From Paramacrobiotus metropolitanus (Eukaryota; Tardigrada; Eutardigrada; Parachela; Macrobiotidae), in assembly GCF_019649055.1 (NCBI RefSeq), contig NW_026570551.1, positions 1 through 46,894 of the forward strand: a DNA stretch of 46,894 nt, written 5' to 3'. Position numbers and translations under genes: made by a program. Below are positions 1-46,894 of this stretch, piece after piece. A model generated the notes under the pieces. It saw only the letters and a list, made by a program, of their open reading frames with translations, ran no database searches and was not told the DNA's origin. Numbering within the stretch: the stretch's first letter is position 1; each line of letters begins with the position of its first letter.

Positions 1-19
1 TGCCATCTAGAAACTGCTT

Positions 20-436
20 TCAGATTTGGGATCTCCACACAGTTAATGACTTATAGAACATTATGCAGTCGCAGACTTGAACAGATTTCCCGGTATACTG
101 TTCCACAACAAGAATAAACAACTCACGCAGTAATCGCTTGTCAGCGGAGTTTGCAATTTCATAGAAGTGAGCAGACTTATAGCAATGATCGTCGACACGA
201 TTGCCACAAGTATGCTGATCATCGATACGATAACATCCGCGGCAACACATACGTTCGCTTTTCAAAAACTGACAATTGATGAGAAAGCTGAACAGATATT
301 TAAACGCAGCAGTGCATCTCTTAAAAATGATTTGTTTATTGCAACAGACATCCAGACGCTGATCGCAAGCGACACACAACCCCGTAATCAACTCGTATTT
401 TAATTTCCCATAATTGTTCGATTTCAGAGACGACAT
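20..436 (-). CDS. Cysteine-rich hypothetical ORF downstream of PolB
   Basis: This is an open frame of 138 codons starting at an ATG (434-436). It lies about 45 bp past the PolB stop codon on the same strand. The product has about a dozen cysteines, mostly in the first 80 residues (pairs such as CVAC and CCRGC), which could suggest metal binding. No signal peptide or known domain is recognisable. A 78-codon open frame lies opposite it on the plus strand, so the coding case rests on length and position alone. It could be a small accessory gene of the Polinton-like element or a chance ORF. I do not recognise it. Confidence 0.25.
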   Translation of the reverse strand: MSSLKSNNYGKLKYELITGLCVACDQRLDVCCNKQIIFKRCTAAFKYLFSFLINCQFLKSERMCCRGCYRIDDQHTCGNRVDDHCYKSAHFYEIANSADKRLLRELFILVVEQYTGKSVQVCDCIMFYKSLTVWRSQI

Positions 437-1341
437 GATTACAAGCGTACAGTGTTAGACAAGAACAATGAAATTTAGCAGCTATTCATGCACAAAATAT
501 TCTTCCCCATCAACGTCCTCAGTCAGCATTGCAGGATTGAAACGTTCAAGCAACTGATTTACAACTTCAAATTCAAGTGAGCCGATACTAGGAAAAGGGA
601 TACCATGATAACCGAGCGGATACGTCACAAAATCACGACCAATAGCACGACTGGTAAACGTACAGCCTATACGGCGAACAAGAGGCACTGTCTGTATTGT
701 CAAGTTATCTGTATTCTTTTTGAATGTTATACTTTCGCATGCAGTAACTTGGGACGGTCCTGTCCCGAACATCATAGACTTCAGAACACCAATGTTGACC
801 CGTTCCTTCAACCCGTCAGACTTAGGAATCCCTTTACACTTTATACGCTGTTCTCCACTGCTGAGGAGCTGACAGTAGGTTTTCTTTGCCAGTGCAGCCC
901 ACTCCACGAAATGCTCACCGCCGAGGTCATCGGACAAATCGCCTAGTAGGTCGCCTGTAGGAGGATCTGGCTCGCCCGGGTGCTCACGAACATTACGGAA
1001 TCCGTGTCACAGTAGAGCAAACGATCACCAACAAGCCGTAAAGCTTTAAGGAGTTTGAGTTGGCCGTACTCGGTGGTAAATTTACCAATGTACGGATTTG
1101 TTCGCTTGTTAGGCGCAACCTATGCACGAATTTGTAATTGTTAACTCAAACGGGAATGCAATTAAAACTTTCTGCACAATTCATACCCAAGCAGCTTTCT
1201 CTTCGTACGTCACATCGATGCACTTTCCATCGTTGACCATTCGAATGTCGTTGGTAATATAACGACTGTTGAAAACGATGTCCTTCATTTCCTTGTACGT
1301 TCGGCAGTACGTATTTTGGCGGTACGGCTTTCATAACAAAC

Positions 1342-1395
1342 CTATTAAGAAATATGAATTAAGAAATGTTTAACATTCTTAATTCACATTTCTAC
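1342..1395 (-). other. 54-nt palindromic intron in PolB
   Basis: Read on the minus strand this begins GTAGAAATG and ends TTCTTAATAG. Removing it joins the two halves of the conserved segment following motif B in frame. The interior is almost entirely a hairpin: GAATTAAGAATGTT pairs with AACATTTCTTAATTC, with one extra T. It is very short for an animal intron but plausible for a compact genome. Its sequence is not the same as the palindromes at 2816, 5642 and 7543. Confidence 0.6.
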
Positions 1396-2815
1396 CTTCC
1401 CTAGACTTGGTTGACAAACGTTTTAGCTGCCGCGCGCATCCCCGGATTTTGGTAACTTCGTCGGGGTGAAAATAATTCCCAAAACTTCTTCATATTTCCT
1501 GCAGAACTCTTGCTTCTGTTCATCAGTGATAACATGTGCGGAAAGTCACTTGTAACTATTTTCGTACGAATGAGATCCAAAATAAATTTGGCAAATACGC
1601 CGCCGGTTTTGCTTTCCGGGTTATATTTACTGCTGTTAGGAAAATGGTGAATCTCAAAAACGCGACGAATGATGTAGCCGTCTTCAACTGCCTGCTCCAG
1701 AAGCGGTGTAGTCCAAGCCCCTTCGAATGCCCGTTGTCGATAATCATGGGTGCACGGCTTTGCGATGTTCAATTCTTCAGAACACGTACGACATAATGTG
1801 TACACCGTACGACCATCAGCCAATCGGAGCGGGAGTAGGTATGAATAAATCATACGGTGGCCATACTTCGCAATACACAACTCCAAACCAATCTTTAATG
1901 TTAAAAGGCTCGCCCGGTTTGTGGAAGTTAGTGAATCGGATCTCAGGATGGCCAACAGGATACCGGTCGAAGACCATAATGGACGGATACAGTGAAATAA
2001 AATCCAAGACTTTTCCTTTGGATCCTTCAGGGATTTCTTTGTACATGCAAAAAATGTCTGTCCGACCTCCAAACAAGTAGTCACGCACATTTAAACGCGG
2101 TCGGAAATTTGGCTCTGCTACGATCTCGCCAGCTTTCAGCTTTTCATCGTACTCGCACTCCCAAATTGTTGTCAATATTACAGGAACGTCCGCGTATGGA
2201 TCCGTAACAGTGCGAGCAAAGTTATTAAGGTATGCTTCGCTTTGCGCGACTTCTTCACGAAGTGTGCCAAAGGTCTTCATTCTCACCGTGTTAACTTTCT
2301 TCGGGTTTGGAAAGCATTTGGGGCATCCATGCCAGAAACAACCGTAGAACTGGTAGGCTGTTCTTGTTGCAGCGCACCACCCGTCGACAGGTATCCTTCC
2401 GAAATACTTCTCACCTTCCGCAGACCTAACTGTTTGGATCGGCTCGTCGAGCCGACGAGCACGGTCGGAAATCCAAAGTAGCGCTTTCGTGCTTTGATTC
2501 TGGGTACTTCCGTATCCGCCTGGTGGTGGTATACCAATGGTATCAGCCTGAAGGTAGTGCACTTGAAACGCTTTGATCACAGCAGACGGACTTGTAGGTT
2601 CATCAAATGGATCCAGACCGGAAACTGCTTCTCGAATGAAGCTCGCGTAATTTTGCAGCACTCGCGGAGAACCAGAACATCATTGACGCAATACTTCTCA
2701 CATTCATCCATCAGGTTGTAGGTGTCACCATGAATTTCTTTGGCTTCATTGTACCAGGCCTCGAACTCTTGTTTCTTCTTGGCAGACATACGCTCCATGT
2801 CGAAATACTGCTTAT

Positions 2816-2899
2816 CTGCAAAATTCGATTTTGGTAGGCAGTACTGTATTGGATACCTACGAAAAACTCTGATGCAGACCAAATTCGAATTTTTTGTAC
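2816..2899 (-). repeat. 84-nt palindromic intron in PolB (element 1)
   Basis: On the minus strand it starts GTACAAAAAATTCG and ends CGAATTTTGCAG. Excision removes 28 codons that have no counterpart in Polinton polymerases and joins conserved residues on both sides in frame. Its two ends form an inverted repeat (AATTCGAATTTGGT against ACCAAAATCGAATT). The same inverted-repeat design occurs at 5642-5780 and 7543-7636, each time ending at a 3' splice site, which suggests a dispersed intron-forming element. Length divisible by three means retention would not break the frame. Confidence 0.6.
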
Positions 2900-5077
2900 C
2901 TGGTATCCAGCCAACATAATTTTCGTTTTCAGGAATGTTGAAGGTGTACGGAAAAACCCTTTAGCACTAGATGACTTATTCCCAGGTCTTTTGGGAGCTC
3001 GGCTAAGGACCGCGGCATGAATGATAACGTATCCACAAACCGTGCGTTGATTCCTGGAATTTTGACGAGTGTTAAACTAGCACCATCTTGAATCTTTGTA
3101 ACATAATGTCCTTGACTTTCGAGGGATTTCAGTATAAAGTAGTTGTCGTATTTCCGCCCGTTGTGCGATAGGAATGTACACTGACGTGTGTTTTGAAAAT
3201 CAACTTAACATATCATCCGCACAGGCACGGCCACGGAAACGCATAACAAACGAATCGTCGTCAAGGCACATCAAGGCCGCCATGTTCGGATAGTGGTAAC
3301 GACTGCTATCCAATCCGGCCTCAAAATCAAAACAAATTTCTTGCTTGTAAATTTCGATGGCTTTCTTGCCATGGCAGTTTCATCAATTGAAGCACTTGAT
3401 CCACTTTCACTTGCACTTTCACTCAGGCGCTGTTCTTCAATGGACGATGTCGTTGAACTGGATCCTTCGAGTGTGCTATCGGTCTCCGATGATTCTTGTT
3501 CCTCGTCGGTGTCATCGTCGGAACCATCGTCAGAATCCAAAATGATTGCTTTGGCAACTTTTTTCTTTGGCTTTACCTTCTTGGCCTTTTCCCCAGAAAG
3601 AATGTAACAAAGGTGCCCAGTTGGTACAAATTCTTTGCAGTTCGTACACAGGTGGGTGTAACATTGATGTGGATCAGAACACAGGTTGCTGTTTGGATTG
3701 CTGACGTAACCCTTACAATCTTTACAACGGCGCCAGACTTCACATACCGTCCGTGTACCAGTTCTGTAACCATTCTTCGTCTTGTGATTCTCGAAGCATC
3801 GAATGGATCGAAACGATCGACAGCAGTCACCACAAAAGCGTCCATCCGGTTCCAAAGGACTATATTTACTGACACATCCAATCTGAGTGCACATATGACA
3901 GACGCCAAAGCATCGATGCCTGCGCTTATCACTGTAAAAGCTACCGCAGATATCGCAACGGCCAGTAAATCCCAGTAGCGTATGTGGTTTAACGACGGCA
4001 TCAAAATGATTGTTATGAAAGATCAACATGACGAGATTCTTGCAATAAGGAGTCGTAAGACTCGGCAAACTGGAGATCAGCATCAATGACACGAAGTTGG
4101 CAGTCGTACTTTTCCCGCAGTACGCGAGCAAATTTGTCGAGCTCATCGAAACCACAAGGGCCAAGCGGAACTCTTGCTTCCCAACGCAGCTTCTGAGCCA
4201 ATGTATGCTGAGCTTTTCGGTCAGATCTGCATATGTTCTGATAGGTTCTGTACTTCAAGGCGTGCGCTAGGCAAACAGCGATTGCACGTGAGCAACACAA
4301 TTCGTTGTTTGGATCATGGAGAACCGACGGTCGAATAACAACAACACACTGTCGCTGTTCGAGGTACTCAGTTATTTTGAAAGATATTCTGTTCTTTTTA
4401 ATCGAGCGCGTACCATATCCGACTGTGTCTCGACAGTGAACAAACGTACAGCGAAGCGCTTGATCAAACAGGAAATAAGCGTTTCCGCTTCGCATAACTC
4501 TTTCAATCGTGTGCACGAGGTAATCTGGAGTTAATTCTCGTGCTGGTAATACCTTACTGGATATGGCGCGATCCGGAAAACTGTGATGCTCGAAAATCAG
4601 CCGTACTCTATCGGACGGATACACGTTGTGGCGCTTGTACAGGTAGTCGAGAAGAAAACCGAAAAAATCTTGAGCTGATACAATGCATGAAGCAGGTCAT
4701 TTGGATCGAGCGGATCGTGGTTGTAGATAGTAAAGGAATCTTCAACCGTATGAAATTGTGGTGCATGGGTGATGTGATGACTTGCAGGGTTAATTTTGAA
4801 TGGATAACTACAATAATAATTATTTCTTTGTTAAATTTGATGAAATGAATTTATTGATAATCGATGAGCGAACAGCCTTGTGAAATTTTTTGACAACAAT
4901 TTCGAGATAACATGCAGCAAACTGGAGAATAATTGATTGTTAAATGATATAAGAACTAACAGGAATGGAAAATCGCATGCAATAACAATGTTTCTCTGGA
5001 AGAGCGATAATTATGACTGAAAAAATTCATGCAATGATTACTGAAAAATGAGATTTCAGACCAGTGATCCAACTTAC

Positions 5078-5641
5078 TAAGGATATCGAAATGCATTTTG
5101 ACGAACAATCGGCGCTGGACCGTCGTAGTACCCAGTACCGTACTGCGTCTGCGGACGGAAACTGACAGGCGTCGGTGGTGCCATATTCAGCTGATCATAG
5201 TGCGTTGAAGGAACGTTGTTGACGAAATCTTGCATAAACCGATGCTCCATTTGCTGACGCTGCTGTTGCAGATGATCTACACGTGATGGCTGATTCTGGT
5301 ACATCGGCGGTTGCTGGTATTCCACAAGGACTGGAGAACCAGTATAACGGTTCCCATCTACCAATGCAGCCACGACTGTACGACTTTAACAGTAAGATTC
5401 TACAGTACCGCGTCTTACCGTATACATCAGATGCCGATCGGAAGCCACCACCACTTGGTTCTATAGCGTACTGCGGAACTTGCTGCGCGGGAAGGTAGGT
5501 GCCGTTCCGATTAACGTATCCCGAACCTGATGCGGCACAATCGCTGCGCGGCTGCCCAAAACCCGCCGGCAGCAGACGAAGAGTCGTATGCACTGCACTG
5601 AGTAGCCGGATAGGTGTTAGACGCATGCAGCTGATGGTGCA
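5078..5641 (-). CDS. Gln/Pro-rich exons, probably 5' part of the PolB gene
   Basis: Two exons (5419-5641 and 5078-5375) are proposed, separated by a 43-nt intron with GTAAGA donor and TACAG acceptor. The second exon encodes a low-complexity product rich in Q, P, Y and N. It ends at a strong donor (TTA followed by GTAAGTT). Joining it across 4808-5077 to the acceptor at 4808 keeps the PolB frame open, so these exons probably belong to the polymerase gene. The first exon needs one frame change near 5,570 to stay open. A stop immediately after the donor (TAG at the exon end) would otherwise finish the ORF at 5077. No domain is recognised. Alternatively this is an independent small gene of the element. 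Confidence 0.4.
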
Positions 5642-5780
5642 CTAAAAAATCGATTTTGGTTAGCACCGGCGCCGCACAGTGCGTGATAAAATCAAGTTGA
5701 GTACCAAAATCGAATTTTTATTTTCATGAATGTAAGCTAATGATTTTATCCTGTGCGACTGAATTAATAAATTAACTCAC
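5642..5780 (-). repeat. Intron containing palindromic element 2
   Basis: A proposed 139-nt intron (donor GTGAGT at 5780, acceptor TTTTTTAG at 5642) joins the exon above it to the Gln/Pro-rich exon in a consistent phase. Its 3' half is an inverted repeat with arms AAATCGATTTTGGT (about 5647-5660) and TACCAAAATCGAATTTT (about 5702-5718). The right-hand arm, read on the minus strand, runs directly into the 3' splice site, as in the elements at 2816 and 7543. Element 2 and element 3 also share an inner stretch next to the arm. Confidence 0.5.
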
Positions 5781-6641
5781 CCAAGTTTGGATATTTGGCA
5801 TTCGGATGAGGGATGAATGGCTGAGTAAGCTTTGACTGCACAAACCGACGACGTTTGGACTTCTCGGGCGCATTCGGTGCCTGCCGTCGTTTGGGAGAAG
5901 TAGGCGGCGTGTCCAAAACTTGTCCACATCCGGTCTGCACGTATACATCGAGCTGGTTTTCTTTATTTTCACCGTCGCTGGCCAGGTCTTTTAAGATGAC
6001 ATCCATTTCTTTGTCGTCTAGGAAATTCAGGGTCGGTTCTAGGGCGTGAATGGGATCGTACATGTCAGCGTTGCTGTTGACGGTCGGGACTTGATTATCA
6101 ACAGTCCACACGTCACATCCGAACATGCCATACGGCGGATACTCCTGCTTCTTTGGTGCCGGTCCGAGAATCGCGGTGATACGTTGATAGTTCAATGGAT
6201 CGAGCACAATCCGGTTGAATTCTGTGTAGTACCTTAACAGATAGCCGAACTGCTGTGCCGTAACAACTTCAGCATAGACAGGGCTGTCGTCAGGACGGAT
6301 GGGTACAAGATGGACAAAACAATCGTTAATGGAATGAGTAAGACGATCGAAGCCGGTCTGGAACACAGTCTCCTCGAATTCCTGGTAGAAACTCAGCGAG
6401 AAGCAGAGCGGTGACTTAGGACTGCCGAACAACATAAGGACTGAGCGCTCTTTGGAGAAAGCGCCGTGCAGCTGTTCCTCTTGTGGATAAAACAGCTTGT
6501 AGTATAACCCGCAGCAGCTCGACATCTCTTCCGGTGTGGGAAGTAGATAGTCGTGCAGCGTAGAGTTAACCAACGCCCGGAAGTGCAAAGTGTCCTTTGC
6601 AGTTCGAGGCGGGATTGCTTCGGCCGGGCCATAGCTTAAAA
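5781..6641 (-). CDS. Uncharacterised exon upstream of PolB, basic C-terminus
   Basis: An open frame of about 287 codons bounded by a possible acceptor at 6642 (TCAAG) and a GTGAGT donor at 5780. In the unspliced frame it would stop at 5764. There is no ATG near the beginning of the open frame, which fits an internal exon. The product is a mixed globular sequence followed by an acidic, Ser/Asp-rich stretch. Near the end is a basic cluster (KRRR) that could be a nuclear localisation signal. I recognise no domain. Phases at both ends are compatible with the exon at 6993-7542 and the exons at 5078-5641, so all may be one gene with PolB. Confidence 0.45.
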
Positions 6642-6992
6642 CTTGACATATCTCAAGAAAGAAAATAGAACAACATGCGAGTATAACACTTTAAAGCTAA
6701 ACACGGTTGGAACCGACGAAATAAAAGTTTAGATCCTTGTTGAACGTTAAATGAATTTTGACAATTTATGCGTGGACATTGTCCACATGTTCCGTGCTTG
6801 ACTGTATTTGTTACTGTGTGTATGTGCCACTAGGTTACTGATGCATTCATGAGATTGGTCGCTTTCAAATCTGTGTCACCACCGAGTACGCCTACAAATG
6901 GCAAGCGCATAAATGCAGTTGCCCTTGAAATTGATATATTGTATTACTTTGTGGATAAGCGCAACGTTCACAGCGGGACATTGCACATCAAC

Positions 6993-7542
6993 CTTTAATA
7001 TTTTTCAACAACATTTCCTTTTTCATACCACCCAGTTCGGCTACGTACTTAACAACAGCAGACGCCTTATGGGCGTTAATTTTCCCGTATTCAGATATCA
7101 GACATTCAACAATTTTCTTGGCAATGCGCATATTGGATTTGTGTTTGTAGAAATCTTTTGCATTCGATGCGCAGAAATACTTGGACTTCTTAATTAGCTT
7201 AATTAACAGCGCCCGTACTGCATCGCTCACTACCAAATCAGACGGGATATCTCTCCCGTAATCAACTGGAACTGCCAGATCTGGTAACAATGCGTTACCA
7301 TATTCGTCAAAATCGGCTTCATGGGACAGGCGAAATCCCTGCTCAATAAACTCCTGATCGAAGTCGTACTCTTCCAGAACGTCTGAAGATGCACTATCTC
7401 GTGCATCCGGTGGTAGGCTGCGGGATCGCATATATGCACGTCGATTCCCACCATAAAACGTCTCCATACGATCAACTAGTTCACGATCGGTCTCGTTAAG
7501 ATACTCTGAATGACGCTTCTGATACTCTTCAAACACATTCAT
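6993..7542 (-). CDS. Uncharacterised first coding exon upstream of PolB
   Basis: An open frame starting at an ATG (7540-7542) that sits directly after a TTTTTTTTAG splice acceptor. The first half is acidic and rich in D, E and S with little predicted structure. The second half (about 80 residues) is lysine-rich and probably helical. Read through, the frame stops at 6988; if spliced at the weak GTTGAT donor after 6993 the phase matches the next exon at 6641. No domain is recognised. It could be the amino end of a long polymerase precursor or a separate Polinton gene. Confidence 0.4.
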
Positions 7543-7636
7543 CTAAAAAAAATTTTGAAAAATTTCGAATTTGGTATGCATTTATGATGCAACACATCAC
7601 GTAAAATCGAAGTTGCTTACCAAAATCGAAGTTTTA
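7543..7636 (-). repeat. Palindromic element 3 abutting a start codon
   Basis: An inverted repeat with arms AATTTCGAATTTGGTA (about 7561-7576) and TACCAAAATCGAAG (about 7618-7631). On the minus strand it contains a GTAAGC donor (7620) and a TTTTTTTTAG acceptor immediately before the ATG at 7542, so it may be a 78-nt 5'-UTR intron. It shares arm sequence and an inner segment with the element at 5642-5780. Confidence 0.5.
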
Positions 7637-7639
7637 ATT

Positions 7640-8650
7640 TTATGAATTTTTTTCAGTTTTTTCAAGTACACTGCATATGCAACAAAGGAAAACAGTTATT
7701 CAAATTATCAAAGCGATAAACGAGATGAAAAAGCGCAGCTGACAATAAATAAAAGCTATGCTGCCATCGTAGCACTTAATCCTACTTATCTCTGCGGGAT
7801 ACCGGCAGATCAACGCACAAAAGAAAACCGTTAAAAAACTTTACACTCGAGTAACTCAGCTAATTCGCTGCGACAGTATTTGTACTAATCTGTTTGAAGA
7901 AATGATATTAAATTTGACTGTAAACTGATCAACGCTCTTGTGCTGAAGGTGAAAATAATTACTGTAGATGCGCTAACAATGCTTATATTAATGTGCTTAA
8001 ATACTCGTATGATTATCACCGTACTTATGCGCGCTGTGTACTGTACATATTCTACTATTCTGATGTGCTGTTATGAATAAATACACCACAGTGCGCAATC
8101 AAGAGGTATACATAAAGCTTTCACAATCAAGAGATGTACATACACACAGATAAAGCATTCACAAGCAACACGCACATAATTAGTTGCACTTTCATGTACG
8201 CATAAATAATGACGGTTCGATAAATTTAAAAAAGATGGGAATAATATTACGAATGTTGAAACGATGTAATAAAAATAAAATGAAAAATTAGAAAAATTCG
8301 GTTATTATTGCAGCATTTTTGTTAAAACACTCGATATTATAAACGTATAAGCGTACATACAATACTGAATAATTGTATCTGTAACACCGGTATGCAGTAT
8401 TGAATAGCATGTATTAATAGCGCACGTCAGCTTTGCCATTGAAATTCAGTTGGCATTAAATGATTTTGTGAACGGGTAAATGTATCGCACTTATTTGGGA
8501 ATTACTTTAATATTTTACCCTTAACATTAGTATTTTGCTATATTGTTATAATAATTTATTGAAATTATTCAGCGCAATTATTGCGCGCAAAACACACAGG
8601 CACGTACACCACACGCACACGATAGCGCATAACACAATTCCTAGATTTTT
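7640..8650. other. AT-rich intergenic stretch
   Basis: About 1 kb of AT-rich sequence with many short A and T runs and no convincing ORF, repeat or RNA gene on either strand. Confidence 0.5.
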
Positions 8651-10460
8651 TTATTTATTTAAACTTACTTCTGTCGGTATGGGCAGTTCGCGACGTCCAA
8701 ATGGTAAGGAAATAAAGCCGCACGTTATAATGGGCAAATCTGTGATAAAAGAGCGCTTATTAATTTAGCGAAATATTATTAGCAATAAAAAGTGTGCATA
8801 TATACGGATACAAAAGACCGTACAACAACACTGAATTAATATTATATAAAATATATTTATTAAAAGAGCAGTCAATTACGGCAACACGGTGTTGGTACAG
8901 CGCGAAAACCAGATATTTTATACGTACTAACGCAAAATACACATGATGTACAGTACGTAAATGATGTACAGTACGTAGTGTGTATGACATGCAGCATACG
9001 AATTTTTCTATAGATGTGATAAAGAAATTACGGTAACACGGTGTTGGTGCAGCTACTTAATTTTTACTTGATTTTATTAAAATATTTTGAAATTTTAATT
9101 GCTTACCGTGAGCGCCTCACGGAGGTGTTGTTTAGTGCCGGGAGATGGGTGCGGCACACTGATTAGGCGTGGGAAACGTCGCTAGCACAGCAGGGAAGCA
9201 AGCGCTCGTGATAGAAGCTCCTACAGAACAAAATCCCAAAACATATACACGCCTGCAAACCAAGAGCAGCGCCGGAATTTTTAATAAAAATAAATTTTAA
9301 AAAGCGTAATCAACCACGATAACACGGTGTTGGTGCATCGTCAGAACTGTGCACATAATTATTTGTTTTAAAATTTTCCAGATTTTCGGAAAAAGCAATA
9401 AAGATCGCGCAGTAGATACACATTCAGTACGAGAAATCCGTCAGCATTGTGTCTGAACAGAGAAACGCTTGCTCTCGCAGATTATTTATTTTATTTTTAT
9501 ATTTTTGATTTTCCGAGCGCATTTACTGAACACCGCGCAAGAGACACACGTTCAGTGCTAATAAACCATTAGCAACAGATTCGAACAGAGAAACACGTGT
9601 TTGCGGAGTATTTTTTAGTAAAAAATGAACTTTCGCTTATTTGCCACACACACTTCGAACAAAACTGTCCGAAATATGCCGTAGTCTCGGTCGTTTTATT
9701 TTAATTTAAATTATCTACACTTACAGTCTGTGGATAACGTGGAAATGTCAGTGGGTGTGCTGCGCTGACGATGGGGAAAGCTGGCGCGATACCTGTAAAA
9801 CAGTCGCAGATATCAGCACCATTGCCTCTGTGCATTTCCACATCTGGCACAAAAAACCGTAGGGAAGCGCGCTTTTATATTTTATAATTATTTTTTATAA
9901 AATTTCGCACTTACGCTGAGCTGAACTACGGCAACACAGTGCAGGTGGACGGTGCGCACACTGGGAATCTGCACAATAACGCAGATATCAGTGCCAAAAC
10001 ACTGTACAGTCGTACAATTGTACGAAAAAAACAAACCGCACACATTTTAAAATATTTTTATAATTATTTAAGAAGTACAAAGTACTTACTTGAGCGACAA
10101 CACGCGCGGAGAGACGATACGGGACCACAGTGCTGACGCAGCAGATCTCCAAACAAACTGGCACGTTTGAGTGCCTGAATCAACGGATTCCGCGAAAAAA
10201 CCAACCGAGGCGCGAAAAAACACACACTCGTACACTGTCCTTAGCAGAAGGACAAAAATCCAAGGAGTAGTACGGCGGGATGACGGGAAAACGTTGGGGT
10301 TTTCGCAAATGTAAATTCTAATATTTTTAGAATTTTTGAGGAGCCAAGATATGGCGTTGGCCAAACTACGCCGTGTGCATAGCGTCTTCAAGACGCTAGC
10401 CAAGACAGAAGCCTTTGTGCGTCAGTTACACATACACCGTACACGCAGGCTCAGGTGTGG
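8651..10460. repeat. Diverged dispersed repeats with palindromic AACACNGTGTT core
   Basis: A sequence close to TACGGYAACACGGTGTTGGT occurs at about 8,877, 9,030, 9,315 and, more diverged, 9,926. Other words recur: CGCAGATATCAG at about 9,812 and 9,979, and a GAACAGAGAAAC segment at about 9,456 and 9,584. Read on the minus strand, several units are followed by GTAAG-type donors and then AT-rich DNA (about 8,667, 9,106, 9,731, 9,915 and 10,090). They could be diverged tandem copies of a small non-coding exon or of a repeat family. No protein frame is supported. There is also a direct duplication of ATGATGTACAGTACGTA at about 8,942-8,977. Confidence 0.45.
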
Positions 10461-10811
10461 TGGCGCTGCTAACAGCGCGCGCTTTTTTACTTGTACATAT
10501 GTACATATATGTAATTAGTACGGTAATTAAGTTTTTTATTTGTACAGTGTGTTTTTTATTCGTTCAGTATGTTTTTTAATTTATTTTCATATTTTTTAAC
10601 TCGTTAATTAGAAAAAATGAAAATTAACTATTGTTTCCACTAATTAATTACGTAAGTTAATGAAATTAATGTAAATTACTGTACTCTATTGTTTAATTTA
10701 ATTAAAAGTAATTAAAAAGTTAATTATAGGCAGGTGGTACTGTATATACAGGCAGGTGGTACTGTACGGACCCCTGGGGTGTTCCTGGCAGTGGATGTCT
10801 GTGTATTCTAC
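10461..10811. other. AT-rich spacer
   Basis: Mostly AT-rich sequence with repeated TTAATTA-like words and a short direct duplication of CAGGTGGTACTGTA at about 10,730-10,765. No gene seen apart from the read-through of the serpin frame, which stops at 10,698. Confidence 0.4.
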
Positions 10812-11910
10812 TGAGATATCAGAAAAATCAGCCGTCTCCTCGTCGAACGCCGTTGGCATCCCCAAATGTTTTAGCATGGGCTGCAAATTCCAGCTCCGTT
10901 CCACATGGAACCGCGGCAGTTGCACTGTCACATGCAGCACCTTGCACAGCTTCCGCATCGCATGCTGGAGCTTCTCTGCGGTAAGCATTCTGATGAAACT
11001 GGCCAGACCTTGATTGGGCGGTGCGCGAGGGGCGTGTTTTGACTTCCCAGGCACTGTCTTTCCGGGTAGAATGAACACGGCATTGCAGTATCCGGTCTCA
11101 AAGGGCAATTCCAAGAACATAGCTCCATCCAGTTCCCTCCTTATGTGGACCTTGTAATTAATGAATCGTTCCTGCATGGTATCCACCGGAATGCTGACAC
11201 CGGCCGCCGTTGTGAAAGGCTTAACTCTGGTCTCGGCCCGGTCGAACTGCTGGTGCCAACGCGCTGTTAAATGCAGAGCACTAACCAAAATGAACTTGGC
11301 ATCATTCTCGGCCATATCCAACGGCGACAGCAGATCGTATACAATGTTCTTAGTGTTGGCTTTGATAAATTCGTTTATACAGTAGACCGCGGCACCATCG
11401 CGCTCGTCGAAGTCAGTGTGTCCTGAATGGTGGACAGGAAAAGCTTCTCCATTTCTGCTATGTAGTTTCTGCTTAGGTAGACATCTTTGCTAAAGAATGC
11501 ACCGTTGGCCATATGCAGCTTGTGATTATCGTTGGGCACTACAAAACAGCCTGTTAATTCAAAATGGCAATGTCGTAATGCACTAGCGCGTTCAGTCGGC
11601 TCAATGCCTACAAATATTTACCAAGCTCATCGTAACCGTTGTCCGCGGTTTCATCCACGTGGATCTGGCGCAGAGTACGTGCGACATCGAGCGTACTGTA
11701 GTCGTCATGGAGACCCAACACTTGCGAGATTTCCTTTTTTGTTCGACCGTTGGAACCATGATGTGCCATCGCAAGAGCAATTTCCGCCGAGAAGGGTGAT
11801 AAGAGCAGATTGTTGGTAAAGTGCTGATTCTTCACCGCACAACGAAGCATTTTTAGGCAGAGATCCAGGCGAGCCATGCTGTATTCTGGAAAGTGGGGCC
11901 GTACCTGCAT
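10812..11910 (-). CDS. Serpin family protein, lacking the C-terminal reactive-centre exon
   Basis: A serpin-type protease inhibitor. Exon 1 (11622-11910) starts at an ATG and holds the helix region with LLLSPFSAEIALAMAHHG. An 83-nt intron (GTAAAT donor, TTTGTAG acceptor) leads to exon 2 (10812-11538). This carries the family motifs MANGAFFSKD, INEFIKANTKNIV, ILVSALHLTARW, and near the end ETADFSDIS. One frame change near 11,415 is needed. After FSDIS a possible donor (GTAGAA) ends the exon. The segment that should follow, with the reactive-centre loop and FxxDHPF-like strand, is not seen in the window. No signal peptide is visible, so it may be intracellular or lack an upstream exon. It is either a truncated pseudogene or a gene with a distant last exon. 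Family assignment is firm; inhibitor activity cannot be judged without the loop. Confidence 0.85.
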
Positions 11911-14177
11911 TCTTACTATAAAATTTTCAAGCAGTACGAATAAATATCATGCGGAGACTCGGTAACCTTAAACGTTATAAATCTGGTAATCAAGATGTCA
12001 TCATAGATATGTCTTATATAAATTTGACTTGGATTAGGGCAGCTCAGGGTGAATCAGAAAACATACGTTCGATATGAGCAGTGGCTGCAGTGAGTAAACG
12101 TTTGCGAAAAACAGATCGATACATGATACATCATGGGTTATTCATGGCATGCAGAATGGCATCTTGTATAGAATACGGTGTGCGTTGGCTGCACGTTACT
12201 TCCAGAACGATTAGAAGCTTCAGCGTGTCACCAAACCAATGACGCAAGCGCCGCCAGATAATAATAATTTAAATAGTACTGATTTATAAGTCTGCAGTTT
12301 GTACTAAGTACTTATTTGGTTTTCTGGTAGTCGTTTTCTTGGTTTTGTAGCCAGAAAAGTAAGAGATACCTAGGTCATACATGCCGTTCTGGAAACGGTT
12401 CATGGATACAACGTCCGTGTCGGCTGACCAAAAGTAATTAAAGCTGTAAGGTGCCTGACAAAATTTACAGACTGACTGCACGGTTCGTAACCAACTAATC
12501 ATACTTTTGCTGTGCTTCTGTTAACTGATAATGCGAACCAGAATACAGGAGAGCGAGATAATTTCCGATCGCACTGTAAATTTTGTGCATGCCGGGGAGG
12601 ACACCTCAAACCACCAACGTTGTACTGACAGTTTGAAAATGACCAGTCCACAGTTTTTGTTGTTGTTGCAGTTTATTCACCTAGGGTAGCCCGCAACGAA
12701 ATTTCTGAGTTTACACGAGCCGGGCTTTCTTCACGCGCAGTCTACTGGTTGCTACCTTTGAGGAAAATCAGCGCTCCCTGGACAGTCTGTCACCGTGCGG
12801 CTCGAGGGCGGATCTCCATTGGCTGTGGCAACCTCTCTGCGTACGTTGATGAAGAGCATTGACGTTGTTCTTCTACAGCCCGTTTCCTAATTTTTGACTT
12901 TGAAAAAATGGGGGGCGCCTTATACAGAGCGGAGAATGAGGCTTTGAAAACAGAGGCTGAGACTGCTTCGGCTCTGTGCAATTACAAGCATTGATTAACA
13001 TTTAAAATCAGTGTGCAGCGGTTGTACAGCAAGAATAGTGTGCATATAATCACACTCACTACAGTACGTACAAACAAAACTGGGAAATTGACTGTAGGTA
13101 TTTACAAACGCTTTTATGTTGCATTTTCATCGCTGGTTTCGATAAAGATCAAAAGTCCTGAGCACAGCACAGGTCCTCTAATCTAAACAATGTAAAAAAA
13201 TATCTGTTTGTTACAAAGTGAGAAATGATGCCAAATGCTGCAGAAAGCAAACGCATCACAAAAAAATGGCCGCTATGATAGTGGATAAACGTCACCGAAG
13301 GATAGGGGCCCAAGCGGAAGTCAGCAAGGTAGTTCAAGTAAGATTCTATCCATAAAGCTCTAATCCCGATTAGAATACACACTAACTACGCTATAGGTAG
13401 CCCCTACGAGATTATGAATGTGGTAGAATGAAACCACTCCAGCAAGAAAACGACAAAACAACCTTACTGCTTGCTACGTGTTTGGACATGAAGTGTAAAT
13501 TCTGTACCTGCCTTTTTCTTTACTCATTTTTCGGGTCTTAATCCCATTATTATGAAAAATCCCATTATCCGTAGAAAATTCTAGTAATAGCTTGCTCAGT
13601 TTTCGTAAAAAAATGACTTCTGATCTCCAAAGATCAGCAGAGCACGGCTAAGCGAAAATTTAAAAAAAGTGTGCAGTATTATGTACATGCTACGCATATC
13701 AGCTGTACTACCACAGACACACGGACATTTATTTCAATACATATTGCGGTCGCACCAGTAACTGTGGACCTTTCCCATTGTCAAACATTCTCATAAACAA
13801 TGTCTGTATGCGTTTGCGCATGCCATTGCTGTTCTAAATTAGAACAAACATTAATCTGCTAATCTTTATGCACGAATTTCCATACTTATATACTAGTAAA
13901 ATGACCAACATGGAATGCTTAAGAATTTACAATTTTTATACGCTCCAGTGCGGTATCTGTTTACGTGATCGATGTAGGTGCAGATGGATATCAAAGCAGA
14001 CGCTCATTGTAAAGCTTGAAGACAGCGCGTCGGGGACAGTTAAATATAGACATGCAGTACAGGCGGCTTCTTGTTAACTTTTGGCAGAAGTTCTCGATTA
14101 ACTGCAGCCGTTTTATCTGCACTAACGAGAAGCAGAACGGAGGAAAGTTGTTTACGCAACAGAAGCAGCCCAAAATT
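11911..14177. other. Region without a recognisable gene
   Basis: About 2.3 kb in which only short open frames occur. The longest candidates, a 72-codon frame on the minus strand at 12284-12502 and a 77-codon one at 13149-13382, lack recognisable domains and good initiation context. One could be a terminal exon of a gene I cannot resolve. No repeats or RNA genes were seen. Confidence 0.4.
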
Positions 14178-14814
14178 ATGCATTTCCGGGCGTACGTGTT
14201 TTTGTTTACCGTCGCTATTCTGTTTGCTGCAGCGTTTGCTGGTACGTTGACATCTTGCAGAACTCACACTTTTATTTTAATTTTCTGTTGGTTTTCTAGA
14301 CCCGGTCAGCGAACTGGAAGTCGAATGTAGCGCACTATCAGCATCCACTGCAACTCACGAACCCTTCGTCCCAATGGAGAAATTATCCTTGCGCACGGAT
14401 AATTTTACGCAAGCCGAATATGAGGCCTACTCTGCTTTGAGGAACAGCTCAACGACTTTCTGCAACATTGCTCCATTAGTGCAGTCCTATTCTCATCAGC
14501 GACTGGGTCGGCGCACGGTTTACCTGACGTACATCGAAGCGCGCTGTTTGAACGGAGTCCGCGCCGCGGCCTCCCAATTGACTCTCAACATCCGCAACAT
14601 CAGCTCCGACCGCGCGGTAACCCTCCTGTTGGACGAACGCGCTGACACGGACGATCCGGTGCACTATGACGTCATCGACCCGGTTCGTCACCTGCTGATC
14701 GAGCTGCACGTGCTGCGCTGCGCCACGCCGATTATCACCGGCAAAATCTACGCTGCCGGTACACTTCCAAATTTGGTGACCCTGGAACTGCAAGGCTGCA
14801 GTACATCGCAATAG
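14178..14814 (+). CDS. Secreted protein of unknown function, two exons
   Basis: Exon 1 (14178-14241) encodes a start codon and a clear signal peptide with core FLFTVAILFAAAFA. A 58-nt intron (14242-14299, GTACG donor, TTTTCTAG acceptor) follows. Exon 2 (14300-14814) continues in phase to a TAG stop. The product is 192 residues, of which about 170 would be secreted, with five cysteines and two or three N-x-S/T glycosylation sites (NFT, NSS, NIS). The pattern of alternating hydrophobic residues suggests a beta-rich fold, but I recognise no family. Start, splice phase and stop all agree and there is no break, so it is probably functional. Confidence 0.75.
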
Positions 14815-14904
14815 CGCAAAAACACCGGTTTTATGTGATAATTACAGATTCTGTCATATCAGTGTTAAATCTTTCCACTGGATCCAAGATTCTCTGAACC
14901 TCCA

Positions 14905-15460
14905 CCTGATGCTTTTCAGTAGTGGCAGTTCGGTCACCCGCTCACCTTGCGGGCTCCGTACACGGGACAGTACCGGTATCTCGGTCACCCGCTCACCTAA
15001 TGAGCTCTCTCCACTAGAAAGGAGTGATAGTTCGGTAACTAGCTCACCTAGTGGGCTCTGTGCATTGGACAGTAGTGGTAGCTCGGTCACTTGTTCACCT
15101 AACGGGTTCCGTACACTGGAAAGCAGCGTTAGCTTGGTCTTAGAAGCTAGCTAGCGTTAGCTTGGAAGGAATAGAAGCGGCTTCGCCTCCACGTTTCTTG
15201 TACTTCAGGGTCCGAATCAATGAATAGCTCGGTTACACATTCACGTAACGTTTTGAGCATTAGATAGTGGTGGTAACTCGGTCACTGACTATGTCAATTA
15301 GCGATTTTGCTCACTGGAAAGTAGTGATAGCTCGGTAAATCACTCACTCAATTAGCGATTTTGCTCACTGGACAGCAGTGGTAACTCGGTAACTCACTCA
15401 CTCAATTAGCGATTCTGCTAACTAGACGGCAATGGTAGCTCGGTAACTCACTCACTCAGA
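14905..15460. repeat. Imperfect minisatellite, about 48-54 bp unit
   Basis: Tandem copies of a unit containing AGTGGTAGCTCGGTCAC followed by CTCACCTAATGAGC-like sequence. The early copies (14,905-15,140) keep an open frame on both strands, which explains the apparent Ser-rich ORFs there. Later copies (15,240-15,460) share TAGCGATTTTGCTCACTGGA. It starts about 90 bp after the stop of the secreted-protein gene and looks non-coding. Confidence 0.7.
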
Positions 15461-15985
15461 GAAGTCCTTCCTTTGTTTAGAAGAGTGATCCTGCCAAAAT
15501 CAAATAGCCCGATGTCCGTATGGTTAAGACCAACCATTATAATATTACAAATGTGCCAACAACGAAAATCGATAGGCTGACATGTGGTTATTTAATTGTG
15601 GTTGGTGTTGTACGAAAATAAGTTCAATTTATTCGTTTAATTTGCGTATTTAATAGTTTATGTTGCGTATTGTATCCAGGCAAAATTTTTCAAAGTTTCA
15701 AGGTCACCTTGAAACTTGGTTGGATCGCTTGCGGCATCGTGTCGGCACGATTCTGATCGGACGTATTCAAAAACAAAAGTCATGTGACGCAGTTCTGGAC
15801 CACGGCCGATCTAACTGTGGTATCCGATTTTTTTAAAAGCTTTTGCTTAGAGATCTCCAGACTGTGGGGAGGCCGCGCGTAATATTGATCTTTTTCTTAA
15901 TATGTCAGATATAAGTATATTAATTTTTCTACGTGTAATAAAGAAAGGGAAATTTAAATAAACTTTGATTTTAAAGCATTGGTGC
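15461..15985. other. Left flank of the retrotransposon insertion
   Basis: No gene seen. It contains a perfect 12-bp inverted repeat around a single base at 15693-15717 (AAGTTTCAAGGT and its complement), which includes one TCAAGGTCA. The last ~30 bp match a paralogous sequence near 37,960. The final four bases GTGC are the left target-site duplicate. Confidence 0.5.
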
Positions 15986-16339
15986 TGTGAGACCGGGATC
16001 ACTAGCGTTCACGTCAGTGGCGCTAGGCGCTACGCCTTTGGATTATGGCCTGTGTTGTGTCTCGCTTCTGATTGGCTTGTGTTTTGTTAGTGGGCGCGGC
16101 ATAGCACGTGCTGCACAGCGTTGCACGCTGTTGAATGGGCTCCACGCTTTACGATCGAGCTGCGCCGATCAGTGTTGATTTTCTGTTGTCGGAATTTTCA
16201 ATATTATTAAAAGTCAGCTATTAGCGGTGCGACGTTTCGCGATTCCGCGTAGTTCGCTATACTTATCGCATAGCTCACTCCACGGGATCTATTCCGTTTA
16301 GGTCTCCGTATCTGGATCACAGTTGGATCTAGCATTAGA
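15986..16339 (+). repeat. 5' LTR (354 bp)
   Basis: Begins TGTGAGACCG and ends AGCATTAGA. I compared it base by base with 33303-33656 and saw no difference. The ends are TG...GA rather than the usual TG...CA, but the flanking 4-bp duplication and the adjacent primer-binding site fix the borders. It contains no AGGTCA motif, unlike the interior. Confidence 0.95.
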
Positions 16340-16350
16340 TGGTAGCAGAG
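16340..16350 (+). promoter_or_regulatory. Primer-binding site, initiator tRNA-Met type
   Basis: TGGTAGCAGAG begins at the first base after the LTR. It is complementary to the 3' end (CTCTGCTACCA) of animal initiator tRNA-Met, giving 11 consecutive pairs. This marks the start of minus-strand DNA synthesis and supports the LTR border. Confidence 0.85.
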
Positions 16351-16512
16351 CCGACAGCGGTTCTCTGAATTTGATTTGATTTGTGTCAGGCAAAGTTGGC
16401 CTGTTATCTGATGTGAAACCCGACCAGTAAGGCACAGGTCTGTACCACAGCAAAGCGCAACACCACAAGCGGTGCAAGTTCCTCATCGGACGTGGATTTC
16501 CAGCCTTGTTTT

Positions 16513-16664
16513 CGGTGCAGCGTCTTCAGCGAAGACCTGTACTGTTGCAGGGACTGTGCAAGAGTTCAAGAGAGCAGTCGCCAGTGTTCCTCGGTGTAGA
16601 GTCTTCAGCGAAGACCTACACTGGTGTCACTGGTACTCGGCAAGGATTCAGCGAATCCTAAGCC
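16513..16664 (+). ncRNA. Three leader stem-loops sharing a UUC-AGC-GAA tip
   Basis: Hairpin 1 (16513-16544) has the inner stem GTCTTC-AGC-GAAGAC, a one-base bulge and the outer stem GTGCAG/CTGTAC, closed by C-G and G-U pairs. Hairpin 2 (16592-16623) is the same shape with outer stem GTGTAG/CTACAC. The fourth outer pair is C-G in one and U-A in the other. Hairpin 3 (16639-16664) is AGGATTC-AGC-GAATCCT inside GGC/GCC. All three have the same AGC loop closed by UUC/GAA. Position in the leader fits a dimerisation or packaging signal; that role is inference. A further small hairpin, CGGT-AAA-ACCG, lies at 16810-16820 and resembles the core of the 3' stem-loop array. Confidence 0.65.
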
Positions 16665-17236
16665 GTGGGGCAGAAGCGCCGAAACGCCGAAAGGGGCGTA
16701 CGGAAAAGACGGATCAGACTCCACCAAACTGGTGTAGAGCGTACCACTACTGTTGCTACGGCAGTCAGCCGGCACAGTAACCTATCGAAAGCGTGCGGCA
16801 CCACCGTTACGGTAAAACCGGCGGCAGCGCGGGAACGGATAGTGGAAGAAGAATCTGGATCATTTGGATCATTTCCCCGTGGAACGCGGAACGGACGGAC
16901 GGTTAACAGGTAGAAAACCGTTAATAATTACGAGATTGGCTAGTTGGTAAAATTGGCAATTTTTATTGGTCCGTACTGAGCTGAGTGTAAAAGTAGGCGG
17001 AGTTTTGCACGCGGCGCGCATGTCTGGCCGTTGACCGTGACGTCAGGCAGATAAGAATTCTTAACGGATTAACGTGATTGGTCAGTTATCTGAGCTGTGA
17101 TTGGTCGACATTTGAACTGAATATTTTGAGCTAGCGGACCAATCAGAACGAAGTAAACAACCCGAATGGGGATTTTCCGTTGAACTCAAGTCGTAATCGG
17201 AAATTTGATTTAAGATGAGATAACTGAGCGGGAAAG

Positions 17237-17783
17237 TGACCTTTAGACTTGAATTGAGTTGAGAAGTGACCTTTTGAGTTGAGACGAAGGAAAAGTGACC
17301 TTTGATCGAATTGAGCTTAAAAGTGACCTTTAACTTGAATTGAGCGGGAAAGCGACCTTTTAACAGAAATTGAGCTGGAAAGTGACCTTTCGAGTTGAGT
17401 TGAGTCAGAAAGTGACCTTTGAGACCAGAAGTTGACTTTTGACTTTGAAAAGTGACCTTTACCAAAAAGTTGGAATTGACCAAATTGACCAATTTAAGTG
17501 ACCTTTATGATCTGAAAACTGACGAACGGTGACCTTTATCGAAGCGAAATTGAACTGAATAGTGGTACAACGATATCAGCAGCTGTAGGATTTCATTCAC
17601 TAACGTGTTTGGAACCGTAAAAGCCGTTTCGAAGTTTTGTCCGAAAGTGACCTTTTAGGGCAAATCTCTCGAACTTTTTACCGAAAAAGTGACCTTTATA
17701 AGGGACTTAGTTGAAATTTTTTCAATCGAAAAGTGACCTTTACAAAGGACTTAGAAAGAATTTCGAAGTACGAAGTGACCTTT
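17237..17783 (+). promoter_or_regulatory. Leader cluster of 13 TGACCTTT octamers
   Basis: Exact TGACCTTT starts at 17237, 17277, 17296, 17324, 17383, 17413, 17453, 17499, 17530, 17648, 17690, 17734 and 17776; CGACCTTT at 17353 is a variant. All are in the same orientation and all are preceded by G. Between them the DNA is only loosely repetitive (GAATTGAG-like words). The complement AAAGGTCA is the known NR4A monomer element (NBRE). The cluster sits just upstream of the gag start. Confidence 0.8.
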
Positions 17784-17858
17784 AGGACAACTGAATAAAC
17801 CATACAATAACGTGTGTGTGAGAACAATTGGCAGGAGCGTCCAAGTTATCCGATCAAC

Positions 17859-20800
17859 ATGGACAAAGAGGAACCGACATCCACTAGCAGTCAGGGAAGC
17901 AGGAGCTCCCGGGGATCACAACAAGGCACAGTTGATCCTTATAAGAAGGAATACAAGTCGCTCGCGCGTCCAGTCGGACATGATAGACAGACCCGAGCGG
18001 CTGTGACCTTTGCAAGAAAGGACAGCAAAGGCAGTGATAACACATACCAAGTGGCGCTTGGAGCTATACAGAACGAAGAGAGCTCCAGCGGTGACGGAAA
18101 GGAAACTCCCGCGTCTACGGCGGGAGGCAATCCGATGAACCAGATAAAGGTCACCGGGGAGGAGAAGTCCACAGAAATAGGAGTGGAAGCAATGGGGGCA
18201 TTACAGTTGGATGCTACCATTAGCGGAACGGACGAGCAGGATAAAAATGCAAACCTGACTCAATCGAAAATGGAAAAGACAAAGGTCACCGGAGAGGAAC
18301 TAGCTGAACTGGGATTGGATGACCTTTCACTGAATGATAAGACCGCGGACGATGACCTTTTTGCAACTCCAATGGTCTCAGATGAATCCAACGAGTCATA
18401 CTTCACAGATGATGACGCAACGATGAATATGTCTTTTCAAACTGCAATGAAAGAGGCTGACCGAGCAGAAGAAGTGACCCCGTTTAAGGATATCCCCGAA
18501 CATTTAATTGACCGGACACAGAATGGAAAGGTCATCAATGTACGACCACAGTCACCAAACAGTCCCACGTTAACTCTTAGGAGACGCGTAAGGGAGCTGG
18601 AAAATGAACTTGATACCACTGAACGTCATGCGGACAAGCGGAAACAGGAGTATCGAGATAGATTATCGACACTCGAAACTCGCTTATTCGAATTGGAACA
18701 GCTACAGGGTGACCTCCAGAGCTCTGCAGACGGTTGGAAAGTCAAATATGAGCGACAAAAGGAAATTGCAGAAGAGTACCTAAAGATGGCAGATGACAGA
18801 GAAATGGAAGGTCATCTCGCTGTCAGTGACCTTAATGAGAGCATGTCAGAGGAATCAGCAGAAAGGTCACGGCACTTGGCGGAATTGAAGGATGAGTGTG
18901 ACCAGTTGCGTCAAAAGGTCACTGAAGCTGAAACTAAACGGGACGAATACGCGACCAAATTCGCAGAGGTCACACAACGGTTAACGACATTGGCAACGGA
19001 GACGTTCAAACTAAGGAATGACCTGAAGCTACGGGAGGAGGCTGTCAGCACTCTGCAACTAGAATCGAAAGGTCATCAGGAACGGGCGGACGAAGCTGAG
19101 AAGTTGCGCAATGATGCAATCAAAGCGATGCGAGAGGCAATAGACATCACAGCTACTGAAGGAGAACGCCTGAAAGAAGAAATCAAAAAGGTCAACCAGG
19201 AGAACGAAAAGGTCACAGAAGACATTGAAAAGGTCACTAAGGAAGGACTCAAATGGCAGAAGGAAGCACGGCGACTGGACACGATGGTCACAACATTGGA
19301 GTTGAAGGACAAAGAGTGGCAACAACAGGTCGCTCAAAAGAGTCAGGAAATTGCAAAGTTGAACACTGACCTCGTCGAGATGACCACCACAGCATTGGTA
19401 AAAGATGATGAGTTGATCGCAATCAAGGATCAGCTGAGATCAGCCGCTGGGCAGTATCAGCAACTCGAAAAGAAACGAGTGAGCTGGTCGAGCACATCAA
19501 AAAAAATGGAACGGGAAAATGAAAAGGTCACCCAGCAGGAGTCTTTTAAACTGCAGGAACACTTACGAAAGGTCAACCTGGAAAATTCTGATCTAAAGAG
19601 GAAAGAGAAGAACTTCAACTGAGAACTAAACGATTGGAAGATGAGAACAAGGCGCTCCAGACGTCTAACAAGCACAAAGATGAACAACTCCTACAATACG
19701 GAGTTAAAACGGCAACAGTGGAGTCCCCTCCGCCCAGTTACAGCAAGGCGCATGAAACGGGCACGGGCAAAAGCTTCCACTTTGAGATGCCGCTACGAAC
19801 CGGCACCGGTAAGGGGAGTGTTAAAAATGAAAGAGATGGCGAAAAGGTCAAAGACGACAAAGAGCCACCTTCGGAAAGTTACCCGCATATGAGTCGAGGT
19901 GATCCTTCACAATTTCCCCCGCACATTGAAACGAATGTGTTTATCGACGAAGGACGACGAGACAGACCCCCCAGCCGGCAGGAACGTCCAAGGAAGTCTC
20001 GTTATGGGAAGGCGCAACGAACTCACAATGATGATGAGAGTAGCGAAGAAGACGAGGACCAGGGAGCAGCCAACACAGCGGTACAATTAACAAAGGCACT
20101 CAATTCGATGGCTCGGAAAACACCCCTCATGACCTTTGACGGCAGCCGCGACACTGTGAGTGGATGGACACGGTTGGTAAAAGAAACCCAAAGGACGTAC
20201 CAGCTGACGGACGACCAAATTATGATTGAGATTGCTAGTGCGGTGAAAGGTCCTGCTAAAACTTGGTTCGAAGGCGAAAAGACATCGCAGCAGAAGACGG
20301 AATTGAATATTCAATAACTGAATGGATGGAGAAATTCAAAGATGAATATGGCGATAGAGACGAAGAAGTCTTAGGCTTACGTGAGGCCTATGCAAGGAAA
20401 TTCGAACTCGGGAAAGAATCGCTTGATCAGTATTACCAGGCGATGATGCGATTTAAAGCAAAACGGATCATCACAGAGAAACAAGCTGTGGGTTTCCTAA
20501 TTGAAGGATGTAGAGGGGATAACGAACTCTACAAGGCTTTGCGCATACAGAAGTGCAAGACGCCAACAGACGTGAAAGACTTCTTCCGACATTGGGCCAC
20601 TGGCGAGGAGAAATACAAGGCGCCAAAAGGTCAACGCACCCAGGATTACGTGACGATCCGCCAAGGTCAAGTTGAAAACGTGCCGCAACAGAGAATGGCA
20701 GCTGCGCCAGCCCAGCAGCCGGTTGAGTACCGCGTGGAGACTCCGGTCAGAGAGGTCACCGAAAAGGTGACCTTTATCGACAGTCAGACGGGGCAACCGA

Positions 20801-21612
20801 TAACATACGCGATGGTGGCGGCGATACAGGCAGCAGCTCAAGTGAGACCAGTAGCCCAGAATGTGGCTCCACAGAATGTGGCCCCACCTGCACCGCAGAA
20901 TATGGTCCCCATGAATGTCGGGTTACCACAACAAGGAGGGGGTAACGGTAACTTTGGCGGAAATGGATATGGGAATGGAAACTGGAATGGAGGCCAAGGA
21001 AACTTTCAGAATCAAGGTCAAGGTCAACGCAACTTTCAGCCAAATAGAGGAAACCAGAACTACCAGCAGAATCAAGGGTCACGGACAGAATTCAAGTTCC
21101 AAATGATTGACGGATGGGTGGCGAACAACGTTCAGATGTGCCAATACTGTATGTATGGCAACCACCAGACCCAGGGATGCAAATTCGCCAACACACCACC
21201 GGAACAGAACCCAAACCTGTTTGCCTTCAACGAGTGGCAACGACTGCGCGGGTTAGGTGGTTGGCAACAAGCGGTGGCAAATGGATATGACCTGATAACA
21301 CAATGGTACCAGCATAAGTCCACCTTCCCCAACCAACAAGGCAACGGAGGCGGCCAAGGTGGCGGTTACGGCCGTGGTGGCTACGGCCGCGGCGGCTTCA
21401 GAGGAAGAAACAGAGGCTTCGGCCGCGGAAACTTCAGAGGAGGCCAGAACAATGGCGGCGGCCAAGGAAACTACCAACAGGGTGGCGGCCAATATAATAA
21501 CGGTGGCGGACAGAATCCTAACCCGGCAAATAATATCGGACAACAACAAGCAAATGTGCAAGGCGTGCAACAAGGTGGGGCGCCGGTTCAGGGAAACGGG
21601 CAAGATCAGTAG
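17859..21612 (+). CDS. gag: Gag polyprotein with long coiled coil, capsid, CCHC knuckle and RGG tail
   Basis: The structural protein that would package the element RNA. The start chosen is the ATG at 17859, in good context. The first ~230 codons are charged and probably disordered. Codons from about 18,560 to 19,650 are a continuous heptad-rich coiled coil, much longer than usual for Ty3 Gag. A capsid-type region follows (about 20,130-20,640). Then comes a canonical zinc knuckle, CQYCMYGNHQTQGC (21139-21180; CX2CX4HX4C), and a Gly/Arg/Asn-rich tail with RGG repeats (21,350-21,600). The reading frame changes by -1 near 19,600 and again within 20,260-20,317. Neither place has a canonical slippery heptamer, and the protein character continues unchanged across both, so they look like indels or sequence errors. 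The stop TAG at 21610-21612 lies 12 nt after a true frameshift signal. Confidence 0.85.
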
Positions 21613-21654
21613 GCACCGGTGAGCCTACTGATCGACCCGACCCTAAACCACCGG
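21591..21654 (+). promoter_or_regulatory. Programmed -1 ribosomal frameshift signal at gag/pro
   Basis: The heptamer G GGA AAC (21591-21597) is in phase with gag, followed by a 6-nt spacer. Then comes a perfect 11-bp stem, GATCAGTAGGC (21604-21614) with its complement at 21623-21633, and an 8-nt loop. The loop bases CCGGTG (21616-21621) are complementary to CACCGG at 21649-21654, so an H-type pseudoknot with a 6-bp second stem is possible. The gag stop codon lies inside stem 1. The next frame, opened by a -1 shift, is free of stops from 21498 and encodes the protease ORF. All elements match well-studied retroviral -1 sites. Confidence 0.85.
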
Positions 21655-24600
21655 ATAAAAGGGAAAGGTCACCACTGCAGAATGGTACTGCAGTGAATGT
21701 GACCACTGCAACGGCTATATGGATGCCGTCAGCGAAAAAGCAAAGTGGACCGGCTATATGGATGCCGCAACCACAAGAAACGGCTAGATGGATGCCGCCA
21801 CAGCAAAGAGAAACGGCTATATGGATGCCGTCATCACAAAAAGGAAATGGAACGGTTATAGGGATACCGTCACAGAATCAAAGGTCACCGCAGAATGGTA
21901 CTGCGAGTGGAAGCGCGCAACGGGACCAAAGGTCACCGCAGAATGGTACTGCGAGTGGAAATTGTCGTGACGGTAGCGCGACACTGCGAACAGCGCAGCA
22001 AAATGAAAGGTCACCGTATTGTAGCGAAGAAGTGTTAGCGCAACGACGCGCACAACGAAATGCAAAGATTCGCCAGGCGCTACTGAATCAAAGGCCACCA
22101 CCGCAGAATGATACTGCAAGTGGAAACGGATGTCAAAAGACAAAATGTAATTGCGAACTAGTAGAAGTGGATGAGGAGCAACATGCGAAATTTCGCAAAT
22201 ATCTGGCAGAGAAGGGCCCACGTTGCAGCTGCCACGTAACGGGGACAGGATATACGACAACAGACATCCGACCCAGATTTTGCAGTTGCTTGGAAGAAGA
22301 AAGGTCACCTTCCGTAGGAAAAGTCCAAGTGAAAGGTCAAGGTGCAAGTGCGAACGCTAAAAGTCACGGCGACAGCGTCGTGTTGAAAGGTCAAGAAACA
22401 GACTTGACACTGCGAACAGCGCAGCAAAAGAATAAGGAAATGGCACAAAACTCCGACGACTCACTTGTGGACGCAGTAACACTACAACAGAAGGAGAAGT
22501 GGCAAAAAGTGGCCTACAGATCGAACGGCAATCACGGGATGTGGGTACCCGTGACACCAAAAGCGAAACAGAAAGCGCGAATGTCACAAGAGGATTACTG
22601 GGATATGCAACAGTTGCGAACGCAATGTGAAAGAAAGCGACTGGAAGAGTTGGTTACCGGGAAACCAGCGCAAGGGTCATCGAACCCAGTCCCAGCATTC
22701 AACGTAGAGGAATATAAGAAGACATGCGCTGACTGGAATTATTCACGTAATGCCCCGCCACGGGATAAACCGCCGAATTATGGAGAAAAAGTCCCCATAC
22801 AAAAGCTGACAAACGGCGGATTTGTCATGAAGCGCAACGAAAGGTCACAGGACTTAGCGCAGAATGAACAAAAAGGACGGTCAAACGAGATGGCGCAAAT
22901 GCAACAGAGTGGCGCAGTTGAAAGGTCACGGGACTTATCGGAGGCACTGCAAAAGGATGCCAATGACAAGTCACCAGCCCGAACAGACGGGATGTCCTCG
23001 CAAATTGATCAGACGAAAACGAACAATGAAGTGTCCGCGAAAGTGATCGAATGGATGACCGAAAAGGGATATGATATGGTCACATATGAAAGGTCACCAG
23101 ATGAGATGAAAGATAGTGAAGCAGAGGAATTGAAGCAAGCTGACCAAATAACAAGTGAAGTCATTGAGAAGCTGCGAGATAAGCGAAATGAAAACCGTAA
23201 AGAGGAACTGATCCATCAAACGATAAATGAAGTGACTAAAGGTCACATGAAGAGCACAAAAGCAAATGAGCAAGTGCAGAACGTGGAAAAGGTCATCGGT
23301 GATAAAATGGATACAGAGAAGCAAACAAATAAAGAAAAGCCGCGAAAATATTACGACGTTCGGACTAACGTTCCACATAGGATTGATAAGCTGAGCGAGA
23401 TACTGAAAGGTCATAGCACTCCAGCAAAAGGACAAGTGCTTTCCGATATGGATCCGGGACCAGTATCGCTCATCCCTGTGAAATGTAAGATTCACACATT
23501 GAAGATTCAAAACGGAAAATTGCCTAAAAGAATTGAAGCATACACTCACGAAGTGAAAGTGGGAGACATAAAGGTCAACGCAATGTTGGACACTGGCGCT
23601 GAGACGTCGCTGATCAGCAAACCGTTTTGCGAGAAGAATGGACTCCATATGCTCCCACTACCACCAGACAGACTGGTGAGGATAAATGGAATTAGCGGAA
23701 CGTCAGGATTCATGGTGACGCACTACTGTGTAGCGCCAGTGACCTTACGAAAGAAGACAAGCGAACATTCCTTCTACGTCCGACCGAAGTGTGACGACGT
23801 ACAGGTGCTATTGGGATTCGACTTCTTAGAGAAGAAGTTCGTACTGATGGATAATGAAGGCGAAGAAGAGAAAGAAGATGACCCCAAACCAGTCGCCAAA
23901 GTACAAGTCGGAAAGGTCACCGAATTTGTAAAACAGACGGGAAATGCTCAAATGGTTAATAAAACGCTAATCCCAGTACCAGAGGCACCGGGAAACGAAA
24001 AGAAAAAGATGACGCGAAAAGAATTGTCACCATTTGAGCAGTTGCAAATGATTCAGCAGGAGATCGAAAAGACATTAAATCGGACCTTGCTGGCACAGAA
24101 GGGAAGAGAAAAAGTCATCCCAGTACCAGAGGCACCGGGAATGACAAAAGTGCAGCAGGAAGAAATTATCCCAGTACCAGAGGCACTGGAAACGAAAAAT
24201 GAAAATGAAAAGACTGCTACCGAAAGGTCACCAACGAGTGAAGAGATAATTGCCACACAGAAAGAAGCGGCAGTTGCAGCGAAACAATCTCTTGTGCCAG
24301 ACATGCAGTGGGCAAAGCCTATCCCAGTACCAGAGGCACTGGAAATAAAGACGGCTAAAGTGGGGAAAGATAAAAAGAGTGAAAGGTTACGAGTTTTGAA
24401 ACGAATAGTTGAAGAGGAACAGATGTTTACAGGCGAAATCCGCGACAAGGCACTCGAACAATTGAAAGGTCACCGAACAGAAAAAGAACCAGAGGTCATT
24501 GAAATATCCTCGGAGGATAAAAGCGTGACTCCAATCGAATGTGAGGAAGATACCACAGTACAGGAACAGATTAAACCTGAAGCGAGTCAAAGGATATTAA

Positions 24601-26225
24601 CTCCAGAAGAACGAGCCGGGAGTTGTCACCACGGTTACTTTGAGGATCCGTGCAGAGTGCAACCACAATGGGAATGCGCGGAGTGTAGTGAAAATGCCTC
24701 TCAAGATGACCCTTCAGAATGGCCAAGATGTAATGCCGCATTAGCAGACATTAAAGGTCACGCCCAAAAGAAAGCGAAAAGCATCATGCGGACAAACGAA
24801 ATGTGGAAACCACACATCGAACGGTATCATTGGAATAGATATCGAACGTGGTTGTCATGTGTGGAAAGTTTCATAATTGGAAGAGGCAGATGGCTGAACC
24901 ATTGGTTGCAACGTGTGGAGAAAGGAATCCAAGATCCTCTCGATCCGGTAGCGACAGAAAGGAGATTTGAACGAGAGATAGAAGAAATGACCGAGGAAGG
25001 AGAAATGTGGGAAGAAGCGAGAGTTGACCTTTTCTGGGACTTCCGCGTGAACCATATGTATAAAGGTGAAGGGAGAACGATCATTTTCCCAGCAGGACTC
25101 GGTACACCTGTCTACGAATCACTTGAAGTGTACTACAATGCGTTAAAAGAAGGAAACGAAAAAGTATTCGAGCAATATTGGAAGAAATTCGAGGAAGAAA
25201 TCCCCAAATTTGACGTAAAAGAAATGCGAGAACTACAGGTAACTCGGAAAAGAAGGTTACCGGGTTTGATGCAAAAGAAAAAGGTGACCTTTGCACCAGA
25301 TCCAGACGGAGTGGACTACCCAGAACGAGGTGGTGATACGTGGTGCATGTACGAAACGATTCCGAATGATGAATGGGTCACCGAAGAACTGATGGCAAAC
25401 TGCATTTTCGTTGGTCCTAAACGACCTAAAGGTTACGAAACAGTTCAACAGGATGAAGCCGATAAAGGGACTCCCAAAGAAGCAGAGAAAGAGGAACCAA
25501 TTAAAGAGATAGCCGAAGGACAATCGAATGAAACAGAAGAAAGTTCAAAGTCAGCTTTCGATATTGCGCAGATGTTAACGGATAGAGGTGAAATGTGGAA
25601 AAGGTTCAAAGAGGAAGTTGAAAGGATATCGAACGAACAACAAAACCCAGTAACTGAGGCAAAAAACGGGGAAAGGTCACTCGATAACGGTGAGGAATGT
25701 CCGCCGGTCGAGTTGACCGAAAAGCCATTAACGAGCCGCGAAGAAATAAATGAACTGGAAAAGTCAAAATCGGACAAAGAAAGGTCAAACTCCGATCAAT
25801 CAGAAAAGTCACCAACGAGAATTCGGGTAGCAAGGAGTCACCCAAGAGTCGCCGCACGAAACGGACGAAAAGCAAAAGAAGGGGACAAACCCCTGCTCAA
25901 AAATTCGAAAGCGAAAAAACTTAGCGATTCGCCGGAAAACGGAAGTGACCTTTCATCGGAAGACGAGGGAGTTGATGAACGCCCACTTGAAAAGGCTGAC
26001 AAAGGTCAAGCCACTGCACAGGAATATGAGAGCAGTAATTCGGATTCAGAGTGGACGAGTTCAAGTGACAATTCAACAACTTCGGAAGATTCAGGTGTAA
26101 GTGACCTTTCGGAGCAAGAGGATTTAATGGACTTGGATGAGGATGACGAAGTTGATGAGGAAAAAGAAAAGGATATTAAAGTCAGAAGATTGAAAGTGGA
26201 AAAGCTAGAATGTCGAAAGACGTGA
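21597..26225 (+). CDS. pro: Pro ORF: aspartic protease plus very long extra region
   Basis: Entered by the -1 shift from gag; the frame runs about 1,540 codons with no ATG required. The first ~600 codons are low complexity, with several WMP repeats (about 21,720-21,870) and QNGTASG repeats. A retropepsin-like protease follows, with active-site motif DTGA (23589-23600) and the downstream LLGFDFL flap-side motif (about 23,808). Next come four IPVPEA repeats (about 23,970-24,340). A conserved-looking folded region lies at about 24,610-25,430, with C/H clusters (CHHGYFEDPC, CAEC) and many tryptophans; I cannot assign it to a family. The last ~250 codons are acidic and disordered. A span of roughly 850 codons between protease and RT is unusual for Ty3/gypsy. 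Octamer copies read here as KVT, RS or KGH according to frame. Confidence 0.8.
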   Translation, partial: RARSVGTGEPTDRPDPKPPDKRERSPLQNGTAVNVTTATAIWMPSAKKQSGPAIWMPQPQETARWMPPQQRETAIWMPSSQKGNGTVIGIPSQNQRSPQNGTASGSAQRDQRSPQNGTASGNCRDGSATLRTAQQNERSPYCSEEVLAQRRAQRNAKIRQALLNQRPPPQNDTASGNGCQKTKCNCELVEVDEEQHAKFRKYLAEKGPRCSCHVTGTGYTTTDIRPRFCSCLEEERSPSVGKVQVKGQGASANAKSHGDSVVLKGQETDLTLRTAQQKNKEMAQNSDDSLVDAVTLQQKEKWQKVAYRSNGNHGMWVPVTPKAKQKARMSQEDYWDMQQLRTQCERKRLEELVTGKPAQGSSNPVPAFNVEEYKKTCADWNYSRNAPPRDKPPNYGEKVPIQKLTNGGFVMKRNERSQDLAQNEQKGRSNEMAQMQQSGAVERSRDLSEALQKDANDKSPARTDGMSSQIDQTKTNNEVSAKVIEWMTEKGYDMVTYERSPDEMKDSEAEELKQADQITSEVIEKLRDKRNENRKEELIHQTINEVTKGHMKSTKANEQVQNVEKVIGDKMDTEKQTNKEKPRKYYDVRTNVPHRIDKLSEILKGHSTPAKGQVLSDMDPGPVSLIPVKCKIHTLKIQNGKLPKRIEAYTHEVKVGDIKVNAMLDTGAETSLISKPFCEKNGLHMLPLPPDRLVRINGISGTSGFMVTHYCVAPVTLRKKTSEHSFYVRPKCDDVQVLLGFDFLEKKFVLMDNEGEEEKEDDPKPVAKVQVGKVTEFVKQTGNAQMVNKTLIPVPEAPGNEKKKMTRKELSPFEQLQMIQQEIEKTLNRTLLAQKGREKVIPVPEAPGMTKVQQEEIIPVPEALETKNENEKTATERSPTSEEIIATQKEAAVAAKQSLVPDMQWAKPIPVPEALEIKTAKVGKDKKSERLRVLKRIVEEEQMFTGEIRDKALEQLKGHRTEKEPEVIEISSEDKSVTPIECEEDTTVQEQIKPEASQRILTPEERAGSCHHGYFEDPCRVQPQWECAECSENASQDDPSEWPRCNAALADIKGHAQKKAKSIMRTNEMWKPHIERYHWNRYRTWLSCVESFIIGRGRWLNHWLQRVEKGIQDPLDPVATERRFEREIEEMTEEGEMWEEARVDLFWDFRVNHMYKGEGRTIIFPAGLGTPVYESLEVYYNALKEGNEKVFEQYWKKFEEEIPKFDVKEMRELQVTRKRRLPGLMQKKKVTFAPDPDGVDYPERGGDTWCMYETIPNDEWVTEELMANCIFVGPKRPKGYETVQQDEADKGTPKEAEKEEPIKEIAEGQSNETEESSKSAFDIAQMLTDRGEMWKRFKEEVERISNEQQNPVTEAKNGERSLDNGEECPPVELTEKPLTSREEINELEKSKSDKERSNSDQSEKSPTRIRVARSHPRVAARNGRKAKEGDKPLLKNSKAKKLSDSPENGSDLSSEDEGVDERPLEKADKGQATAQEYESSNSDSEWTSSSDNSTTSEDSGVSDLSEQEDLMDLDEDDEVDEEKEKDIKVRRLKVEKLECRKT

Positions 26226-28741
26226 TCAAAGTCTACAGCGACCAACGAATCAAGTTGAAACCGTCAAACTGCACACGTGTAAAGGTCAAGATGGGAAAAT
26301 ATGCACCGGCACAAAACAAGTTGATGTTTACACCGGTCCCACAAGTGGAGACTGAAGTGCAACCGTTGGCAGGAGTGACGGACCACAGGGGAAAATACTT
26401 CGAAATCGTTATCGCAAATCACAGTAGCAAATACCGGATCGTGAAGAAAAATCAGCTACTCGGCTACGTTGAGCCGTATGAGCATATGGAAAATGTAAAG
26501 GTCAACGCAGGGACAGTAAAGAACGTACTCGAAGACCCTGAGGTGGACGATACAACAAAAGCCGAGTTGAAAAAGATAATTGAAAACTTGAAATTGGGAC
26601 CTGACCTTACCCAAGAGCAGAAAAACGACGTGTACAACGCGTTTTGGGAATTCTGGAAAGTCTTACCCACATCAAGGAAACCGTATGGAGATGTGAAAGG
26701 GGTCACCCACGTAATTGATACGGGAGATGCGAAACCAGTAAAATGTAACCCGGCCAGAACGAGTTGGACAGGCCGCGAGTTTATAACAAAGCATATCGAA
26801 GAGATGTTGGCACAAGATGTAATTGAACCGTCAGACGCCGAGTGGAGTTTCCCAGTCGTATTGGCAGTAAAGAAAAATGGCGACGGAACAATGGGAACAA
26901 GATTTTGCGTCAATTACATCATGCTTAATAAGCTAACGAGAAAGAATAATTACCCGTTACCAAATCCGGATGAGTTGCTCGACGCGTGCGCAGGCAACAA
27001 ATATTACGGAAAAATGGACTTACAAAGTGGATTCTGGCAGATCCCAATGGATCCAGCGTCAATCAACAAGACGACCTTTGTAACACAAGATGGAATGTAC
27101 CGATTTAAAAGAATGCCATTTGGCGTATGCAACGGACCAGCAACGTTTCAATTGTGTATGGATAAAGTACTTTCGAAAGCGAAAAGAAAGGGTTGCGTTT
27201 TCGGGTATATCGACGACGTGATCTTCGCCGGAAAAACTTGGGAAATTTTCATGCAGAATCTGCGAAATGTTTTAATGAGTCTGGTGGAAGCGGGATTCAC
27301 GATTAAGCCAACGAAATGCGAATTTGGAATGAGACAAATGGGATTTCTGGGTCATATACTCAGCGAGGACGGAATTCGTATGGACCCGGAAAAGGTCACC
27401 GCGGTCTCAGAGTTCAAACGGCCTCAAACAGAAAGGCAGTTAAGGTCATTCCTCGGACTGGCGAACTATTACCGCAAGTTCATAATGGGATATGCACAAA
27501 AGACTTGTCATTTATATGAACTGCTGAGACAAGATAAGCACGTGAAGAAGGACTGGACAGCAGCACACGAAGAAGAGTTCAACAGCTTGAAACAGCTGTT
27601 ATGTGAAGGTCCAGTATTGGCAAAGTTTGACCCCGCGAAACCGACTGTCATCGAATGCGACGCGAGTAAAGAAGGAATCGGAGCGGTGCTGTCACAAGAT
27701 GGACATCCGATCGCGTACGCCAGTCGTGTCTTACATGGGGCCGAGAAAAACTACGGCGTAACAGAATGGGAATGTCTGGCAGTAGTGTTCGCTGTTAGGA
27801 AATTCAAGCCGTATATCGATTACGCAGAATTCACCGTAAGGACGGATCATCAGGCACTGACCAACCTTTTAAGGTCAGAAACGAACAAAGTCGGAATGAA
27901 CCCGCGCTTGACAAGATGGGCAATGGCCTTGCAAGGTCACCAGTTCAAAATTGAATACAAACCCGGAAAGTACTGCGATAATGCGGACGCATTATCGAGA
28001 GCACCAATTGAAGGCCCGACGTGTCAAGAAGAGGAATTCGATGAGATTCCAAACTTCGAGGATTACAAGAAGGAGTTTGATACGAAGGAACCGGCAATTG
28101 AAGTGGGACAGCTGTTCCTGCAGATGGTGGAACAGAGGGAGAAACGACTAAAGGTCACTTCAGCTACGGCGAACGAGTCGGCTGAAAACGAAGCAAAAGT
28201 GAACCGAGTGAGAAGCTGGTTGCCCGCCGTTAGTGACTTAAAGGTCACCGGACTTGACGCGGAATCTCAAATGCAGAATGGAAAGGTCACGGGACTTGAT
28301 GATAGAGCGGAGAATAGAGATGACCTTTGGGAAACGGACAAAGTTACACAGGCGTTGAACGAGTGTCCAATTAAGTTGCTGAGATTCCCAAAACAGACGA
28401 AAAAGAGGTACAAACCGTTACCGCGCTGCAAGGTCATCAGAGACTGGAACGAACTAAGTACGGCCACAGTTCGTATCGTCAACCTGCAAGGCGACGAAGA
28501 AGAAGAGGATGACTCAAATCTGCAATTACGGAATAAACAGTTAAAAGATCCCCATCTGGCAATGATAATAGATGAATTGGAACATCTGCCAGACGCGGAA
28601 ACAAGATCAAAATTCGAAGTGCACTACCAGTTATGGAACGGCATATTATACCGAGTCAAGGATAAAAATGGGAGGCTCGAAAGGTCATATGTTGGTACCG
28701 CTGTCAATGCGAAGAGCGATAATCCACGCATTGCACGATGA
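26210..28741 (+). CDS. pol: Reverse transcriptase and RNase H
   Basis: The frame lies -1 relative to the protease ORF and overlaps it by 46 nt (26180-26225), with an ATG at 26210. RT has the expected order of motifs: FCVNYIMLNKL, KMDLQSGFWQI, FKRMPFGVCNGPATFQ, YIDD catalytic site (27206-27217), and LGHILSEDGI. The RNase H domain follows, with CDASKEGIGAVL, TDHQAL and NADALSR. After RNase H about 200 codons form a charged linker that carries six or more octamer copies (28,150-28,330), looking like inserted motif units. No slippery heptamer is visible in the overlap, so re-initiation at the ATG, a second non-canonical shift or a sequence error are possible. Assignment to Ty3/gypsy RT is firm. 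Confidence 0.9.
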   Translation: MSKDVIKVYSDQRIKLKPSNCTRVKVKMGKYAPAQNKLMFTPVPQVETEVQPLAGVTDHRGKYFEIVIANHSSKYRIVKKNQLLGYVEPYEHMENVKVNAGTVKNVLEDPEVDDTTKAELKKIIENLKLGPDLTQEQKNDVYNAFWEFWKVLPTSRKPYGDVKGVTHVIDTGDAKPVKCNPARTSWTGREFITKHIEEMLAQDVIEPSDAEWSFPVVLAVKKNGDGTMGTRFCVNYIMLNKLTRKNNYPLPNPDELLDACAGNKYYGKMDLQSGFWQIPMDPASINKTTFVTQDGMYRFKRMPFGVCNGPATFQLCMDKVLSKAKRKGCVFGYIDDVIFAGKTWEIFMQNLRNVLMSLVEAGFTIKPTKCEFGMRQMGFLGHILSEDGIRMDPEKVTAVSEFKRPQTERQLRSFLGLANYYRKFIMGYAQKTCHLYELLRQDKHVKKDWTAAHEEEFNSLKQLLCEGPVLAKFDPAKPTVIECDASKEGIGAVLSQDGHPIAYASRVLHGAEKNYGVTEWECLAVVFAVRKFKPYIDYAEFTVRTDHQALTNLLRSETNKVGMNPRLTRWAMALQGHQFKIEYKPGKYCDNADALSRAPIEGPTCQEEEFDEIPNFEDYKKEFDTKEPAIEVGQLFLQMVEQREKRLKVTSATANESAENEAKVNRVRSWLPAVSDLKVTGLDAESQMQNGKVTGLDDRAENRDDLWETDKVTQALNECPIKLLRFPKQTKKRYKPLPRCKVIRDWNELSTATVRIVNLQGDEEEEDDSNLQLRNKQLKDPHLAMIIDELEHLPDAETRSKFEVHYQLWNGILYRVKDKNGRLERSYVGTAVNAKSDNPRIAR

Positions 28742-30506
28742 GAAGGCAGCAGGACATTTGGGATTTGAGAAGACATTGACAGCGACTAAGACTCCGATAT
28801 TACTGGGACAGGATGAGTACAGATGTGAAGAATTACATACTCGCCTGTCAAGGATGTCAGTTCCGTAAAACACCGAGGAAATGTCCACCTGGAAAATTGC
28901 AAGAGATTAAAGTGGGACATCCGTTCTTCCGAGTATATGCTGACTTGAAAGGACCTTTGTTACCGACGAAGAAACGTGGATACAAGTACATAGCGGTATT
29001 TATCGACCAACTGACGAAATACGTGATCGCGGTACCGATGAAAACAGCAACGGCTAAAGAATTCGCTAAAGTGTTCGTGAAGCACGTGATATTGGTACAC
29101 GGAGCACCGCACATCCTGCATACGGATCGCGGACGACACTTTACAGCTGAAGTATTGGCAAAGGTCACCAATGTGTTTAAAATTAAACACACATTTGGAA
29201 CGGCGTATCACCCAGAAGGTCAAGGCCAAGTGGAGAGACAGATGCAGACGATCGCTGATGGCTTGGCGCAATACCTAAAAGCGGGAAATGAGCGAAAGTT
29301 TAACAAGTATCTCCCATATGTTATTTCGGCGATGAACAGAGTCGTGCACGCCACAACGGGATATTCAGCATACTATATGCTACACGGCAGAGAAATGACA
29401 ATGCCGGAAGATGTGGTTACAAAAACGAATATACCCGATGATTACGGAACTCCAGACGAATGGGTGGAGACCATGAAAAAGAACTTGACCTTTGCCGAAG
29501 AAGTGGCGAGATGTAACATCAAAGACGCATATGAGAAAATGCGGAAATTTATAATAAGAAGAAATCGGAGCCGAATTTCAAAGTGGGCGATTTGGTACTT
29601 ATACGACTTCCAAAAGATACTAAACAGGGGAAGAAAGAAAACCAGTCGGATTTCAAGTCGAAGTACGATAAAGTGTGGAAAATTCTTAGCTTCCCGCGAA
29701 CAAACGAAGTGGAGGTCATCGAGCAGAACCCGAAGAAGGAAGCGGATCTAAAAGTGGTTTCCATCGATCGGTTAAAGCCGTGGCATCCGCCATTACCCGA
29801 CGAGAAAGATTCGCAACGGACGTTGAACGAAAAAGAAATGGAAGAAGCCGAGCTTGCTTCGAAAAATGGTACTAATCAATTTTTCGAACCACCTCTGCTA
29901 CCTGAAAGGGAAAAAGTGGATAAGGGCGCAGAGCATACTCCTCAAAAAGAACCTTTTTTCGAACCACCTCCGCTACCTGAAATGGAAAAAGAAAACAAAT
30001 CTACAAAGAAAAGAGGAAGAAAGAAGAAAGAGGATAAGGATTTCGAAACAGCAGTCACAATCAAGTTGAACGCGGAGGCTGGTAATTTGGCAGAAAGGTC
30101 ACTGGAAAAAGATACCGAAACGAGCTCCAAAGTACCAGAGCGTACCTCCAAAAAGGACTTGCAACAATCCTTTTTCGAACCACGCACTGCTACCGCAGAT
30201 AAAGATGACCTTTTGAAACAGCGAACGGACGCTGAGATATCAGAGCGTGACCCAAATTTTTTCGAACCACGCACTGCTACCGGCGATGATGACCTCATTC
30301 AAAAGAGAAAAGAGGAAATAGAGGCGGTCAAATCAAAAGCTGAACAATTGGGCCGTGATATAGCGAAAGCAATTAACGAGCGGAAGGTTAAACAGAAGAA
30401 AAAGAAACCAACTCCTACGGACTTATTAACTCAAAAAGGCGAACCTGAGGACGCAGCCGAGAAGGAACTTCTTGATCGGATAACTAAAGGACGCGAAAAC
30501 AAATAA
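28690..30506 (+). CDS. pol: Integrase with GPY/F-like tail and FFEP repeats, frame interrupted
   Basis: Integrase domains are read in three frames. The His pair of the HHCC zinc finger (HALHDEKAAGH, about 28,726) is in one frame. The Cys pair (ACQGC, about 28,840) and the DDE core are in the next: ADLKGP, then HTDRG (about 29,118), then GQVERQ (about 29,225). The C-terminal part with VGDLVLIRLPK (about 29,583) and the RLKPWHP motif is in a third. Frame changes fall near 28,690, 28,800 and 29,560. The carboxy-terminal tail has four FFEP repeats (FFEPP or FFEPR, 29,880-30,280) and is very charged. It ends at TAA 30504-30506. The breaks suggest a damaged copy or single-base sequence errors. Confidence 0.8.
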
Positions 30507-32060
30507 CCCACATAAACATGATTAACGGGATTAATGGCACTAAAAATAGAAGTTCGGAAGGTGTAAAGGTCATACGAAGTTCATCAGCCAATCGTTATCG
30601 TTTTCGCTGATAGTGGAAAGGTCAACAAACTCTGACGAAAAGTCATCAAAAATGTTAAAGGTCAAAAGGTCATTGAAACGGACACCAGAAAGGTCATCAT
30701 GGATGAAAAGTCAACAGGAAGGTCCTCCAGTCGAAAGGTCATCAGACTCCGGACTGAACCATACGAGAGAAGCAAAAGGTTATCGAAAGGTCAAGATACT
30801 CCGACCGAAATTCAAATAGAACAACGAAAAGGTCACGGAAGTTCGGAATCTTCAGAAATTGTCGTCCAGTCGAAAGGTCATCGGACTCTGACTGAAATAC
30901 AAAATGAAGTGCAAACGTCGATCGAAGTAAAAGCGGAAGAAATTAAAGGTCAATCGTATTGGTAAGAGACTCCGGCAGAAATCCAAATGGAACAGCCAAA
31001 AGGTCACGAAAGATCTGGATCAGCAAAAATGAAAGGTCATCAGACGAGGTTGTGAAGCCGGATCACAGAAAACCATAAGGTGTCAAGTGAAAGGTCAAGC
31101 GACAGACCGACTCAAGGTCACGGGACTTTCACAGAAAAAGACGAACAGCCTAAAGGTCAACAGACGTCTGGAACCGTGGAGAAGGAAGCGCAATCTAAAG
31201 GTCAAGAGAGTTCCGTGTCTACGGAACAACCGAAAGGTCACGAGACTTTGAAAGAGAAGGTCGTGCTCCCCATGGAAAGAGCCGCAGTAGATGCAGAAGC
31301 GGACTCCGCGCGACAGGTGGTTCAAAAAATCGTTGTTTACACTGTTGAAAGAGGCTTCAGCGACGGAGAAACCGAAAGGTCAAAAGATTCCATTGACGAC
31401 CGAGAAAACCAAAAGGTCACAAGACTTAACCGCAAAAGAGAAGACTGACGAACCGGAATCGACTCAGTCTTCGTCCGGATCATTGGCGAGATAGACAATC
31501 GATGAGAAACAGAGTCAGGAAACCGAACCAACGGACTCGGCATTCCCGCAGAAACCGGATACGTGCGGTACACCAGCGAAATGAAAAATGCTGCCAGAGC
31601 ACAACAAAATGCGTGGAGAATGGTCATAACTGATGCGACATTGGATAATATATGTCGAACAAATGGAACGACATGACCTTTCGAGTTACAAGGCTGTGAA
31701 CTTAGAACTGGAAGAACTTTGTACTCGAATAATGGCGAACAGATTAGAAACAGTTGAATGTTAATTAGTTATCGCTGGAGAACTGGTGAAAACGTCAAAA
31801 GCGTGAAAGGTCACCGTGTTAGAATGAGACGAATGAACTGAAAAATGGCACGGGAAAGGTCATCACGTTAAAGTAACGAAAGGTCATCGGAATAAGAATT
31901 GAATGCGAAAGACTCAGTTCAGTACGGTATAGCCTAACTAGGCGCGATGGTAAAGTATAAAGGTCACGTAACATATTATTGAAACCGCGTTCGTGTACTT
32001 GTTGTTTTCAGCGTTTATAGCACAGAATCGAAGGGATAAAGAAATCATGTGGAATATCTA
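30507..32060 (+). promoter_or_regulatory. Octamer-dense 3' region
   Basis: Between 30,541 and 31,440 there are about 19 AGGTCA hexamers, nearly all forward and mostly AAAGGTCA, about one per 45 bp. Two form a direct repeat with 2-nt spacing at 30659-30672. Short open frames are present (for example 31080-31448) but are lysine- and serine-rich products of the repeated motif, without recognisable domains. I treat the region as non-coding. It lies where an envelope gene would be in a retrovirus-like element; none is seen. Confidence 0.6.
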
Positions 32061-32511
32061 TTGGGGTTGAAATTGATTCGGTCTATAAAGCCGGCCCCAA
32101 GGGAGTAATTACGGCAGTTAGCCGGCTCTCCTCCTTAAGCGATTCAGTGTTATAAATTGACAAGAGAAACTACGGTAATCAAGCCGGATCTCTTGAATAC
32201 GAAACGGGGCCACAAGCGGCGAAAAAGAGAAAGACAACAGGTGGAATATTGATGAGGTTAACTTAATGCGGCAACCAGCCGGCCTCATTAGAGTTGTTAC
32301 GGTAAACTGTGCCGGCACTCTTTTTGAGCGATTCAGTGTCAAAAGCGGAACGAGAAAAACTACGGTAATCGAGCCGGATTTCTCGTATTAACATGGGCCA
32401 CAGGCGGCGAACAAGAGTAAAAGATTAGAGGTGGAAATTTCATGGGGTAAATTCAATGCGGTAACTAGCCGGCCCCATCAGAGATGCTACGGTAAACTTG
32501 CCGGCACTCTG
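32061..32511 (+). ncRNA. Array of eight related stem-loops (CGGY...GCCG core)
   Basis: Stem-loops at 32061-32100, 32101-32130, 32161-32195, 32251-32289, 32290-32321, 32351-32385, 32442-32478 and 32479-32511. Each has an inner stem CGGT or CGGC paired with GCCG around a 5-7 nt A-rich loop, and an outer stem of 5-7 bp. They repeat with a 190-bp period in the order A-B-C. Outer stems differ but stay paired: CAAGAGA/TCTCTTG becomes CGAGAAA/TTTCTCG, and ATGAGG/CCTCAT becomes ATGGGG/CCCCAT, with TTGGGG/CCCCAA in the first B copy. The spacer GCGATTCAGTGT is also repeated. Function unknown; location before the 3' LTR suggests RNA stability, export, packaging or strand transfer. Confidence 0.75.
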
Positions 32512-32626
32512 GCCGCTCGAGGCATATTGAAGTTGGATGTGCGGCGGAAAGGTCAAACTGCAAATTTTACCAGGGAGGCAAGCAAAGAAGTGCTTGAAGC
32601 CGCAGAAAATCGGCTAAGTTCCCCCA

Positions 32627-33036
32627 TGACCTTTAACAGAAGTTTTGACGAGTGGGATGACCTTTGGGATCATCAATTGCCCAACAGAGTCACCGTACTG
32701 GAATTTAAGTCGCATGACCTTTGGGACCATTAACCCAAAATGAGTCGCACGTCTCAACGAATCATCTCAACAAAGGATGACCTTTACCAGGGAGGAAGCG
32801 AACTACGCTTGTCTATGTGACGTCCCTCCATGACCTTTATGGATCTCACTTTGAAGTCGTACAATTGATACGCACCTTATTCCAAAGATTGAAGCAGTAT
32901 TCCTAAGTCGTACTTGATACGCACCTGATTCTCAAGCGGATTGTGATGAAAAGTCGCACTACGGATGCGCAGAATTGCTCAACAGAGCGGAATGGGCCAA
33001 AAGTGCGGAAAACGGTGGACAGGACCTGTGACCTTT
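32627..33036 (+). promoter_or_regulatory. 3' cluster of six TGACCTTT octamers
   Basis: TGACCTTT starts at 32627, 32658, 32715, 32778, 32831 and 33029. All are in the same orientation as the leader cluster and opposite to most copies in the body. Five of the six are preceded by AT or GA rather than a leader-like AG context. Short direct repeats (AAGTCGTAC, TGATACGCACCT) lie between 32,853 and 32,935. Confidence 0.75.
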
Positions 33037-33302
33037 ACGAGTCAGAAATGGAGGATCCTAGTCTACTTTTGATTAATACTTTTGTTGATCTTTTAACTGT
33101 TGATCTGTTGTGTATTAGATTTGATATGGAATAGTATTTTGATACAGATCTCTTTATTCACATTGTGCATTTGGAATTATGTGATAAATGGAATAAGAGA
33201 ATTTGATGTTTTCGAGCACGCACAGACACTGGCGACCGTCGTCTTCTCGTGGATTCGGGAGTGTGTCCAGCCTCACAGGAGCTCGGCATCCCCCCAGAGG
33301 CA

Positions 33303-33656
33303 TGTGAGACCGGGATCACTAGCGTTCACGTCAGTGGCGCTAGGCGCTACGCCTTTGGATTATGGCCTGTGTTGTGTCTCGCTTCTGATTGGCTTGTGTT
33401 TTGTTAGTGGGCGCGGCATAGCACGTGCTGCACAGCGTTGCACGCTGTTGAATGGGCTCCACGCTTTACGATCGAGCTGCGCCGATCAGTGTTGATTTTC
33501 TGTTGTCGGAATTTTCAATATTATTAAAAGTCAGCTATTAGCGGTGCGACGTTTCGCGATTCCGCGTAGTTCGCTATACTTATCGCATAGCTCACTCCAC
33601 GGGATCTATTCCGTTTAGGTCTCCGTATCTGGATCACAGTTGGATCTAGCATTAGA
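33303..33656 (+). repeat. 3' LTR (354 bp)
   Basis: Same length and, as far as I can see, same sequence as the 5' LTR. It is followed by GTGC (33657-33660), the right copy of the target duplication. Confidence 0.95.
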
Positions 33657-34701
33657 GTGCCTTGCTAGCTGCTGTCGTCGGCTCGTTCTGTTCAATAAAA
33701 TTAAAATTAATGACACGGTAAATATGTCAAAGGTTTCGTTATTTTGTTATTTTCATTCTAGGCGACAGAAAACAGAAATCGTAAGAAGATGCAGGCTTGT
33801 AATATTTTTAGAAAAACGAAAGCTAGAAGCCTCGTGTAGCTGGGACAGCATTCATATATCCCATTCCGCATTTCTTCGGTTTTTCACAAGTGGCTACTTT
33901 CCGCCGTCAGGAGATACGCTGCATGAAGCATTAAAGGTATTACTCAAATTTTGATCATCGCTGCGGGCCAGCGGCAAGGAAAACATTGCCGCTTCATATT
34001 TATAGCCAATTTAAATTTTCCCATTTCTTTGTGTCCTACATATTGTGGACAGTACGCTTCACTGCAAATTTGAAATGTTACAAGTAATTTTTCTAAACCA
34101 AATTGCGCGTCTGCATTGGCGTCGGAATTGACTTCGTTGAACACCTGTCGAGAAGCCTGTAGAGTCTTAAGTCGATGGTGGATTGTCGAAACGCTGTCAG
34201 CAATGAAAGCGTTGGGAATCATGAAACCGGACTCAGCCCATGCCGCCAAAGTCCTGGCACCGGCTGTTTCGGGGACGACTGACAAACTCTGAGGATTTAT
34301 GTTGAGTGCTTTATTACTGTGCTTACGATCATGCGGAGTGCGCATTCTTGGATACAGAGTTATATAGCTGACAGTGAGCACTTTTTCCATCCCCACTTAA
34401 CAAACCTACGGCTTTATTGCCAAGTATTCACAGTATGTACTTTCACAGTCAGCGAAATGTCAGTACCGGCATGGGGAAAAGCACTTGAATTTAGTGGTTT
34501 CCGAAAATCCTTTAAGTAATATACGATGGACGGTGCCTGGCATCTACTTGGAAACAGTGGCGGACGTTCGCGTAAGCTTACGAAAATATAAAACTGCCCG
34601 AACAATGCGGCTTATAAAGCGCTCACCACATTTACATGCTTAAAAAAAAACAGTACCAGCAAAGTATTACGTTAGAATCTAAAAAGTCACTGGCCAAAAG
34701 A
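33657..34701. other. Right flank and upstream region of the secreted-protein gene
   Basis: 33,657-33,790 resembles 37,985-38,120 (shared words such as GACACGGT and TTTTCATTCTAG). From about 34,060 onward the DNA is duplicated near 36,088. A 150-codon minus-strand frame at 33944-34396 shares a MIPNAF segment with one at 36157-36402, but this may only reflect DNA duplication upstream of the genes. No independent gene is supported. Confidence 0.4.
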
Positions 34702-35497
34702 ATGTTTAGTATCCTGCTGGTGTTCATAACCGGTCTGGCACTGTCTTTGACAGTCAACAGCGACTACATTGCGTACAGTACCCCGCCAGGTCAACCGGAT
34801 GGCTTCACGCCGTACGTCCTTATCGAACAACCCATCTCGGGTGGTAGAGGCAACCATGACCGATTTGGATATAATATGGACGCGAACGAGCAAATGGCCA
34901 ATGATGAGCTCAAGCCGGGGGAGGTCAGGTGCCCTGTGGACGGCGATCCTCACTGTCGGGACTGCGTGGCGGGGCATTGGGACGATAATCTTGTGCTGAC
35001 GCAGTGCTGCTTCTCGCATCACTGGGCCTGGAAGAATAACCGCAACCTCCGCGACATTCTTCCATACCGCTTCCATTTGTCACCCGTAAACCAGACTGAA
35101 CCTTATCGCGACCGATACGCGACCGCTGGCGAAATATGGCACGGTAGGCGCAACTGGCTCACTGTCTGAGCACTGCGATAAGTTGTACGCTTGTTACTGA
35201 TGATTTGGGGTGTGTGGGTTTTGAAAAAAAACGTTTTCGATCCCTTGACCTGTCTGGTCTGCAATACATTTCATCCGTGGAGCATTTGTTGTGTCGTATA
35301 ATTTAATTACGCTTGCAGCCAAGTGCAGTTTGGGTGCAAATGTGCAATTTTAATGTATTGTAGTGGATGTGTGCACGAATGAGCCCATTGCGACCCTTCC
35401 AGAGGGAGGCTACATCCCGTGCCGCCGGCGCAGCGCTTGTCCAGACGTTAGAGCAGATGGTACCATAAATGAAGATAGTTTATTCTGGCAACCATAA
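34702..35497 (+). CDS. Secreted cysteine-rich protein, two exons, copy 1
   Basis: The start chosen is the ATG at 34702, conserved in both copies and followed by a signal peptide (MFSILLVFITGLALSLT). An in-frame ATG at 34636 is not conserved in copy 2. Exon 1 (34702-35143) and exon 2 (35364-35497) are separated by a 220-nt intron with a GTAGGC donor and TTGTAG acceptor; phases agree, giving 191 residues ending in TAA. Mature cysteines lie in two groups: CPVDGDPHCRDC with TQCC in exon 1, and three in exon 2 around PEGGYIPC. I do not recognise the family; the spacing suggests a small disulphide-rich extracellular domain. Intact and probably functional. Confidence 0.7.
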
Positions 35498-36678
35498 ACT
35501 GACGTCTGTACGTCGGCACCCGGTAACCACGGTTACTGGCCAGACAGACTTTGTGCACACTACTTTTATAACTGCGGCAAGTTACTGTATATTGCATTAG
35601 TTTTCGATGTAACAACTTTATTGAGCTTCTTCTCTTGAGTGAGTGTTAAATAATCTTTTCATTCAGCAGTGTTATATAATCTTATGTGTGTGCTTATTTG
35701 CTACCGCAAATAAATTCTTATAATTATGGATGTATGGGACAGGAACGAGACCACCAGCAAAAGCGACCCCTTCTGACAATTACAGATATAGAGTACCGTA
35801 TCTGACGAAAACGCCTTGTTGAAAACAAGCTTTCTAACATTTTTGCCTCATAAACTCAGTTTGCATGCAGATTTTGTTTCTGAGCCTCCGCAATCATGTT
35901 TACTCAAAGTTCCGATCGCGATAGTTGAGTCACTGGGCGTGTTACGTGCTAGTCCAATCAGTGCAAAACTGGCAACCAACTTCGTCATTATTCAGAGACC
36001 ATGTAAATTATCTGCATATGGCAGCTACTCGTGAATGTTTTTGGCTTATTTAGAAAATTTGGCCTGCTCACTATCCAGGAATCCATCTGATAGCACTGCA
36101 AATTTGAAGTGGTATTTCTAATATAATTTTCGTATCTGCACCGGGCCTGTGTTGATTTAGAAAGTGCATTCTTTTAACACTTGCTCATAAACCCGTAGAT
36201 TCTTCAAGGGGGCGGGAAATTGCCGAACCCTGTCAGCAGTAAAAGCATTCGGAATCATGGAATTCAGACGCAGCGCATGCGCCCAACGGCAAACAGAGAT
36301 TGACAAATTCTGAGCAATGGCACTGAGTACTTTCCTCGCAGAGCAAGCATTCTTGGATTTACATTGTTTGGCAGTTGAAAGTGCCCGTTTTTCCATCAAC
36401 ACTTAACAAATCTGCAGCAGGTACTTTCCCTGTCAGCGAAATATTTGTGCAGCTACGGGAAAAAGCACTTGAAGTTAGGAAATTCTGTAGATCATGTACG
36501 ACGGACAGTGCTTGGCAACTACTTGGAAACAGTGGTGATCCGTTCGTGGTATAAGCTGACGAAAGCCCAAAACTGGCCGAGCAATGCGGCTTATAAAGCG
36601 CTCACCGCACTTACATGCTTGAACAAAGCGTTACCAGCGAAGTATTACGTTAAACGGAGAAAGTTACTTGCTAAAAGA
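35498..36678. other. Spacer between duplicated genes
   Basis: No gene seen. The part from about 36,088 is the duplicated upstream sequence of copy 2, including the second MIPNAF minus-strand frame (36157-36402). Confidence 0.4.
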
Positions 36679-37498
36679 ATGTTTGTTATCTTGCTGTCTT
36701 TTGTAACCGGTTCGGCACTGTGTTTGACAGTCAACGGCGACGACATCCTGTACAGCATCCGCCGGGTCAACCGGCTGGCTTCACACCCTACGTCCTCATC
36801 GAAGAACCAATCCCGGGTGGAGGAAGCAATAATCGCCGTTTCAGCAAAGTCTGTGATAATGACTAATAGTTATGAGTCTAATGGTCATGATGATGACTAA
36901 TACTCGTGATGATGACTAATAGTTATGAGCCTAATAGTTATGATGATGCTCTGAAGCCGGGGGAGGTCCGGTGCCCGGCGGACGGCGATCCCCACTGTCG
37001 GAACTGCGTGGCAGGACTTTGGCACAGTGATTTTGTGCTGACGCAGTGTTGCTTCTCGCCCCACTGGGCCTGGAAGAATAACCGCCACCCCCGCGATGTT
37101 CTTCCATACCGCTTCCTTTTGTTTCCCGTCAACCAGACCGAACCCTACGAGTATCGCAATCGGTACACGACGGCTGGTGAAATATAGCACGGTGAGCGCA
37201 ACAGTTCCTGTCGTGCAACTGGGTAGCTTGTGGCATTTCCACAGAAGACTTTTTGTGTGTCAGAGGTTAAAAAAACTGTTTCCGGTGTTTGGGCATTTTT
37301 TGTCTGCATGAAAATTCCGGTGGAACATCCGCTGTGCTTAAAATACATTTCACTAGCAATCAAGTACAGTCTTGGTGTTATGTAGTGGATGTGTGCACGA
37401 TGGAGCCAATTGCAACCCTTCCGGAGGGAGGCTACATCCCCTGCCGCCAGCGCCACGCTTGTCCGGACGTTCGCGCAGATGGTACTATATATAATTGA
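36679..37498 (+). pseudogene. Secreted cysteine-rich protein, copy 2, broken
   Basis: A paralogue of 34702-35497 offset by about 2 kb. The ATG, the signal peptide, the Cys-rich core (CPADGDPHCRNC, TQCC), the donor (GTGAGC at 37192), the acceptor (ATGTAG at 37385) and exon 2 are all recognisable. Breaks are a 1-base deletion near 36,755, an insertion or expansion of ATGATGACTAAT-type repeats with stops at about 36,860-36,950, and a TGG to TAG change at about 37,185 just before the donor. These make the full protein impossible from this sequence. Exon 2 remains better preserved than exon 1. Confidence 0.7.
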
Positions 37499-37954
37499 CG
37501 TCTGTGAGTTAACCCAGCTTAACCGCGCTTACTGGTTAGGCAGACTTGGCGACGACCTCGTTATGACTGCGGATCGCTATACAGCATTATTTGTCAATTT
37601 AATCTTGTCAAGCTTTCTTTTTTCGTGTGTTATAATGTTTTTTCATCCAGTGTACAGTATTGCTAGCACGTTAAATTCATCGCGCCTGTGCTGTGCAGAA
37701 TTCTTTATAATGCAGGATGGCGTCAGTGCTGTAGTAGATATTGCGTACCGGTTAGATCCGTTACTAACACTGAAAGAGCGAACGAAAATGTACAGAAATT
37801 CATAAACAAGAATACCTGATCCTGGTAACTTTTTTTACTGATACCACTTATAATCCCAATTTCCATGTATTAGTTTTCGGTTTTCCGTGTACAGCACTTG
37901 GATGGAACTTTACGCTGTGTAAATACAAAAGGATGAATAATATAATATGTATGC

Positions 37955-38120
37955 ATGAAACTAAACAAACTTGATTTTAGAGTACTATGTAGTTCCCAGC
38001 TAACCGCTTGTCGACGGCTCACTGTGGTCATTAAAACTGGAGTGAACGACACGGTTAATGTGTGAAAGTTTTCGTTATCTTATTGTTTTTATTCTAGACG
38101 AGACAAGAACAGAAATTGTT
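37955..38120. repeat. Paralogue of the retrotransposon insertion site
   Basis: The sequence running through ACTTGATTTTAGAGTAC and CTTGTCGACGGCTC aligns with the left flank ending at 15985 (ACTTTGATTTTAAAGC) followed by the right flank starting at 33661 (GCTGTCGTCGGCTC). It then continues to match 33,700-33,790. It therefore shows what the target looked like without the element. Confidence 0.55.
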
Positions 38121-38172
38121 GACACTAGTGCACTACCATGATGTATACAATACAGAGCAAAACATTCAAGGA

Positions 38173-38371
38173 TAATAGCCAAAATACGAAGTGGCTATTT
38201 TGCCGCAGTGTTTGCGGCTAAATAGCCGTTTGGCTATTTTGCCGCACTAGGGTGGGCGAAATAGCTTGCTGGCTATTTTACCGCACACTGCGTTAAAATA
38301 GCTGCTCAGCTATTTTGCCGCACTGTGGTTGTCAAAATAGTCAGTTGGCTGTTTTGCCACACCATTATTGC
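38173..38371. repeat. Tandem hairpin repeat, about 39-bp unit, five copies
   Basis: GGCTATTTTGCCGCA-like segments start at 38193, 38232, 38271, 38308 and 38347. Each is preceded by a complementary AAAATAGC-like arm, so every unit folds into a hairpin of 7-9 bp. The arms vary but stay paired (AATAGCC/GGCTATT, AAAATAGC/GCTATTTT, and AAAATAGTC/GGCTGTTTT using G-U pairs). It could also be a palindromic satellite. Confidence 0.7.
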
Positions 38372-38379
38372 AGCCTGTC

Positions 38380-41300
38380 TCATTAGTTGCCGCTCACTTT
38401 CAATGCGCTCTATACGGTAAAGTGCCGGATGTTCTGCAAAACAGCGTTACTTACTTAAAGCAGAATCTTACAGAGCGTTTCAGAGCAACTCCTCAGTAGA
38501 CACTCCAACTCAAAATGTGTCACTATTAGTAAAATTAAAATTTATTTTCAAAGCAAGCATGCATCGACGGTTTTAGTCCAGCTTTCAGTACTGTAATCAG
38601 CAGCACAACATAGAGGTCAACGATTGTGAACAGCTTTACTGAGAAATCAATAAGCTGGAGCGAACAGGCAGCACGAAAATGCCCATCTGAAGCGATCTGC
38701 ACCGAGCCTGATCTTTGTAGCGCTGTATTTTATGGCTTCATCCGAGCAAAGCCCGTAGGTTCACCTCCGACCACCAGGTTGCTCCGCGTGAGGATCCCAA
38801 TAACAGCCGGCATCTCGGAATACATATCCAGTCCGGTAAGAAAGCGTGATTACCTGAAATCACTGGCTTCCTGGGCCTGTATGGGGTATTCTCGGTTGAT
38901 CCAAGTCTAGGTCCATACTTCCGGGGCTTTTTGGCTTTGGTCAGGTCCAAGCTCCACCGTCCGGGGTTCTTCGCTCGTACCGTATGAATACCGTTTCTAT
39001 AACGGTCAGTGTGACCGAAGCCTATTGGGTCAAGGTCCCGTTAAAAGCTGGTATGCTACGTATGGTTAGTCCAGTCCGATCCTTACGAGTCGGTTATATC
39101 GTTTCTCTATTATGAACATCCTCCTTGGAAGATAAAAACTGTCGTTCTGCCAAGACAAATAAGGAGGTATCTCTTCCGGAGTAATTCTGGTCCGGAAATA
39201 TATTCTCGTTCGACCATCAGTCAAGAAATGTCCAGGTGACACATCTACCTGTACTCCTCTAAGCCGGATTTGTGGTCACTGTGGGAACCAGGCAGTTGTG
39301 TTCAATTATCTCGTTCGGCGGAAACTGCGGTAACGTTTCGTAGGGTGACAGGTATAAAATTCGTATGTGCCGGGGTCGTTTGGGTTAGGTAGTAGGTTGT
39401 TTTTGGAGGCCGCGATCTGCGGCGAATTAAGTTCACCACGTCACCATTGGGGATGTGTTAAATTGACATGAAAAAAATTCGATGAGGTTTCGTCTAAGTC
39501 CCTAGTAGGCTGTCGTCATGTCTGTTTACCGGTTTGCGGTTAGCTTTGTCTTTTATTAACATCGATCACATCACGGTTCGCCTGTGATACCCTCAGTAAG
39601 CTGGTGGTAAGCTCGGAGTCCGTTTGATGTCTAGGTCTCCGACGCAGGCTTCGAAGTTCCGGGAAACCGAGAGGATGCGCTGTTATTTGACTGGGTGGCA
39701 TAGTGGCGTCAAAGTAATCTACTGGCGACGGTGTCTTCCCGCTCCGGGGTCCCGACGGCTCGAAAATCCGGATTGTTGGCGGGATTTTTGCCGTCGGCGG
39801 CCTATGCCGTAGATTTCGGCTTCCGCGCCAACTGTGAGGTTCCAAACTGGGTTGTTTTGATCACTGTTGAGTCACTCTTCACTGATAATCTAGTTATCGA
39901 GATGACTCTTTTTAACCGATAATCTCGTGGTTCTTGTCGGGAAAATCGCGATTTTGACGGGTCCGATAAAGATTTTGGTGGGGCTGCTGTCAGGATTTTT
40001 AGATACACCGATAATGAATTCGAGATCAGGACAATAAGTTTGGGAGTCTTGACCGGTTGCACAACCTCCAGAGGTCCAGAGGTTCTCCCGGGGTTTTGTG
40101 GTTCTTCTCCGGTAAAGCCAAGTCACCCTCTGGTTATATCGGTTTCCAGACCGGTGAAATTGGGTTAGTCATCGTTTACCTGCGTTGCAAAGTCGTCCTC
40201 TGGGACCATGTAGTCGTTCCTTCGGTTGATGTCTGGCTTAAGTTGAGTACCATGTAAACCTGTTGGGGTGGCACCAAGTCGCCCCAGTTTCGCAAAGCCG
40301 CGGCACTAGTTGGCGCCTGGTGCAACGTTACGTTTCTGAAGAAATCAGTTTATTGTGGCCCCTGTTGGGCGCTCGAACCGGAGTAAGGTTTCACTGGGCT
40401 CACAACACTCCCGCCTAAGTCTGAAAGGCAAACTGACCACGGGCTCAGCTTTAACTGGCTCGGAGGAAGTTTTGTTCTTGGCCGCCCTTATTATTGTCGG
40501 ATGGTTTAAGCGGGTAGGTCAGTTCCTGGTTCTTAGCTTCTGTCCGTCGGGTCTGAACGGGTTTGCTATTCCTCTGTTGGCCTTACCGTAACTCAGAGAA
40601 AACCTGCTGTGGTTTCTACCAGCATTCCATCAGCTGTACACACGGTTAAGGGTCCAGAAAGCATTATTGCGCCCTGGGAAGTCGCAGCGCAATGTCTCGC
40701 TAAACCACGAGGTCCGGTTGCCCTGACCATGTTTGCGGTGCTTTTCGGTTTGGCCGGATATTGGCATACGCCGGTCAGACGACTTTGTTGGCACCAATCG
40801 ATCGATCTACTGGCTTTATTGACACCGGGCAACACGACTATATTTTGGGTGTCGTGTGGTTCAGTAAACATATTTCATCCTGTTGAGACCCACTGAAGCC
40901 TGCTTGGACTACCATAGCGGATCTGAACACCGGTGTGGTTGCTTCGTCTGGTAAGCCAACTTGTCACGGGTGGGCACTAACCATATCCGGAGCTATGCGA
41001 CGGCGTTATCGTCGACAGTGTGTCTAATGGTATCTTGCGTTTACGACGCCCAGCTTGGTTATTATTTCCGGGTGGATCGGTTCTGTGCACTCGGTCCAAG
41101 GTTCTTCTGTCCGGTTGCCTTTCGCCGGCGGAAGTGTTCTCAGACTTTTAGGGCTTTTAGTCCGACAAGGGTTTTTTCTCCGGGAACGCGGCACAGTTGG
41201 GAACGCGGCACAGTCGGGAACGCGGCACAGCCGGGAACGCGGCATAGCCGGGAACGCGGCACAGCCGGGAACGCGGCATAGCCGGGAACGACCTTTGCAG

Positions 41301-44300
41301 CAGTCGATTCTGGTCGTTCGAGACGAGTTGGGCCTATTACGGCTCGCGCCGTATACCGACCGTACCGGCGGTTGGTTCCGATGGAGTTGAGTCACTGGTC
41401 ACCACGGCATATCATGTCGGCAGCTTACCGCGAGGTCAATTCCTCCATCCCGGCAGGCTGGTAAACTTGCCCAGTACACAGGAGCGCTTGATTTCCCAGG
41501 CTGCAGTATCGGCTGCTGCTGCTGTTAATAAACAGGGGCACCCCTGTGTCCCGGCTGCACTATTCGCAGCGGATGCTGAGCCAAAGGCGGCAGTATCTAG
41601 CGCATTGGCGGCATTCTCTGATTTCCGCCAGGATTCCCAAAGCAACTACCACGTCTGTTCCAGTTGCCGCCCAGGGCAGCTTCCGTTCTTGGCGCACTCT
41701 TCCTCCGGCTGCCCTGTTTCCGTTGCCAGTTGTCTGGCCACCCAATATCTTACGTTCCAGGTGGAAGCGCCTGGCCGGGACGGTCAGGATTCGCCGGTTT
41801 AATGCGTAATCTGGCGTTCTAGCGACAGTGCCAATCCTGGTACCAGCGTTGGCACCGGTTCTGGTTAAAGTCGCCGGCCGCGAATCCACACATTGCCGTA
41901 GCATGGTTCCCGGCAAGTACCAGTAGCAGGTGATCGCTCAGGTTTGCGTTCGTCTTTGCATGTTTCGTTCCATGCTCGTTGTACCCGTCCCGTCCCCCAG
42001 CGTCATCTCCGTCCCCCAGCGTCGTGCCGTGCCAGGCCGATTCGTGCCCACTGAATTTTCGAAGTTCTGGCCGGCTATATTCCATCACCCTTGGTCGGTT
42101 AAGTTCTGGCCCAGCTAACCTCCGCCCAAACTGCCGCAGTTCCACCTCGCGGGTGGTTGAATTTTCCCCCGCGGGCGGGCTCAGTTGGGGCTGTCCGTAC
42201 TGTGTCGGGGATGCAGACGCAGGGCCGAAAGGTGTCAAGTTTACGGCAAATGCGTGTCCGGGCGACTGAATCCTCCTGTCGCCTGCACTGGCCAGCACAA
42301 ACACCGTCCTTCCGGTCGGCGAATCGAGCCGTAAGCTCAGCCATTCAGGCATTGAACGGCCAACCATCCTTCGGTTCTGGTGACGCCAGTTCCTGTTACT
42401 ACTCCACCACACTCCGGTTGGAGCCCTGCTCACCTGCGACCATGAACTCAGCGATAAATGCGCTACTGACTAATCCGTGTCTTCTGCGTAGGTGGCAAAG
42501 CTGTTATACCCATCCGTCCTGTTTTCGCATATCGCCGTTGAACTTGACGGGAGGTCCGTCATCCGGCTGGCCGATATCAGCAAACGCCCGAGGTAATTCG
42601 ATTTGCTAACGCTGTGTCGACTCCGATCAACAACGGCCCGGCCCCTTGGTTTCTCTTTCCGGTCATGTGGTTCGTCTCCGTCGGCATCGGCCTGGTTATC
42701 CCGTCGACCAAAACGCCTCGCGTCCCGGCGATTCTCGCCGGGGCAGCTTTCCGGCATGATGCAATACTGGAGGATGAAATCTGGACAGCCCGTCGGCCGG
42801 ATGTATCAGCAGGCCGTATTGCACATGGACTTGGTGCAGCATGGACAGCAACCCGTCTAAGTCGGGGCGCAGCCTCGCCCGGCACGTTCGCCAGCTGTAG
42901 GAGAACAATGGCCAGCCGCGGTCACACGACTACCGGAGGATGAACCCTGCCAACCAGAACGGAAGGTGCGGCAGCCCACGCTGGCGCGAACATGACATCG
43001 GACCCAGGACCGACGTCAGCAAAACCCGTCGGAAAATGGCAGCCGGACCACGGCGGCCCCAACTAGGACGACCGACATAGAGGATGATTCTTGCCGCTGA
43101 CCTTAATTGGTCCGGCTTCGGCGAGACGCCAAAAATACGGCGCCGGAGTAATGGACGCTAAAAAAATCGCGCTATTGAAGCGACCGACCGGTTTTGACAG
43201 CAAATCTCTGGAAAATCCGGGAGGCGCCGTGACTGGCTGATATCGAAAGTTCATCCTGTAGGATGTGCCGCAATCGTCCACCTCATCAATCAGGTTCCTC
43301 GTGTCAGGCTGTTCCTTCCGCCGGTTAGATCCATCGCTCAGGATATGTTCGTGCGGCTGCGGCGTTCGATCTTGAAGCCTCTAATGTGTTCCGGCCTGCT
43401 TCGACTGCCCGTCCGGCTTCGGTAGGTTTGTCCGCCTAGCCGCATCGGTAGAACGCGGTGCTGTGTCGTTCAATCCCACTGAACCAAGGAACCGCGGCAC
43501 CGGGCTGTCGTCCGATTCTTATATAAGCTGGCAAAGCATTCCTCAAGTTGTTCCGTCAGGTGTATCGTTGTTCCCAGTTCCTTTTCTAGGTTGACGTATT
43601 TCAAAAAGTTATCTGTTTGCTCCTTCGTAGCTTAGACGGTTCATGCGATGAACTCGGTCGACTCGACCAGAGTTTTCTGGAGCTTTTCCTTGCACGCGCC
43701 CCATTTTTTATTGCCGTCCGAAGCTGTCGCTGTAGTACCTCTAACGCTTCGGTTCTTTTTCTGCATTCCTGTCTAAGGTAAACGCTCTCGATCGCGAAAG
43801 TGTCCACCAGTTTTTGGTATCAGTCGGTGACTTCTGCCATGTCCGCATTCTCCGTTTTCAAGGTAATGATAGTCGCATCCTTTTCCGCCAAGGTTGCCTT
43901 TTTCCGGTCAATTTTGTTCCGGCGGCTGTTAACTGGGCTTCCACATGGGCTGATTGTCCGTTTATCGAGCCATTGGCGACCTGGTCCGGCGGCCCGCTAA
44001 GTTTCTGGAACTGCTGTCCGTCCGGCGTCCGAAATACCGGTTCGTTCGGGTCAAGTTCTGTCCGCCTTCGGTGTCGATTCCGCGCTGCCGTCTACTAGAG
44101 ACGCTGGAACAATTCCGGCTCGAAAAATGTCGACCGGCGACGGTATGGTCGACTCGCTGGTCAAGCGGTCGACTCAGCTCTCGGTTGAACTCTGCCAAGT
44201 GACCGCTGGTGTGAGCTAGTCCGCTCCATCCGGGCCGGGTAATCTGGCTGCCGTGCCGGGTTACGATCCACCCACTGCTGTTTCCGCAATTCGTTCTCCG

Positions 44301-44690
44301 GATTGTGCGGCTCGGCATGGTCCACAGTGTCCACCGGGACGCTGGGTTGCCGAGCGGGCGTGTGTGATGCTTGCCCTTCTTCAGCCTGCTGTCAATGCGT
44401 GTCCTGAGGGACTTACTGATGTCATAGTTAGATCAATGTCCTAATGTCGTTTTAGTATTTAAGGCTTTTTTCGCCTGTAGTGCATTTTAGTATGTTTGAT
44501 TTTCAAGTCGAGATCGCTCTCTAAGTTCTGCTGTATACAGACTTCCGGAAGTGCCTACTAAAGTGTAGTTGACCTTTCATGCCATGTTCCTTATGCTTAT
44601 GCTCACATTGCGCTACCTCCGGTATTCAACCAACCCAACGCATTTATAAGGATAACATGGTATCGCACCTTTTCCGCGTCCAGTTTTTTA
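38380..44690. other. GC-rich block without a convincing gene
   Basis: About 6 kb, mostly from 38,900 to 44,450, clearly richer in G+C and in CCGG and CpG than the rest of the window. Open frames reach about 200 codons (minus, 41819-42433) but overlap on both strands, have no recognisable domain and show the Arg/Pro/Gly bias expected of random GC-rich frames. Single words such as GGTCCGG and AAGTCGYCC recur without a clear period. It may be an old repeat array or decayed element, or transferred DNA of different composition. Confidence 0.4.
41182..41290. repeat. 17-bp minisatellite, seven copies
   Basis: GGGAACGCGGCACAGCC repeats with starts at 41182, 41199, 41216, 41233, 41250, 41267 and 41284 (last partial). 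Variation is confined to a few C/T positions (CACAG or CATAG; GTT, GTC or GCC). Confidence 0.9.
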
Positions 44691-44699
44691 TGTAACTGA

Positions 44700-45525
44700 T
44701 CAACCAAGGCAGCGTTTGATGACTCGAAACTCGAAAAGTTGGCAAAGAAAGTTAGGATGACTCCTAACTTTCTTTGCCAACTTTTCGAGTGTAGTGAACA
44801 TCAGCGTCTTCATAACGCTGATTACCCACAGCTGCCACGTGCACATCGCTATCACCATGAACTCCAGTAATAGCATCTGAATAATCTGGAGCATTGTTAA
44901 TTTGCTCCATTGCTCCAATACCTTATTCATTTCTGTCAGGTCCAGTTGTTGAGTTACCGTGGTATCTTTCACAGTACCACTCAAACCACTGGTCCACAGA
45001 GCATCGCCCTCACTGACTGCATCTTGCACACCGCTTTGCTGCACTTGCGACCCTGCACGAGCTATACTGCTACCTGCTGCAGACTGATCAGGCTTTTTGT
45101 TGGCAGGATACTGCATCCATTTGCCATGCAGTTCAGTGCCATACTGCTGTTCGTAATCGTGCAAGGTCAGGTGGATCGTTCGACGAGCGGGAATCTTCCT
45201 TCCTGTCTGGATCCATTGATCATAACCATCAGGTTTTTTTACCACCATTAAGGTCATAATCAACCCATTCCTGGCTTAATTCTCCAGTACATGGGAGAAT
45301 AATTTCCCACTTCTTGCAGAAATCGCCAACTTTTTCGTCTTCGGGTAGGAACCACTGCACTGTAGGCGGGGCTAAATAATCCGCCTTCACGAGCATGGCT
45401 TCAAACTCTTCAACATTAATCATCCCTTTTCGACGGGACGGTTTACTTTTTCCCGTTGATGGCTCTTCCACACCATCCTCATGTCCAGCGGTTAACGCTG
45501 ATGGTTCAATCACTGTACCATCCAT
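44700..45525 (-). CDS. Unknown protein, one frame change
   Basis: The likely start is the ATG at 45523-45525; the frame is open further upstream to 45825 but passes through a 60-bp direct duplication. A change of frame is needed at a run of seven A (minus strand, about 45,235-45,245), suggesting a homopolymer indel or error. The product would be about 270 residues: a Ser/Lys-rich start, a middle part with many aromatic residues (VQWFLPEDEKVGDFCKKWEI), a Gln/Ser linker and a hydrophobic stretch near the end that could be one membrane segment. I recognise no family. The final codons overlap one arm of the perfect inverted repeat at 44730-44789, so the carboxy end may be recently altered. Confidence 0.4.
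44730..44789. repeat. Perfect 28-bp inverted repeat with 4-nt loop
   Basis: Bases 44730-44757 are exactly complementary to 44762-44789, separated by TGAC. Such a hairpin is far longer than expected by chance in this DNA. Confidence 0.95.
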
Positions 45526-45825
45526 CGCACCTGCTTGACAAACAACAGACAAGTAATCCAGGTCACCGAACCCGGATGTAAGTCTGCACAAATAATAGGG
45601 CTTACGCCGCCACTTCTCAGTACACACCGTACTAATTACCAGTACAAGTACAGGCGGACTCCCGTCCAGCACCTGGCTGGCACTTAGGAACCGTGCCTCG
45701 CGTAACCCTCTGAGGTCACTGTGGTACACACTGCGGTTTAGCACCTGGTTCTCACTTAGGAACCTTGCCTCATGGGATTCTCTGAGAATCCACGCGGTCA
45801 ACCAACACCAAACAAAACGCCACAA

Positions 45826-46795
45826 ACCAATACCACTTACCAGGCGATCTAGATTTCCAGGGGTTGTTAAAATCCGTTGGGCGCCATGACATGCTATGCG
45901 GAAGTCGCACCGCGACTACCGCAGTAGATGACCAAACCTACTCATTCGGTAGAGTGGGAATATGCTCTGGACTCCGCAAATGGTACTACTGCCTACTTCC
46001 GCTAGGTACGAGCGGATTGCTGTGCCTAACGAAAGTTACCGAACCCGAAACACTCAGGAACTTCCCAAATGTTTAATCACCAAACTGAACGAACAAACTA
46101 ACAGAATAAAACAGAACAGAACAGAACGAGATATGAACTTCCTTCTAACCTAGAGTCACACGACCTTTCAGCTAGAAACAAGCTCACAGATTTAGTGGGA
46201 GTTAGAAACTTCAGACTGATTAGTTTAACCAGAATTGCGGATGGAATTAGCAATCAAATGCGTTAGATAAGAACAGTCAGTCATACGTAACGGAACAGAC
46301 AACACGTACGTCATAACACGTACGTAATACGCGCAACTACGTATAGCGCGTTAATATATTCGTCCCACTCGTCGAATGGAACAGAGCACTACTTTTTTGT
46401 TTCAAAACGTATGTTCCTTCAGTCGTACTGGTTGCCAGTGCCACCTGGTTGCAGGAACAGTCATGTGATTCCGCAGAATGTCCATATACCGGTCAATCAT
46501 TTTTCTTGCAAGCCGGTAACGCGTAATAACTGTCGAACTCATTACTTTCGCAAACAGAAACGGACCTGGTGGAGTCCAGAAAAGAAAAAGAAAAATTAAG
46601 TAAAGTAATGCATTGTCAAGTCGGGCCAAAACTGGCGGCAAGAACGCTTATCGACTGCGTTCGGCGTTAACATGGCGATCGCAATTATGCAGTTCAAACT
46701 GAAAGCAGAAACTCTCGTCGCAAAACTGCCGCTGTTAATTGCCAACATCACCAACAAATTGACAAATTCAAAAGAAACTTCGTATCATGTATCAG
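45826..46795. other. Intergenic stretch
   Basis: No gene or clear repeat seen. It contains a short ACAGAACAGAACAGAACG run (about 46,111-46,129) and several CACGTACGT-like words at about 46,300-46,330. It probably includes the promoter of the gene starting at 46796, but no motif decides this. Confidence 0.4.
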
Positions 46796-46894
46796 ATGTT
46801 TACATGCGGACGGAACGAAATCACAACGATCTACAGTACCGCTGTACTTTTAGCGTTGGCCACATCAGCTTGTGCTGCAGTCGCCCCTAAAATC
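46796..46894 (+). CDS. 5' end of a secreted or membrane protein gene, truncated by window
   Basis: An ATG at 46796 opens a frame of 33 codons to the window edge. It starts with a short polar segment and then a signal-peptide-like core, STAVLLALATSACAAVA, with small residues suitable for cleavage. A longer upstream ATG in another frame (46672) gives no such feature. Product unknown because the rest lies outside the window. Confidence 0.4.
   Translation, partial: MFTCGRNEITTIYSTAVLLALATSACAAVAPKI

What the first reader, a model, noticed from the sequence alone, without database searches (positions are those of the whole stretch)
17237..33036. Retrotransposon saturated with AAAGGTCA, the NR4A nuclear-receptor (NBRE) octamer
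By hand I count about 80 forward AGGTCA and about 40 TGACCT hexamers over 15.8 kb, roughly 15 times the chance level of about 8; most extend to AAAGGTCA. The flanking 29 kb has about 16, close to chance. AAAGGTCA is the established monomer site of NR4A (NGFI-B/DHR38) receptors and a near match for NR5A/FTZ-F1 and ERR sites. A mobile element acting as a massive receptor-binding platform, for inducible transcription, receptor titration or chromatin opening, is to my knowledge undescribed. RNA-level recognition of AAAGGUCA by Gag or a host factor is an alternative.
Basis: partly seen in the sequence, partly recalled or inferred. Interest (0 to 1): 0.95.

Follow-up and report, generated by a model that had tools for sequence, protein, structure and literature searches.

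The report
Retrotransposon saturated with one 8-letter motif
A large tardigrade jumping gene carries about a hundred exact copies of one 8-letter DNA word, spread through genes and non-coding parts alike and preserved by selection; the word is the known landing site of an inducible nuclear receptor that this animal also encodes.

Summary
The window holds a 17.7-kb Ty3/gypsy-order LTR retrotransposon (15986-33656) of the tardigrade Paramacrobiotus metropolitanus. It has 98 exact AAAGGTCA octamers (66 +, 32 -); dinucleotide shuffles give about 1. The base after the octamer is never G. Sites use all codon frames that avoid a stop and are scarcest in the RT-RNase H core. Across 10 related copies the octamer is a base-sharp island of conservation: third codon positions inside it are 95% identical, against 73% elsewhere. 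Both orientations are equally conserved. A subfamily with 36-50% Gag identity keeps the saturation; two sister families (RT 50-59% identical) have none in 24.5 kb, mostly coding. This is selection on DNA sequence, not repeats, mutation bias or protein constraint, and its strand symmetry points to double-stranded DNA recognition. The octamer equals the NR4A monomer site (NBRE), and the host genome has NR4A zinc-finger and A-box exons. I favour a body-wide platform for a sequence-specific protein, NR4A first, that keeps integrated copies active. Binding is untested. A sister family modestly enriched for another word, AGGTCGG, leaves a co-evolving, VANC-like binder open.

The parts
15986..16339 (+). 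5' LTR, 354 bp, no AAAGGTCA
   Evidence: 100% identical to 33303-33656; GTGC on both outer sides
16340..16350 (+). likely primer binding site, TGGTAGCAGAG, initiator tRNA-Met-like
   Evidence: sequence right after the 5' LTR; match to animal initiator tRNA-Met is recalled, not searched
17237..17783 (-). 5' untranslated array: 13 AAAGGTCA sites, all in reverse orientation (TGACCTTT), 22.5 per kb over 17237-17813, partly a ~30-bp tandem repeat
17814..21612 (+). Gag-side ORFs (coiled-coil-like part, then a part with a CX2CX4HX4C knuckle and a Gly/Asn/Gln-rich tail); 18 sites
   Evidence: ORFs; no Pfam family over its cut-off; site count; coiled-coil and knuckle are read by eye; frame broken between ORFs
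21693..26225 (+). long ORF with aspartyl protease domain; 24 sites
   Evidence: PF13650 E 4e-08, PF13975 E 4.2e-08
26210..28741 (+). reverse transcriptase and RNase H ORF; only 1 site in the 1,066-bp RT-RH core
   Evidence: PF00078 E 8e-26, PF17917 E 5.7e-34
28813..29751 (+). integrase ORF; 2 sites
   Evidence: PF00665 E 1.1e-12; site list
29583..30506 (+). overlapping tail ORF, Lys-rich, repeated FFEP peptides; 2 sites
   Evidence: no Pfam family over its cut-off
30565..32555 (+). 3' non-coding forward cluster: 23 forward and 1 reverse AAAGGTCA; 11.3 per kb over 30507-32550
   Evidence: site list, density
32627..33036 (-). 3' non-coding reverse cluster: 6 TGACCTTT
33303..33656 (+). 3' LTR, no AAAGGTCA

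Best explanation
The thing is a young, multicopy LTR retrotransposon of Ty3/gypsy domain order in Paramacrobiotus metropolitanus, whose internal DNA has been shaped by selection into a field of about 100 monomeric double-stranded DNA binding sites, AAAGGTCA followed by A, C or T. Shown here: saturation, purifying selection on the nucleotide word, strand symmetry, restriction to one clade, and NR4A exons in the host. Inferred: a sequence-specific protein sits along the integrated copy. The leading candidate is the host NR4A receptor (NGFI-B/DHR38 type), an inducible activator that binds AAAGGTCA as a monomer. Dense binding, strongest in the 5' array and the 3' non-coding cluster but present also in genes, would keep the copy's chromatin open and its LTR transcription high or inducible (in stress or in the germ line), and so raise its chance to transpose. 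Titration of the receptor could follow as a side effect, since a large share of all such octamers in this genome (rough estimate 40-65%) appears to lie in these elements.
For: 98 sites against about 1 expected. Motif positions 94.5-96.1% identical across 10 relatives against about 82% (75-88%) in flanks, with sharp edges. Third codon positions 1387 of 1457 (95.2%) in motifs against 26924 of 36905 (73.0%) elsewhere, and higher in each of the 10 relatives. Codon frames: forward 9/13/20, reverse 0/5/7, where the empty phase would be a TGA stop. Density falls from 22.5 per kb (5' array) to 0.9 per kb (RT-RH core). Both orientations equally conserved, with the same next-base rule: G 0 of 98 in the element and 12 of 988 in 24 related loci. 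Two copies of a divergent subfamily have 87 and 88 sites, with 33 of 45 alignable window sites intact against 11% background. Sister families 0 in 24.5 kb. Host NR4A: second-finger exon best matches NGFI-B, 1cit, E 3.1e-21; the 6 PDB sequences matched by the A-box exon are all NR4A. NBRE = AAAGGTCA (PMC4777543, passage). No dimer-type spacing. Genome-wide 42,562 AAAGGTCA against 15,522 for the reversed word.
Against: No binding or expression data. Sites look stricter than I would expect of one receptor: all 24 single-mismatch words together occur 45 times against 98 exact, though 42 unmasked ones exceed the roughly 17 expected. Forward and reverse sites are segregated by region; base composition explains this in most coding DNA and in the 3' forward cluster, but not fully in the 5' array, 0:13 against an expected ratio of 0.8 (tandem duplication may explain it). 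A sister family has another enriched word, AGGTCGG, whose 3' extension is not a known receptor feature (recalled). The host has many other receptor genes (63 zf-C4 matches). No site lies in the LTR, where the promoter should be. Relatives were picked through a word of the 5' array, and the sister loci do not reach a 5' untranslated region, where sites would be thickest.
Confidence: 0.48

Rival explanations
1. The binder is encoded by the element itself, or co-evolves with it, as VANC proteins do in Arabidopsis VANDAL transposons: a protein made by the element recognises the word along all copies and removes silencing. The match to NBRE would be chance.
For: Saturation is limited to one clade; a sister family has a different but overlapping word, AGGTCGG, in all frames, conserved 8 of 12 against 25% background, GGTCGG 15 of 23 against 29%; VANC motifs also differ between related transposons and act by density (PMC5735166, passages). 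The element has about 600 aa of Gag-side N-terminal sequence and a tail ORF of unknown function.
Against: No DNA-binding domain over a Pfam cut-off in the ORFs scanned apart from integrase; one sub-threshold match to a DNA-binding coiled-coil family, E 0.0087. Gag is only 36-50% identical between subfamilies that share the word exactly. VANC motifs lie in non-coding tandem repeats; here 54 of 98 sites are in ORFs. The sister-family signal is modest: 16 in 7.1 kb of one locus but 3 in the adjacent 3.2 kb, and other frequent 6-mers of that locus reach 60% conservation, median 44% of 19.
Confidence: 0.2
2. Another host protein binds the word: a different nuclear receptor (COUP-TF, HNF4, RXR, NR5 or ERR type) or a tardigrade-specific factor, for example in chromatin organisation or meiosis.
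For: Several such receptor domains are in the genome; my naming of the non-NR4A ones is by eye from the sequences.
Against: No dimer-type spacing; C at the first position is rare, 52 against 988 with A, against NR5A/ERR sites; no AGGTC upstream of the octamer, against DR1 sites.
Confidence: 0.2
3. The signal works in RNA: AAAGGUCA is a Gag or host-factor site, or it pairs with UGACCUUU in the 5' and 3' regions of the same transcript and folds or packages the genomic RNA.
For: Orientation changes by region: all reverse in the 5' array, forward in most of the body, reverse before the 3' LTR; many-to-many pairing would also freeze the word.
Against: Reverse sites are as conserved as forward ones and obey the same next-base rule; pairing does not explain the missing G; wobble-compatible variants are not clearly enriched; base composition predicts forward bias in coding DNA, expected 4 to 17:1 in three coding stretches and 1.5:1 in the integrase-tail stretch, where 2:2 are seen.
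Confidence: 0.09
4. Not functional: repeat expansion, biased mutation or assembly artefact.
For: A tandem array exists in the 5' region.
Against: Site flanks are largely unrelated to each other outside the 5' array; third-position conservation; saturation in 12 other copies at other places of the genome; none in sister-family loci and 1 in the flanks.
Confidence: 0.02

Closest known systems
VANC / VANDAL21 sequence-specific anti-silencing system of Arabidopsis (PMC5735166, PMC10398659; passages seen)
   Same: A transposon family carries many copies of one short word that is rare in other transposons; density matters; related families use different words.
   Different: DNA transposon; word in non-coding tandem repeats; binder encoded by the element. 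Here a retrotransposon, coding DNA included, mostly dispersed sites, no known element-encoded binder.
gypsy insulator of Drosophila, 12 Su(Hw) sites (PMC5825117, one passage; its place in the 5' untranslated region and the site length are recalled)
   Same: Element of the same order with a cluster of sites for a host zinc-finger protein downstream of the 5' LTR.
   Different: 12 sites in one cluster; here 98 exact 8-mers through the internal DNA.
NR4A monomer response element, NBRE (PMC4777543, passages)
   Same: Identical octamer AAAGGTCA, monomer arrangement; NR4A exons present in the host.
   Different: Known from host enhancers; I know of no mobile element with about 100 (searches found none). 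Binding here is not tested.
Ty3/gypsy (Metaviridae) LTR retrotransposons
   Same: Protease, RT, RNase H, integrase in that order, LTRs, short target duplication.
   Different: 17.7 kb is long; very long Gag-side and 3' non-coding regions; the second layer of nucleotide code.

Membership tests
Ty3/gypsy LTR retrotransposon | direct LTRs, target duplication, PBS | tested here: met
   354-bp identical LTRs; GTGC on both sides and TGG-starting PBS-like sequence
Ty3/gypsy LTR retrotransposon | domain order protease-RT-RNase H-integrase | tested here: met
   Pfam domains in that order; listed homologs carry RT, RNase H and mostly integrase domains
NR4A response elements (NBRE) | exact AAAGGTCA as a monomer site | tested here: met
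   98 exact sites; no dimer-type spacing
NR4A response elements (NBRE) | NR4A receptor gene present in the organism | tested here: met
   zinc-finger and A-box exons on contig C45; splicing and expression not checked
NR4A response elements (NBRE) | receptor binds and acts there | not testable with these tools
   needs EMSA, ChIP, knock-down
VANC-type anti-silencing system | many copies of one short word, specific to one transposon family | tested here: met
VANC-type anti-silencing system | element encodes the binder | tested here: inconclusive
   no such domain over a Pfam cut-off; unknown Gag-side and tail sequence remains
VANC-type anti-silencing system | word mainly in non-coding tandem repeats | tested here: not met
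   54 of 98 sites are in ORFs
NR5A/ERR sites | C at the first position (CAAGGTCA; recalled) | tested here: not met
   C 52 against A 988 in related loci; 6 in the window element
RNA signal | constraint on one strand only | tested here: not met
   reverse 217 of 263, forward 420 of 501 conserved

The most novel reading that the evidence does not exclude
A retrotransposon has written a second code over its internal DNA, coding regions included: about 100 host NR4A landing sites per copy, so that integrated copies act as receptor-loaded, anti-silenced and stress-inducible chromatin, while the family as a whole owns a large share of the host's NR4A sites and buffers the receptor itself. Sister families have moved to other words, so the code evolves by an arms race with the host.
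Probability: 0.3. Interest if true: 0.95.

Novelty: new variant of a known kind. Interest (0 to 1): 0.87.

Why it matters
It is a clean case of a dense nucleotide code laid over protein-coding DNA in an animal mobile element and held by selection at single-base resolution. If the binder is NR4A, it links an immediate-early stress receptor to transposon activity in an animal famous for stress tolerance, and it shows how a transposon can enlist, and perhaps drain, a host transcription factor. It would also give an animal counterpart to VANC anti-silencing that can be tested at once: one octamer, many closely related copies, and sister families without the octamer as built-in controls.

Tried and rejected
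Tandem duplication as the source of the sites: rejected except for part of the 5' array. Protein constraint as the cause: rejected by frame use and third positions. Genome-wide mutation bias: rejected, as flanks have 1 and sister-family loci none. Helical or nucleosomal periodicity: mean resultant length 0.139 at 10.5 bp and 0.14 at 147 bp against 0.096 expected; not convincing. Spacing in the body is random, CV 1.06. Receptor dimer spacings: same-orientation gaps of 19-28 bp recur across related loci (tandem array and shared ancestry); opposite-orientation pairs within 30 bp are few. Element-encoded DNA-binding domain: none over Pfam cut-offs, only sub-threshold matches. Sister family L054: no saturating word found; best 6-mer AGGGTC 14 against 3.9; its protein P0001 has no more word-compatible peptides than 118 other LTR proteins (1.24 against a mean of 1.26 per kb; window 3.75). 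Relatives in other species by the protease ORF: 2 proteins, both P. metropolitanus. Rows left out of the conservation counts: loci L001-L008 of 3 kb (17, 3, 23, 21, 19, 17, 8 and 17 octamers), of which L003-L006 overlap one another and one of the ten relatives; among the ten, copy C1:3863 is truncated and aligns over only 10.0 kb. Literature: AAAGGTCA with retrotransposon, 2 papers, unrelated by title; tardigrade with retrotransposon and LTR, 25 papers, 15 listed, none on this by title; NR4A with retrotransposon, binding sites and transposable element, 21 papers, 12 listed, none on such an element by title and abstract start; AAAGGTCAC with NR4A, 0; LTR retrotransposon with nuclear receptor, response element and ecdysone, 0; anti-silencing with nuclear receptor and others, 5, none on point by title. 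The tardigrade transposon-curation paper PMC11071193 does not name Paramacrobiotus (term search of the main text). The library lacks most subscription journals.
Full report
What was checked. AAAGGTCA occurs 66 times forward and 32 times reverse there, and once in the other 31.1 kb. In the whole element the 98 octamers compare with a mean of 1.09 and a maximum of 3 in 100 dinucleotide shuffles. The best unrelated octamer has z 8.0 against 27.5.

What the element is. Two identical 354-bp LTRs bound an element from 15986 to 33656, with GTGC directly outside both ends and a TGG-starting primer-site-like sequence. Protease, reverse transcriptase, RNase H and integrase domains follow in Ty3/gypsy order. 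The window copy's reading frame is interrupted in several places; related copies show open frames of up to about 3,100 codons. The genome (169.8 Mb, 533 contigs) is Paramacrobiotus metropolitanus: LOC129592756 of that species is 96% identical to the RT ORF over 19% of it, and contig C1 has exactly the length of the contig that holds another protein of that species. The search with the RT ORF returned 55 matching rows at 85-100% identity, the window included, with 54 of 1,976 candidates scored, so the true number is probably higher.

The word. The octamer is strict: all 24 single-mismatch words together occur 45 times; with sites masked, 42 are counted against about 17 expected. The next base in the element is C 52, T 24, A 22, G 0. 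In 24 related loci it is C 582, T 218, A 176, G 12 of 988. The base before shows only a mild preference for G (373 of 988). Outside the 5' array the sites have largely unrelated flanks. In ORFs (54 of 98) they use all codon frames that avoid a stop. They are thickest in the 5' array (22.5 per kb) and the 3' forward cluster (11.3 per kb), thinnest in the RT-RH core (1 in 1,066 bp). Opposite-orientation pairs within 30 bp are few and no receptor-dimer spacing recurs; same-orientation gaps of 19-28 bp do recur in related loci. Forward bias follows from base composition in the Gag, protease and RT stretches and the 3' forward cluster; the all-reverse 5' array is not fully explained that way.

Selection. 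Ten relatives were fetched through a longer word of the 5' array, so they are not a random sample of the family; one of them is truncated. They align to the window at 79-93% identity. Window sites are intact in 637 of 764 aligned cases, 68-90% per relative, while background 8-mers are intact in 19-63%. The eight positions are 94.5-96.1% identical, the following base 88.9%, and other neighbours 75-88%. Third codon positions inside sites are 95.2% identical against 73.0% outside, and higher in each of the 10 relatives and for each of the four bases taken alone. Non-coding sites: 98.4% against 87.9%. Forward and reverse sites are equally conserved, 420 of 501 and 217 of 263. Two copies of a divergent subfamily, with Gag 36-50%, protease ORF mostly 36-55% and RT 68-82% identical, still have 87 and 88 sites in 18 and 19 kb, and 33 of 45 alignable window sites are intact against an 11% background.

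Where it stops. Sister families (RT 50-59% identical) were located through protein P0001. In 10 kb of one and 14.5 kb of the other (two copies) there is not one AAAGGTCA. These loci cover mainly Gag-to-tail coding DNA, not the 5' untranslated region; the window's coding DNA outside the RT-RH core has 2-6 per kb. The saturation is therefore specific to one clade in the same host. One sister family shows a different word, AGGTCGG: 16 against 1.9 expected in 7.1 kb, 9 against 0.9 in a second copy, conserved 8 of 12 against 25%; GGTCGG 15 of 23 against 29%. Against this, the adjacent 3.2 kb holds only 3, and among 19 frequent 6-mers of that locus two unrelated ones also reach 60% conservation, median 44%. 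It is a hint, not a second saturation.

Genome scale. AAAGGTCA occurs 42,562 times, the reversed word 15,522 times. Only 4,042 of the octamers are followed by G, but this form too exceeds its own reversed control, 2,427, so the reversed word underrates the background. Taking either control, roughly 40-65% of the octamers in the genome would belong to this clade; this is a rough estimate, and at least one array with 91-bp steps carries the AAAGGTCAG form.

The candidate binder. AAAGGTCA is the NBRE, the monomer site of NR4A receptors (PMC4777543, passage). The genome encodes such a receptor: three exons on C45 give the two zinc fingers and the A-box stretch (exon joins not checked); the second-finger exon best matches NGFI-B (1cit), and the six PDB sequences matched by the A-box exon are all NR4A. 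A preference for C after the octamer agrees with NR4A matrices as I recall them; I found no paper to cite for it.

Reading. Shown: saturation, selection on the nucleotide word, strand symmetry, restriction to one clade, NR4A exons. Inferred: a double-stranded DNA-binding protein, most likely NR4A, sits along integrated copies and keeps them active. The main doubt is the identity of the binder: the exact NBRE match favours NR4A, while the sister family's overlapping but different word favours a co-evolving binder as in VANC (PMC5735166, passages). Binding experiments will settle it.

Noticed in passing
L055:1-8000, L056 and L057 (sister family, contigs C68 and C37): A different word, AGGTCGG (core GGTCGG), is modestly enriched and conserved in all codon frames of a sister retrotransposon family that lacks AAAGGTCA in the stretches seen.
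   Followed up: partly
window 1401-6588: Minus-strand ORFs including an organellar/viral type B DNA polymerase fragment (PF03175), perhaps a Maverick/Polinton remnant (recalled); no AAAGGTCA there.
   Followed up: no
window 10698-11321: Serpin ORF fragment on the minus strand (PF00079 E 7e-27).
   Followed up: no
window 23944-24345: A short peptide repeat (IPVPEA) in the protease ORF, four copies of a 51-nt unit at uneven spacing; further IWMP repeats near 21693-21870 and FFEP repeats in the tail ORF.
   Followed up: no
window 32138-32510: Two 190-bp tandem units in the 3' non-coding region, free of AAAGGTCA.
   Followed up: no
G000 contig C1:2537724-2538368: AAAGGTCAG at about 91-bp steps, apparently a satellite array.
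   Followed up: no
window 41180-41290 and 38192-38362: 17-bp and 39-bp tandem repeats in the right flank.
   Followed up: no
L032:3057-3782: This integrase stretch is 95% identical to the window's although Gag is 36-50% identical, a mosaic pattern that may reflect recombination between subfamilies.
   Followed up: no
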